Source of the DNA: a virus
IMG/VR virus record: IMGVR_UViG_3300020197_002141
Coordinates: 1-38,112 of that record
Length of the DNA: 38,112 nt
Strand: one strand, 5' to 3'
Position numbers and translations under genes: made by a program. Under the pieces are notes generated by a model. The model was given only the letters and a program-made list of their open reading frames with translations. It was not told the origin of the DNA and did not search any database. Below, in pieces: positions 1-38,112 of this stretch; positions within the stretch are counted from its first letter, which is position 1, and every line of letters begins with the position of its first letter.

Positions 1-255
1 GTGTTGATGGCCAGCACTCATTTCTGATGCTTTTATTGGCCACGGTTGTTTGGTCCCCCAATGATGGCCGACTTCGTTTGATATGCCCAATTCTATAACA
101 TCAATTCCATTCTTGTTGTATTTTTTTGTGGTGGATTTATGTGCTTTGACACAGATGATTTCATCTATGAAAAAAGTTCTTTTAATAATTGAATCAATTA
201 AAATATCACTCAGGCTCTCGCTGGCTTGGGTGGCTATGCAAATTAGACTTATCAT
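1..255 (-). CDS. Partial unknown protein, possibly glycosyltransferase-like
   Basis: An open frame starts with ATG at 255 and runs without a stop off the left edge, giving 85 residues. It begins MISLICIATQ, and GGAAAG lies about 5 nt upstream as a ribosome binding site. It overlaps the 3' end of the upstream glycosyltransferase-like gene by 50 nt, a tight coupling typical of this window. The start resembles a beta strand followed by a helix (MISLICIATQASESLSDIL), then a second strand (IDEIICVKAHK). That is compatible with a GT-A Rossmann-like fold, but no DxD motif lies in the visible part. A glycosyltransferase role is only a guess from fold pattern and neighbour; the frame itself is well supported. 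Confidence 0.6.
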   Translation of the reverse strand, partial: MISLICIATQASESLSDILIDSIIKRTFFIDEIICVKAHKSTTKKYNKNGIDVIELGISNEVGHHWGTKQPWPIKASEMSAGHQH

Positions 256-1204
256 ATTCTTTCCACTCTTCAATTCTGTCGATTGCTTCTTTTCGTGCTG
301 ATTCATACCATTCTTTCACTTTGATATAATATGGCGGACTATACATTTTGCCTGCCGTATAACTCCTAAAGTGGTCAATGTTTTCATCTACAGTTCTGCA
401 CTGGTTGTCTTCTTTGCCTACTAAATGAGGAAAAATGCCATTCTTTCTAAGAATATAATTACCCAAAATTTCTGTATCCGGCCAATTGGGTCGCATTGGG
501 TCGGGTTTGTAATCTACGATTCCATAGTCGTTACACAACCTTCTGAGGCTCCATCCAAATCCAATTTTGTCCATCGTAGGTATATGATACATACTCGCTG
601 TATGTGACACCATGCCCTCCCAATCGTGGTGGGCACGGGGGCTTAATTCATACCCAACGACGGGTGACGAGCATTGACAAAGTTTGACAAATTCATCCAA
701 AAGAGTTCTTTTTCTCAAGAAACAATCGGCATGAGTTGCGAAAAGATATTCGGTACGGCAAATTGTCATTGCCAAGTCCATCGCCATTGCGGGATAATCC
801 GATGGGTGTCTTACCCCATTTAATGCGATACTGTGAACTTCAACATCTTCCGCCCTCAGCGACAATATTTTCTCAAGTTGGCAAGACACACTTCCTGTGT
901 CTATTATAACAATGAATGGCCTTTCAGTTTGGAGCCTTAATAATTCTATGCAAATAGGCAAGGTTTCGGAAGTGTTTAGGCATGGAATTACGGCTGTTAC
1001 ATAATAATCCCACGGTTTTAATTTGCAATTTCCCTCCCACGGGCTTTCTATGGTTAATGCTCCATAGATCGGTGATGTCTCTACAGGGATGAATGTCACT
1101 TCTTCCCAACGTGATTCTGTTTCTACCCATATCTCTTTTTTGTCGTTAATTATTCTTTTTCTGTTATTGGCAGCGTTATCCCAGCGGTTTTTTGATATTT
1201 CCAT
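206..1204 (-). CDS. Family 2 (GT-A) glycosyltransferase-like protein
   Basis: This 332-aa protein has a GT-A-like core after an N-terminal extension of about 85 residues. The first strand and nucleotide-binding loop read VTAVIPCLNTSETLPICI. A second strand, FIVIIDTGS, carries the acidic residue usual in GT2 enzymes. FATHADCFL is a plausible DxD-equivalent metal or sugar-nucleotide site. Family members move a sugar from a nucleotide donor to an acceptor; in phages they modify DNA, virion proteins or host glycans. The acceptor cannot be read here. The start has AGGA 6 nt upstream of ATG. The next gene begins inside its 3' end. Family assignment is fairly likely, substrate unknown. Confidence 0.65.
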   Translation of the reverse strand: MEISKNRWDNAANNRKRIINDKKEIWVETESRWEEVTFIPVETSPIYGALTIESPWEGNCKLKPWDYYVTAVIPCLNTSETLPICIELLRLQTERPFIVIIDTGSVSCQLEKILSLRAEDVEVHSIALNGVRHPSDYPAMAMDLAMTICRTEYLFATHADCFLRKRTLLDEFVKLCQCSSPVVGYELSPRAHHDWEGMVSHTASMYHIPTMDKIGFGWSLRRLCNDYGIVDYKPDPMRPNWPDTEILGNYILRKNGIFPHLVGKEDNQCRTVDENIDHFRSYTAGKMYSPPYYIKVKEWYESARKEAIDRIEEWKEYDKSNLHSHPSQREPE

Positions 1205-1240
1205 ATTGTTCCTAAATCATAGTTTTTGCGAAAAACAATC

Positions 1241-1267
1241 TATACAATTATACAATTATACAATTAT
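1241..1267. repeat. Three tandem copies of a 9-nt AT-rich repeat
   Basis: The short intergenic space between two minus-strand genes contains three head-to-tail copies of the 9-mer ATACAATTA. It lies just downstream of the gene ending at 1272 and 37 nt upstream of the next start. No hairpin is obvious. It may be simple slippage or a spacer element. Confidence 0.6.
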
Positions 1268-1271
1268 GAAA

Positions 1272-1847
1272 TTATTTCCTATTCACTTCGGGAACCAACA
1301 GTTTGGCCACAGTTTGAGAACCCGGCATTATTGATTCTCCAAACTGTTTAAACCAACCAATCTTTTTCCCACAATAAACAGTATTACCCTTCAAAAACCA
1401 TTCAATTGCTGGCCTAGTTTTTGCGGCATAAAAGTTACTAAAAAGAGCTTCCTCAAAGTTGTCTGATTCAATGGAGTAAGAAGCAGCGGATCGCAAAAGT
1501 ACCGTAAACAAAGAACGACGCATAGGAGGCTTCGTCCACCACTTACTCGGCTCAACCCACATAATTGTTTTTCTTTGAGTTGGGCCGAATTTAGTTCTAT
1601 TTTTCAGGCGAAGAACGTCTTCCACTTTTGAAAGAAATGTGGCAATATCCCTTCCGGTATTCGCTTTGTGTGTATAGAAAAACAAATTCAAATTATAAAG
1701 CTGATTGTGCCACAACTCCCTACAATCAAACCAATTTACATAATACTTGTTATTTAAATCACTCTCAGACAACTTCGGCCTTCCAAAAGAGCCGGGAGAC
1801 GGGCGATACCCCGTCTCAACGTAAAGAGTTGTTTTAAAATCAATCAT
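1272..1847 (-). CDS. Unknown conserved-looking phage protein
   Basis: This is a 191-aa protein of no recognised family. It is rich in aromatic residues, with clusters such as KYYVNWFDCRELWHNQLYNL and MWVEPSKWWTKPPMRRSLF. It has no signal peptide or membrane helix, so it is probably a soluble globular protein. Its ATG overlaps the TGA of the upstream gene in an ATGA arrangement, with GAGGA about 8 nt upstream, indicating translational coupling with the 1840-2313 gene and hence with the polymerase half before it. Its function cannot be inferred beyond membership of this replication-associated operon. Confidence 0.75.
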   Translation of the reverse strand: MIDFKTTLYVETGYRPSPGSFGRPKLSESDLNNKYYVNWFDCRELWHNQLYNLNLFFYTHKANTGRDIATFLSKVEDVLRLKNRTKFGPTQRKTIMWVEPSKWWTKPPMRRSLFTVLLRSAASYSIESDNFEEALFSNFYAAKTRPAIEWFLKGNTVYCGKKIGWFKQFGESIMPGSQTVAKLLVPEVNRK

Positions 1848-2313
1848 TCTTATTTTCCTCTACGATAGTAGCTTTTATATTAAGAACATTGTTGTTCGCA
1901 TCCAAAAAATTATCCAAGTTTCTAATGCTTATGACGCTCCAATGCGGATCGTCTAAAGGAATGTTTTTCTGTTCTGTATAATAGAAGACTTCTATCATAT
2001 ATCTATAACTCTTTTCCTCAATCTGAGCGTCGGTTAAACCCACCAACATATCCTCGCAAATCTCTTTGCAAAGACGCAACGAATCCTTTTCGGTCGCACA
2101 ACCCAGCTTGCGCAAAACCTGAGTAGCAGCAATCGCCTTGTCTTTCTTGAGCAAATCAATTATATTTTTCTTCATCATGCCGTCTACAAATTCTGCAACG
2201 GCTGCGTACCGAGCCATCACTTGACCTTTCTTGGGCGTATGCATCCTTACATCAAAAAAATATTGCTCAAAATTAGTTTCGTCAATTACTACTTCATTGT
2301 TGGTTTCATTCAT
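1840..2313 (-). CDS. Unknown helical protein downstream of the polymerase half
   Basis: This is a 157-aa protein starting MNETNNEVVI. The ATG at 2313 is chosen over an in-frame ATG at 2331 because AGGA sits about 7 nt upstream. Visible features are FFDVRMHTPKKGQVMARYAAVAEFVDG, a helical block with KKDKAIAATQVLRKLGC, and an aromatic tail (FYYTEQKNIPLDDPHW). It overlaps both the end of the polymerase C-terminal half and the start of the next gene, so all three are probably made from one mRNA. A role as a polymerase accessory factor is conceivable from position only. No known motif is recognised. Confidence 0.78.
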   Translation of the reverse strand: MNETNNEVVIDETNFEQYFFDVRMHTPKKGQVMARYAAVAEFVDGMMKKNIIDLLKKDKAIAATQVLRKLGCATEKDSLRLCKEICEDMLVGLTDAQIEEKSYRYMIEVFYYTEQKNIPLDDPHWSVISIRNLDNFLDANNNVLNIKATIVEENKND

Positions 2314-5089
2314 TTTTTGATCCTGTAACATATTCTTCTAATTGTTCAAAAGTCTCATCCTCTGTTTGATATTTTTCAATTTCCACAACAGGAGGCTTCA
2401 TCAAGTAAACCCGGAAATCATTTTCTTTGTCTGGGTATCTCTTGATCCACGGCTTGCTGCTCCGGTTACTTTCCAAGGTATAAGTGTTATACGGATGTTC
2501 GGGAGCCTGCAATCTCAATCTAACTAAGTTACCGGGCTTCAAAATTCCGCCCCATCTTTCGTAATCATCTTCCCAAATATTAACTGTATTCAATTCGCTC
2601 ATTACATCTTCAATCTTCGTCCGATAGAAGATTGTCTTTGGCGAGCCGTCAGGCTTCTTAGTCTTAGATTCCGCTCTTGTGATAGAAATAATCTTCACTT
2701 CGACCGGACAAATAAAGTCTGGGTTCTGACGCAGGTTTTCAAAGGTGTTATTTGAGTTATGGTCTGGACTCTTTTCCAAATCATGAACCCAAGCAAAACC
2801 GTAATATTTGTTTTCACACTCTACGGGATCACGCAATTCTTCCAACAAAGACTTCTGGATCGGCCAAGAACTTGGATCGAAGTCCACCAATTTTGGAAAT
2901 ACTTGTGGCCCGATATTTTCATTCTTTTCAATTGCCTTTTGACGACGATTCCACAGCTTGCGTAATTCTTTCCAACGATTATATGTTCGAGTAATTGTAC
3001 CCATCCGATAATATCGGATGACTTCCTTTTCGATGATTACACCATCTTCTTCAATATGCTCAACCTCGACAATGAACTCGCCCTCAACAGGATCACGTTT
3101 CCTGTAAGCTCCGAGTTCTTCTGGCCCGCACTGCATCTCTTTAGTTGATTCAATATATTCATCTACATCGTATTTCTTTTTCCAATAATCTGCGTCAAAT
3201 GGTTGCTGTCCGGCCAGTTCACGAAGAGAGATGTTTTCACGGGGGCAAATAGTATGAAAATAATCATCATACTTATTCATAGACTTACCAAAACGCTTGA
3301 TCTTGTCTTCATACTTCTTGGTCTTATCACGGTAATATTCAACGAACTTCCAAAGCACAATCGGGTCTGCATCTTTGAAGCAACGCAAACCAATCAACGG
3401 CTTCAAAACATTGGCATCGGTGCCAAAACGATACAAGAAATCTTCAAATGATGCGTAGGGTTGACTCTCTACAATTCTCTGAGCAGGAGCTTCACCAATG
3501 CCCTTAACGTTGGAGAGGCCAAAGTAAATTTGATCGCCCACCAATTCAAAAGTAATCTTAGACTTGTTAATGTCTAGGCGGGCCAACTCGATGTTGTGAG
3601 CATGAGCCTCGACCTTGTATTCTTTGACCTTATCAGAAGTCTTCTCACAACTCAGAACCGCAGCGTAGAACTCATGCGGATAATGAGCCTTCAAATAAAG
3701 CAAACGTCCAGAGATATAAGTATAAGCCATTGCGTGGCTAAGATTGAAACCGTATTCGGCAAAAGCCTTGATTTGGTCCCAAAGACTCGTAGCTTCCTCG
3801 ATAGAGACGTTCAAATTCTTCACACCATTGCGAATAAACATCTCTTCAAATTTCTTGAAAGCCTCTTCCTTTTTCTTAGAAATAGCTTTACGCACCGCCT
3901 CACAATCCTTCAACGGGATTTCGCCCACCACGTTGAGGATTCTCATAATTTGCTCTTGATAAGTTAAAACCCCGTAAGTCGTCTCCAAAATGGGCTTTAC
4001 GAGCGGGTGCAGGTGAAACTCTTCCTGCCCTTTTTTGCGTTGAATATATCTCTCCTGCATTTTCATGCCGAGAGGACCAGGGCGATAAAGAGCAGTATAA
4101 GCGACCAAATCCTCAAATTGGGTAACGCCGCCAGCACGAACCATCTTTCGTATACCTTCACTGTCAAACTGAAAGATACACTTCAAATCGCCCTGATTTG
4201 CCATCGCTAAGGTTTTGGGATCATTGCGCCACTTGGCTACATCCGTCCAGTCCGGTTGGCCGGGCAAACCGCATATAGAAAGTAAATTATGCCGCTTTTT
4301 AACAAGCTCACAACAACGAGAAATTTGCAGCAAATTAGAAATAACCAGCAAGTCGAACTTAACAAGTCCAACGGGCTGCAAGTCCTGACCGTGTAGACCT
4401 TCTACCCAAGCCGATGCTTGAGGATTATTTTTTCGCTTAATGAGCGGAACTAGATCGTGCAAAGGAATAGACGCAATAATCAAACCACCAGCATGTTGGC
4501 CGGTGCCACGATTGCGATGCAACATTCTCCGAGCAGAATCAGCGACTTCTGGATATTTCTCGCAATATTTCTTCAATTCGGGATACAACTTCATGGCTGC
4601 ATCCCATGTGAGAGCTTTTCCTTCGTCGTCTTTTGCTTCAAGGTTCTTGGTTAATTCTTGAATTTCTTCACGAGGAACGCCGTGAACACGAGCCATATCC
4701 AATAGGGCGTTCTTGATGCCGAACGTGGTGTAATTACCGATATTGCAAACGAAATCTTCGCCAAAGGTTTTGGGTGCCCACTCGTGCTTAAGATAGTCAC
4801 GAGCCTCAGAAAGATAATCTACGTCAATATCAGGATATTCCCCATATTCACAATGGGGTTCATTCTCGATAGTATAATCTTTAGTTATCTTGAGAAGATA
4901 AACAACCAGAAGGTTGTTGACGTTCTTGGCGTATTTCTTGCCAATAAGATCGAGAAAGTAATCCCACTTACCTTTGGCTTCTATCTCGCCAAGCTCCCAG
5001 CGGAGTCTTTTTACATATCTTTGGTCATGTGCTAGACAAAAATCATTCAGGGCTTTTTGACAAAGCCCTGTGAGTTTTTCCATCGACAT
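2306..5089 (-). CDS. dnaE: DNA polymerase III alpha subunit, catalytic C-terminal half
   Basis: This 927-aa protein carries the polymerase catalytic parts of a C-family replicase. PDIDVDY (residues 86-92) supplies the first two palm aspartates and GLVKFDLL (D246) the third. Further family marks are TGQHAGGLIIA, TALYRPGPLG, TYQEQIM, FNLSHAMAYTYISGRLLYLKAHYP, the helix-hairpin-helix-like LSNVKGIGEAPAQ near 520, and a C-terminal OB-fold-like stretch (FICPVEVKIISITRAE). It lacks the PHP domain and the GPGRGS phosphate-binding motif, which are on a separate gene at 13243-14631. Its N-terminus (YVKRLRWELGEIEAKG, YFL) repeats a segment also present near the C-end of that other half. GGGGAGG lies 4 nt upstream of ATG. 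It probably replicates phage DNA as a two-chain polymerase. Confidence 0.93.
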   Translation of the reverse strand: MSMEKLTGLCQKALNDFCLAHDQRYVKRLRWELGEIEAKGKWDYFLDLIGKKYAKNVNNLLVVYLLKITKDYTIENEPHCEYGEYPDIDVDYLSEARDYLKHEWAPKTFGEDFVCNIGNYTTFGIKNALLDMARVHGVPREEIQELTKNLEAKDDEGKALTWDAAMKLYPELKKYCEKYPEVADSARRMLHRNRGTGQHAGGLIIASIPLHDLVPLIKRKNNPQASAWVEGLHGQDLQPVGLVKFDLLVISNLLQISRCCELVKKRHNLLSICGLPGQPDWTDVAKWRNDPKTLAMANQGDLKCIFQFDSEGIRKMVRAGGVTQFEDLVAYTALYRPGPLGMKMQERYIQRKKGQEEFHLHPLVKPILETTYGVLTYQEQIMRILNVVGEIPLKDCEAVRKAISKKKEEAFKKFEEMFIRNGVKNLNVSIEEATSLWDQIKAFAEYGFNLSHAMAYTYISGRLLYLKAHYPHEFYAAVLSCEKTSDKVKEYKVEAHAHNIELARLDINKSKITFELVGDQIYFGLSNVKGIGEAPAQRIVESQPYASFEDFLYRFGTDANVLKPLIGLRCFKDADPIVLWKFVEYYRDKTKKYEDKIKRFGKSMNKYDDYFHTICPRENISLRELAGQQPFDADYWKKKYDVDEYIESTKEMQCGPEELGAYRKRDPVEGEFIVEVEHIEEDGVIIEKEVIRYYRMGTITRTYNRWKELRKLWNRRQKAIEKNENIGPQVFPKLVDFDPSSWPIQKSLLEELRDPVECENKYYGFAWVHDLEKSPDHNSNNTFENLRQNPDFICPVEVKIISITRAESKTKKPDGSPKTIFYRTKIEDVMSELNTVNIWEDDYERWGGILKPGNLVRLRLQAPEHPYNTYTLESNRSSKPWIKRYPDKENDFRVYLMKPPVVEIEKYQTEDETFEQLEEYVTGSKNE

Positions 5090-5100
5090 ACAGCCTCCCC

Positions 5101-5637
5101 TTAGAGGGACTTTTCTTCGCCGTATTTTGTGTGCTTGATAAGCCGAAAACCTTCGATTTTAACCTCTTTCTGGGCGTAGTTTTCTTTCGCTTCCGGCCAC
5201 ATCTCAGCGAAGAACTTCACCGCTCTTTCTTTGATTATTTTAACTTGCTCTATTGTAGGTTCGACCCAGAACAATATAGCAAAACTGAAAGGCGCAGGAT
5301 AGCTATAATTCCCATAATTGTCTTGAGTTATGCGTCCAAAATTTCCTCTGTCATCCGTGCCCCAATTACGACTCAACCAATAACTCCAAGCAAAAGAACC
5401 TTCTCCATCGTTTTCTTCGACAATCGAATCTTTGAATGGGTTCTTTTCGAGAGCCAATTCGTCCCCTTCATCTTCTAGTCCCATCTCCATATAGAACATA
5501 TTGGCATAACCGGGGTCGCCATCTTCATCATCAAACCCTGTGCAGTACGCACAGAGTTGTGAACCAAACTCTCCAACATGAGAGTCGGTGTCGATGACCA
5601 ACATATACTTCTCAGAAATCAGAATAGGTTCGCTCAT
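5101..5637 (-). CDS. Unknown acidic protein
   Basis: A 178-aa protein starting MSEPILISEK. The ATG at 5637 has GAGG 6 nt upstream; longer in-frame starts lack a binding site and would run into the ATPase gene. The first strand (YMLVIDTDSHVGEFGSQLCAYCTGF) looks like the beginning of an alpha/beta fold. It is followed by an acidic stretch (DDEDGDPGYANMFYMEMGLEDEGDE, shown in parts) and a tail containing EQVKIIKERAVKFFAEMWP. No family is recognised. It sits between the ATPase and the polymerase half on the same strand with short gaps, so co-transcription with replication genes is likely. Confidence 0.75.
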   Translation of the reverse strand: MSEPILISEKYMLVIDTDSHVGEFGSQLCAYCTGFDDEDGDPGYANMFYMEMGLEDEGDELALEKNPFKDSIVEENDGEGSFAWSYWLSRNWGTDDRGNFGRITQDNYGNYSYPAPFSFAILFWVEPTIEQVKIIKERAVKFFAEMWPEAKENYAQKEVKIEGFRLIKHTKYGEEKSL

Positions 5638-5644
5638 AAGTACC

Positions 5645-7744
5645 TCAATCTCTGAAACCACGTTTTTTAGGTTTGCCAAAGCCCATAGTTGGTTTAAAAT
5701 CATCTTTGGATGAATCCAATTGCTCTTCTCTCATGCCAGAAAGAGTGTCAATAGCGGATTGATATTCATCGCCCAGAATAACAACTGCAACAAACAATTC
5801 TTTCAAATGGGCCAAGCTGAAATCTTCTGTATCTTGCACCCATTTGTCAATAGGAATATTCAATTCGGCAATGCGTTTTGAACCGATCAAATACTCAAAA
5901 TACATTTTCCGAGATTCGGGATTTGGGTGGTCAATCTTGAATCGCTTATCGAAGCGAGAAGGCCGGTTGATAATACGCTCGCCCAATTCCTCTGGATAAT
6001 TGGTGGTCGCCAAAAAGACGGCCTTTTCGATTTGATTTACACCATCCAAGATATTGAGAACTTCGGACTCATTGTAATGCTTTATGGTGGAATCAATATC
6101 TTCCATCAACACAACAATGGGCGTTTGTGGCTCAATTTCCCGCAAAACTCTCATTCCCTCCGTGAAAAGGGATGGGTGTGTAAACTTAACGACAATACCG
6201 CCCCGATCAACAACGTCTCTCATGATAAGTTGAATCGTGCAGCTTTTGCCGCTATTGTGATGCACCATGTAATCAGAGGTAATATATAAATGATCTCCCG
6301 ATAATGTAAATCCAAAATACTCGCCGTCTCCCAATGGCTCAATATTCCTAATTCCTGTCCGAAGAGGGTCTTTATTGGGAAGTCCCAACAACGCTTTCTT
6401 TCTCGCTAAACGAACCGGCACTTCAGAAATATTCCCAAAAATATTGACCCGCCAATATTCACCCACAAAATTTATCTTCTTAATGCTCTTTTTCACTAGC
6501 TTGATAGTCGCTCCCAATCCCAAACTACGAGCCAATTCAACAATCTGTTCAGCAAGTTCCTGACGCTTTTGAATAATTTCAAAACAACCATTATAACCCT
6601 TCTTTTTGAATTTTTGGTTTGATCGCCAAGTGGCCATAGAGTATCCGCCATCCGTATCTACCAGTCCAGCCAATAAAGCAAGGCGGGACTGACGTGTAGT
6701 TGTCATATATTCTTCTGGAATATGCTTGTGATCCAAAACACCAATAGAATTCATTATCGTTCGAAGAGAATTACCACCCTTCTGTCCATTTCCAACAATA
6801 GTAAATGACGAACAAATCGAATCGGTCTTCTTGTTCTCAGTTACAGATAAACCCAATGAACCAGCATAATTATACAAAAATTCCCTTATTTCTTTATCGG
6901 CAGTCGTAACCTGAGTATTGCCTTCTGTGCCATCCCCTAACCACACTCCCAAAAAATACGGGTCTACTGATAGTTTAGAATTTGTTGAAAATTCCACTCC
7001 TGTTCTGTGCAATTTGAATGATCTCTGAGAGCATTTAGTCAATGACATAAAATCATTCACGCTAATATTCATACTAGGTGGATAACGTCGGTCATCTTGT
7101 CTTGTCCTAACAAGATTAAAAATGTGATGCCCGTTTACAACAAATGATTCCCCTTTCATCGGCGTAACACGAAACATATTGTCTCGCCCTCGCCGCAACT
7201 CCAAAACTTTACGGGGCTTAGAATCAGGCCCCATAAGAAGATCGCCCAAAGCTACATCTTCTACATTTTTCTTCGTGCCATCATACATAACAATTTTGGT
7301 GCCCTTAGCATGACAACCGGGCGGTCCCCAGAGGATAATCCCTCTTTTATAAGTCAATTTGTATTCACGGAAAAGAGATTCACGCTCCCAAAACTTCTGA
7401 ATTTCTGTAACAACTCGTTCAGAATTGGTTTGCGGGAAACGCAGCAACCCCTGTGCAAGCACGGTAATTTTCTGAAAATAAATACCGATGGTATCGGAAT
7501 GCTGAATTTCATAAACGCCGGGCGTAATTTTTTCAGCGGTTTTCGAGGCAGGAATAAATGTCTTGCCATCCGAAGTCGTCCATTGAACCAAACCACGCAA
7601 AATTTGCTCTTCTTTCTTTGGTCCCTGATCCCCATAAACAGCAATTGGTGATTCGCAGGACGCATCAATTCCGTAGAAAGAATGTTTCGCAGGAGCATTT
7701 TTCAGTATATCCCAATCAAGTAACTCTTTGTCGTCAGTATGCAT
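5645..7744 (-). CDS. AAA ATPase precursor interrupted by an intein
   Basis: The 699-aa precursor starts MHTDDKELLD with GGAG 8 nt upstream. The AAA module is cut inside its Walker A loop: GPPG (residues 140-143) is followed by the intein, and SGKS resumes at 498, so splicing restores GPPGSGKS. After it come Walker B VVLMEDIDS, sensor 1 FLATTNYPEEL, and the arginine-rich second half of the AAA core (RIINRPSRFDKRF). The mature protein would be 345 aa. The short C-terminal lid region resembles FtsH/BCS1-type AAA enzymes, but no protease domain follows. It probably remodels a protein or nucleoprotein substrate; the target is unknown. Splicing is needed before ATP can bind. Confidence 0.9.
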   Translation of the reverse strand: MHTDDKELLDWDILKNAPAKHSFYGIDASCESPIAVYGDQGPKKEEQILRGLVQWTTSDGKTFIPASKTAEKITPGVYEIQHSDTIGIYFQKITVLAQGLLRFPQTNSERVVTEIQKFWERESLFREYKLTYKRGIILWGPPGCHAKGTKIVMYDGTKKNVEDVALGDLLMGPDSKPRKVLELRRGRDNMFRVTPMKGESFVVNGHHIFNLVRTRQDDRRYPPSMNISVNDFMSLTKCSQRSFKLHRTGVEFSTNSKLSVDPYFLGVWLGDGTEGNTQVTTADKEIREFLYNYAGSLGLSVTENKKTDSICSSFTIVGNGQKGGNSLRTIMNSIGVLDHKHIPEEYMTTTRQSRLALLAGLVDTDGGYSMATWRSNQKFKKKGYNGCFEIIQKRQELAEQIVELARSLGLGATIKLVKKSIKKINFVGEYWRVNIFGNISEVPVRLARKKALLGLPNKDPLRTGIRNIEPLGDGEYFGFTLSGDHLYITSDYMVHHNSGKSCTIQLIMRDVVDRGGIVVKFTHPSLFTEGMRVLREIEPQTPIVVLMEDIDSTIKHYNESEVLNILDGVNQIEKAVFLATTNYPEELGERIINRPSRFDKRFKIDHPNPESRKMYFEYLIGSKRIAELNIPIDKWVQDTEDFSLAHLKELFVAVVILGDEYQSAIDTLSGMREEQLDSSKDDFKPTMGFGKPKKRGFRD
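6254..7315 (-). other. Intein with LAGLIDADG endonuclease in the ATPase Walker A motif
   Basis: This 354-aa intein begins with Cys1 (CHAKGTKIVM) and ends DYMVHHN, followed by Ser as the +1 nucleophile. The N-terminal splicing block continues with DVALGDLLMG, and the block B TxxH position is represented by VNGHHIFNL. A two-motif LAGLIDADG endonuclease lies in the centre: YFLGVWLGDG (about residues 120-129) and LLAGLVDTDG (214-223). The acidic ends of both motifs are intact, so the endonuclease may be active. Insertion into a nucleotide-binding loop is the classic site choice for inteins because the target is conserved and an empty, unspliced copy would be inactive. Confidence 0.92.
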
Positions 7745-7795
7745 TTTTAGTCTCCATATGTGATAAGTATAGCCGAAATAAAAAGTCAAGCAACC

Positions 7796-7802
7796 CTAAA
7801 TA
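7796..7802 (+). promoter_or_regulatory. Possible late-promoter-like CTAAATA
   Basis: CTAAATA stands 5 nt before the ATG of the metallopeptidase gene, which has no recognisable ribosome binding site. The same heptamer precedes a minus-strand leader-bearing gene (24482-24488) and lies in the tnpB leader (9026-9032). It resembles the core of T4-type late promoters (TATAAATA). The very short distance to ATG would make the mRNA nearly leaderless. Tentative. Confidence 0.3.
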
Positions 7803-7807
7803 AAAAC

Positions 7808-8629
7808 ATGGAGTTCAAAAAGTGGCTGTATCTGGAAAACGATCAATACGAAGTCTACGAAGAAGCTATCGCTGCGTACACTTTTTACCATTTTCGGCAG
7901 GCAGTAAACAAGTTTTTCTCGGATGGGAAAAGAAAAAAAGTAGAAGAATACATGAAAGAAAGCTGGGAGGGTCAAAATAAACCAAACAATCACGGAGGCA
8001 TTCGATTCTATCTGCCTCCAAGAATCGGGAAAAATACAGTATTCCCCAAAGAAATGGTCGATCTAAGAATTTGTGTTGATGTAAACCCAAATCCCAACGA
8101 AGATGGAGCAGGAGCCACACAAGGACACGGGATTATTGGAATCCATTACAACCCAGATACTCTTCAATCTGCACACAGCCCGAACGATGTAAAAATTCAG
8201 AATATCATTGCCACAATCCAATATCAGCTTTATCACGAAGCAACCCACCTAATGAGCGGACAAGTTGGAGATGGGGGCAAAATGCAAAATACTCCGTGGT
8301 GGAAATATCCAAAAAACTCTCAAGAATATCGAGACGGACAATTAAACTACTACACCGATACAGGCGAAGTCAAAGCTCATGCTCGCCAATATGCCATTAT
8401 GTATATGAACAAATACCCCGGCCAAAAATATGATCCACAACTGCTCGTCAAATTGGCTCAAGAATTAAGTGACAATAAAATGATGCGTTATGCCCAAAAG
8501 CTGGGCAATCCGAATATACAAAAACAATTCCCGCAATTCGCCCAGAAAATGCAAAAAGCCCATGAATTATTTCAGGGATTTATGCAAAGATTCGTCAATG
8601 AAAAAGGCTACAGGCAATATAGCGCTTAA
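7808..8629 (+). CDS. Putative HExxH zinc metallopeptidase, likely virion protein
   Basis: This 273-aa protein starts MEFKKWLYLEN. A longer frame from a GTG at 7760 exists but adds residues without a binding site. HEATH at residues 143-147 in YQLYHEATHLMSG is a zinc-binding HExxH helix. A downstream glutamate in TDTGEVKAHARQY is a likely third ligand, as in gluzincin-like peptidases. The C-terminal third is helical and Gln/Lys-rich (GNPNIQKQFPQFAQKMQKAHEL). Its N-terminus carries the F-x-x-W-L leader seen on several other proteins here, suggesting packaging into the capsid. It could act on host cell wall or protein during infection; the substrate is unknown. Confidence 0.75.
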   Translation: MEFKKWLYLENDQYEVYEEAIAAYTFYHFRQAVNKFFSDGKRKKVEEYMKESWEGQNKPNNHGGIRFYLPPRIGKNTVFPKEMVDLRICVDVNPNPNEDGAGATQGHGIIGIHYNPDTLQSAHSPNDVKIQNIIATIQYQLYHEATHLMSGQVGDGGKMQNTPWWKYPKNSQEYRDGQLNYYTDTGEVKAHARQYAIMYMNKYPGQKYDPQLLVKLAQELSDNKMMRYAQKLGNPNIQKQFPQFAQKMQKAHELFQGFMQRFVNEKGYRQYSA

Positions 8630-8659
8630 TCGTAAAATGTCTTTTAACATAGGAACTCC

Positions 8660-8872
8660 ATGATTACAAGAATAGACCCGCCACTACCACTAAATACGCC
8701 AAAGGGAAAAGGTTACGCACATTTTATTATAGACTATTCCACCGAACACGACTTAATATGGATCGTATTCATAGATGAAACTGGAGAATGTTGGTGTTAC
8801 CGCAATCCAGATATAAGATTACGTCCAAACCTGACGTTTGGTAGAAATTCTACCAGCCCTATTGATACATAA
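8660..8872 (+). CDS. Small unknown protein
   Basis: This 70-aa protein starts MITRIDPPLP with AGGA 6 nt upstream. A likely compact beta-rich fold is suggested by HFIIDYSTEHDLIWIVFIDETGECWCYRNPDI. The ending RLRPNLTFGR is typical of small phage proteins, but I recognise no family. It lies 30 nt after the metallopeptidase and just before the interrupted nuclease, so the three probably form a short plus-strand transcription unit. Confidence 0.7.
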   Translation: MITRIDPPLPLNTPKGKGYAHFIIDYSTEHDLIWIVFIDETGECWCYRNPDIRLRPNLTFGRNSTSPIDT

Positions 8873-8928
8873 AGAAAATTATGGCAAGAAAATTTACAAA
8901 CAAATACTTTGGACAAGTTCTAAGGGTT

Positions 8929-10255
8929 GAGAACAGTTGAGCCGAAATATGAGGAAATCTACGGAAACCTGTAGATAAATCTTGCCTAAAATCCAGATTT
9001 CGGTCTGAAAAATGAAGGGCATACCCTAAATAAAGGTATGCTATTGGTTGAACGACACTATACGAAAGGCAACTCCGAGATTGCACGACTCTGCTCTCTA
9101 AGCAAGGAGTTGTACAACCGTACCAACTTTCTCATGCGTCAAGCATGGTTCACCAAGCAAAGACTGCCCGACATCAACATCCTCGTAGCTGCCGTCAAGG
9201 ACTTGGAATGCTTCAAGAAACTGCACAATACCAAGACTGCCAAGCAAACTGTCCGCAAGGTCTTGACCGACTGGAGTAACTTCCGCAAAGCACTCACTGC
9301 CTATGGCAAGGACCGCTCTAAGTTCGTGCGATGCCCGAAAGCACCGGGTTACAAGGACAAGATGGCTCAGGTCATCTTCTACAACGAAACCATAAAAGGA
9401 GGACAAAAAGGCATCCCACTTGAGAAATTGACGGCTACCAACAACTGTTTCTCAGTGCCGTATCGAGAAGGATATAAGCAGGTGGTCATCACGCCTAAAG
9501 CCTTTGGGTTCGTGATTGAAGTTCAGTACGAAAGCAATGACAAGAATGAGAAAAAACCGAAGGTCAGCAAAGACAAGGTTTGTACAATAGACATCGGCTT
9601 AAACTGTTTGGCTGCGATAACTTACGACCAGAACCGTCCAATACTGGTCAATGGTCGCATCGTCAAGAGTTTTAACCAATGGTACAACAAACGTCCCTGC
9701 AAAAAGCGGTTGAGAAAAAGGTACTTTCGGTTGGAGAACTACTTCCATCATGTGTCTAAACTGATCGTTGATCTGTGCCTAAAACACGGCATTGGCAGGA
9801 TAATTGTGGGCAAGAATCATGGCTGGAAGTCAGGTATCAACTTGGGCAAGAAGACTAACCAAGCGTTCTGCTTCGTACCGACATACTTGCTGTTGGAGAA
9901 GATCAAGTACAAGGCAGCGATTGCTGGAATAGACGTGACCTTCACGGAGGAAGCGTACACCAGCAAGGCGAGTTTCTACGACCGTGACCCATTGCCGAAG
10001 TACGGGGAAACTGTACCTGAGTTTAGTGGTCGCAGGAAGCATCGTGGGTTGTACGTCAGCAAGGATGGTTTCGCTGTCAATGCTGACGTGAACGGAAGCC
10101 TAAACATTGGACGAAAAGTAATCCCTGAGTTCTACGGAATAGGGGATAGGAGCCTTGTCGCAAGGCCAGTAGTAATCAATCCATTGAAAGCCTAACGGTG
10201 AAGGTTAGGTGGTTGATTGCTCAAACCAGATTTCCGTAGGTTTTCTGGAACGGTT
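8929..10255 (+). mobile_element. IS200/IS605-type TnpB-only element
   Basis: This is a 1327-bp insert carrying only tnpB. Its ends are set by exact reading-frame restoration of the interrupted nuclease. The left flank reads AAGGGTT and the right end CGGTT, sharing GGTT, with no target duplication, as expected for IS605-family elements. The subterminal regions can fold: near the left end ATCTACGGAAACCTGTAGAT and CAGATTTCGGTCTG, and near the right end CCAGA and TCTGG around a 13-nt loop (10226-10248). No TnpA is present in the window, so mobility would need one in trans. Base composition is visibly richer in G and C than the flanks, a sign of recent arrival. Confidence 0.88.
9038..10195 (+). 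CDS. tnpB: TnpB RNA-guided nuclease (IS605 OrfB)
   Basis: The 385-aa protein has the typical start MLLVERHYTKGN, a helical N-terminal half, and a C-terminal RuvC-like domain. RuvC-I is CTIDIGLNCLAAIT (D185). The region usually giving the second catalytic acid reads IIVGKNHGWK, without the canonical Glu. The following EEAYTSKASFYD and NADVNGSLNIGRK match a TnpB subfamily in which the acid is displaced, and the last motif supplies the final Asp. The zinc-finger cysteines of many TnpBs are absent, also usual in that subfamily. Known TnpBs cut DNA using an omega RNA made from the element's right end. The start codon and AAAGG site lie in a hairpin with 7-bp arms GCATACC and GGTATGC (9019-9041). 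Confidence 0.9.
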   Translation: MLLVERHYTKGNSEIARLCSLSKELYNRTNFLMRQAWFTKQRLPDINILVAAVKDLECFKKLHNTKTAKQTVRKVLTDWSNFRKALTAYGKDRSKFVRCPKAPGYKDKMAQVIFYNETIKGGQKGIPLEKLTATNNCFSVPYREGYKQVVITPKAFGFVIEVQYESNDKNEKKPKVSKDKVCTIDIGLNCLAAITYDQNRPILVNGRIVKSFNQWYNKRPCKKRLRKRYFRLENYFHHVSKLIVDLCLKHGIGRIIVGKNHGWKSGINLGKKTNQAFCFVPTYLLLEKIKYKAAIAGIDVTFTEEAYTSKASFYDRDPLPKYGETVPEFSGRRKHRGLYVSKDGFAVNADVNGSLNIGRKVIPEFYGIGDRSLVARPVVINPLKA

Positions 10256-10582
10256 ATCGACGGAGACACATTTGAAGTCCTAGTAGAGCTAGGATTTGGC
10301 GTCTCTCAGAAGTTCCACGTCCGCTTAGATGGTATTGATACGCCTGAAACAAGCACAACCAAAGGCATTAAAGCCAAAGAATATGTGCGTGATCTTATCG
10401 AGGGCAAATCAGTGATATTGAAAGATGCGGGGGCCGAGAAATATGGCCGGGCAAGAGCAAAAGTGGAGTTGATGGATGGGACCGACCTAACTCAATTCTT
10501 AATTGAGAAGAATATAGGCATTGAATATCACGGCGGCAAAAAGCAGAAGCTATTGTCAATTCTTTCCGTGATTGAATGAAAA

Positions 10583-10606
10583 AAGCCCGCTCTTTCGAGC
10601 GGGCTT
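10583..10606 (-). terminator. Rho-independent terminator of the tmRNA gene
   Basis: A perfect hairpin with arms GCCCGCTC and GAGCGGGC around a 4-nt loop is followed, on the minus strand, by six T residues. It lies immediately 3' of the mature tmRNA end at 10609. On the plus strand it starts at the stop codon of the interrupted nuclease but has no U tract, so minus-strand use is preferred. Confidence 0.88.
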
Positions 10607-10608
10607 AG

Positions 10609-11230
10609 TGGAGCCGAGGGGAGTCGATACTTCCCCATCTAATTTCTTAGATTAGTGGACTATCTTTTCACCATAGTAAAAACTTTAGGTGTCGGGCGCT
10701 CAAGCTGGTAATTAAGAGGGCTAAACCTCACCAGTAGTCTCTGCACCTTCCAGAAGTGTACTTCTGGCTTGGCTCAGGATTGCCCTCGACTTTACGTTAG
10801 GGTTTCCCTGAATTCACCCGATTATTCTCTATATCTTTTCAGATATAGACGGCTCGACTCACGAACCCCTGTCCATAAGTGTCGGCATTACAGTCTCTAC
10901 ACGCTTATCTCGTTGTTCGAGTGTCAGGTTTTGGGACTACTACGAGCAAAAGTCCGTCAACCTTATCGACCTATTTTCTCGTCTCAAGCTAAGTCGCCCA
11001 GCCCAAGACCAGCAAGATTTGGCGGTTGTCGGCAGTCGAGCGCTACTTGCATCGCCCTCTCAGCCAACCCTAACCTCTCGGTTAGGCAGCCAACGCTACC
11101 GGAGCAACGCTGGGGAAACGAACGATGTTATCGCCGTTTGAAGTTTTTGTCGATTTTTAGAGCGGCCTTTCGACAAACCGCTGCGTGCCACCATAACACT
11201 CATCCACCATGTCGAAACCTTTGCGGCCCC
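10609..11230 (-). ncRNA. ssrA: Transfer-messenger RNA (tmRNA) precursor containing a group I intron
   Basis: The 5' end GGGGCCGCAAAGGTTTCGAC is the hallmark tmRNA start. Its first seven bases pair with CGGCTCC at 10616-10610 to form the acceptor stem, followed by A at 10609; CCA is not encoded. The tag frame ends GCG TTG GCT GCC TAA (ALAA, stop at 11082-11084). Reading from GGC at 11135 gives the 17-residue tag GDNIVRFPSVAPVALAA; the exact resume codon is uncertain. A hairpin of CCTAACC and GGTTAGG follows the stop, as in tmRNA helix 5. The T arm is split by an intron; joined exons give AGGGG-TTCGACT-CCCCT, a perfect T stem and loop. Mature length is about 385 nt. It would rescue stalled ribosomes and tag nascent chains for proteolysis. 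Confidence 0.9.
10625..10861 (-). other. Group I intron in the tmRNA T loop
   Basis: This is a 237-nt intron without an ORF. Core elements appear in the correct order on the minus strand: P-like AATTCAGGGAAACCC (about 10800-10814), Q-like GCAATCCTGAGCCAAG (about 10768-10783), R-like GTGCAGAGACTACTGG (10731-10746) and S-like AAGATAGTCCAC (about 10655-10666). A peripheral hairpin CTATATCTGAAAAGATATAG is also visible. Removal between TTCG and ACT restores the canonical T loop TTCGACT and leaves a terminal G on the intron. The boundaries could slide by up to 3 nt because both sides carry TCG. The core resembles the small introns of cyanobacterial tRNA-Leu genes. Confidence 0.88.
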
Positions 11231-11380
11231 GTCTGGCACTTTCATTCTACCACAAGATATTATTTCCCCTGCTTTACTATATATTAACAAGTGACACAAA
11301 GTATATATTTCGATTTCGCAAAGTTTTGCGAGGCGAAATAGTAAATAAACAATCTGGCACAAAATGAAATGGAGCAAAAC

Positions 11381-12340
11381 ATGGCATTCTCAAGTTTTCA
11401 AGAGTATATGGATCACAAAAACAAAGTAAAAAATGATCCAAAAATCGAAAAAGTCGCTGATTACCACGGCCCACAAGATACCAAACCAGCAAAAGAAAAG
11501 AAACACAAAGATGCTGGTGGTTCGGGTCAAGTTGGCGAAACAAAAGGCTATAAGCCTTCCAACAGTCCAATTGACCCCAATAAGGGCAAAAAGGACGGCA
11601 AAGGCTTCGCTGATGAAGGCGATAAAGCCCTCAAATATGAGCCGGGCGAAGTTTGGGTCGGCGGCAAAGACGGTGTATCCAACAGCAAAAATGGCGTACC
11701 GGGCGGCAAAAATGTATCTACATGGCCGAAAACAAAGACACAAGAATGGGTAAACAAAAATAAGGGCGTATCTATGTCCGAATTCACCAAGCGTATGCAA
11801 CAAGAAGTCGAAGACGAATGTGGCAATAACGCTTATGCAACCATTCGCAATGTAGTTGAACTTTGCCAATGCAATAACAAATATATCAATAATTTAGTCC
11901 GTGAAATGAAGCGTAACGACCTGTTGCCTTTACTCTCCGAAGCAATCGCTCCACCACTTCATAAATATGACGATGAAATGAATGACATTGATGGAGAAAT
12001 GGACGCCCCAGAAGGCGATATGGACGATGACATGGGCGACGGCTCTGACATGGACATTTCTAGCGACGATGATATGGGCGACGAAATGGACAACGAAGAT
12101 GATCTAGGCGACATGGGCGACGACATGGGCGACGACATGAGCGACGACATGGGCGATGACGAAGGCTCGGCACTTGGCAAGCCAGAAGGCGACATGGATA
12201 TGCCTATGCCAAAACCAAAGAAAAAGAAAAAGCACCCTCATGCCGCACACGCTTTAAATGCAATGCAAGGCCCACCTGCCCCTATGGATGCCCCTATGGA
12301 TGCCCCAATGATGATGAAAAAGAAAATGAAAAAAAGCTAA
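11381..12340 (+). CDS. Acidic repeat protein with lysine-rich tail, putative internal virion protein
   Basis: This 319-aa protein starts MAFSSFQEYMDHKN. The ATG at 11381 has GGAG 7 nt upstream, within a longer in-frame start at 11369. The N-terminal third is Lys/Gly-rich and probably disordered. A helical block follows (SMSEFTKRMQQEVEDECG to KRNDLLPLLSEAI). Residues about 190-270 are strongly acidic with repeats of D-D-M-G-D, encoded by imperfect copies of gacgacatgggc. The tail is PKKKKKHPHAAHAL and MMMKKKMKKS. Such charge-segregated proteins occur as prohead core or internal capsid proteins in T4-like phages. The FQEYM leader fits that idea, but no homology is claimed. It is encoded directly before the gene at 12341. 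Confidence 0.75.
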   Translation: MAFSSFQEYMDHKNKVKNDPKIEKVADYHGPQDTKPAKEKKHKDAGGSGQVGETKGYKPSNSPIDPNKGKKDGKGFADEGDKALKYEPGEVWVGGKDGVSNSKNGVPGGKNVSTWPKTKTQEWVNKNKGVSMSEFTKRMQQEVEDECGNNAYATIRNVVELCQCNNKYINNLVREMKRNDLLPLLSEAIAPPLHKYDDEMNDIDGEMDAPEGDMDDDMGDGSDMDISSDDDMGDEMDNEDDLGDMGDDMGDDMSDDMGDDEGSALGKPEGDMDMPMPKPKKKKKHPHAAHALNAMQGPPAPMDAPMDAPMMMKKKMKKS

Positions 12341-13246
12341 ATGATTAGTTTCAGTTTCGCAGAATGGCTTCAAATAATAGAGGCTGATAAAACAAAATCC
12401 GGGTTGGCCGGGTCAGACTTTACTGGATTATCTCTGGCAGACCGTATGGCCCAAGGCAGAGATATTGGTGAACCATTTATAAAGCGTCAACTGGCCATGC
12501 ACGGGATTAAAATTTCTGGTGTGCCCGCCAGAATGGATAAGACCCAAAAAGTTGACGGCATGTGGAACAACGACCCTATTCAAATTAAGCTCAGACGTAG
12601 CGGCATAGCTGGCAGAAATGATATTTCTTTTGAAGTATGCAGAAACCACGATAATATCTTCAAGTTATCCGACCAGCTTAGAAATGTAGATAAGCAGGGC
12701 AGAGATTACAAAGGGCAGGTAAAACACTACTTTGTAATGAACCAAGCAGAAACGGAAATTTATCACGTTCTTGCCAGTGCCATTAAAGCAGCAGCAAATG
12801 CCGCTATTGCGGAACTAGATGCTGATAGAAGAATGCAAGGTTATTTAACACGAGCATTTCCCGCAAGCAACGGAACCGAACTAAGACCGACTAGAGATAA
12901 AGACCCAGACAGTTTCACTCCATTCAAAGTCATGGCCTTTATCCCTGTCGATAGTGTTGTTCAAAAGGCTTATCCAATTCAGGATGAACAAACCGTACCA
13001 GCTATTCAGTCCGGCGCTCCTAACAATCCCCTTAGATATATAGCCCCGCCTGCCACAAAGAGCGATATGGAAATCGCTGCCGAGAAAGCACTTAGAACAG
13101 GACATGGCGAAATCACCATCAAGAGCAGCAACCCGAAGAATGTCGATAAAAAGATGAAAGAAATTCGGATGTTTGCTAACACGAATAAACTAAAGGTACA
13201 AGACAACGGGGATGGAACTGTAACCTTAATCAAATGGCCTATCTAA
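12341..13246 (+). CDS. Putative PD-(D/E)xK-type nuclease with N-terminal leader
   Basis: This 301-aa protein starts right after the previous stop (TAAATG). VDGMWNNDPIQIKLRRSG resembles the core of PD-(D/E)xK nucleases, with Asp in VDG, Q-x-K in IQIK, and a following strand DISFEVCRNHD. The first residues (MISFSFAEWLQIIE) carry the recurrent F-x-E-W-L leader, so it may be packaged with the acidic protein encoded upstream. The C-terminal 60 residues look like a separate small alpha/beta domain (GEITIKSSNPKNVDKKMKEI, then VQDNGDGTVTLIKWPI), reminiscent of single-stranded nucleic-acid-binding folds. The nuclease call rests on a short motif only. It converges with the polymerase N-half gene, overlapping by 4 nt. 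Confidence 0.7.
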   Translation: MISFSFAEWLQIIEADKTKSGLAGSDFTGLSLADRMAQGRDIGEPFIKRQLAMHGIKISGVPARMDKTQKVDGMWNNDPIQIKLRRSGIAGRNDISFEVCRNHDNIFKLSDQLRNVDKQGRDYKGQVKHYFVMNQAETEIYHVLASAIKAAANAAIAELDADRRMQGYLTRAFPASNGTELRPTRDKDPDSFTPFKVMAFIPVDSVVQKAYPIQDEQTVPAIQSGAPNNPLRYIAPPATKSDMEIAAEKALRTGHGEITIKSSNPKNVDKKMKEIRMFANTNKLKVQDNGDGTVTLIKWPI

Positions 13247-14631
13247 GCTACAAAAATCTCTTCTGGTGAAAGCGGGTCCATATTCTTTGGAAACTCTAAA
13301 ATAATGCTCCGTCCACCACGAGCCTCGCTCATAAACCGACTAAACAACAGACCTTCGTAAATTGGGTCAACATCTGTAATGCCCAAACAATAACAAGTCA
13401 AAGCACCAACGGCACTTCCACGACCCGGACCTACAGCCTGTGTGCCATCGCCACCCAACACATCACGACACCAACGGCGTGCTTCGTCCGTCATCATCTT
13501 CTGAATAAGGAAGTAGGTGCTGAACCCTTTGCGAGTAATCAAACTCAACTCTTCTTTGAGACGATTAACATATTCTCGATTTTGAGGAAGATTGCGTGCC
13601 TTGAAACCACGCATGACTTCTTCCTTCAACTTATCATCGGAATCTGGGAAAATAGGCAGCTTCAAAGAACGATCAAGTTGTACGCCCTTAGCACGCTCAC
13701 AAATCTTAACAGTATTTCTTTTAGCTTCACAGAACAACTCATAAGGAATAATATCCTTATAATCCTTGAACCATTTATCATTGATTTCTTCCTCAGATTT
13801 CATCCAAAGGTTTGCATCTTGCAACTCGAAAAAGTCGCTGATGCCTTCCTCTTTCATTTTGCGTTCAATATCAACAATGGTGTTCTTCGTTTGCACCATC
13901 AACATGAGACGCTGATATTTGCTATCTTCTTGTTTGCAATAATGACAATCATTGGTAATGATAAGCGGGAGTTTATATCGGTCATGAGCCTTCACAATAA
14001 AAGCGTCGTAAGGCTTTTGTTTATTGAAATCCAAGACCATCAATTCCAAAAAATAATGATCTTTGCCAAACATCTCGATGTATCGCTCAATCATAGCGAA
14101 TCCAGCTTCTTCGCCGCCTTTATCAAAGGCTTTGCCTACTTCGCTGTTGTAGCAACAAGACGTGAAAAATAAACCTTCTTTATACTTTAGAAGCTGTTCG
14201 TAATTGACTCTGGGCTTACGATAAAATCCCTTTGTCCAACCCCAAGAAGTAAGACGAACAAGGTTCTTATACCCTGTTTCGTTATAAGCGATAGCGAGTA
14301 AATGCGCACCAGATTGTTTGGCTTCGGCTGCGTCTGCTTCACTGAGGTCCAAAAGATATTTCTGCATCTCTTGCAATGAAGATATTGCAGGCTGCATTCG
14401 ATTGACGTAAAGTTCACATGCGAAAATGGGGGAGAGAGTGTCCTTCCCATGTTTATCACATATTTTTTCGCAAGCCTTAATTTGCCGTGGGACTGCGCCC
14501 AACATGCCGTGATCGCTAATCGTGAGGAATTTCTGATTGATTAGCGGGGCACGGGTGGCATATTCTTCCACCATGCCATACCCATCAAGAACACTGAAAT
14601 CCGTGTAGCTAATGAAGGTGGAGATGTTCAA
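13243..14631 (-). CDS. dnaE: DNA polymerase III alpha subunit, PHP/N-terminal half
   Basis: This 462-aa protein matches the N-terminal half of a C-family replicase. It has a PHP start FSVLDGYGMVEEYA, then LTISDHGMLGAVPRQI, GFYRKPRVNYEQLLKY, PLIITNDCHYCKQED, and the phosphate-binding GPGRGSAVGA (about 401-410) followed by LGITDVDP. It stops soon after; where the palm aspartates should be it reads RSIILEF. The catalytic acids are on the gene at 2306-5089. The only start giving this whole frame is TTG at 14631, and in this frame the metal-binding HxH at the beginning of PHP is replaced by ISY. A stronger start (ATG at 14653, GAGGAGG 6 nt upstream) opens another frame that reads EHLHLH and then stops; see findings. 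PHP metal binding is doubtful. Confidence 0.9.
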   Translation of the reverse strand: MNISTFISYTDFSVLDGYGMVEEYATRAPLINQKFLTISDHGMLGAVPRQIKACEKICDKHGKDTLSPIFACELYVNRMQPAISSLQEMQKYLLDLSEADAAEAKQSGAHLLAIAYNETGYKNLVRLTSWGWTKGFYRKPRVNYEQLLKYKEGLFFTSCCYNSEVGKAFDKGGEEAGFAMIERYIEMFGKDHYFLELMVLDFNKQKPYDAFIVKAHDRYKLPLIITNDCHYCKQEDSKYQRLMLMVQTKNTIVDIERKMKEEGISDFFELQDANLWMKSEEEINDKWFKDYKDIIPYELFCEAKRNTVKICERAKGVQLDRSLKLPIFPDSDDKLKEEVMRGFKARNLPQNREYVNRLKEELSLITRKGFSTYFLIQKMMTDEARRWCRDVLGGDGTQAVGPGRGSAVGALTCYCLGITDVDPIYEGLLFSRFMSEARGGRSIILEFPKNMDPLSPEEIFVA

Positions 14632-14653
14632 AACCAGTAATCTCCACCTTCAT
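14612..14653 (-). promoter_or_regulatory. Perfect 14-bp inverted repeat across the polymerase N-half start
   Basis: In the minus-strand mRNA, ATGAAGGTGGAGAT pairs perfectly with ATCTCCACCTTCAT around a 14-nt loop containing the TTG start codon. The 5' arm begins with an ATG preceded by GAGGAGG and also holds the GGTGGAG that could serve the TTG. The 3' arm encodes HLHLH in the ATG frame. A stem of this strength would block initiation or stall ribosomes, so translational control or recoding is plausible. Confidence 0.75.
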
Positions 14654-14811
14654 CGGCCCTCCTCTCTCAATCGTCATTCTTAAGTCCCTTTTTTGAGCCA
14701 AGTTCCTTTGATGGAACTATAACAAACAACCTTCTTCTTGAAAAGGCGTATTTAGTCTACTTTTCAAATTTTCAAATTTTCTTGAGGGACGACAAGGATA
14801 GGTCGTAATGA

Positions 14812-15492
14812 TCACGTTCGCTTTTGCACGTCGTAAGTGCCAGAAATGTCTTGATGCTCTATAATTTCATAATTAAAACTGTCATCGTCGGATAGAACCC
14901 ATTTATCTTTATCTTCTACTGACCAAATATGAGTGTTTAATTTTCTATGTATTATATTTTGTCCCCACTTAGTAACGAAGCTTGACTCGAACAATCTCAC
15001 TCTGTTATTTGGTTGTATAGCAAAATTACCATCTTCTAATTTAATTACATGCCCACATTTATGCTGACCGGGAACTTCACTAAAGTTGACATCAGGAATG
15101 TTAGAATCTTCTGCACTCCAATCTAGTGTAAACATATAATGACCCTTCCGATTATTTTTGGAACGATCTACATACAGCATACTTTTATGTTTTAAGAAAT
15201 CAAAAGCAGTAACGCTAATATAGCTACTGAAACAATCCCACAGCACCAACTGATGCAATTCTTCTTGTGGCGAATCTGGTTTCCAACAAAAAGCATGAAT
15301 TGGCATTCTCCACCACAATCCGCCATCTTCCATGATAAAATGGAACAACGGGGTTCTATGTGTTATTGAAGCAACGCCAAAGATAACACAAGGGAGATAT
15401 ATATCATCATCTTTAAATTCAACTCTATTTTGTAAAAAATTAGATCTAACAAAACATTCTATTGGAGGCAAATTTGTGTTTAAGTATGCCAT
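14812..15492 (-). CDS. Unknown protein with repeated aromatic strands
   Basis: This 226-aa soluble protein has no recognised family. It is beta-rich and aromatic, with LPCVIFGVASITHRTPLFHF, EDGGLWWRMPIHAFCW, SKNNRKGHYMFTLDWSAED, and near the C-end GQNIIHRKLNTHIWSVEDKD. A Cys/His pair (GQHKCGHVIKLEDG) could bind metal. There is no clear ribosome binding site before ATG. The preceding 40 bases are almost pure A/T and include the palindrome TAAATTAATTAATTTA. It is followed by 180 bases of intergenic DNA before the polymerase N-half. Function unknown. Confidence 0.75.
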   Translation of the reverse strand: MAYLNTNLPPIECFVRSNFLQNRVEFKDDDIYLPCVIFGVASITHRTPLFHFIMEDGGLWWRMPIHAFCWKPDSPQEELHQLVLWDCFSSYISVTAFDFLKHKSMLYVDRSKNNRKGHYMFTLDWSAEDSNIPDVNFSEVPGQHKCGHVIKLEDGNFAIQPNNRVRLFESSFVTKWGQNIIHRKLNTHIWSVEDKDKWVLSDDDSFNYEIIEHQDISGTYDVQKRT

Positions 15493-15533
15493 AAATAAAT
15501 CAAAAATGATAAATTAATTAATTTATTTATTTA

Positions 15534-15740
15534 TTAAATTGAATCCGTTTTTTCATACGAATTTTTCCAATTTTCAAATTCTTCATTTAATACATTTGCT
15601 TCTTTGTCCAAAGATTTAATCTGAGAAGAAACCTTGTCATAGAATTCCTTTAGCTCAGCCTTGAGGGCTTTCTTTTTGTTGTGAATCTCTGATACTTTTT
15701 GAGAGAATGTCACAAATTCATCGCTTAGTAACCAATTCAT
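15534..15740 (-). CDS. Small coiled-coil protein
   Basis: A 68-aa protein beginning MNWLLSDEF. The ATG at 15740 is chosen because GGAGCG lies 6 nt upstream; a start at 15752 would overlap that site. Most of the chain is a Lys/Glu-rich heptad-like helix (NKKKALKAELKEFYDKVSSQ, IKSLDKEANVLNEEFENWKN), so it probably forms a coiled coil. It follows the putative nuclease gene with a 1-nt gap and is probably translated with it. No function can be assigned. Confidence 0.68.
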   Translation of the reverse strand: MNWLLSDEFVTFSQKVSEIHNKKKALKAELKEFYDKVSSQIKSLDKEANVLNEEFENWKNSYEKTDSI

Positions 15741-15741
15741 A

Positions 15742-16464
15742 TTACGCTCCATTCTTGTACTTCTTGAATTCTTGATTCAATAATAAAGACTTTTGAGGAT
15801 CGACCTTAACGGTCTTCATCTTGAACTTATTAGGCATATAGCCTAATAACTTGCCCTTTTCGTGGCTTGTTTTCTTCCACCAAATCTCCGAATCGTTGCT
15901 ATCTCGGAACATCAATTTGGTTGGAACATTACAAATCGTATGGACGTTTTGGGATGTGAACCACTTCTTCGGACGGTAGGGTGGAGCATTCTCGTCCTCA
16001 TCATCAAAATCAATAAATTCCTTTTCCAGATTATCAACCAAATTCCACAACTTAGTCGAAGTGATGATATTTATGTCCGAATAAATATAGTCAAATTCGT
16101 AGACTCCTGCTGTGGCCCAATAGTAAAACTTCGATGCTTTATTCTTCAAGCCCCGATAATCCCTACCACGATTGTTTGAGCGGCTTTCTGGGAGGTCTAC
16201 GCCCATAAATGGCTGATGCATAGCCACAGGACAATCAATGCGTCCCAGAACCAATTCTCGCAGTTTAAATTGAATTGGAACGATTTTAGAAGATAACGGA
16301 TACTTGACCCATGCATCTATGCCTTCGGTATCTTCGTCCAGCGGGGCAATACGATCAATTTTGAAGTGCCCAATGGAATCCAAATATTCCAATAAGCCAT
16401 TTGTATAGAAATCACTATCCGACTTTCTTCCTTGGAAGTTTCTATTTTCATGTGTTTTTTGCAT
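15742..16464 (-). CDS. Putative PD-(D/E)xK nuclease
   Basis: This 240-aa protein has an N-terminal SDSDFYTNGLLEYLDSIGHF helix followed by TEGIDAWVKYP and VPIQFKLRE. That order (D in GIDAWV, then Q-x-K in IQFK) matches the core of PD-(D/E)xK enzymes. The rest contains RDYRGLKNKASKFYYWATAG and a KKWFTSQNVHTICNV strand. It may process phage DNA or recombination intermediates, or attack host DNA; no close family is recognised. The start has AAAGG 8 nt upstream. It lies just after clpP with a 2-nt gap and before the coiled-coil gene. Confidence 0.68.
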   Translation of the reverse strand: MQKTHENRNFQGRKSDSDFYTNGLLEYLDSIGHFKIDRIAPLDEDTEGIDAWVKYPLSSKIVPIQFKLRELVLGRIDCPVAMHQPFMGVDLPESRSNNRGRDYRGLKNKASKFYYWATAGVYEFDYIYSDINIITSTKLWNLVDNLEKEFIDFDDEDENAPPYRPKKWFTSQNVHTICNVPTKLMFRDSNDSEIWWKKTSHEKGKLLGYMPNKFKMKTVKVDPQKSLLLNQEFKKYKNGA

Positions 16465-16466
16465 GG

Positions 16467-17150
16467 TTATACCTTTAATTTGTTGGTGGCTTCAAATCCT
16501 TTTGTGCCGATGATTCCGTCCGCTAAGCCGTAATAAACAGCTTCTTCGGCATCCAAATTCCAATCCCCCAACTTGTTTAACTTTTTGTCGATATAAGCCA
16601 TGACTTGTTCTTCTGACATTTTCTTTTCTTGAAAATATCGACCATAAACACATCGGGAAGCCAAAATTTGTAACATCCTTTTGTTGATCTTCAAGTTCCA
16701 TTTGGCATTAGATTGCACGGTTGATGTATTCCCTTCGAGAGCTACAAATCCTTTATGGACCATTACCTCACAGTTTGGGGTCATCACCCGTTTCCTAGCC
16801 GCCTGCAAAACGACTGCTCCCATCGAAGCGACTTCGCCATAGGCCAAAATACTAACGTGCGATTCGGAAAGTTTAATCGCATCGTATATCGCCATTCCAC
16901 AAATCCAATCGCCACCCGGAGTTTGGAAATGCAGTAAAATGCCACGTCGTTCAATACGGTTTAAAATGTGAAGGTTTTTGATGAATTGAGTGGACATTCG
17001 GTACTCAATTCCGCCTTCTTCTTCATCTCCCACCATTCCAAAATGGCTGTGTAAATAAATTTCTCTTTCGACGATGTTCAGATCGTAATTATGAACCTGA
17101 CTTATAAACTCGATCAAGTCCAATTCTGGCTCAGGCAGCTTTTTCTTCAT
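16467..17150 (-). CDS. clpP: ClpP-family serine protease (S14)
   Basis: The 227-aa protein has the ClpP fold signature. It includes GILLHFQTPGGDWICGMAIYD, the nucleophile motif YGEVASMGAVVLQAA (S109), the histidine motif CEVMVHKG (H132), and the acid in GDWNLDAEEAVYYGLADGI (D196). All three catalytic residues are present. Size is a little above bacterial ClpP because of a 35-residue N-terminal extension (PEPELDLIEFISQVHNYDLN). Phages use ClpP-like enzymes as prohead proteases or as partners for host Clp ATPases; nothing here decides which. The ATG overlaps the previous gene by 20 nt, so translation is probably coupled. It sits directly downstream of the PrkA-YeaH-SpoVR module. Confidence 0.88.
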   Translation of the reverse strand: MKKKLPEPELDLIEFISQVHNYDLNIVEREIYLHSHFGMVGDEEEGGIEYRMSTQFIKNLHILNRIERRGILLHFQTPGGDWICGMAIYDAIKLSESHVSILAYGEVASMGAVVLQAARKRVMTPNCEVMVHKGFVALEGNTSTVQSNAKWNLKINKRMLQILASRCVYGRYFQEKKMSEEQVMAYIDKKLNKLGDWNLDAEEAVYYGLADGIIGTKGFEATNKLKV

Positions 17151-17481
17151 TATAGAGTTTTACCCTCGCTATCAAATTCTCAATGCCATCGCATTGACAC
17201 CTTTGATGGATAAAATCCAGCAGACACAAACATTCCTTTAGTTCCAAAATTTCACTTTGGTTAACTTCATATTTTGTTTCTACTGCCGGATTTTCAACTA
17301 TCTTAGCCAAAGATCGAAGTTTATCTGCAAGGCCATTTAACTGCGGAATTTCGATATTATACTTCAATTGCAAATTATCAGATTCCGAGACAGACGGAGT
17401 TCGACCGTCAAGAATACAATCAATTTCCTCGCACAAAACGTAAACTTCGCTGCCGGGAATCTTCACTTCAATAAAAGACAT
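17131..17481 (-). CDS. Unknown small protein
   Basis: A 116-aa soluble protein. The N-terminal part looks beta-rich (FIEVKIPGSEVYVLCEEID) and the rest is helical with leucine-rich segments (LNGLADKLRSLAKIVE, EILELKECLCLLDFIHQR). It has five cysteines without a CxxC pair. It overlaps clpP by 20 nt and follows spoVR by 3 nt, so it belongs to the same minus-strand operon. No family is recognised. It might be an adaptor for either neighbour, but there is no direct sign. Confidence 0.75.
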   Translation of the reverse strand: MSFIEVKIPGSEVYVLCEEIDCILDGRTPSVSESDNLQLKYNIEIPQLNGLADKLRSLAKIVENPAVETKYEVNQSEILELKECLCLLDFIHQRCQCDGIENLIARVKLYNEEKAA

Positions 17482-17484
17482 AAA

Positions 17485-19083
17485 TCACCACATATTTTCC
17501 ATATGTTGTTTTCGTGTCACCCGCCGCACTTTAGTCGGATCGCTACTGAAACACTCGTAAATTATCTCGGTGCCATCTTCGTCGGCAGTCGCCAAGAATA
17601 CGTCATTACCCCAAACAAATCGAAGACCAGTGAGTACGTCCTTAACATAAGGATCATAAAGCTCACGACCATCAATATTGTGTTGAAGCAAGAAATATCC
17701 CTTGCCTCTATAGTTTGGCTCAACCAATTTAATATCTGGCAAGCCGCCATTCAAATGGCGTCTCATCAAAAGTTTTTTAGTTTTTTCGTAATCACGAGAT
17801 TCGATTCTTGTTTCCCCATTGTTAAATTTTTTCCACTCAAAGTATTCTTGTTCACGGCAGAAATCTTCAGTGAAATATTCATGAATAAGAGTCAAATCAT
17901 CGTAATATTTTCGAACTTCAAATACCTTTTCTTTACCAAGTCCAACACCTGTGTCCCAATTTTCACGCTTACGATAATCTCGACATTCTTCCCATTCCGT
18001 ACCAAATCGTCCTTTATTCCAACGGTCACGAATATCTAACAATAAATAAAAGCCTAATTTATATGGGTTCATAGAATACTTGCCGCCTAACACGCCCATT
18101 TTATGTTCAGCATATTCGATGATTCCACAATCATGCGTTTTTTGACCAAGCCCCACATAACCTTGCTCGGCCATGATTGTATAGTCAGTCAACGAGGCCC
18201 ACCCTTCGTTGAGGGTCTTAGTTTGACGCTGCGGGAAGAAATATAAAGATTCATCATAAATCATAGACAATATATCTTGTTGCCACGGTTTGAGCGGTGC
18301 ATTATCCCGCAAGAATCCAAAAATATCTTTCGTTGGTTCCAAGAAGAGATTCAATTCGTCGGCCAACTCTTTTTTCTTGGCTCGATCATTTTCTTTCTTT
18401 TTGAATTCACCAGTATTGATGTACGGGTCCATGTATAGTCGCTCACGATCTACCTTTAAGCGACGTGGGTGACGATACACTCTAGTATCAGTAATAATTG
18501 GGTTTTTAATTGTCTTTTGGTGCCAAGCTTTTGCGCCATCAATTAAGGTGTCAATTCTAAGCAAATAATCCAAAAACTCTGTGACACGTTCTTTGCCCCA
18601 GCGTGCCATATACTTGCGAATACGGGTTCCGTGATTCGCCATATTATTCAGCATATTTGTATCAGTGGCAGAGAAGTGGATATTATTCTTAAAAAAATCA
18701 TTATGTCCTGTAGCATGAGCAACAACTGTTAGATCGTCCAACAAGCTATTGGAAGCCAATAACCATTGGTAGCAAGGATTGGTATTAATTACCATCTCAT
18801 AAATTTTATGCATGCCATATTCATATCCTCTTTGAAGTTCTTCATATTCCATCCCGAAGGACCAGTGTGGATAACGAACAGGAAAGCCGCCATAAGCGGC
18901 AATTTCTGAAATTTCATCATAGGTAAGCTTTTGAATTACAGTTGGATAAAAATCCAAACCATAATCTCGACATGCCTTGAGAATTATTTGAGCGTTTTCG
19001 GCCAACTCTTTAGATAGGCTTACACCGGGTACAGTATTATCACCCAACAGTATAGAAGAGCCGTGAAAAAATTTGCTCGTCAT
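17485..19083 (-). CDS. spoVR: SpoVR/YcgB family protein
   Basis: The 532-aa protein closely follows the SpoVR family pattern. It has YGLDFYPTVIQKLTYDEISE, IAAYGGFPVRYPHWSFGMEY, MHKIYEMVINTNPCYQWLLA, LTVVAHATGHNDFFKNNIHF, and near the C-end FLLQHNIDGRELYDPYVKDV. Length agrees with bacterial members (about 500 aa). Hosts encode it with the PrkA kinase and the von Willebrand-domain protein YeaH, where the trio is linked to stress and stationary-phase adaptation; the biochemical role of SpoVR is not settled. GGAG lies 7 nt before ATG. It starts 3 nt after the yeaH-like gene, so all three were probably acquired as a unit. Confidence 0.93.
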   Translation of the reverse strand: MTSKFFHGSSILLGDNTVPGVSLSKELAENAQIILKACRDYGLDFYPTVIQKLTYDEISEIAAYGGFPVRYPHWSFGMEYEELQRGYEYGMHKIYEMVINTNPCYQWLLASNSLLDDLTVVAHATGHNDFFKNNIHFSATDTNMLNNMANHGTRIRKYMARWGKERVTEFLDYLLRIDTLIDGAKAWHQKTIKNPIITDTRVYRHPRRLKVDRERLYMDPYINTGEFKKKENDRAKKKELADELNLFLEPTKDIFGFLRDNAPLKPWQQDILSMIYDESLYFFPQRQTKTLNEGWASLTDYTIMAEQGYVGLGQKTHDCGIIEYAEHKMGVLGGKYSMNPYKLGFYLLLDIRDRWNKGRFGTEWEECRDYRKRENWDTGVGLGKEKVFEVRKYYDDLTLIHEYFTEDFCREQEYFEWKKFNNGETRIESRDYEKTKKLLMRRHLNGGLPDIKLVEPNYRGKGYFLLQHNIDGRELYDPYVKDVLTGLRFVWGNDVFLATADEDGTEIIYECFSSDPTKVRRVTRKQHMENMW

Positions 19084-19085
19084 TT

Positions 19086-20267
19086 TTAAACTCCAACGGA
19101 CCTTTCTTTACCCATCAAGGCGGAAATTGCTTCAAGGATTTGTTGATCCCGTTCTTCGTCAGTTAAAGAACCAGATTCAGAAGCAATTTGAACAGTACGA
19201 ATATTCGCTGAGCTTATGTCGCCATCCTTTATTGCAGAATCAACAACATTTTTAACGCTACCATCATAATGATACGGCATAATCTGTGTGATACCAACTA
19301 AGTTTACAATATTTGGCCCAAAATCTTCTTTCAAAGATTCTATAAAAACCGAGTTATCATCGTCCCAGTTATCGCCGTCTGTGAAGTAAAACACATAAAT
19401 GTTCCACTTTTGGGGCGGGTATCGATTTTCAAATTGCTTCGCAATAAACTTTAATGCCGATGAACAAGTTGTGCCGCCACCGAACCGATATTTATAAAAC
19501 TTCTCTTCATCGACTTCCATAGCAACAGAATCGTGCCAGACAAACAAACGGTCTACTCGCTTATAAAATCTGCGAATCCACACGTCGATCCACCAAGCCA
19601 TATCAGAAACCACATCACACTTAAATGCATCCATCGAACCAGAGCCATCTCTGGCATAAATCACCAAAGCGTTTGTGGATGGATATTTGATTTCACGATA
19701 CTGACGGTATCGCTTATCTTTTTGAATTGGCTTGATCGTCCGCATCGGTGTCGGGCAACCGGGGACAAATTCAAGATCATTGATTGTGCCTTCGGCGGCT
19801 TGTCGCTTTAACGCTTGCAAAAATGTTCGACGGTTATGACGAAGTGATTCTGGGCCAATCAAAGAAATGTTGTTATATTTAATTTTGACTTCATCAAAAG
19901 TATCACTTGGTTTTGGTTTGAGATCGGGAAGCTCCAATTCCTCAGCCAAAAACTTGAGAACTGCTTCCAAGTCCAAATTAATCGTAATTCCTTCGGCCTC
20001 TCCTTGCCCTGCACGATCACCCTTACCTTTTGGATCACGACCAATTACATCACCGTCTTTACCGGGGCCACGTCCAACACCTTGGTCATTATCTCCGAAC
20101 GTAATATGAGGAATATCAATCTTTGGAATAGAAATTGATATTTTGCCACGCTTTCCACGGTTTCTGACGATTTTGCCGCTTTTGATAAACTTTTTCAAAG
20201 CCTTGCGAAGACGACCAGAAACTACGTCGATAAAGTCTTTGTGGTCTTCTTCAATTCTTCTTGGCAT
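19086..20267 (-). CDS. yeaH: YeaH/DUF444 (UPF0229) von Willebrand-like protein
   Basis: This 393-aa protein matches the UPF0229 family. It has a basic N-terminal domain (RLRKALKKFIKSGKIVRNRG), a Gly-rich linker (NDQGVGRGPGKDGDVIGRDP), and a C-terminal von Willebrand A-like domain. The metal-dependent adhesion motif is ARDGSGSMD around D207, and the second loop is RFGGGTTCSSAL. VFYFTDGDNWDDD gives the third metal-site acid. Family members are co-encoded with PrkA and SpoVR, as here. AAGGA lies 7 nt before ATG. The start overlaps the preceding small gene by 46 nt. It probably serves as a partner of the PrkA kinase. Confidence 0.93.
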   Translation of the reverse strand: MPRRIEEDHKDFIDVVSGRLRKALKKFIKSGKIVRNRGKRGKISISIPKIDIPHITFGDNDQGVGRGPGKDGDVIGRDPKGKGDRAGQGEAEGITINLDLEAVLKFLAEELELPDLKPKPSDTFDEVKIKYNNISLIGPESLRHNRRTFLQALKRQAAEGTINDLEFVPGCPTPMRTIKPIQKDKRYRQYREIKYPSTNALVIYARDGSGSMDAFKCDVVSDMAWWIDVWIRRFYKRVDRLFVWHDSVAMEVDEEKFYKYRFGGGTTCSSALKFIAKQFENRYPPQKWNIYVFYFTDGDNWDDDNSVFIESLKEDFGPNIVNLVGITQIMPYHYDGSVKNVVDSAIKDGDISSANIRTVQIASESGSLTDEERDQQILEAISALMGKERSVGV

Positions 20268-20500
20268 AGTTCGTCCTTTATGTGTTTAAGCTCTGTTTTT
20301 AACTTAATATAACCTAAGAGACAAGAAGAAATTGCTTTTTCTAATTCAGTGTATTGTGGCGGTCCACAATATACCTGTGCGGCATCTGAATTAGCTGGCA
20401 CTTCTACCCTAAACATCTCTCCGTCATATTTAATGTTAACAAAAACTGGCTCTTGGTAAAGAGAGAAAGTCTCTTGAATAAGATGTTGGACGTTATTCAT
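20222..20500 (-). CDS. Unknown small protein in the PrkA operon
   Basis: A 92-aa protein starting MNNVQHLIQETFSLYQEPVF. It has a short beta segment (VFVNIKYDGEMFRVEVPANS) followed by a helix (YTELEKAISSCLLGYIKLKT). Its ATG overlaps the TGA of the previous gene, and its 3' end runs 46 nt into the yeaH-like gene. The overlaps suggest coupled translation within the PrkA-YeaH-SpoVR unit. No family is recognised. Confidence 0.7.
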   Translation of the reverse strand: MNNVQHLIQETFSLYQEPVFVNIKYDGEMFRVEVPANSDAAQVYCGPPQYTELEKAISSCLLGYIKLKTELKHIKDELCQEELKKTTKTLST

Positions 20501-20715
20501 TGGTCAATCACTTTAAAAACAAAACTTAAATCGCCGTCATCGCTTTCAAAATTTTTGAGTTTCATATCGAACAAAAACTGAGTTTGTTCGTCGTTGAGCA
20601 TGGCAAGTAGATCACCCAATGTCCCATCGCTGCCCCAAACGTCCATAGCCAATTCGTCTATTTGTTTGTGCAAATCTTTTTTCATTTTTATGTTCAACCA
20701 ATAATTACCAGACAT
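20497..20715 (-). CDS. Unknown small acidic protein
   Basis: A 72-aa protein starting MSGNYWLNIKMKKDLHKQID. A helix is followed by an acidic tail (FESDDGDLSFVFKVIDQ). AGAGG lies 6 nt before ATG, directly downstream of the terminator hairpin that ends the prkA gene. It may therefore be expressed from readthrough or from its own promoter. Its stop overlaps the next start (ATGA). Function unknown. Confidence 0.7.
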   Translation of the reverse strand: MSGNYWLNIKMKKDLHKQIDELAMDVWGSDGTLGDLLAMLNDEQTQFLFDMKLKNFESDDGDLSFVFKVIDQ

Positions 20716-20732
20716 GATATACCTCTAAAAAA

Positions 20733-20771
20733 CTGCCCTACCAGCCAAGTATTTCCCGACTGATAGGGCAG
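20733..20771 (-). terminator. Terminator after prkA
   Basis: On the minus strand, CTGCCCTA and TAGGGCAG form an 8-bp stem, extended by weaker pairs (TCAG with CTGG), and are followed by TTTTTT. This is a good rho-independent terminator between prkA and the downstream small genes. It would reduce the amount of YeaH and SpoVR message relative to PrkA. Confidence 0.85.
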
Positions 20772-20791
20772 CAGCGGTTTCATATTTTCAA

Positions 20792-22867
20792 TTATTCGTC
20801 TTGTGCCAAATCGCCTCTAGCAAATATACCGCCTACGAAATCGAGAACATCCGTTGCAGAACGGTCATTATAACCGTATTGCTTGATAAGACGTGTCTTG
20901 ATGGCGTCAATCTTCTCTTGAATATCTTTGTCCACAACCGTCGCCCCGCTCACATTGAGAGCAGACAACTTAATTGTGTCCTTAACATCCTCGAAGAGCT
21001 TGGCTTCAAGAGCCTTCTTGAGCTTAGGATTGGTATCCCAGCGGAATTGCTTGCCCTTAACCGATAGATCACCGATGAAGGCGGCAATCGAGCGACGGAA
21101 ATCATCGGCCCCTTGGTCTGGAATATCAATCTTGGACTCAATCTGCCGCATCAAGCGTTCATCTGGCTTGCGATCCTGACCCGTGATTGGGTCTTTAATC
21201 TTGGACTTACTGATATAAGCCATGATGTTGTCAATGTAGTTGCCACACAATCTGATAACTGCGTCTTCATCGCCAACGAGGGCTTTCTGAACTTCGGCCT
21301 TCAAGATTTCTGTGAGCTTCTTGAGGGTCAAGTCTACGGCCCCGATATAACGACCAACTTCATCCTTGTTATTCAAGAGCGACGAGCCTTCCAATCCATC
21401 TCGAATTTCATTCAACACCATGAAAGTATTTACATATTCATGGTTGTTGGCGAGACAGTTAGAAATCTTGTCTTGAACATAACGAACGGAGATACCCGTC
21501 GTCATACCTTCGTTATCGTAACGGTCACGCAACTCTTTAACTTGCTCTTCTGTCCAGCCCGGCAACAGTCTGCCGTCGTACAATTCAGCCTTGGCGACCA
21601 AATCAATCTTGCCATCTTTATCGTCATTGAGACGAGTAAGAATTGCCCAGAGAGCAGCTACTTCGAGAGTATGCGGAGCAATGTGTTGACGCACCTTGCC
21701 GACGCCATAATCCTTTTCCAGAATCTTGAGTTCTTCGGACCAACGCAAAGTATAAGGAACGTCAACCTTTACAGTACGATCACGCAGAGCTTCCATGTAC
21801 TGGTTGCTACGCAATTTTTCGTATTCTGGGTTGTTTGTGTGGGCGAAGATAGCTTCGTCAATAGAAACTTGGCTAAACTTCTTCGGTTTGATATTTTGTT
21901 CTTGCGATGCACCCAACAAGTCATACAGGAACGCCTGATCCAACTTGAGGGCTTCGATAAATTCGATCATGCCACGATTGCCCACGCAAAACTCGCCGTC
22001 GAAATTGAAGCTACGGGGGTCAGAATCGGAACCAAAGTGGCTGATGCTTCGGAAGTTAATGTCACCAGTCAACTCGGTCGAGTCTTGGTTTTTCTCATCC
22101 TTTGGCTGGAAAGTTGCGATACCGCAACGGTCGGCCTCGGAATAAACCTTGCGAACGACACGGATGTGATTTTCAAGAACTTTCTCAAGATCGCCTTCGT
22201 TTCTCTTGAGTAATTCGTTCATGAAGAACTTGCAACGTGGGTCAAGTTCGCCATCGCATCGGAGATTATACAAATCAACTTTCAATTCATCATCAGCCAT
22301 ATCCCTGTGAATTTCATTCAACTCGGCCATAATAGGGGCACGGAGTTCAGGGGGAAGTAGCTTTAGAGGCTGCTCGTGCATCGGGCAGTCATCTTCGGGA
22401 TGTGTATAGATGCCTTCTGTACCAGTCGGCAGATTAACCCAGCGGAAAGAATACCAAGCCCCATCGTCCGATCTGGAATAACTTTCCAACTCTCTTTTGA
22501 AGAGTCGGCAGAGAGTGGACTTAGAGCTACCTACAGGTCCATGCAAAAGTAAAATACGCTTCTCAGTACCATAACCCCCCGCAGCACCCTTGATGAATTT
22601 CATCAAGGAGTCCTTCGTAGGCGTCAGCCCAATAATGGGATTATCTGGATTATCAAAAAACTTATAATATGTGTAGGTTTTTCGATATTCTTCCACTTGA
22701 TGTGTGCCCTTGGAAAGCACCATATCCCAAATCATTTGCCAAGCATTGCGAACTAGCTTGGGATTTTTGTAACACTCATCGACATACTGACCGAAACTCA
22801 TTTCTGTGTTAAGTACACGAAATTTGTCCCGATCAAACTTTCCAATTACTCTGCTCAATGCATTCAT
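20792..22867 (-). CDS. prkA: PrkA-family AAA serine protein kinase
   Basis: This 691-aa protein matches bacterial PrkA/YeaG in length and order. The N-terminal AAA domain has Walker A GPVGSSKST (from residue 110). The family block FNFDGEFCVGNRGMIEFIEA and DEAIFAHTNNPEYEKLRSNQ are typical. The C-terminal kinase-like part contains FVGGIFARGDLAQDE as its tail. In bacteria PrkA phosphorylates or remodels targets in nutrient and stress responses, together with YeaH and SpoVR, which are encoded just downstream. GGAG lies about 9 nt before ATG. Phage carriage suggests control of host physiology during infection. Confidence 0.93.
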   Translation of the reverse strand: MNALSRVIGKFDRDKFRVLNTEMSFGQYVDECYKNPKLVRNAWQMIWDMVLSKGTHQVEEYRKTYTYYKFFDNPDNPIIGLTPTKDSLMKFIKGAAGGYGTEKRILLLHGPVGSSKSTLCRLFKRELESYSRSDDGAWYSFRWVNLPTGTEGIYTHPEDDCPMHEQPLKLLPPELRAPIMAELNEIHRDMADDELKVDLYNLRCDGELDPRCKFFMNELLKRNEGDLEKVLENHIRVVRKVYSEADRCGIATFQPKDEKNQDSTELTGDINFRSISHFGSDSDPRSFNFDGEFCVGNRGMIEFIEALKLDQAFLYDLLGASQEQNIKPKKFSQVSIDEAIFAHTNNPEYEKLRSNQYMEALRDRTVKVDVPYTLRWSEELKILEKDYGVGKVRQHIAPHTLEVAALWAILTRLNDDKDGKIDLVAKAELYDGRLLPGWTEEQVKELRDRYDNEGMTTGISVRYVQDKISNCLANNHEYVNTFMVLNEIRDGLEGSSLLNNKDEVGRYIGAVDLTLKKLTEILKAEVQKALVGDEDAVIRLCGNYIDNIMAYISKSKIKDPITGQDRKPDERLMRQIESKIDIPDQGADDFRRSIAAFIGDLSVKGKQFRWDTNPKLKKALEAKLFEDVKDTIKLSALNVSGATVVDKDIQEKIDAIKTRLIKQYGYNDRSATDVLDFVGGIFARGDLAQDE

Positions 22868-22974
22868 TGTATTTTTCTCCGATTCTTTGTCGTTCGCAAG
22901 GAAGGGACTACGAATATCCCACGCTAAATAAATATAGCGACTAAAAAAATATATTCAAGTCTTGAAAAGCAAAT

Positions 22975-23325
22975 TTATTTAACTTCGCCCCAATTTTTGT
23001 CATTGCCCAAATCGTTTATTTTTCGATAAGGCGTGGCACCAACATGGGACTTATCCTCGGCATTTTTACGCTGGTCTATAACACCACCGGGCTTTTCCAT
23101 TTCATGATGAAAACGGTAATCGTGCCCGCTGGATTCGCTATTCCATCTATCTGTGCCGATTGGATTGCCGAACGTGAAATTCGGGCAACCTATAATTTCC
23201 TTTTTCTTCCTAGACTTGCATTTGGGGCATTTGCCCTTCTTTACATTCTGGTATTTCTCGGCCATAAGCGACCAAATATCATAAACACACTGACATTTTT
23301 TGCATTCAAATTCATAACGTGGAAT
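22975..23325 (-). CDS. FmdB-like zinc ribbon protein with apparent AUU start
   Basis: Read from ATT at 23325, the 116-aa protein begins (M)PRYEFECKKCQCVYDIWSL and continues to GKCPKCKSRK. That gives the two zinc knuckles (CxxC twice) of FmdB-type regulatory zinc ribbons, which typically start MPRYEYEC. The first ATG is 20 codons later and would delete the first knuckle. AGAGG lies 6 nt before ATT. The rest of the protein (GCPNFTFGNPIGTDRWNSES, KINDLGNDKNWGEVK) is a phage-specific tail. The gene is flanked by A/T-rich spacers and ends before a weak hairpin with a T run. The family call is good; the unusual start rests on the zinc-knuckle argument. Confidence 0.75.
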   Translation of the reverse strand: MPRYEFECKKCQCVYDIWSLMAEKYQNVKKGKCPKCKSRKKKEIIGCPNFTFGNPIGTDRWNSESSGHDYRFHHEMEKPGGVIDQRKNAEDKSHVGATPYRKINDLGNDKNWGEVK

Positions 23326-23363
23326 AACACACCTCTTTTTTTTTGAAGGAAAATATTTTTTTG

Positions 23364-23651
23364 CTATTCTTCCTCTAATTTTCTCAACTTTTTGTAAACC
23401 TCATCTACACGCTCTAATTGAGCTTCGAGGCTCAGAAATTTCCACCAAAAAGACTTTTCACACATCGCTATGGCACGGGATAACAACTTGCGATTTAAGT
23501 CACGACTAACTATAGCAATTTGTGCGTGCTGAATTGCTTGTTCTTCTTCGGCAATCTTTTTGTATTCTTCAGGCGTCAAAATAGAATCTGGGTCGTTAAA
23601 AAAATTGTCAATATCATCTCGATCATTGTCATCATAATCAAATCTTCTCAT
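23364..23651 (-). CDS. Small helical acidic protein
   Basis: A 95-aa protein starting MRRFDYDDNDRDDIDNFFND. The ATG at 23651 is preferred, with GAGG about 9 nt upstream and the previous gene's stop just before it. After the acidic start it is helical (TPEEYKKIAEEEQAIQHAQI, LEAQLERVDEVYKKLRKLEEE). No family is recognised. A structural or scaffold role would fit the helical, charged composition but is unsupported. Confidence 0.7.
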   Translation of the reverse strand: MRRFDYDDNDRDDIDNFFNDPDSILTPEEYKKIAEEEQAIQHAQIAIVSRDLNRKLLSRAIAMCEKSFWWKFLSLEAQLERVDEVYKKLRKLEEE

Positions 23652-23656
23652 GGTGA

Positions 23657-24271
23657 TTATCCTCTCACAGCTAAAAATAAAGGTGTAGAATCCTTCCACA
23701 GTTCAGCCAAACGCCTTTCATTGGAACTCATGTCTACGTCCTCGTATTTCCAAATCGGCGTAATTGGATGAATCTCTTTATTTATCCATGAGCTTGTAAC
23801 AAACTTTCCCCATCCATCTTCATATGTCATAAAAGTTTCAAAATCTTTCCCCTTAACGTCAAAAACCAATAACTTGTCGTAACGATCTACTGGTTCTGTC
23901 ATTTCGGTTAAAAAAGTTGCTTTTGGCACAGAAAACGATTTGTTGAAAACGAAAACGTCCGACAATTCTCTAACTGCCACTACGTCGGGAGATAAGATTA
24001 AAAGAGGAAAAGAAAGGATATTTTTTTCAATGAAATATTTGGCATGAGACAAAGGGGTGTCTGTTTTTCGCAAAGCAAAAGGAACATCGCATCTTTTGGT
24101 CCAGTCAAATAACTGATGTTTCATCAAAAAACGATTGCAGACTACAGCCACCTTCGCTTCTGGAATATTTCGATAAAAGGAATACCACGCCAAAAAACTC
24201 ATCCAATGATGACATGGCGTGTAATCGCATACGATGAGTATGCTGAGATTCTTCCCGGTATTTGTAATCAT
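23657..24271 (-). CDS. Putative glycosyltransferase-like protein
   Basis: This 204-aa protein starts MITNTGKNLSILIVCDYTPC. The Rossmann-like first strand, a second strand (AKVAVVCNRFLMKHQL), and LLILSPDVVAVRELSDVF, which resembles the donor-binding strand of GT-A enzymes (usually YLDxD), suggest a small glycosyltransferase or nucleotide-sugar-binding protein. KLLVFDVKGKDFETFMTY and the C-terminal WKYEDVDMSSNERRL also fit that layout. The DxD is not conserved (SPDV), so activity is uncertain. It lies between a leader-bearing small protein and a helical protein on the same strand. Confidence 0.5.
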   Translation of the reverse strand: MITNTGKNLSILIVCDYTPCHHWMSFLAWYSFYRNIPEAKVAVVCNRFLMKHQLFDWTKRCDVPFALRKTDTPLSHAKYFIEKNILSFPLLILSPDVVAVRELSDVFVFNKSFSVPKATFLTEMTEPVDRYDKLLVFDVKGKDFETFMTYEDGWGKFVTSSWINKEIHPITPIWKYEDVDMSSNERRLAELWKDSTPLFLAVRG

Positions 24272-24291
24272 GCACTAATTGAGTAATCAGA

Positions 24292-24477
24292 TTATTTTCC
24301 CTCACGGGAATAAATTTTCCCCGGTACTAGCATACCTGTATATGTGGAGCCAACAGACAGTTTGGCGGGTCTTACCGCACCACGGGAGATAATTTTGCCC
24401 GGAGTGTGACCACTGCCCGTGCCATACAGCTTCACAGTCTTCTTTTTGGCTTCTAGGAATTGACGGAAAGTCATCAT
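24292..24477 (-). CDS. Small leader-bearing basic protein
   Basis: This 61-aa protein starts MMTFRQFLEAKKKTVKLYGT. The first ten residues closely resemble the capsid-targeting leaders of T4 internal proteins (M-K-T-Y-Q-E-F-I). The remainder is basic and Gly-rich (TGSGHTPGKIISRGAVRPAK). There is no standard ribosome binding site; CTAAATA stands a few bases upstream. It is probably a DNA-associated protein packaged in the capsid, by analogy only. Confidence 0.68.
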   Translation of the reverse strand: MMTFRQFLEAKKKTVKLYGTGSGHTPGKIISRGAVRPAKLSVGSTYTGMLVPGKIYSREGK

Positions 24478-24481
24478 ACCG

Positions 24482-24488
24482 TATTTAG
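24482..24488 (-). promoter_or_regulatory. Possible late-promoter-like CTAAATA
   Basis: CTAAATA on the minus strand lies 4 nt before the ATG of the leader-bearing gene at 24477, matching the arrangement at 7796. The 51-base divergent space also holds GGATATATACTATT before the plus-strand gene at 24529. Both genes encode N-terminal leaders, so shared late expression is plausible. Tentative. Confidence 0.3.
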
Positions 24489-24528
24489 AGTGGAAAATTA
24501 AAATAATGGGACTAGGATATATACTATT

Positions 24529-24792
24529 ATGATAACTTTTGAACAATTCATGAAAAGAAAACGGATCGTGGAACAAGGCGAAGCTCCACCCGAAATTATG
24601 AAAGCAGCCACTAATATCAGCAAAAAAAACAAATCTGCTGTAATTGGCGCTACTGCTCCGCAAGAATTACCAAATATTATGAAGGATAAAGCCGCTATGG
24701 ATTTGGTAAAAGCAGATCCAAAGAATGCCGGAAAATTAGGTCAGGTACTCACTGGACTAGACGCCAAAGAAATTGAAAAACAACAACAATAG
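24529..24792 (+). CDS. Small leader-bearing helical protein
   Basis: This 87-aa protein starts MITFEQFMKRKRIVEQGEAP, again with the F-x-x-F-[LM] leader followed by a charged stretch. The rest is helical and basic (IMKAATNISKKNKSAVIGAT, LTGLDAKEIEKQQQ). It is divergent from the similar small gene at 24292-24477. Its stop is 10 nt before the next ATG, so it is probably co-transcribed with the Cys-rich membrane protein. No family beyond the leader is recognised. Confidence 0.72.
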   Translation: MITFEQFMKRKRIVEQGEAPPEIMKAATNISKKNKSAVIGATAPQELPNIMKDKAAMDLVKADPKNAGKLGQVLTGLDAKEIEKQQQ

Positions 24793-24802
24793 GAGAACTA
24801 AC

Positions 24803-25111
24803 ATGAAATGTTGCTTTTTAGGATCGTTTATGGGTGCCCTACTTGGCGTTGTAGCCAGCTTGGGACTCTGTTTTACTCTATTCTGCCCATGCTGTAAAGA
24901 TGTCGGTTGTTGCAAAGATGTCGGTTGTTGCAAAGATGGTTGCTGTGTCTGCTGCAAAGACAAAGTTTGCAAGTGCTGCGATGACTGCAAATGCGGTACT
25001 GACTGCAAATGCACCGCTGACAAGAAATGCTGTGACGCCTGCAAATGCCCACAACACTGTGGCAACTGCTGCAAAAATGAAAAGTGCGAAAAATGTTGCT
25101 GTCACAAATAA
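24803..25111 (+). CDS. Cysteine-rich membrane-anchored protein
   Basis: This 102-aa protein has AGGAG 8 nt before ATG. Residues about 5-29 form one hydrophobic helix (FLGSFMGALLGVVASLGLCF), giving a membrane anchor or uncleaved signal. The remainder holds most of the 32 cysteines of the chain, in repeats such as CCKDVGCCKDVGCCKDGCC and CKCGTDCKC. Part of the repeat is an exact 18-nt DNA duplication (tgtcggttgttgcaaaga). Such density suggests metal binding of the metallothionein kind or dense disulfide cross-linking; it does not match a known spacing that I can name. It overlaps the 3' end of hldE on the other strand by 10 nt. Confidence 0.75.
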   Translation: MKCCFLGSFMGALLGVVASLGLCFTLFCPCCKDVGCCKDVGCCKDGCCVCCKDKVCKCCDDCKCGTDCKCTADKKCCDACKCPQHCGNCCKNEKCEKCCCHK

Positions 25112-26478
25112 CACTTTTTTAACTCTTCCCATTTTTTAATTGCTCCTGTACTTGACAAATCTTCAAATTTAGGAGCAATATAAACTTTGTCCACCAAATC
25201 AGCCCCTACTACATTATGTACGCAATAAGGCTCGCCTTTGACAAGTACATCCGGCTTCAATTTTTTGATAAGCTCATACGGCGTGTCTTCTTCAAACGGC
25301 ACAATATAATCAACACATTCAAGATTGGCCAAAACCGCCATACGGTTTGCCAAACTGTTAATGGGACGACCCGGCTTCAATCTGGCGACGGATTCATCCG
25401 TGTTCACCGCAACTACCAGCTTTTCTGCCTTTGATTTGGCAAATTTCAGAGTCTCAATATGCCCTCTATGCAATATATCAAAACATCCATTTGTAAAACA
25501 AAGACTGTAATCTCTGGGTAAATCGGGAGAAACATACTTGGCTTCTTGGGGAGCATGTTTCCGTAAAATCTTCTGAACAGTAATGGGCGAATTGTGCTTT
25601 TCTTGCACATATAAAGCACCCATCTCGAAGGCGATTTCGGCAACTTCATGAGGCATAAAATTGTGAGCCATCGCCATAGCTGTAAATGCCATGAAACAAT
25701 CGCCAGCACCAATTACGCTATTCGGAGAATCATTTGTTTCTTTTGTAGTATATTCAAAATTCTTTGAGTAAACACCCTTTCTGCCCAGAGTTATCATAAC
25801 CTCTTTGGCTTCTGTAATTTGTTTAATCAAATCATATTGTTCTTCCAAATGTCGTTCGCCAGTCAATGCGCAGGCTTCGCTGTAATTCGGCTTAATTAGG
25901 TCATAACCTCGCCAGTGAATCAAGCTTTTCTTGGGGTCAACGATTTTGTAACGAGTGTTGCAAAAGCCTTTGAAATAGCCGCAAACCTCTTCGTTAAAAA
26001 AACCTTTGTCATAATCCGAGAAAATCAACACATCAAAGAATATGTCTGAGGCTCCCAAATCACGACGAATCTGCGGCCAAATCTCATGAGATGTATACGG
26101 CATTTCTACATCCCAACGATAGGTCGGAAAATCATCGCTGTAAAAACGTTTCTTTCTGGGGAGGGGCTTGTCGAGATTCCCGCAAAACCGTGTGTTAATT
26201 CCATGATTGCGGAAAACACGGTCGGCCTCTGGGTCAGTGACACTGATAAGGTATGTGTCTACATTGAAATGCTTGAATTGGTAGGCAACATTAGCCGCAC
26301 CACCGGGCAAACTATAATCAGGATTTGACGTGGTTGAATGCATCACCGGAATGGGAAATTCCGGTGATATTTTCTTTACGTTGACGTAGTAATACTCGTC
26401 AACCATCGCATCGCCAACCACACCAACTGTTATTCTTTTATGTTTATTTCTTTTCAGAAATTCTGTAAAGAGATTCAT
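25102..26478 (-). CDS. hldE: Bifunctional heptose kinase/adenylyltransferase (HldE/RfaE-like)
   Basis: This 458-aa protein has both HldE domains at normal length. The N-terminal ribokinase-like domain has LPGGAANVA (about 58-65) and VIGAGDCF with the catalytic Asp (260). The C-terminal nucleotidyltransferase has FTNGCFDILHRGH (328-340), NTDESVARLKPGRPIN and LVKGEPY. HldE phosphorylates D-glycero-D-manno-heptose 7-phosphate and adenylylates the 1-phosphate, leading to ADP-heptose for LPS or other glycans. In a phage it may supply sugars for glycan modification or alter host LPS. The first residues (MNLFTEFLKRNK) resemble the leader motif. AGGAG, 6 nt before ATG, lies in the 3' arm of a terminator hairpin. 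Confidence 0.9.
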   Translation of the reverse strand: MNLFTEFLKRNKHKRITVGVVGDAMVDEYYYVNVKKISPEFPIPVMHSTTSNPDYSLPGGAANVAYQFKHFNVDTYLISVTDPEADRVFRNHGINTRFCGNLDKPLPRKKRFYSDDFPTYRWDVEMPYTSHEIWPQIRRDLGASDIFFDVLIFSDYDKGFFNEEVCGYFKGFCNTRYKIVDPKKSLIHWRGYDLIKPNYSEACALTGERHLEEQYDLIKQITEAKEVMITLGRKGVYSKNFEYTTKETNDSPNSVIGAGDCFMAFTAMAMAHNFMPHEVAEIAFEMGALYVQEKHNSPITVQKILRKHAPQEAKYVSPDLPRDYSLCFTNGCFDILHRGHIETLKFAKSKAEKLVVAVNTDESVARLKPGRPINSLANRMAVLANLECVDYIVPFEEDTPYELIKKLKPDVLVKGEPYCVHNVVGADLVDKVYIAPKFEDLSSTGAIKKWEELKKCYL

Positions 26479-26481
26479 AAA

Positions 26482-26512
26482 AAACTCCTATGGGCTTAGC
26501 CTATAGGAGTTT
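26482..26512 (-). terminator. Terminator hairpin that also holds the hldE ribosome binding site
   Basis: On the minus strand, AAACTCCTAT pairs with ATAGGAGTTT, with inner pairs GGCT and AGCC, followed by TTTTTT and then ATG. It ends transcription of the upstream FMN-barrel gene. The 3' arm contains AGGAG, the only binding site for hldE, so a folded stem would hide it. Confidence 0.82.
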
Positions 26513-26516
26513 CGCA

Positions 26517-27113
26517 TTATCTATTTTGGGTTCTATTGGCTCGCAAATTTAACTTATTAGCAGTTTTACGATATTCATCCACATCTACTTCCCCGATTTC
26601 TCCAAACCCGCCGATAAAATAAATGGATTCTATATCAAGAACGTAAAAGTTGAAGTCGCCAAAGTCAATAAATTCCTTGGCATCGGGATGTTCGGCCAGA
26701 TAATTCTTCTTTAATTTCTTTACACTTTTCTCATCCGTAATCTTTACGAACTTGCCAGACAAAGTAACTCTGGCACCATTAAACATGTTCCCATCCTTGT
26801 CAGGCTGAAATACCATAACGCTGACGTTTGGATTTTTGTTGATATTATTGGTGTGAACTGCCAAATCAGAAATAAAGACATATGGAGCGCCCGCATAGGT
26901 CTTGCAACAAGAGGATTTTACCAAAGCGAATGGCATAACCGATCCGTAAGGTTTCGGCTTTACATTTTTCTTTGATTCGGCAATGGTAGAAACCATGCCA
27001 ACCTTATGCTTTTGCATCATCTTAAACGCCTGAACAGCGTAAGATTCATCTTCTTTTTTGTCGGCGGAAAACATAGCGGCCCCCATCAAACAAACAGCAA
27101 TATACGAGAACAT
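26517..27113 (-). CDS. Secreted pyridoxamine-phosphate-oxidase-like (FMN split-barrel) protein
   Basis: The 198-aa protein starts with a signal-like segment (MFSYIAVCLMGAAMFSADKK). The rest follows the FMN split-barrel pattern of the HugZ/pyridoxamine oxidase superfamily: HKVGMVSTIAESK, PYGSVMPFALV, APYVFISDLAVHTNNINKNP, VSVMVFQPDKDG, ARVTLSGKFVKI, and a C-terminal FNFYVLDIESIYFIGGFGEI. Members bind FMN or heme degradation products; some degrade heme. A secreted phage version is unusual and its substrate is unknown. AGGAG lies 9 nt before ATG inside the terminator hairpin that ends the TIGR array transcript. Confidence 0.78.
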   Translation of the reverse strand: MFSYIAVCLMGAAMFSADKKEDESYAVQAFKMMQKHKVGMVSTIAESKKNVKPKPYGSVMPFALVKSSCCKTYAGAPYVFISDLAVHTNNINKNPNVSVMVFQPDKDGNMFNGARVTLSGKFVKITDEKSVKKLKKNYLAEHPDAKEFIDFGDFNFYVLDIESIYFIGGFGEIGEVDVDEYRKTANKLNLRANRTQNR

Positions 27114-27120
27114 AAAAAAA

Positions 27121-27152
27121 CACTCCTAAAGAGAACCTTTTCTAAAGGAGTG
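27121..27152 (-). terminator. Terminator of the tasR-TIGR array transcript
   Basis: On the minus strand CACTCCT and AGGAGTG form the base of a stem, extended by AGAAAA with TTCTCT, and are followed by seven T residues. It lies 29 bases after the last array repeat, so it defines the 3' end of the array RNA. Its 3' arm also holds the AGGAG of the next gene (ATG at 27113). Confidence 0.88.
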
Positions 27153-27180
27153 TAATTTGAAAAATTTCGCACGGGGAGGT

Positions 27181-27630
27181 TGGGTTTAATCTATATAGTG
27201 GCTCGCATACTGCCAGTGGGTTTCATGCCGGGACTGGCTCGCAGGGAAGTCTTGGGTTTAACGTATCTATTGGCTCGCATGTATTCCGTGGATTTCATTT
27301 CGACCTTGGCTCGCAAACAAGCTGTGGATTTCATTTCCGGGGTGGCTCGCACATACGTGATGGGTTACAAGAATCGGATGGCTCGCACTTACCTGTTGGA
27401 TTTCACCGGCGCTCTGGCTCGCATCTCCACATTGGGTTTCACGCAGTATCTGGCTCGCATTTTGTCATTGGGTTTAACGTATCTATTGGCTCGCAGGCTT
27501 CGGATGGGTTTCAGCTTTCCTTTGGCTCGCACGAATACTATGGATTTCATTCGGGCGTTGGCTCGCACATTCGTGATGGGTTACAAGCATCGGATGGCTC
27601 GCACTTACCTGTTGGATTACACGCACCCGG
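27181..27630 (-). repeat. TIGR array: 25 alternating 9-nt repeats, 24 spacers of 9 nt
   Basis: The array is strictly periodic: 9-nt repeat, 9-nt spacer, with no length errors. Two repeat types alternate on the minus strand. TGCGAGCCA occurs 12 times without change. The other occurs 13 times as TGAAACCCA, TGAAATCCA, TTAAACCCA, TGTAACCCA or TGTAATCCA. The unit is therefore 36 nt with two different 9-nt spacers. Spacers in transcript order: ACAGGTAAG, TCCGATGCT, TCACGAATG, ACGCCCGAA, TAGTATTCG, AAGGAAAGC, TCCGAAGCC, ATAGATACG, ATGACAAAA, GATACTGCG, ATGTGGAGA, GAGCGCCGG, ACAGGTAAG, TCCGATTCT, TCACGTATG, CCCCGGAAA, CAGCTTGTT, AGGTCGAAA, CGGAATACA, ATAGATACG, AGACTTCCC, GTCCCGGCA, CTGGCAGTA, CTATATAGA. 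It follows tasR on the same strand, its first repeat and spacer boundary overlapping the tasR stop. By analogy with known TIGR systems it would be cut into 36-nt dual-spacer guides. Confidence 0.9.
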
Positions 27631-28603
27631 TTGGCTTATTCCAATTGGGCACTTCAATATAATCACAGTGACCACCATGTTCAAGAACCCAAGGCTGGGA
27701 AACCGACAATCCAGCTTGAGTTCTGGCGACAACCCAATAATGTTGCAAAAATATTTTAGCGGTCTTGCGAATTGCTCGGTTGTGTGCATGTCCAAGTGAA
27801 ATACCACGAGAAACTTGCAATGCTTTTTCTTTGTCGTAAATATCCCGATAGATTGGTGTTCTATGTTTAATAAACATATCTACAACATTGTACATCAACG
27901 AACGAATTTTGCCCGCCCAATTATTTGGCTGGCCTTTAGTTTTCTTTTGAACCTTACCATCATAAACACCATATCCTGAATAAGCCCATAATGCAGAAAC
28001 AGTATTGAATCGCTCAATATCACCAATTAAAGCGACCAGCCCACCGGCAATAGCAGGTCCGATGCCTTTGATCTTCAACAACCATTCATTATAAATAGGC
28101 TCTTCCTTGAGTTTTGTTTCAACGGCCTTTAATAGCTGTTTTTCGGCTTTTTCAAAAGTCTTAAAAAATTCACCCAATACAGGGTTATCTTCTTCGATAA
28201 ATAATCTGTTGTTTGTGCGAATGCGAACTTCTTGAAAATCTTTGAAAGTAGCATAAGCACAAGATAGAACTGAGGGAAGCCTAAACGGACGGAACAACTC
28301 CGGGCGGGTTTTCGACAGCGCCCAAATTACTCGCACATCATTTTCGTCAGTTTTTTCAAAGTCAGGCTTGTGATTTTTCTGCACTTGCTCTCGTGCTTTG
28401 GCGGTATCATTAGGCTTACAACGAAGAACTTTCGCACCAACATCCAAAAACTTTTTTGCGTATTTGGCGGGCATGTTCTCCGTCCAAATCACAATTTCAG
28501 GAGAAGGATCGGGCAAAGTTTTCGTAATCTTTTTGCCATCAGTCACAGCCAACTTGTCTGTTTTGTGTGACCAATCCACAGCATAATTTTTAACGTCGTC
28601 CAT
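27617..28603 (-). CDS. tasR: TasR: RuvC-Nop-like RNA-guided nuclease of a TIGR-Tas system
   Basis: The 328-aa protein starts MDDVKNYAVDWSHKTDKLAV; ATG at 28603 has GGAGG 5 nt upstream, whereas an upstream TTG would overlap that site. The N-terminal domain is RuvC/DEDD-like: D10 in YAVDWS, E42 in IVIWTENMP, and D86 and D89 in KTDENDVRVIWAL. A helical middle leads to the C-terminal domain with IKGIGPAIAGGLVALIGDIE and AYSGYGVYDGKVQKK, related to IS110 transposases and Nop proteins. The serine-bearing ISK-x-GN segment of IS110 enzymes is replaced by KGQPNNWAGKIRSLMY, which argues for nuclease rather than transposase. The array directly downstream supports TasR. Known TasR proteins cut DNA matched by both spacers of a guide RNA. 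TATAAATA precedes the gene. Confidence 0.87.
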   Translation of the reverse strand: MDDVKNYAVDWSHKTDKLAVTDGKKITKTLPDPSPEIVIWTENMPAKYAKKFLDVGAKVLRCKPNDTAKAREQVQKNHKPDFEKTDENDVRVIWALSKTRPELFRPFRLPSVLSCAYATFKDFQEVRIRTNNRLFIEEDNPVLGEFFKTFEKAEKQLLKAVETKLKEEPIYNEWLLKIKGIGPAIAGGLVALIGDIERFNTVSALWAYSGYGVYDGKVQKKTKGQPNNWAGKIRSLMYNVVDMFIKHRTPIYRDIYDKEKALQVSRGISLGHAHNRAIRKTAKIFLQHYWVVARTQAGLSVSQPWVLEHGGHCDYIEVPNWNKPTGCV

Positions 28604-28632
28604 AAATCCTCCAAGCAAAATATCGTTTTGAT

Positions 28633-28640
28633 TATTTATA
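28633..28640 (-). promoter_or_regulatory. TATAAATA element before tasR
   Basis: TATAAATA on the minus strand lies 29 nt before the tasR start, in the 42-bp gap after thyX. It equals the T4 late-promoter core and also resembles a bacterial -10 box. No convincing -35 is seen because upstream bases are thyX coding sequence. It could drive tasR and the array separately from thyX. Confidence 0.4.
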
Positions 28641-28645
28641 CAAAA

Positions 28646-29533
28646 TCAATCTCCGACAATCAATCCCAACAAAGCGGCCTTTTCTTTCCACTCTGCTCGT
28701 TCTCGTTTATTCTCTGATTCAATCTGGGGTGCAGTACCTTCAACATTCCAGCCAACGTATCGCCGCAAAGCTTCTAATTCGAGTCGAGTAAACTTTTTGG
28801 CCCCTCGGTGGTCGTGATAATCGTCCCACGCTTCAACGGCCCAAGGAACGATAGGAGTAATCAAACCCAGCATCGCATCAGCAAATACACGAATTTCCCA
28901 TTGAGCGTGCTTGTCGCATCGCAGACCAAGGAAGTGGAATAAATTGTGCAAATCAATCTTCCAATACCACTCGGTATAAAGATTGACAGGAAGAATCATA
29001 CGAGACTGTTCACGAGCAACGCCGTTGTTCAAACCCTGCTCGTATGCTTGATAGGATTTAAGGCATATTTCATCTAAATTAGCAAGAAATCCTTGAGCGT
29101 CTATGTTCTCAATTTTGCCTTCACTTCCTTGCTTATTTGTTTTTGATTGCTGTCGGACGTTATCCAAATCTGGCTTATAAAACTCGTCCTTCATGACCGA
29201 ATATCGTCCGCTATATTCATTGATATTTGCAGTTCTGTGACGCACTGCTTGTCTGGCTATAAAAATTGGCATTTTCATATGAAATTTGAATTCAACCATC
29301 TCGAATGGCGTAGTGTGAACATGCCGCATCAAATATCGAATCAATCCACGGTCTTCGTTAAATGACTTTGTGCCATCGCCATATGACACTCGTGCCGCTT
29401 GAACAATGGCATAATCAGAAGTTTTTTGTGATTCTGGAACCATCCGTGGCATAACATCAATCAATGTAACATGCCCATGATCTAAACACTTAATTGTTTT
29501 CTCTGGTACGTTGTTCATTACATCGTAAAGCAT
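28646..29533 (-). CDS. thyX: Flavin-dependent thymidylate synthase
   Basis: The 295-aa protein has the diagnostic ThyX motif RHRTANINEYSGRY (from R98). Other family marks are QAARVSYG, LMRHVHTTPFEMVEFKFHMK, AREQSRMILPVNLYTEWYWK and DLHNLFHFLGLRCDKHAQWE. ThyX methylates dUMP to dTMP using methylene-tetrahydrofolate and FAD/NADPH; phages carry it to raise the dTTP supply for replication. Length is slightly above the 220-270 usual because of a C-terminal helical tail (SENKRERAEWKEKAALLGLI). The start has GAGAAG about 5 nt upstream. With the dNMP kinase at 33.5 kb it forms part of the nucleotide supply set. Confidence 0.95.
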   Translation of the reverse strand: MLYDVMNNVPEKTIKCLDHGHVTLIDVMPRMVPESQKTSDYAIVQAARVSYGDGTKSFNEDRGLIRYLMRHVHTTPFEMVEFKFHMKMPIFIARQAVRHRTANINEYSGRYSVMKDEFYKPDLDNVRQQSKTNKQGSEGKIENIDAQGFLANLDEICLKSYQAYEQGLNNGVAREQSRMILPVNLYTEWYWKIDLHNLFHFLGLRCDKHAQWEIRVFADAMLGLITPIVPWAVEAWDDYHDHRGAKKFTRLELEALRRYVGWNVEGTAPQIESENKRERAEWKEKAALLGLIVGD

Positions 29534-29568
29534 AGTCTTCTCTCAAATGGTAAGTGCCGGAAACTTTG

Positions 29569-29760
29569 TCAAATACAATTATGCTTATGTTGATCGCCCT
29601 CTTGATACCACATCTTAGGCACAGAATAGCAAGTAAAGCAGATTTGATCGACTTTTCTGAGAAACAAAAAAGGCTCTGCCATGCGGACAGCAACATCTAT
29701 GGGTTGATGACAAATAGGACAAGTATCGCCAGATATTTTCTCTTTAGCCATGTCCCGCAT
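29569..29760 (-). CDS. Small zinc-finger-like protein
   Basis: Up to 63 aa; the more likely start is the ATG at 29751 (MAKEKISGDTCPICHQPIDV). CPIC and CFTC form two CxxC knuckles separated by 25 residues (VAVRMAEPFLFLRKVDQI), a probable zinc site. The tail ends YQEGDQHKHNCI. It lies upstream of thyX on the same strand, 35 bp away. Another frame overlaps it but lacks this motif. Function unknown. Confidence 0.65.
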   Translation of the reverse strand: MRDMAKEKISGDTCPICHQPIDVAVRMAEPFLFLRKVDQICFTCYSVPKMWYQEGDQHKHNCI

Positions 29761-29793
29761 TATAAAGAAAGCAATGCAGGGAGTAAAGCTCGA

Positions 29794-31254
29794 TTACTGC
29801 CAGCCAGACTTATTTTTGCTTGGCAATCCATATTTGTTCACTTTTTGGAGCCACGACCCAAACCTCTGCAAACGATTTGGTCCTTGCGGCTGTTGTTGCG
29901 GCTGTTGTTGCGGCTGTTGTTGAGACATACCTCCCGCTGCACCGCCTACGGCAGCGCCTATGGCAGCGCCGGGAACATTGGAATAAGTCAATGTCGTTTG
30001 TATTTGTATTGGTGCATCAGGCTGTCCGTAACTAATTGGCTTAAAATCTTGGACTGTTACTCCCACTTCTTCCAGTTGTTGTCTTAATTGTTCGTGGGCC
30101 ATTCGCAAGACTTCTTCTGCTCCCTGTCCGGGTTGTGGCGTAATAGTCGCATGTACCTGAAGAACCATCATGCCCGGATGCGGCCCCTCAACAGGCTGCG
30201 AGGTAGTAAAAGAGCTAAATATATCTGAATTATTCAATTCATCATTTACCGTTTTCAACAAATCTCCCCCATTCATTAGAATGGCAGTATCAGTCACATC
30301 GTCGCCATCATAATCTCCCTGCACAGTATCGCCTAGCGATTTGCCAGTGGTTGAATAAATATCTTCGCCAGTAACACTATAACTACCATCTGCATTTGCG
30401 GTCACTTCCGGTTTGAAATTCTGTTGGAGCCATTCCATATCATTTTCAGGAACAGTGCCTGAATCTCGAACGGCATCGACGGCTGTTGTCGCCACAACAT
30501 CTGTTCCTTGAGTAAGCGCATTAACCGCCGAACCAACACCCGCTCCAACTGCTGCACCTACGGCCATTAAAAATGCAGTTTTAGCAATTGACAATTTATT
30601 TTCTTTAGCAAACTTCGACAATGCCGAGTAGGAACTTTTAATCAAATTAGATATGTTAGCTGAATATTTTGCAGTCTTACCAGAAACGTAACCAGCACCT
30701 TTGCCTATGGCCCCGCCAAGTCGATCTGCACCTTTTTCATTCCACCATGTTCTCGCTTGAGTAAATTTATCGCCCAACCAACTTTCTTCATACATTTCAA
30801 CCGCCGCCAAATATTCTCTAAATCCCATTCCAGAATTTAAGTTCCATGCCAGTTGGGGCTGAGGCTGGGGCTGAAGCTGTTGTTGAGGTTGTTGCCAACC
30901 CATTTTTTGTGCGCCTGCATCAAATGCCTTACCCGCAATTTTGTTAATTGGCTTTCTAACAAAATACATTAAGGCAGCAAATGGAATAGCTGTTGGTCCC
31001 CCAACGATTCCAGCAGCTACGATGGCCGTAGCAAGTGGCAACGGAATGCCAACTTTCTTGGAGTATTTTTGAGCGATACTTCCGGCTTGTTTAATAGCCG
31101 GGATAGCTTTTTGAGCATACTTTTGCAAATCTTGTTCATTTTCCTGCGACCCTCTAGCTTGGTCATATTTTGATTGAAACCCTTGTTTCAAAGAATCAAA
31201 AAAACCTTCGTCTATTTGTTGCGAATAATCACTCAATGTGTAATTTAATGTCAT
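29794..31254 (-). CDS. Large putative virion protein with membrane-like segments and duplicated start module
   Basis: This 486-aa protein starts MTLNYTLSDYSQQIDEGFFD with AAGGA 4 nt upstream, overlapping the previous stop (ATGA). Hydrophobic Gly/Ala-rich stretches near residues 68-98 (LPLATAIVAAGIVGGPTAIP), around 225-250 (FLMAVGAAVGAGVGSAVNAL) and near 435-450 could enter membranes. Gln/Pro-rich linkers occur at 121-134 and near 455-465. Around M143, GMGFREYLAAVEMYEESWLG repeats the leader motif and is followed by a charged helical segment like that after the N-terminus, suggesting a fusion of two leader-bearing proteins. The C-terminal half (PEVTANADGSYSVTGEDIY) is beta-rich. It may be an ejected internal protein; no family is recognised. 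Confidence 0.72.
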   Translation of the reverse strand: MTLNYTLSDYSQQIDEGFFDSLKQGFQSKYDQARGSQENEQDLQKYAQKAIPAIKQAGSIAQKYSKKVGIPLPLATAIVAAGIVGGPTAIPFAALMYFVRKPINKIAGKAFDAGAQKMGWQQPQQQLQPQPQPQLAWNLNSGMGFREYLAAVEMYEESWLGDKFTQARTWWNEKGADRLGGAIGKGAGYVSGKTAKYSANISNLIKSSYSALSKFAKENKLSIAKTAFLMAVGAAVGAGVGSAVNALTQGTDVVATTAVDAVRDSGTVPENDMEWLQQNFKPEVTANADGSYSVTGEDIYSTTGKSLGDTVQGDYDGDDVTDTAILMNGGDLLKTVNDELNNSDIFSSFTTSQPVEGPHPGMMVLQVHATITPQPGQGAEEVLRMAHEQLRQQLEEVGVTVQDFKPISYGQPDAPIQIQTTLTYSNVPGAAIGAAVGGAAGGMSQQQPQQQPQQQPQGPNRLQRFGSWLQKVNKYGLPSKNKSGWQ

Positions 31255-31409
31255 TTATCCTTCTTTTTCTTATCTTCGTCAGAATCAGCTACCAACAATT
31301 TAGGGGCTGAACGAGTAACTGGTCCGCCCATAATTGGACGTGCAAATACGGCAACAGCATTAGTTCCTGTGCCGACTTCTTGTAATTGAAACCATTCTTT
31401 AAAAGACAA
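31251..31409 (-). CDS. Small leader-bearing protein
   Basis: Read from TTG at 31409 the protein has 52 aa, MSFKEWFQLQEVGTGTNAVA, with the F-x-x-W-F leader at its N-terminus, then ARPIMGGPVTRSAPKLLVAD and an acidic/basic end (SDEDKKKKDK). A GTG at 31433 with GGAGCAG upstream is an alternative, adding eight residues. The TTG follows the previous stop by one base, and its own stop overlaps the next ATG. It is probably a packaged small protein of the same group as its neighbours. Confidence 0.6.
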   Translation of the reverse strand: MSFKEWFQLQEVGTGTNAVAVFARPIMGGPVTRSAPKLLVADSDEDKKKKDK

Positions 31410-31410
31410 T

Positions 31411-31884
31411 TTACATTGGGGGTGGTGCAGCACCTGCTCCTCCTGCGGCTCCTGCGGGTGGAGTCCATCCTGTTGTTAAAAATTGAATGAGGTCTTTTCT
31501 GCTAAGATGATACCGACCTTCATCTGGCATACCTTTGTTGAGTTTGTTGCCTTTCAAATAGCTTCTGTCATGTTTTTGGGGTTTAAGTCGAATATCAGCA
31601 CCATCTGGCGTCAGTGTGCCGGGGACTACTTCCCAAGCGGACAATTTATAAAGTATCTCCTTGCCGGGTTTTCCCAAAGAAAAATGGGAAGAAACCCACG
31701 GCTGGGCTGAAATCATTTTTGCTACATCTTTCCATCCAATGCCAAATTCATCCCCTAAAGCGGAAAAATAGTCTTCCGATTGAGGGTCGGTATCAGATTC
31801 ACCTTCCCCTTTTTCGGCCCGCTTTTGAGGGTCTAAATCCATTTCCTCGAAAAAATGTTTAAAGCCAGTCAGTAAATACTTCAT
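31411..31884 (-). CDS. Unknown leader-bearing protein
   Basis: A 157-aa protein starting MKYLLTGFKHFFEEMDLDPQ. The ATG at 31884 is chosen because upstream codons would read into the divergent gene. The N-terminus fits the leader pattern (FKHFFEEMD). It continues with an acidic stretch (KGEGESDTDPQSEDYFSALG), a soluble alpha/beta part (FGIGWKDVAKMISAQPWVSS, LYKLSAWEVVPGTLTPDG), and a Gly/Ala/Pro tail (PPAGAAGGAGAAPPPM). No binding site is clear; CTATATAAAAG precedes it. First gene of a three-gene minus-strand unit of apparent virion proteins. Confidence 0.68.
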   Translation of the reverse strand: MKYLLTGFKHFFEEMDLDPQKRAEKGEGESDTDPQSEDYFSALGDEFGIGWKDVAKMISAQPWVSSHFSLGKPGKEILYKLSAWEVVPGTLTPDGADIRLKPQKHDRSYLKGNKLNKGMPDEGRYHLSRKDLIQFLTTGWTPPAGAAGGAGAAPPPM

Positions 31885-31913
31885 GCTTTTATATAGAACA
31901 CACAAGGTTAAAT

Positions 31914-32585
31914 ATGTTACCATTCCAGAAGGACAATAGTAAAAGGAAATGGATGTGCTTTGTTTGTGGGAGAGAATTCGAGGAATACGAACCCTACAAA
32001 GCACATATCATTGAAAATCATGAAGAGGGGCGAGAATACGTCTTATGCCCTTTAGCTCGTTGTGGGGCACCCGTTCGGGATTTAAGGCTACACTTTAAAG
32101 CCAAGCACCCCTCTGAAAAAGAAGTCCCCAAGATCGGGCAAATGAAAGCTCTGATATGGAAAGACCACAGCACTCGCACGGGTAAAATGAAACAAAGGAA
32201 ACCAAAATTCCGAGAAGGATATTTAATTTCCTCAAAAAACGGCGGCAAAGAAATGCATTACCGTAGTGGATATGAATGCGAAGTATATGAATGCTTGGAA
32301 TATCTGCCCGAAGTCGTAAAATACGATGTAGAACCATTCAAAGTTCAGTATTTTTTCGAGGGCGAAACGCACGAATATAACCCAGATTTAAGTGTCTTAT
32401 TTAATGATGGCCATGTAGAAATATGGGAAATTAAACCAGCCAATCAAACCTCATTACCAAGGAACACAGCGAAATGGACAGCCTGCCAACAACATTGCGA
32501 AGCGAGGGGATGGAATTTTATGGTAATGACCGAGAAGGGGATCGGGAAACTAAAAATGGCAGCGAAGGAAATGAGAAAGCCCTAG
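31914..32585 (+). CDS. TnsA-like PD-(D/E)xK endonuclease with zinc fingers
   Basis: This 223-aa protein has AAGG 6 nt before ATG. The N-terminal 65 residues hold two C2H2-like fingers: MCFVCGREFEEYEPYKAHII with ENH, and LCPLARCGAPVRDLRLHFKAKH. The C-terminal domain follows the TnsA pattern: YRSGYECEVYECLEYLPEVV, then EPFKVQYFFEGETHEYNPDL with the Asp, then VEIWEIKPANQ with E-x-K, then KWTACQQHCEARGW. The E...PD...ExK layout is that of an active nuclease. Related phage proteins are found near head genes, and it may trim DNA during packaging, or cut host or mobile DNA. It is divergent from the virion-like cluster and overlaps the next gene by 112 nt. Confidence 0.78.
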   Translation: MLPFQKDNSKRKWMCFVCGREFEEYEPYKAHIIENHEEGREYVLCPLARCGAPVRDLRLHFKAKHPSEKEVPKIGQMKALIWKDHSTRTGKMKQRKPKFREGYLISSKNGGKEMHYRSGYECEVYECLEYLPEVVKYDVEPFKVQYFFEGETHEYNPDLSVLFNDGHVEIWEIKPANQTSLPRNTAKWTACQQHCEARGWNFMVMTEKGIGKLKMAAKEMRKP

Positions 32586-32761
32586 AAATTCTGGATGAAC
32601 AAATCTTCTACAAACAAGGCTGTTTTGAAAAAGGAAGAAGATGGATTAAAGGGTGTCATCCAGAATTAGGCGTACTCGTACATGGATGGTCAGGCTGGGA
32701 AACTGTTCAAGATTTTGACAGAATCCGGCCTATGCATACATTTGAAGTACACGAGAAATAA
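32474..32761 (+). CDS. Unknown overlapping small protein
   Basis: Up to 95 aa from ATG at 32474 (AAGGA about 9 nt upstream). A later ATG at 32510 would give 83 aa. The first third overlaps the TnsA-like gene in another frame. The unique part reads EILDEQIFYKQGCFEKGRRW and LGVLVHGWSGWETVQDFDRI, plausible for a compact domain. It converges with and overlaps the minus-strand gene at 32730. The start is uncertain; the non-overlapping part is likely coding. Confidence 0.55.
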   Translation: MDSLPTTLRSEGMEFYGNDREGDRETKNGSEGNEKALEILDEQIFYKQGCFEKGRRWIKGCHPELGVLVHGWSGWETVQDFDRIRPMHTFEVHEK

Positions 32762-33359
32762 ACGAAGGAATAGCAACTCTACACTGTTTGCGATTCACTT
32801 GTTTCCAACGACCACCTTTGTTTTCTAAGTGTGGCACATGCCTGTATGCAATGCGATAAAAATCTTGTAATTCCCATTCGCCATTTTCATTGCACCATTT
32901 CCTTAAACGATAACATTCACTTGCTGGCATCGTAAAATTCGGAGTTGAACGTACCGGATAGTGACCACAATACTCTTTGCCAGAGTGGTTTTGTGCAGCC
33001 AACAAACATCGACCATCTATTATCAACATATCACTAAATAATTTGTTAAACATTAAAATTATTGATTTGTAATATTTCAATTTTCTAGCTTCTACATCGA
33101 CACCTTGAGACACAAAACCAAAATTTCTATTGCTTTTAACTGCGGCCTCGATGAAAAATATCTGTTTGAAAATCTCCAACCTTAAATCTGATTTATCATA
33201 ATCAATGAAACCATTTTCCCTATCATTGTCAAATATTGAACATTCTGGGTCTATAGAGAAAAAATCTCGAACATAACCTCTGCCCATAAGATCATATTCT
33301 TCTGATCTTTCTGAGTTAAAGTTTGCACAAAGAATGCCATTTTTTAAATAAGTTCCCAT
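32730..33359 (-). CDS. Unknown protein
   Basis: This 209-aa protein starts MGTYLKNGILCANFNSERSE with GGAG 6 nt upstream, immediately after the stop of the truncated cupin. It is aromatic and soluble, with FFSIDPECSIFDNDRENGFI, KQIFFIEAAVKSNRNFGFVS and a helical LKYYKSIILMFNKLFSDMLI block. A basic C-terminal part contains KWCNENGEWELQDFYRIAYR and WKQVNRKQCRVAIPSF. No family is recognised. It belongs to the minus-strand unit running down from the dNMP kinase. Confidence 0.75.
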   Translation of the reverse strand: MGTYLKNGILCANFNSERSEEYDLMGRGYVRDFFSIDPECSIFDNDRENGFIDYDKSDLRLEIFKQIFFIEAAVKSNRNFGFVSQGVDVEARKLKYYKSIILMFNKLFSDMLIIDGRCLLAAQNHSGKEYCGHYPVRSTPNFTMPASECYRLRKWCNENGEWELQDFYRIAYRHVPHLENKGGRWKQVNRKQCRVAIPSFISRVLQMYA

Positions 33360-33539
33360 TTAATCTCCGACGTATAGGACTTCATCTTTAATTTTGTGAT
33401 AATGCCAAGAACATTTCTTGTCTTTGTTAAAGCCAAGAATTTTGCCACAATAGTTGGGGAAATTACAAATCCAAACTTCGTAACCCCAACCTTTTTTGAC
33501 GTAATTACATGGTTGAATCAGAATATTTGTATTTGACAT
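33360..33539 (-). CDS. Truncated cupin-like protein
   Basis: A 59-aa frame starting MSNTNILIQP. The part KKGWGYEVWICNFPNYCGKI and KKCSWHYHKIKDEVLYV is the first half of a cupin barrel of the mannose-6-phosphate-isomerase type, including the HxH metal ligands and the following Glu. The chain stops at LYVGD, where family members continue with several more strands. It overlaps the dNMP kinase by 35 nt and abuts the next gene. It may be a remnant or a minimal half-barrel that dimerises. Confidence 0.68.
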   Translation of the reverse strand: MSNTNILIQPCNYVKKGWGYEVWICNFPNYCGKILGFNKDKKCSWHYHKIKDEVLYVGD

Positions 33540-34134
33540 AGGGAATCAACAACCTATCCAGTTTAGAATAAAAATCTGCAGGCGTTCCATCATTTATCAA
33601 AAAGTAATGATAAAACTCAGAACCTTTGGGACCATCTACATCGTGGTCGATAAGACCCTCTTTCTGTGTTTGAACGCACCATTCAATAATTGGCTTGATT
33701 TGTGATTCAGATGGATTAGGATCATCATTCAAATATCCGGGCCGATAAAGAACAACATTAATTCCGCCTTTGTTGTGTGCATGACGTGCTTCATTGATAT
33801 ATCTGGAATCAGATATTACCAATTGTTTAGATTCATCTCGCAAAGCAACCTCAATCCATATATCGCCTTTAATTTGTCGGAAACCATCTCCAATAAATTG
33901 AAGGCTTTTACGGACATTCATCAACATGCCGGGTGGAGGCTCTGGATTTCTTTTCCAGTCCTCGATGAACTTTCTATCCACCCCAAAAGCATCGCAATAT
34001 ACATTCTTGACGGCATTGGCAAATGCTCCACGTTCCCATTGCCCCATATTTAACTTATTGAGTTTGGGACAAATATAGTCCGCAGCCACATCTTTTCCCA
34101 TGCCTAATTGAGCAGAAAAAGAAACTATTTTCAT
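33505..34134 (-). CDS. Deoxynucleoside monophosphate kinase
   Basis: This 209-aa protein starts MKIVSFSAQLGMGKDVAADY, a degenerate P-loop like that of T4 gp1-type dNMP kinases. FGVDRKFIEDWKRNPEPPPG, MLMNVRKSLQFIGDGFR, LVISDSRYINEARHAHNKGG and INVVLYRPGYLNDD match the family order (lid, DVR-like strand, NEA, final strand). It phosphorylates dNMPs, including modified ones in some phages, and works with ThyX to build dNTPs. GGAG lies 9 nt before ATG. It is divergent from the plus-strand genes at 34219. Confidence 0.85.
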   Translation of the reverse strand: MKIVSFSAQLGMGKDVAADYICPKLNKLNMGQWERGAFANAVKNVYCDAFGVDRKFIEDWKRNPEPPPGMLMNVRKSLQFIGDGFRQIKGDIWIEVALRDESKQLVISDSRYINEARHAHNKGGINVVLYRPGYLNDDPNPSESQIKPIIEWCVQTQKEGLIDHDVDGPKGSEFYHYFLINDGTPADFYSKLDRLLIPYVKYKYSDSTM

Positions 34135-34218
34135 TTCAACGACTCCGATCAGAAAGAAACTATAATAACGTGGTCTATTTTAGCTTTATGATGTAGTTAA
34201 ATCAATATCGGAGATAAA

Positions 34219-34491
34219 ATGAAAGAGAAAAAACCAGTAGAAGAAATCTGCGGCAACTGCTTGCTATACAGCCCACATAAAAAGGAATGCAAAGTCGCCG
34301 TGCTTGTTGAGGGCAAAGAATATCACATGCCCGTATTCCCCAGAGACAAATGCCACATGGAAGAATTGGGCATAGAAGTCAAACAAGTTAGATGGTGGGT
34401 CGAAGACAAAGAAGGCAAACCCACCGCTGGCAACGGCACTGTAAAGATTGAATATCCAGCAGGATTTTTTAATGATGAGGTAAACAACTAA
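34219..34491 (+). CDS. Unknown small CxxC protein
   Basis: A 90-aa protein starting MKEKKPVEEICGNCLLYSPH; GGAG lies 6 nt upstream. A CGNC knuckle with later Cys residues (KKECKVAV, DKCHMEE) may bind zinc or iron. The rest is beta-rich (EVKQVRWWVEDKEGKPTAGN). Its stop overlaps the next start by one base, so it is coupled with the Cys-rich gene. TATAAT occurs about 65 nt upstream (actataataacg) and could be part of its promoter. Confidence 0.75.
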   Translation: MKEKKPVEEICGNCLLYSPHKKECKVAVLVEGKEYHMPVFPRDKCHMEELGIEVKQVRWWVEDKEGKPTAGNGTVKIEYPAGFFNDEVNN

Positions 34492-35219
34492 TGGCTTGCA
34501 ATCCTCCATATTGCAACGGCACAGGTTCTTATTGTGGATGCAATTGTAACTGCTGCCCGCCAGATGGATGCTGCACCAAAGTGACTTTAACTTTTGAGTG
34601 CGGAACGTCGTACTCCATTTGGGAAGGGGGCAACCCAAATGAAGGTTGCGAGTGCAACCCCGAAGTATACCTAGGCGATCTCGGCATGTGGGCCGGATTA
34701 AAATTGGCAGAAGGACATATAGGAGTCCCATTCCCCAATTTTAATTCCGAAAACGAGGGCGACGACGAATTTGTCTGGTCCCTTCAGGGATGCTCCATAC
34801 CTTGTGAAACAGTAAAAGTACATGTAACCACATCGGGATGTTGCCTTCAATTATCTGGGGATGATAATGACTGGCTCAAAACCATCGTCGCTGTAGGCGG
34901 GGGCACTGTGACTGCGGTTTTCGACGACGGCTCGACACAAGGTACCCCCTACACACCTTGTGGCGTACAAATGACTTTTGTAAATGGAGCACAAGGTAGT
35001 TATGTTGTCGCAAACCCTGGCATTTGCGAAGACATAGACGTTGACCTTTCACCGGGCATGGCCTGCTGTGTTTGCTGTCTCGTAAAAACAGAATGTGCAA
35101 ATGCTCTATTCGCTCCAATTATTTTTAGACAAAAAAATATTCAAGCCGGTACAAATAAAAACTATCTCAACAAAAAAAATTTGTTGGAAAGGGTTCGTAA
35201 CTTACGCAGACGTAAGTGA
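34491..35219 (+). CDS. Cys-rich beta protein, possibly a virion surface protein
   Basis: This 242-aa protein starts MACNPPYCNGTGSYCGCNCN, a Cys/Gly/Asn-rich head (NCCPPDGCCTKVTLTFECG) followed by Cys-poor beta-type sequence (IVAVGGGTVTAVFDDGSTQG) and a second Cys cluster (GMACCVCCLVKTECANALF). The tail is basic (NYLNKKNLLERVRNLRRRK). There is no signal peptide. Repetitive beta content and Asn/Gly turns resemble decoration or fibre proteins, but no family is recognised. GAGG lies about 10 nt before ATG. It converges with the helicase gene, overlapping by 18 nt. Confidence 0.65.
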   Translation: MACNPPYCNGTGSYCGCNCNCCPPDGCCTKVTLTFECGTSYSIWEGGNPNEGCECNPEVYLGDLGMWAGLKLAEGHIGVPFPNFNSENEGDDEFVWSLQGCSIPCETVKVHVTTSGCCLQLSGDDNDWLKTIVAVGGGTVTAVFDDGSTQGTPYTPCGVQMTFVNGAQGSYVVANPGICEDIDVDLSPGMACCVCCLVKTECANALFAPIIFRQKNIQAGTNKNYLNKKNLLERVRNLRRRK

Positions 35220-38112
35220 CAATTTATTTGCTTCATCCAACATTGCCTTAATAACATCTTGTTTCAGATTGAGCAGCTTGCGAAGTTTTTCTTCTGAAAC
35301 ATCTGCGAACTCTTCCGCAGACTTAATTCCATAATCAAACAACTTCTTTGCCCGAACCTTTCCGATATTCGGAATGCGACAAAGATTGACCAAATATGCC
35401 GGTACACCGTTACGGATTCTATCTTCAAGCGTATAAAGATAGCCTGATTGTTCCCATTTGCCACTCATTGAATCAAGTGCCAATAACACCTGCGAAAGTC
35501 TGGGATAATCAAACTGGAAATTTCTTTGTATGGCTGCCAGATTCGCACTGTTATTACCCGATAACAAATTGAAGTAACAGTAGCCAGCTTTGATGACGGG
35601 ATCGGGATAGGTGTAATTGACTCCCGAAAGATTTCTGACCCTGTTGGCGAACAAGCTCATTTCTTCTTTCTCGGCTCTCGATACAATATTTGAACGATTC
35701 GTATCTGTATTTGCCAAAGCCATTGCCAAGAAATAGTCATTGTCTTGCTGATTATTCGCAAACAATCGCCAGAAGTTATTTCTCAAATCGGCAACGTCGA
35801 ATGGCGAAAAATAAAACATGCTGGCAATCATGCCAACAGACGTAATTTTCCAAGTGTCATCTTCAAACTTGAGACAACCCTTATCCTTCAACAATTCCAA
35901 AGTATCATCTACCACACGTTCATGCAAATTTTTGTCTTGGAAGTAAGCCAACGACCTTTCATACCAGCGGTGAACATCGTCATTGGTCTTGATATATCCG
36001 TGATGAATTTCGCTGACCAAGTGGAAGGCCAATACCTTGTGATGTTCTCCTTCCCTCTCCAATAGCTGCGATTCAATCTTTTGTGGTTTCTGTAGTTTCT
36101 TTCGCCACAATTCTTCTTGGGATTCGGGGACCAGAATATACGCATCGCCAGCCGGATCAATTCCAAGACGGCCAGAGCGTCCAACCATTTGAGTGATGTT
36201 GTATGTTTCGACTTCTTGAATACCTCTGTGAACACCAAGAATAATCACCCGGCGAGCAGGAAGGTTCAGCCCCCAAGCTAATGTTGGAGTGGCCACAATG
36301 ACTCTCAATTTGGGATCAGTACGGAAACTACGTTCGAGATTAACTCGACTTTCTTTGTCTAAATCAGCATTATGAAATTCTGCTTTGATCCCGGCCCCTC
36401 GCAGGGAAGTCTTCATCATCTCGCCGGTACGCTTAGTATGTGCAAATACAAGGAACTTATCATCTGAATACCAGTCGCCAATAATTTCCAATGCCTTCCC
36501 AACTTTGTTTTTTTCGATTTGATCGTATCGTCTGGGCGAGTCATCGTATATTTCGTAGTGAATATTCAATGGCACTGGACGATATTCAGAATTTAGAACA
36601 TAGGTTTGCTTCTTGGTCAAAGAATATGAAACCCACTCTGCAATTTGATCGACGTTCGGCATAGTAGCTGAGAGCAAAACGATCCTTGCTTTGGGATTGA
36701 TTTCCGTAAACTTCATCAATCCAACTTCCAAGTGATCGCCACGACCCGGCACCGTCAAAAGGTGGCAATTGTGAACCAAAACACCATCAGCAAAAAAATT
36801 GTTGTGATCTTCAATTTCTAAATCACAACACCATGATTCCTCTGAATCCAAATCCTCGTTCGTTCGTACATTTTGTCCCATTTGTGACGACATTCCTTGT
36901 TCTTGCACAAAATAACATGACGTGGCATATGAATATCTCGACGATTCGCAAGAAATTTCTGACCACACATTGAACAGAATATTTGCTCCATCTTCGGCAA
37001 CACTTTGTACTCCATACTTGGAATCACAAAATGTCGAATTAAATTTTGAAATTTGTCTCTCCCCTCCGCTGAGAATCGAATTTGCCAATATTTTCTCGTC
37101 AAATATGGATTGGATGGCACTTTCCACCTTTTTTGAAGCCAATCCGACAACATCTTCACTTCCATTCGAGAAAATCCTTCTGTGTGTATTGACATTTGAC
37201 TTGAACCTTGACTCCCATCGTCCATGTACCATACTGCCAACGCAATCGGATCGTTGATCTCTTCTAGCCAACGAGAGTTCACCGTCTTCTTCCCATTTGG
37301 GTAACATAAAGCATGAATTTTCAATATCTCTTCTGTCGAAAGAGTATTGAATCGGCAAACCTCTTTGCCGTAACCTCCGTTTGGCTTTATTTTGGGCGGC
37401 GTGCCAACCAGTCTCTTCAACTCGTTGTACTTCCACTCTACAAAAGCCCTTTGGACAGACGATTGTTGAATCCTTAATCTCGCCGATTTTCCGTGGGGTA
37501 GCCGAGAGATTGATCCGTCTCCTAGCAACGTACCCAAAATCACCTGTCTCTCTCTTTGAGTTAGTTCTTCGCACATATAAAATATCACCAAACTTTATGT
37601 TTTTAGAAGGAACATAACCACGACCTTCACACCAAACCAAATGATTGTGTGTCACAGAAATGTTTCCACCTTCATAATATATAGTGCGCCACCTTCTTTT
37701 TAAGAGTTTTTTCTGTCTTGCTACAATTTTTTTGTATTCGACCAACCCTGAGTTATGATTAAATGAAGCTACTTTCACATCAAGATTTTGGTCAATTATT
37801 TCCCCAATTGAAATTAGACCTTTATCTGTATCAATGAGAGCAGATGGAGGCAAGCACTCGTCAACCACCAAAGTTCCAACATCGAGCAGCCAGTTGTTTT
37901 GTTCAGATTTGAAATTTCGGGAGCGGTGATTAAGCATTTCAGAAGTCATGATAATCATATCAGCTTCTGAAAGTTCTTTGGATCGCTCTTTAGTGAGTCG
38001 ATAATCGCCCGTACAAATAGAAATCTTCAAGTCTTTGAAGTGATATTGAAGATCAGTCCATTGGTCAATTTTCTCTTGAGCCAAGGCACGGAGCGGAGCG
38101 AGAAACATTCCC
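35202..38112 (-). CDS. Hel308/Ski2-like superfamily 2 helicase precursor with intein (5' end outside window)
   Basis: The visible part is about 969 residues; the N-terminus with Walker A lies beyond the right edge. Motif Ia is FLAPLRALAQEK. Walker B is LVVDE-C...HN-CHLL, so excision of the intein restores VVDECHLL. Motif III is LLSATMPN. Motifs V and VI are TPTLAWGLNLPARRVII and QMVGRSGRLG. A winged-helix-like region follows (ERVVDDTLELLKDKGCLKF), and the C-terminal helix-hairpin-helix is LCRIPNIGKVRAKKLFDYGI. This order is that of Hel308/Brr2-type 3'-5' helicases acting on stalled forks or recombination intermediates. It probably serves phage replication or repair. Splicing is required for ATPase activity because the intein interrupts the DECH box. 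Confidence 0.92.
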   Translation of the reverse strand, partial: GMFLAPLRALAQEKIDQWTDLQYHFKDLKISICTGDYRLTKERSKELSEADMIIMTSEMLNHRSRNFKSEQNNWLLDVGTLVVDECLPPSALIDTDKGLISIGEIIDQNLDVKVASFNHNSGLVEYKKIVARQKKLLKRRWRTIYYEGGNISVTHNHLVWCEGRGYVPSKNIKFGDILYVRRTNSKRETGDFGYVARRRINLSATPRKIGEIKDSTIVCPKGFCRVEVQRVEETGWHAAQNKAKRRLRQRGLPIQYSFDRRDIENSCFMLPKWEEDGELSLARRDQRSDCVGSMVHGRWESRFKSNVNTHRRIFSNGSEDVVGLASKKVESAIQSIFDEKILANSILSGGERQISKFNSTFCDSKYGVQSVAEDGANILFNVWSEISCESSRYSYATSCYFVQEQGMSSQMGQNVRTNEDLDSEESWCCDLEIEDHNNFFADGVLVHNCHLLTVPGRGDHLEVGLMKFTEINPKARIVLLSATMPNVDQIAEWVSYSLTKKQTYVLNSEYRPVPLNIHYEIYDDSPRRYDQIEKNKVGKALEIIGDWYSDDKFLVFAHTKRTGEMMKTSLRGAGIKAEFHNADLDKESRVNLERSFRTDPKLRVIVATPTLAWGLNLPARRVIILGVHRGIQEVETYNITQMVGRSGRLGIDPAGDAYILVPESQEELWRKKLQKPQKIESQLLEREGEHHKVLAFHLVSEIHHGYIKTNDDVHRWYERSLAYFQDKNLHERVVDDTLELLKDKGCLKFEDDTWKITSVGMIASMFYFSPFDVADLRNNFWRLFANNQQDNDYFLAMALANTDTNRSNIVSRAEKEEMSLFANRVRNLSGVNYTYPDPVIKAGYCYFNLLSGNNSANLAAIQRNFQFDYPRLSQVLLALDSMSGKWEQSGYLYTLEDRIRNGVPAYLVNLCRIPNIGKVRAKKLFDYGIKSAEEFADVSEEKLRKLLNLKQDVIKAMLDEANKLSLTSA
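36768..37856 (-). other. Intein in the helicase DECH box
   Basis: This 363-aa intein starts CLPPSALIDTDKGLISIGEI and ends DHNNFFADGVLVHN with Cys at +1. Block B is GGNISVTHNHLVWC. The C-terminal blocks are CCDLEIEDHNNFFADG and VLVHN. Splicing blocks A and B (residues 1-95) and F and G (341-363) are normal. The central 245 residues show no endonuclease motif in this frame. They are the alternative-frame reading of a LAGLIDADG gene encoded at 36818-37576, yet contain no stop codon. Confidence 0.9.
36818..37576 (-). CDS. LAGLIDADG homing endonuclease overprinted on the helicase intein
   Basis: This 252-aa frame lies one base out of phase with the intein and starts MCEELTQRER, with GGTGAT 7 nt upstream. 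LAGLIDADG motifs are VILGTLLGDGS (residues 12-22) and IALAVWYMDDGS (111-122); the acids are intact. The spacing and the SMSIHTEGFSRMEVKMLSDW block match intron- and intein-type endonucleases. A C-terminal zinc-ribbon-like end follows (FCSMCGQKF, then CKNKECRHKW). The stop codon (TAG at 36818) lies just as the intein C-terminal splicing block begins in the other frame. It is probably translated independently from the same mRNA and would promote homing of the intein. Confidence 0.85.
   Translation of the reverse strand: MCEELTQRERQVILGTLLGDGSISRLPHGKSARLRIQQSSVQRAFVEWKYNELKRLVGTPPKIKPNGGYGKEVCRFNTLSTEEILKIHALCYPNGKKTVNSRWLEEINDPIALAVWYMDDGSQGSSQMSIHTEGFSRMEVKMLSDWLQKRWKVPSNPYLTRKYWQIRFSAEGRDKFQNLIRHFVIPSMEYKVLPKMEQIFCSMCGQKFLANRRDIHMPRHVILCKNKECRHKWDKMYERTRIWIQRNHGVVI

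What the first reader, a model, noticed from the sequence alone, without database searches (positions are those of the whole stretch)
27117..28640. TIGR-TasR dual-guide RNA system in a phage genome
A compact RuvC(DEDD) plus Nop/IS110-like protein is followed on the same strand by 25 nine-base repeats alternating between two types and separated by 24 nine-base spacers, ending at a rho-independent terminator. The 36-nt unit with two different short spacers is the architecture known for tandem interspaced guide RNA (TIGR-Tas) systems, whose 36-nt guides direct tandem-spacer DNA targeting. The protein keeps the D, E, D, D set but lacks the IS110 serine segment. What is seen: array geometry, motifs, strand and terminator. 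What is inferred: guide processing and DNA cutting. The targets are unknown and may be rival phages or plasmids.
Basis: partly seen in the sequence, partly recalled or inferred. Interest (0 to 1): 0.97.

Follow-up and report, generated by a model that had tools for sequence, protein, structure and literature searches.

The report
Phage RNA-guided DNA cutter with array
A fragment of a huge phage carries a complete TIGR-TasR system, a recently described relative of CRISPR that cuts DNA with paired 9-letter guides, and a near-identical sister phage differs almost only by one swapped half-guide, which hints at how these guide arrays change.

Summary
The protein at 27617-28603(-) is TasR: 59% identical over its length to the solved Thermoproteota TasR (PDB 9mty), above the NCBIfam TIGR-Tas cutoff, below the IS110 cutoff, with the acidic positions conserved. 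The array has 13 units: edge TGCGAGCCA, 9-nt spacer A, A-rich loop repeat, 9-nt spacer B. It starts inside the tasR 3' end and stops at a hairpin terminator. This is a new member of a known kind (Faure et al. 2025, PMC12045711). The window is a piece of a huge phage: about 50 kb is collinear with the 595-kb phage LR756511, which shows no Tas or array in the 550 kb searched and has other genes at this place.

New here: a near-identical contig overlaps 15.2 kb with 8 differences, 7 of them in two spacers (one half-guide fully replaced, one SNP). The array looks like a duplicated 6-unit block in which single spacers were later overwritten. In 14 other TIGR contigs, alike spacers in one locus are always A with A or B with B, mostly with unrelated partners. 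So TIGR arrays seem to change by swapping single half-guides. Targets were searched for and not found.

The parts
27617..28603 (-). tasR: N-terminal RuvC-like domain (about 1-110) plus Nop/IS110-like RNA-binding domain (about 111-320), 328 aa
   Evidence: 9mty E 1.4e-127; 59% identity; Foldseek top hit 9mty; NF052498 above cutoff
27167..27636 (-). TIGR array, 13 units of edge / spacer A / loop / spacer B, with truncated edge repeats at both ends
27622..27636 (-). 5'-truncated edge AGCCA and 10-nt spacer A of unit 1, inside the tasR reading frame
27460..27468 (-). spacer B of unit 5 (ATGACAAAA), replaced by the 10-nt AGGCCGATGC in the sister contig
27424..27432 (-). spacer B of unit 6 (ATGTGGAGA), one substitution (ATGTGGAAA) in the sister contig
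27388..27612 (-). first copy of the inferred 6-unit block (B1 to B7); spacers B1/B7, A2/A8, B2/B8 and A5/A11 are alike at an offset of 216 bp
27113..27153 (-). intrinsic terminator after the array (stem ACACTCCT/AGGAGTGT, then 7 T)
   Evidence: the scanner missed it because of its loop limit
28646..29533 (-). thyX (flavin-dependent thymidylate synthase) upstream of tasR, same strand
   Evidence: PF02511 E 9e-56
26517..27113 (-). CREG/pyridoxamine-oxidase-like gene downstream of the terminator
   Evidence: PF13883 E 6e-29

Best explanation
This is a complete and probably working TIGR-TasR locus in a huge phage. The tasR mRNA runs on into the array. By homology to TaTasR, the array RNA is cut in the edge repeats into 36-nt tigRNAs; a TasR dimer binds the UG...CCA (box D/C) motifs of edge and loop repeats; spacer A pairs with one DNA strand and spacer B with the other at an 18-bp site that reads 5'-A + revcomp(B)-3'; the two RuvC sites then cut both strands. 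Shown here: gene, fold, array, terminator, geometry, and natural variation of the guides. Inferred: processing, cutting and purpose, most likely cutting of competing mobile DNA. The array most likely evolved by copying a block of six units and then replacing single 9-nt spacers in place (less certain, about 0.5).
For: Protein. Array and published rules (UG/CCA motifs, A-rich loop, truncated edge repeats at the ends, terminator). Signs of use: the tasR reading frame is intact and identical in two contigs, and 7 of 8 differences in 15,171 bp of overlap fall in two spacers and none in a repeat (about 2 of 3 events, p 0.0007, or 1 of 2 events, p 0.03, if the two neighbouring changes were one exchange). 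Block duplication: at unit offset 6, four spacers are at least 8/9 alike and none at any other offset; 4 of 7 loop variants agree in register (permutation p 0.017); the other spacer pairs sit at random similarity (1-4 of 9). Generality: in 14 other TIGR contigs, spacer pairs at least 8/9 alike within a locus are always A-A or B-B, never A-B (about 18 independent pairs against 1.1 expected by chance), and 12 of them have unrelated partners (at most 5/9).
Against: No RNA or cutting data. No target found in the phage fragments, in 550 kb of LR756511, in about 1.8 Mb of TIGR-bearing phage contigs, or (exact, no gap) in 50,697 phage records. Three of 13 loop repeats begin UU instead of UG, which breaks box D in those tigRNAs. 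In other near-identical TIGR pairs the array is no more variable than the flanks, so high spacer variability is not general.
Confidence: 0.92

Rival explanations
1. An IS110-family transposase with a repeat-rich flank, that is, a mobile element rather than a guide system.
For: PF02371 Transposase_20 matches above its cutoff; IS621 and ISCro4 appear in the fold search at E about 1e-6.
Against: NCBIfam IS110 model 40 bits against a cutoff of 140, while TIGR_Tas_endo is 153 against 100; 59% identity to TasR; an array of 13 dual-spacer units instead of one bridge RNA.
Confidence: 0.02
2. A TIGR-TasR locus whose guides act on the phage's own genome or the host chromosome (regulation, genome processing, host takeover) rather than on rival elements.
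For: Targets not found in other phages; the paper found strong plasmid loss but no protection against phage infection or conjugation in E. coli (PMC12045711); only a fragment of this phage is available.
Against: No site within 1 mismatch in the phage fragments at hand or in the collinear relative; replacement of a spacer between near-identical contigs suggests changing targets.
Confidence: 0.3
3. The spacer difference between the two contigs is an assembly or co-assembly artefact of a repetitive locus.
For: Both sequences are metagenome assemblies; arrays are hard to assemble.
Against: The new spacer AGGCCGATGC occurs nowhere else in either contig, so a misjoin inside the array cannot make it; its borders fall on repeat boundaries; all repeats are identical.
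Confidence: 0.1
4. The alike spacers in the array come from unequal crossing-over inside repeats rather than from spacer replacement.
For: Recombination between loop repeats would also keep the A/B class and make mixed units.
Against: A5/A11 are alike while both neighbouring spacers differ, and the offset equals that of B1-A2-B2; in the sister contig a spacer was replaced in place with no rearrangement and by a sequence not present in the array.
Confidence: 0.25

Closest known systems
[quoted passage not shown] PDB 9mty; Faure et al. 2025, PMC12045711)
   Same: RuvC-Nop protein, 59% identity over 320 aa, array directly downstream, 36-nt units, 9-nt spacers, UG/CCA motifs, truncated edge repeats at both ends, terminator
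   Different: Carried by a huge phage; array overlaps the gene end; first spacer 10 nt; 3 of 13 loops begin UU; a population variant with a replaced half-guide is known
TasA phage arrays with the same repeats (e.g. L101/L131, L120, L107)
   Same: Identical edge repeat TGCGAGCCA and near-identical loops, dual spacers
   Different: Their Tas proteins align only over the Nop domain (window residues about 105-325), with no detectable RuvC; among the Tas ORFs examined only L008 (36%) and L106 also align over the RuvC part
TasH (PDB 9w04, 21kl)
   Same: Nop domain and tigRNA use
   Different: HNH nuclease instead of RuvC; 22-25% identity
IS110/IS621 bridge-RNA recombinases
   Same: RuvC-like DEDD plus Nop-like domain architecture and fold
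   Different: No array; IS110 family score below cutoff; not a transposon here
CRISPR-Cas arrays
   Same: Repeats and variable spacers next to an effector nuclease
   Different: Two alternating 9-nt repeats, 9-nt spacers, guide split over both DNA strands; no adaptation genes seen beside the array

Membership tests
TIGR-TasR | Nop-domain Tas protein matching the TIGR-Tas family model | tested here: met
   NF052498 153.4 bits, cutoff 100; 9mty E 1.4e-127; Foldseek 9mty first
TIGR-TasR | N-terminal RuvC domain with conserved acidic residues | tested here: met
   D10 (= D11, the residue mutated in the paper), E42, D86/E87/D89 identical to TaTasR in the alignment
TIGR-TasR | Array of two alternating 8-12-nt repeats with about 9-nt spacers beside the gene | tested here: met
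   13 units, 9/9 register, directly downstream
TIGR-TasR | UG ... CCA (box D / box C) in both repeats, A-rich loop repeat | tested here: met
   All CCA; all full edges and 10 of 13 loops begin TG; 3 loops begin TT
TIGR-TasR | Truncated edge repeats at both array ends and a terminator | tested here: met
   AGCCA start, TGCGA end, hairpin plus T7
TIGR-TasR | Processing to 36-nt tigRNAs | not testable with these tools
   Needs small-RNA sequencing
TIGR-TasR | Tandem-spacer DNA cutting | not testable with these tools
   Needs biochemistry
IS110 transposase | Match to the IS110 equivalog model above cutoff | tested here: not met
   NF033542 40 bits, cutoff 140
IS110 transposase | Catalytic serine in the Tnp domain | not tested
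   Not checked residue by residue; the family score already fails
CRISPR-Cas | Single long repeat type with spacers of about 25-40 nt and Cas effector | tested here: not met
   Two alternating 9-nt repeats, 9-nt spacers; the adjacent effector is TasR

The most novel reading that the evidence does not exclude
TIGR arrays adapt without a spacer-insertion machine: blocks of units are copied, and single 9-nt half-guides are then overwritten in place while repeats stay fixed, so one half of a guide can be retargeted at a time. The window and its sister contig would be a direct before/after view of one such event.
Probability: 0.5. Interest if true: 0.8.

Novelty: new member of a known kind. Interest (0 to 1): 0.55.

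Why it matters
How TIGR arrays arise and change, and what they target, are named as open questions by their discoverers (PMC12045711). This locus gives a near-isogenic pair of phage contigs whose overlap differs almost only in two spacers, an apparent block duplication inside one array, and a general A-A/B-B pattern across other arrays. Together they point to the half-guide, not the whole guide, as the unit of change, and make that testable with reads from the same samples. It also places an apparently active TasR in a huge phage.

Tried and rejected
(1) Codon idea: near-duplicate guides seemed to differ at codon spacing (L019, L024/L027, window units 2/8), suggesting coding targets. Over all eight two-difference pairs noted, only 3 fit, as expected by chance; rejected. 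(2) Target lead: the guide TAAAACTCG + variants, shared by eight phage contigs, matched a phage head-tail connector gene (PHROG 442) in the frame predicted beforehand. But the number of independent hit groups (4) is near chance, and other guides of those phages do not hit 80 connector-bearing phages above controls; kept only as a weak lead. (3) Window guides 2/8 as a pattern in IMG/VR: two hits, both with a 2-nt gap, taken as chance. New half-guide of unit 5 with its partner: no hit. (4) All 13 window guides, exact and without gap, in 50,697 phage records: none, with a working 18-mer positive control in one of the queries (unit 1 was searched with the last 9 nt of its 10-nt spacer A, unit 6 in both forms, unit 5 only in its window form). 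(5) Own fragments, LR756511 and other TIGR phages: no match within 1 mismatch for window guides. (6) TasR in GTDB genomes by pattern search: no relative found; the same repeats occur in five named MAG/SAG contigs, three of which also match Tas. (7) Plasmid records were not searched for targets, because an 18-bp site falls under the detection limit there.

Full report
Observation. On the minus strand, downstream of the ORF 27617-28603, the sequence alternates between TGCGAGCCA (edge) and TKWAAYCCA (loop) with 9-nt spacers: 25 full repeats and 24 spacers as reported. The ends follow the published TIGR rule: the array begins with a 5'-truncated edge (AGCCA) inside the tasR reading frame, whose stop codon lies in the first loop repeat, and ends with TGCGA before a terminator hairpin. 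There are 13 units; spacer A of unit 1 is 10 nt long.

Protein. phmmer finds PDB 9mty, the TaTasR complex, at E 1.4e-127; identity is 59%. D10 (equivalent to D11, mutated in the paper), E42 and D86/E87/D89 are conserved. An AlphaFold2 model (pLDDT 88) matches 9mty first (E 3.6e-29, TM 0.81/0.90), then TasH, then IS110-type recombinases. NCBIfam places it in TIGR_Tas_endo above cutoff and in IS110 far below cutoff. PADLOC-DB of 2023 has no model for it.

Known system. Faure et al. 2025 (PMC12045711) describe TIGR-Tas: arrays processed to 36-nt tigRNAs, two spacers pairing with opposite strands, cuts giving 8-nt 3' overhangs. From their cutting rule I derived that a target strand reads 5'-A + revcomp(B)-3' with a gap of 0-2 (inference). 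They call array emergence an enigma and report no certain natural targets.

Context. The window is a fragment of a huge phage: SpoVR, DUF444, PrkA, DNA polymerase III, clamp loader, helicase and others, plus genes of the overlapping sister contig, are largely collinear with LR756511.1 (595 kb) at about 29-67% protein identity where they match. LR756511 shows no Tas and no array in the 550 kb searched. At the matching place it encodes proteins whose sequences look like dihydrofolate reductase and thymidylate synthase ThyA (my reading of the start of the ORFs, not a family search), where the window has thyX, tasR and the array. So the locus is probably an accessory insertion or replacement of this lineage.

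Sister contig. IMGVR_UViG_3300020198_000076 overlaps window 22943-38112 with 8 differences in 15,171 bp. One is a SNP in the helicase gene (35739). The other seven are in the array: spacer B5 changed from ATGACAAAA to AGGCCGATGC, and spacer B6 has one substitution. No repeat base differs, and TasR is identical. If counted as three events, two fall in 1.5% of the sequence (p 0.0007); if the two neighbouring spacer changes were one exchange, p is 0.03. The new spacer is found nowhere else in the phage fragments.

Array history. Comparing all unit offsets, only offset 6 (216 bp) gives spacers at least 8/9 alike: B1/B7, A2/A8, B2/B8 and A5/A11; 4 of 7 loop variants agree in register (p 0.017). All other spacer pairs at that offset are at random similarity, 1-4 of 9. 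Gradual mutation would give intermediate values; the split into near-identical and unrelated suggests replacement of whole 9-nt spacers after a block duplication. Chance agreement of the two separate groups on one offset is about 0.1, so this step rests on the combined evidence.

Other TIGR arrays. Three pattern scans of IMG/VR gave about 60 loci with a Tas-like gene and repeats. Within loci, spacers at least 8/9 alike are always of the same class (A-A or B-B), in about 18 independent pairs against 1.1 expected; in 12 of them the partner spacer is unrelated. This is what half-guide replacement, or recombination at like repeats, would give. But in other near-identical pairs the arrays are as stable as their flanks, and in L101/L131 tasA and array (about 1.4 kb) are identical while flanks differ by several percent, which looks like transfer of the whole cassette. 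So rapid spacer change is not universal.

Targets. Searches in the phage's own fragments, LR756511, TIGR-bearing phages, IMG/VR (three guide patterns, two of them from this phage) and INPHARED (the window guides, exact) gave no convincing site. Collection scans cover one guide each, and 18-bp sites meet chance matches in large collections, so absence is weak evidence.

Verdict. A real, intact TIGR-TasR system, a new member of a known kind, in a huge-phage context, with useful evidence on how its array changes. Function as a guided DNA cutter is well supported by homology; its biological purpose is open.

Noticed in passing
window 11230-10846(-) and 10874-10636(-): A tmRNA gene split in its T-loop by a group I intron, in a phage; ARAGORN misses it. 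Intron-bearing tmRNAs are a known form (PMC11915505).
   Followed up: partly
window 9038-10195(+): TnpB/IS605 OrfB-like gene (Cas12f1-like TNB domain), a second family of RNA-guided nucleases in the same phage.
   Followed up: no
window 17485-22867(-): PrkA kinase, DUF444 and SpoVR genes in a row, a bacterial stress/sporulation set, collinear and 55-67% identical in the 595-kb phage LR756511.
   Followed up: partly
window 2306-5089(-) and 13243-14631(-): DNA polymerase III alpha is in two genes about 8 kb apart; in LR756511 the two parts are adjacent.
   Followed up: no
window 5645-7789(-) and 35202-38108(-): Intein signatures: Hint plus homing endonuclease in the clamp-loader AAA gene, and an intein domain in a helicase; LR756511 aligns only to the flanking parts.
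   Followed up: no
L101 about 2200-3690, L131: tasA plus array identical over about 1.4 kb between two phage contigs whose flanks are several percent diverged, suggesting exchange of the cassette.
   Followed up: partly
L024, L027, L093, L095, L101, L115, L131: A phage group whose TasA arrays share guides in different order, some with small sequence variants of both halves.
   Followed up: partly
L169, L171, L173, L174, L175: Head-tail connector genes carrying the 18-bp site predicted for a shared TasA guide (exact in two contigs, one mismatch in the others); near chance level.
   Followed up: yes
all TIGR loci, spacer position 9: The last base of spacers A and B is G in about 42% of cases and C in about 10%, unlike the other positions.
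   Followed up: no

What the first reader, a model, noticed from the sequence alone, without database searches (positions are those of the whole stretch)
27181..27630. Duplicated and point-mutated spacers inside the TIGR array
Spacers 1-3 (ACAGGTAAG, TCCGATGCT, TCACGAATG) recur as spacers 13-15 with single changes in two of them (TCCGATTCT, TCACGTATG), together with the same repeat variant TGTAACCCA. ATAGATACG also appears twice, each time followed by TTAAACCCA. One repeat type never varies in 12 copies, while the other has five forms that travel with particular spacers. This suggests array growth by segmental duplication followed by spacer drift, perhaps tracking target variation, rather than acquisition of new spacers at one end.
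Basis: seen in the sequence. Interest (0 to 1): 0.7.

Follow-up and report, generated by a model that had tools for sequence, protein, structure and literature searches.

The report
Guide-RNA array remodelled by internal duplication
A virus carries a bank of short RNA guides for a DNA-cutting protein (a TIGR-TasR system), and comparing about 120 such viruses shows that these banks are rebuilt internally, by copying, shuffling and swapping guides, rather than by adding new ones at one end as CRISPR does.

Summary
The window, an IMG/VR virus record, carries a 13-unit TIGR array on the minus strand behind a TasR gene 59% identical to the solved TaTasR (9mty), with all four acidic catalytic residues present.

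Across about 120 phages and 1,585 units, near-identical units within one phage are in vast excess (23 pairs with up to 3 of 18 mismatches; 0.01 expected; 24 phages with pairs up to 4). Reused identical spacers keep their A or B slot (41 of 42, one giant-array phage left out). Units shared between related phages show no end polarity; whole units are shared, often in changed order. This supports internal duplication and shuffling and argues against end-directed acquisition.

'Drift tracking targets' is not supported: no target family was found, variable positions show no significant codon phase, and arrays can stay identical while flanks diverge 1-4%. The closest relative (one SNP in about 14.7 kb outside the array) has one spacer replaced outright plus one point change, which suggests in-place guide replacement, but from a single pair.

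The locus is a new member of TIGR-TasR. How such arrays change is stated as open in the founding paper.

The parts
27617..28618 (-). tasR-like gene (ORF from TTG; likely start ATG at about 28603). RuvC plus Nop/IS110-type RNA-binding domain. Its stop codon TAA (27617-27619) lies inside the first loop repeat.
   Evidence: phmmer to 9mty (TaTasR) E = 1.3e-127 over residues 7-328; 59% identity; Pfam Transposase_20
27167..27636 (-). TIGR array: 13 units of 36 nt with truncated edge repeats at both ends
27415..27630 (-). Register copy 1: units 1-6 (A1 to edge 6)
   Evidence: same-slot spacer matches at offset of six units; local self-alignment about 80% over 212 nt
27199..27414 (-). Register copy 2: units 7-12 (A7 to edge 12)
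   Evidence: same as for copy 1
27568..27612 (-). Best-preserved duplicated stretch, copy 1: B1, edge, A2, loop TGTAACCCA, B2 (ACAGGTAAG / TCCGATGCT / TCACGAATG)
27352..27396 (-). Best-preserved duplicated stretch, copy 2: B7, edge, A8, loop TGTAACCCA, B8 (ACAGGTAAG / TCCGATTCT / TCACGTATG)
27469..27486 (-). A5 plus loop 5: ATAGATACG TTAAACCCA
27253..27270 (-). A11 plus loop 11: ATAGATACG TTAAACCCA (same register, six units away)
27460..27468 (-). Spacer B5: ATGACAAAA here, AGGCCGATGC in the near-identical record L002/G001
27424..27432 (-). Spacer B6: ATGTGGAGA here, ATGTGGAAA in L002 (substitution at 27425)
27114..27153 (-). Terminator-like hairpin and T-run after the last truncated edge repeat
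   Evidence: read from sequence; matches the array end described in PMC12045711

Best explanation
This is a TIGR-TasR locus: the array should be transcribed and cut into 36-nt tigRNAs, each of which would pair spacer A with one strand and spacer B with the other strand of a target and direct the TasR dimer to cut (inferred from the characterised relative TaTasR; not tested here). The array is remodelled from inside: segments of the array are duplicated with the repeat register kept, whole units (A, loop, B together) are gained, lost and reordered, and copies then differ by point changes or by a new spacer beside an old one. In the window one such event left a six-unit register in which B1/B7, A2/A8, B2/B8 and A5/A11 are still recognisable. 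Shown: the register, the excess of internal duplicates, slot conservation, unit-level sharing and lack of end polarity. Inferred: that recombination or replication slippage at matching repeats is the cause. In this window the block may run from loop 1 to loop 5 with a two-unit exchange inside (units 3-4 against 9-10), or be a full six-unit tandem copy with single spacers replaced; the data do not decide.
For: Six-unit register (p = 0.002 and 0.017 by two permutation schemes; identity by offset). Within-phage unit pairs with <=3 of 18 mismatches: 23 observed, 0.01 expected; <=4: 36 observed, about 0.2 expected; 24 of 120 phages. Loop repeats identical in 28 of 36 duplicated unit pairs against 13.2 expected for random same-phage pairs. 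Half matches (one spacer identical, partner different): 19 within phages against 0.2 expected, but 1 between related phages against 0.24. Identical spacers in the same slot 41, in opposite slots 1, giant-array phage left out. Related phages share whole units, 127 against 1 half, with order partly kept and partly changed (L029/L032 collinear with two internal two-unit gaps; L029/L161 reordered). Shared fraction flat along the array (0.21, 0.23, 0.24, 0.22, 0.20). Independent parallels: L184 units 3-4 and 8-9, L071 units 2/16 and 6/18, L102 units 2/8, L033 three tandem copies. One likely chimeric unit in L192.
Against: The register test rests on four spacer pairs; the whole-unit permutation gives only p = 0.017. 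Loop agreement outside the spacer-matched units is not beyond chance. No recombination mechanism was observed, and no donor for the new spacer in L002 was found. 'Related' groups were defined by me from BLAST identity.
Confidence: 0.78

Rival explanations
1. CRISPR-like acquisition of new units at one end of the array.
For: None found here. First units are sometimes conserved in one family (L161, L178, L192 share unit 1).
Against: Shared units are spread evenly along arrays (p = 0.91); first and last units are shared equally often (0.16 each). Internal duplications are common. [quoted passage not shown]
Confidence: 0.04
2. The same target was sampled repeatedly: recurring spacers are independent acquisitions of the same or variant target sequence.
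For: Near-identical spacers exist at scattered positions in one giant-array phage.
Against: Identical spacers almost never change slot (41 to 1), although PMC12045711 reports A/B-swapped tigRNAs to be functional, so re-acquisition should use both slots. Repeat variants travel with the duplicated units (28 of 36; 13.2 expected). In the window all recurrences share one offset.
Confidence: 0.06
3. Duplication followed by spacer drift that tracks variation in a common target family.
For: Point-changed duplicates are real. In unit 2/8 both changes fall in the same codon phase of the inferred target; among variant pairs with <=3 differences codon-phase concordance is 47% (15 of 32), p = 0.09.
Against: Over all variant pairs concordance is 34% (41 of 121), as expected by chance. 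Target pattern for units 2/8: 2 hits in viral contigs and 12 scattered hits across unrelated bacteria in genome contigs, no concentration. No excess of matches in other TIGR phages. Arrays identical while flanks differ 3.6% (L169/L192, P = 6e-8) or 1.0% (L085/L113, P = 0.002).
Confidence: 0.1
4. Assembly artefact: short reads mis-joined in a repetitive array.
For: 36-nt units are prone to misassembly; reads were not available.
Against: The same duplication is in two records; similar duplications occur in unrelated phages; several near-identical record pairs have fully identical arrays.
Confidence: 0.03

Closest known systems
TIGR-TasR of Thermoproteota archaeon LB_CRA_1 (TaTasR, PDB 9mty; PMC12045711)
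   Same: TasR 59% identical over 322 residues, catalytic acidic residues conserved, dual 9-nt repeats with UG...CCA motifs, 9-nt spacers, 36-nt units, array downstream of tasR, truncated edges and terminator
   Different: Lies in a virus record; the array shows a recognisable internal duplication. Three loop copies read TTAAACCCA (UU in place of UG).
TIGR-TasA arrays in phages (e.g. L029 and L085 families; Microcystis phage Mvi-JY20)
   Same: Same edge/loop layout and the same kind of array remodelling
   Different: The Tas protein lacks the RuvC domain in these
CRISPR arrays
   Same: Repeat-spacer arrays in which duplication and loss of units by recombination between repeats is known (general knowledge; SpacerPlacer, PMC11472070, for deletions)
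   Different: CRISPR spacers are added mainly at the leader end (PMC11472070); here no polarity, two alternating repeats, two spacers per guide, reordering common

Membership tests
TIGR-TasR | Nop-domain protein with N-terminal RuvC domain and acidic catalytic residues | tested here: met
   E = 1.3e-127 to 9mty; D15, E47, D91 and D94 of the window protein align with acidic residues of TaTasR including D11
TIGR-TasR | Array of alternating 8-12 nt edge and loop repeats with 9-nt spacers | tested here: met
   13 units of 36 nt
TIGR-TasR | Repeats start with UG (box D) and end with CCA (box C) | tested here: met
   All edges; loops except three copies of TTAAACCCA (units 5, 11, 13), which lack the G of box D
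TIGR-TasR | Array begins and ends with truncated edge repeats and is followed by a terminator | tested here: met
   Read from sequence
TIGR-TasR | Processing into 36-nt tigRNAs and guided dsDNA cleavage | not testable with these tools
   Needs RNA sequencing and cleavage assays
CRISPR array | Polarised spacer addition at a leader end | tested here: not met
   Flat distribution of shared units
CRISPR array | Adaptation genes (Cas1/Cas2) near the array | not tested
   Only Pfam and PHROGs scans of selected window proteins; none matched Cas1/Cas2, but not all ORFs were scanned

The most novel reading that the evidence does not exclude
TIGR phages have a way of replacing single 9-nt guides in place, between intact repeats, so that one half of a dual guide is changed while the other half is kept. 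The window and L002 differ by one SNP in about 14.7 kb outside the array but by a full replacement of spacer B5 and a point change in B6 (2 of 3 events in 3% of the length, p = 0.003). B5 is also a spacer that differs from its counterpart in the duplicated register (B11), and half-matched units are about 90 times more common within phages than chance.
Probability: 0.2. Interest if true: 0.88.

Novelty: new member of a known kind. Interest (0 to 1): 0.66.

Why it matters
[quoted passage not shown] I found no later study of it in the library searched. The comparison here gives a first comparative picture: arrays change by register-keeping duplication, unit exchange and reordering, with no end polarity, and slots A and B stay separate. 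That makes the question testable in strain series and in laboratory phage hosts. It also means that spacer order cannot be read as a time record, as it can in CRISPR.

Tried and rejected
1) Targets: B + reverse complement of A (gap 0-2), the order derived from the cut rule in PMC12045711, searched in about 0.5 Mb and then 1.5 Mb of TIGR-phage DNA with shuffled-pair controls; no clear excess. 2) Units 2/8 as a degenerate target in viral contigs: 2 hits, both with a 2-nt gap; in genome contigs: 12 scattered hits. 3) The most conserved TasA-family unit (GAAGGACAT/TCCTTACGA): 21 records but only about five independent sequences; one exact gap-free match in three records, not above what chance could give. 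4) Own-genome origin of spacers: 104 against about 83 expected (range of shuffles 66-96); weak, not pursued. 5) Codon-phase test for target tracking: not significant. 6) A donor for the new L002 spacer: none in fetched loci. 7) The window's own cassettes in other phages: only L002. 8) Homologues in plasmids: none. 9) TasR relatives in mycobacteriophages: their arrays look like the stem-loop type, so they were not used for dual-repeat comparison.

Full report
Locus. The window is a virus record of 38,112 bases. A 333-residue ORF on the minus strand (27617-28618) matches the solved TasR 9mty with E = 1.3e-127 at 59% identity over 322 residues; the acidic residues D15, E47, D91 and D94 are kept. 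Pfam gives only the IS110-type C-terminal domain and PHROGs calls it a transposase. Directly behind it, with the stop codon inside the first loop repeat, lies a 13-unit array of 36-nt units ending in a truncated edge repeat and a terminator-like hairpin. This fits the definition of TIGR-TasR in PMC12045711.

The observation. Naming the units 1 to 13 from the tasR side, the matches are B1=B7, A2/A8 and B2/B8 with one change each, and A5=A11. All four are at an offset of six units, and no other offset has any same-slot pair with one mismatch or fewer. The permutation p is 0.002 if A and B orders are shuffled independently, 0.017 if whole units are shuffled. Loop forms agree at this offset over all seven pairs (p = 0.017), but outside the two spacer-matched unit pairs the agreement is not beyond chance (p = 0.37). 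Spacers that do not match at this offset have 30% identity against 26% background, so they are unrelated rather than half-drifted. One economical history is a duplicated block from loop 1 to loop 5 with units 3-4 or 9-10 exchanged as a pair; another is a six-unit tandem copy with later single-spacer changes. The data do not decide between them.

A near-identical relative. L002 (record G001) overlaps the window over 15.17 kb. Outside the array there is one SNP; a further difference two bases from the contig end, seen, falls outside that alignment. In the array spacer B5 is ATGACAAAA in the window and AGGCCGATGC in L002, and B6 has one substitution. Two of three events in 3% of the length has p = 0.003. 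The new spacer is nowhere else in either record, and no donor was found in fetched loci. This is one pair of metagenomic assemblies without reads, so it is suggestive only.

Wider sample. After removal of near-identical records about 1,585 units from 120 phages were compared. Pairs of units within one phage with up to 3 of 18 spacer mismatches: 23, with 0.01 expected from unrelated phages; with up to 4: 36, with 0.18 expected. They come from 24 phages. Loops are identical in 28 of the 36 pairs, with 13.2 expected for random pairs of the same phages. Pairs sharing exactly one spacer: 19 within phages against 0.2 expected, but only 1 between related phages against 0.24. Identical spacers are in the same slot 41 times and in opposite slots once, one giant-array phage left out. 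Since swapped tigRNAs work in vitro (PMC12045711), slot fidelity points to copying in register, not to repeated capture.

Related phages. In two families (L029, L032, L161, L178, L192; and L085, L090, L102, L106, L125, L171, L196) whole units recur with both spacers, 127 unit pairs against 1 half pair over all groups compared. Order is kept in some pairs (L029 and L032, with two internal two-unit gaps) and changed in others (units 6, 8, 9 of L029 are 7, 6, 5 of L161). The shared fraction by fifth of the array is 0.21, 0.23, 0.24, 0.22 and 0.20 (p = 0.91). Unit 10 of L192 looks like A of one L029 unit joined to loop and B of another, as a deletion between units would give. L184 parallels the window: units 3-4 recur as 8-9 with one change.

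Tempo. Some pairs have identical arrays although flanks differ: L169/L192 (0 of 461 against 3.6%; P = 6e-8) and L085/L113 (0 of 641 against 1.0%; P = 0.002). Others at 4-7% flank divergence have arrays that differ at about a quarter of the aligned positions, or share no units at all (L166/L187). So arrays are held constant or recently exchanged for a time and then change in steps. This does not look like steady drift. Recent recombination could also explain the identical arrays.

Targets. The cut rule in PMC12045711 (8-nt 3' overhangs, cut 5' to the base pairing with spacer position 5) implies a target of B followed by the reverse complement of A; this ordering is my derivation. Searches with it found no target family. 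Variable positions of related units show no significant codon phase. The two changes in units 2/8 are at A position 7 and B position 6, outside the seed positions 4-5 that I derive from the paper; their effect is unknown.

Verdict. The duplication is real and typical of the group. The locus is a new member of TIGR-TasR; what is new is the comparative evidence on how TIGR arrays change, an open question in the founding paper, with no later treatment found in the library searched. Limits: sampling by exact repeat patterns, automatic parsing, relatedness groups set by hand, no reads, no experiment.

Noticed in passing
window 10636-11230 (-): A tmRNA gene match that overlaps a group I intron match; the tmRNA may be interrupted by the intron.
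   Followed up: no
window 2306-5089 (-) and 13243-14631 (-): Two ORFs matching the C-terminal and N-terminal parts of the same DNA polymerase family (phrog_405), about 8 kb apart; a split polymerase gene.
   Followed up: no
window 35202-38108 (-): Helicase ORF with an intein-like insert; the intein match is below Pfam's cut-off.
   Followed up: no
L059 about 3630-3980 (Microcystis phage Mvi-JY20, PP438412.1): Isolated Microcystis phage with a Tas-like protein annotated as hypothetical and a TIGR-type array with no feature annotated over most of it; a 37-nt identical sequence stands before both the gene and the region after the array.
   Followed up: partly
L058 2150-2490 (mycobacteriophage ConceptII, MH230876.1): Intergenic series of inverted repeats about 50 nt long beside a Tas-like gene and a 'Cas4 exonuclease' gene; looks like a TIGR stem-loop array. 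76 mycobacteriophage records have a similar protein.
   Followed up: partly
L005, L026, L040, L043 (IMGVR_UViG_3300036863_000086): A 72-kb phage contig with about 120 TIGR units in several arrays and an excess of spacer pairs one mismatch apart (30 against 7 expected).
   Followed up: partly
L203, L207, L219: Exact gap-free 18-nt match to the inferred target of a conserved TasA-family unit, at what reads like the start of an ORF (ATGAAGGACATTCGTAAGGAT); could be chance.
   Followed up: no
window loops at 27469-27477, 27253-27261, 27181-27189 (-): Three loop repeats read TTAAACCCA and lack the G of the box D motif UG; effect on guide function unknown.
   Followed up: no

Follow-up and report, generated by a model that had tools for sequence, protein, structure and literature searches.

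The last minus-strand gene of the window, by which we mean the whole 38,112-base virus record IMGVR_UViG_3300020197_002141 (W; L-numbers denote related loci), encodes a Hel308/Ski2-like SF2 DNA helicase whose 5' end is cut by the contig end. The helicase frame has 969 codons and forms a single ORF that crosses an entire insertion before it stops at 35202. The features of the locus are as follows:

35202..38111, minus strand: host gene, Hel308/Ski2-like SF2 DNA helicase, with DEAD and Helicase_C matches and a helix-hairpin-helix end
36768..37856, minus strand: intein of 363 aa in the helicase frame, with Cys1, block B TxxH, penultimate His, terminal Asn and +1 Cys
37575..37856, minus strand: N-terminal Hint half, 94 aa, blocks A and B, pLDDT 61-89; only its last two bases are overprinted
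37584..37589, minus strand: putative Shine-Dalgarno sequence GGTGAT, which the intein Gly-Asp codons form 7 nt ahead of the endonuclease ATG; anti-SD pairing -8.8 kcal/mol
37574..37576, minus strand: endonuclease ATG, overlapping the intein Tyr-Val codons (tATGtg), at a position common to L003 and L004
36818..37576, minus strand: LAGLIDADG homing endonuclease gene, 252 aa, ATG to TAG, frame +1 of the helicase
36819..37574, minus strand: intein-frame reading of the overlap, 252 stop-free codons, pLDDT about 25, little amino-acid constraint, apparently a passive linker
36768..36818, minus strand: C-terminal Hint segment, 17 aa, end of block F and block G, HN/C, pLDDT 80-88

The insertion interrupts helicase motif II (the DExH box, DE/CH), reading VVDE/C...VLVHN/CHLLTV with FFADGVLVHN as its C-terminal residues, at a place where relatives have VDEAHLLTV (L107) or VDESHLLTV (L083). 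The initial annotation had placed an intein at 36768-37856 with its splicing blocks in the helicase frame, and our boundaries are identical to the base. C1, T69, H72, the HN pair and the +1 Cys (Ser in L003) are aligned in six inteins, and by these sequence blocks the insertion is a class 1 intein, i.e. a Hint protein-splicing element, which would be expected to splice. The Pfam model PF14890 (Intein_splicing) matches the W host frame with E = 1.8e-6 and 28.3 bits, below the Pfam cut-off of 35.8; L003, L004 and L005 are also below the cut-off, and L006, L119, L010 and Xanthomonas phage FoX3 are above it. Intein-free alleles were found in L083 and L112 (helicase), in L304 (terminase) and in phage FoX2; L304, with its longer match, had been a candidate carrier of the insertion and turned out to be an intein-free terminase. 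The helicases of L107 (4779..7706) and L109 contain a different intein in a later motif (TLAWG/C..HN/CNLPARR), with an in-frame LAGLIDADG_3 endonuclease.

The DNA of the intein also encodes a complete endonuclease one base out of register. Its ORF comprises 257 aa (36818..37591, minus strand), or 252 aa when counted from the ATG at 37576, and its stop codon occupies 36818-36820. The protein matches PF03161 (LAGLIDADG_2) with E = 1e-32 and contains two LAGLIDADG motifs (LLGDGS and WYMDDGS) and a Cys4 zinc-ribbon C-terminus; the acidic motif residues D20 and D119-D120 are kept across 32 endonuclease sequences. Its predicted structure (pLDDT 94) has I-SceI as top Foldseek match (5a0m, E = 2e-15, TM 0.70-0.78). 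With this family match and modelled fold, it is an I-SceI-type member of the LAGLIDADG_2 family, which would be expected to cleave the intein-free site. In a canonical bifunctional intein the endonuclease lies in the frame of the splicing blocks; here, it is offset by +1 (W, L003-L006 and L119) or +2 (FoX3). The earlier description of a LAGLIDADG endonuclease complete with start, both motifs, zinc end and stop, one base out of phase, is thus borne out.

Both reading frames are kept open

The initial annotation had considered a helicase frame that stays open for about 250 codons across the endonuclease very unlikely to arise by chance in AT-rich DNA. The composition was overstated, since the overlap region has about 42% G+C and is only moderately AT-rich, but the improbability itself stands. 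Holding the endonuclease protein fixed, we re-drew its synonymous codons and counted the stops generated in the host frame: on average 16.8-19.6 were expected for W, with a minimum of 6-7 in 4000 draws, versus 0 observed. The third frame contains 15 real stops. A T-ending endonuclease codon that precedes a codon starting with AA, AG or GA creates a host-frame stop. Such T-ending codons are absent from all six elements in which they were counted (0/71 in W, and 0/66, 0/81, 0/96, 0/107 and 0/114), while 50-79 T-ending codons are present elsewhere in each of these genes. In W, 41 of the 71 codons could end in T and none do; elsewhere in the gene T is used in 64 of 118 T-permitting codons.

The same genome also contains a conventional intein with an in-frame endonuclease (6254..7315, minus strand); in that intein, the two remaining frames contain 19 and 29 stops. 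Among 80 viral and 80 bacterial or archaeal relatives of the endonuclease, a second frame that is mostly open over the match was found outside the overprinted group only in a few G+C-rich (>50%) sequences. The codon re-draw, the third-frame stops, the in-frame intein of the same genome and the other family members together rule out a chance open frame. However, because a long open second frame does arise by chance in a few G+C-rich relatives (e.g. L216, 62% G+C), an open frame by itself says little in G+C-rich DNA. At this locus, both frames are held open by selection.

The two frames evolve differently. The endonucleases of W and L003 share 70% identity, although only 0.31 of their fourfold sites are identical (0.33 in the extein), and endonuclease identity within groups is 54-70%; ordinary purifying selection acts on the endonuclease frame. 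The intein-frame reading of the overlap, on the other hand, is 37% identical between W and L003 and 31-46% identical among all pairs of relatives, and its variation tracks the codon positions of the endonuclease. AlphaFold predicts residues 1-97 and 339-363 of the intein with confidence, and these ends match the RecA, NrdJ and DnaX mini-inteins; residues 98-338 have a pLDDT near 25. The prediction alignments differ in depth (6 intein versus 32 endonuclease sequences), so that the contrast in fold is supportive rather than conclusive. Given the low identity, the endonuclease-driven variation and the predicted lack of fold, the intein frame across the endonuclease looks like a passive, stop-free linker with little constraint beyond the absence of stops. 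Its identity slightly exceeds that of a saturated stop-avoiding null, so weak constraint may exist, even if "no stops" is still the dominant rule; some constraint on the linker is also possible in view of the fourfold sites of L003/L004 and L006/L119, which are more alike than the extein or the null. Thus, the proposed dual coding stands in that the overprint is real and both frames are kept open. It is not fully supported in the sense of two functional proteins across the overlap: the comparison of synonymous and non-synonymous change that had been suggested for both frames gives purifying selection in the endonuclease frame and little constraint in the intein frame. An expected hydrophilic effect of the +1 offset on the linker was only weakly borne out (ILMFVW content 0.25-0.26, versus 0.25-0.33 in exteins).

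Recurrence of the layout

Five further metagenomic elements have the same layout, with an offset of +1 and 0 host-frame stops where 14-23 are expected. Two of them interrupt helicases, with endonucleases 70% (L003) and 55% (L004) identical to that of W; the other three (L005, L006 and L119) are located in the Walker B motif of a terminase large subunit, with endonucleases of 40-45% identity. A further terminase element, present as one sequence on two contigs (L223/L224), has kept its endonuclease and has 25 stops in the third frame; the sole TGA of this otherwise intact overprinted element lies in the intein frame, at L224:3359-3361 (the same in L223). It may reflect decay, read-through or error, as otherwise the terminase would be truncated.

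An isolate provides the remaining case. The helicase CDS of Xanthomonas phage FoX3 holds a 314-aa intein (DE/C..HN/CHHLG) with a LAGLIDADG_2 endonuclease in frame +2, i.e. the other alternative frame from that used in W. Its host frame contains 0 stops versus 3.5-4.6 expected (P at most 0.017, whichever codon usage is applied), and its third frame 11. The FoX3 helicase as query matches FoX1, FoX2, FoX5, Murka and M29 at 97-99% in two pieces that cover 58% of it, the pattern that absence of the intein would produce, and the empty site of FoX2, read directly, is equal to the joined flanks of FoX3 at 119/120 nt. The FoX3 element and the FoX2 empty site therefore indicate that the arrangement is real, recently gained or lost, and present in both alternative frames. 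In the public record of FoX3 (L226, MT161383.1 / NC_055837.1; 26902..29268) the endonuclease is not annotated, and the intein-bearing helicase appears as "putative DNA helicase" or, in the RefSeq copy, as "head morphogenesis".

In total there are eight distinct overprinted elements (W, L003, L004, L005, L006, L119, L223/L224 and FoX3); scans with the L004 and FoX3 endonucleases yielded no additional overprinted members. Stop codons in the intein frame of homologues, which had been named beforehand as evidence against maintained dual coding, occur in only one of the eight, as the single TGA of L223/L224. By its recurrence in divergent sequences, the layout is a real, repeated design.

Start signals, proposed model and origin

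In the helicase trio (W, L003 and L004), the Gly-Asp codons of the intein provide the candidate Shine-Dalgarno sequences GGTGAT, GAGGGAGAT and GGAGAC, respectively, with predicted anti-SD pairing of -8.8, -9.1 and -6.4 kcal/mol; equally low values occur at only 1/36, 1/47 and 3/56 of the other out-of-frame ATGs of the gene. In W, L003, L004, L005 and L006 a stop closes the endonuclease frame 6-27 nt upstream of the used start or first ATG. The terminase elements have starts at equivalent positions (ATG in L005, ATG in L006 and TTG in L224), but no convincing Shine-Dalgarno sequence was found in this group, and in L119 the conserved position lacks a start codon. Good support for internal initiation is thus limited to the helicase group; for the terminases it is an assumption.

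From the anatomy, conservation, stop avoidance, selection pattern, empty sites and fold predictions computed here, we infer a mobile intein whose splicing and homing are uncoupled by reading frame, a reading to which we assign a probability of roughly 0.8. The helicase mRNA would be translated straight through, and the helicase would be spliced by a Hint domain assembled from the 94 N-terminal and 17 C-terminal intein residues, which an unstructured, stop-free linker of about 250 residues separates. Ribosomes would also initiate at the internal +1-frame ATG, using the Shine-Dalgarno sequence supplied by the Gly-Asp codons, and the product would be a separate, monomeric I-SceI-like endonuclease. 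In a co-infecting phage with an intein-free helicase allele, this enzyme would cut at the DExH-box codons, and repair would copy intein and endonuclease together into the cut allele. Selection would then maintain the sequence of the endonuclease, while the intein frame would be held to little beyond the absence of stops. We regard as evenly balanced the broader proposal that these elements constitute a distinct class of intein, of more than one origin, in which an independently translated endonuclease is overprinted on a passive linker and takes its start signals from conserved Hint codons; splicing and mobility would then be physically inseparable and yet evolve and be expressed independently of each other.

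Programmed +1 ribosomal frameshifting from the N-terminal half, which would yield an intein-endonuclease fusion and hence a near-normal intein, would account for the single offset common to all +1 cases, and the gaps in the start signals of the terminase group, including L119, are in its favor. We nevertheless consider it improbable, because the upstream stops close the endonuclease frame in five elements, start codons are present at equivalent positions in L005, L006 and L224, the Shine-Dalgarno sites of the helicase trio are strong, and FoX3 would require the opposite shift. Displacement of an in-frame endonuclease by two sequencing or assembly errors is conceivable for a metagenome assembly, given that conventional inteins carry their endonuclease in frame. 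However, the homologues and the isolate FoX3 rule this out for practical purposes: the same offset is found in six divergent metagenomic elements and another one in FoX3, 0 host-frame stops occur over 252-380 codons, and a start codon and Shine-Dalgarno sequence are present. The relatives uphold the earlier view that both frames are maintained, and they show that no indel artefact is involved. The endonuclease ORFs of introns are frequently out of frame, yet a group I intron removed at the RNA level, with an incidentally open host frame, is just as improbable as such errors, since the intein splicing blocks are complete and Rfam gave no match to a conserved catalytic RNA core up to E = 1 in 36500..38112, nor any in four related loci.

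As to the origin of the overprinted elements, we used a quick version of a 142-row tree and a finished 38-row tree, whose supported branches force three label changes. In the latter, the helicase trio groups with the free-standing endonuclease L007 (99/94), and the four terminase elements are a clade of their own (100/99). FoX3, whose long row makes its placement less sure, joins L010 (98/88), a conventional in-frame intein likewise at a DExH-box site. These groupings and the different frame of FoX3 favor at least two origins, and more than one origin of the overprinted elements is likely.

Two routes to the arrangement seem equally plausible to us, each falling a little short of an even chance. 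On the one hand, an in-frame intein endonuclease may have been displaced by an indel at each junction, after which stops were purged. The closest tree relative of FoX3 would suit such a displacement, being an in-frame intein at the helicase site DE/C..N/CH whose endonuclease begins at the same point after the GD motif. The association of the helicase trio with L007 speaks against it, and so does the fact that a frame change would immediately expose many host-frame stops in A+T-rich genes. On the other hand, a free-standing endonuclease gene may have entered a mini-intein whose host frame was then cleared of stops. Such an invasion agrees with the sister position of L007, with the zinc-finger-like ends that also occur in the non-intein L014, and with a fold nearest to I-SceI; however, the association with L007 depends on one sequence, and the boundary after the Hint GD motif is identical to that of the in-frame L010.

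Comparison with known systems and other features of the phage

Inteins are usually described as a single polypeptide that both splices and homes, while here the two functions share the same DNA in different frames. Conventional LAGLIDADG inteins, such as those of L010 and of W at 6254..7315, likewise have a Hint domain, an active-site insertion and an endonuclease between blocks B and F, but in them the endonuclease shares the host frame and leaves with the excised intein, instead of being a separate overprinted gene. I-SceI and the free-standing or intron-encoded PF03161 endonucleases are the family and best structural match, but the W endonuclease is not intron-borne: it lies inside an intein, out of frame, and has a C-terminal zinc ribbon. 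The nearest published relative is the ShiLan element, an out-of-frame HNH endonuclease in an actinophage DNA methylase, for which its authors found no intein or intron splicing domain (PMC11855218). Both insertions are open in the host frame, encode a homing endonuclease in another frame and have a patchy spread in related phages; however, the ShiLan enzyme is of the HNH type and has no detectable ribosome-binding site (PMC11855218), whereas the W element encodes a LAGLIDADG I-SceI-type enzyme, has a complete Hint domain and, as in the rest of the helicase group, a putative Shine-Dalgarno sequence. That paper cites Gosselin et al. 2025 (actinobacteriophage inteins, "non-canonical architecture", bioRxiv 10.1101/2025.01.02.630785) and Gorbalenya 1998 (Non-canonical inteins) for overlapping reading frames; going by these citations, both may describe out-of-frame intein endonucleases, and hence the same idea. 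Apart from these two works, the literature covered here contained no description of an intein whose LAGLIDADG endonuclease lies out of frame.

Judging from these elements, a linker of 250-380 residues with almost any sequence may be compatible with a Hint domain. The elements are also a clear natural example of overlapping genes where hardly anything but freedom from stops is required of one frame. Endonucleases of this kind are overlooked by annotation, as that of FoX3 illustrates, and the predicted homing is open to a direct test with FoX3 and its intein-free sibling FoX2.

Several other features of the phage are worth recording. The in-frame intein at 6254..7315 (Hom_end_hint and Hom_end) lies in the ORF 5645..7789 and interrupts the Walker A motif of an AAA+ ATPase (GPPG/C..HHN/SGKS), so the same phage carries one ordinary and one overprinted intein. 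DNA polymerase III alpha is apparently split into two minus-strand ORFs about 8 kb apart (13243..14631 and 2306..5089), with the break inside PF07733 and no intein half seen at either end. The contig further encodes a TnpB/OrfB-like protein (9038..10195, plus strand), an IS110-type transposase-like protein (27617..28618, minus strand) and a SpoVR-family protein with a SpoVR-associated C-terminal domain (17485..19083, minus strand).
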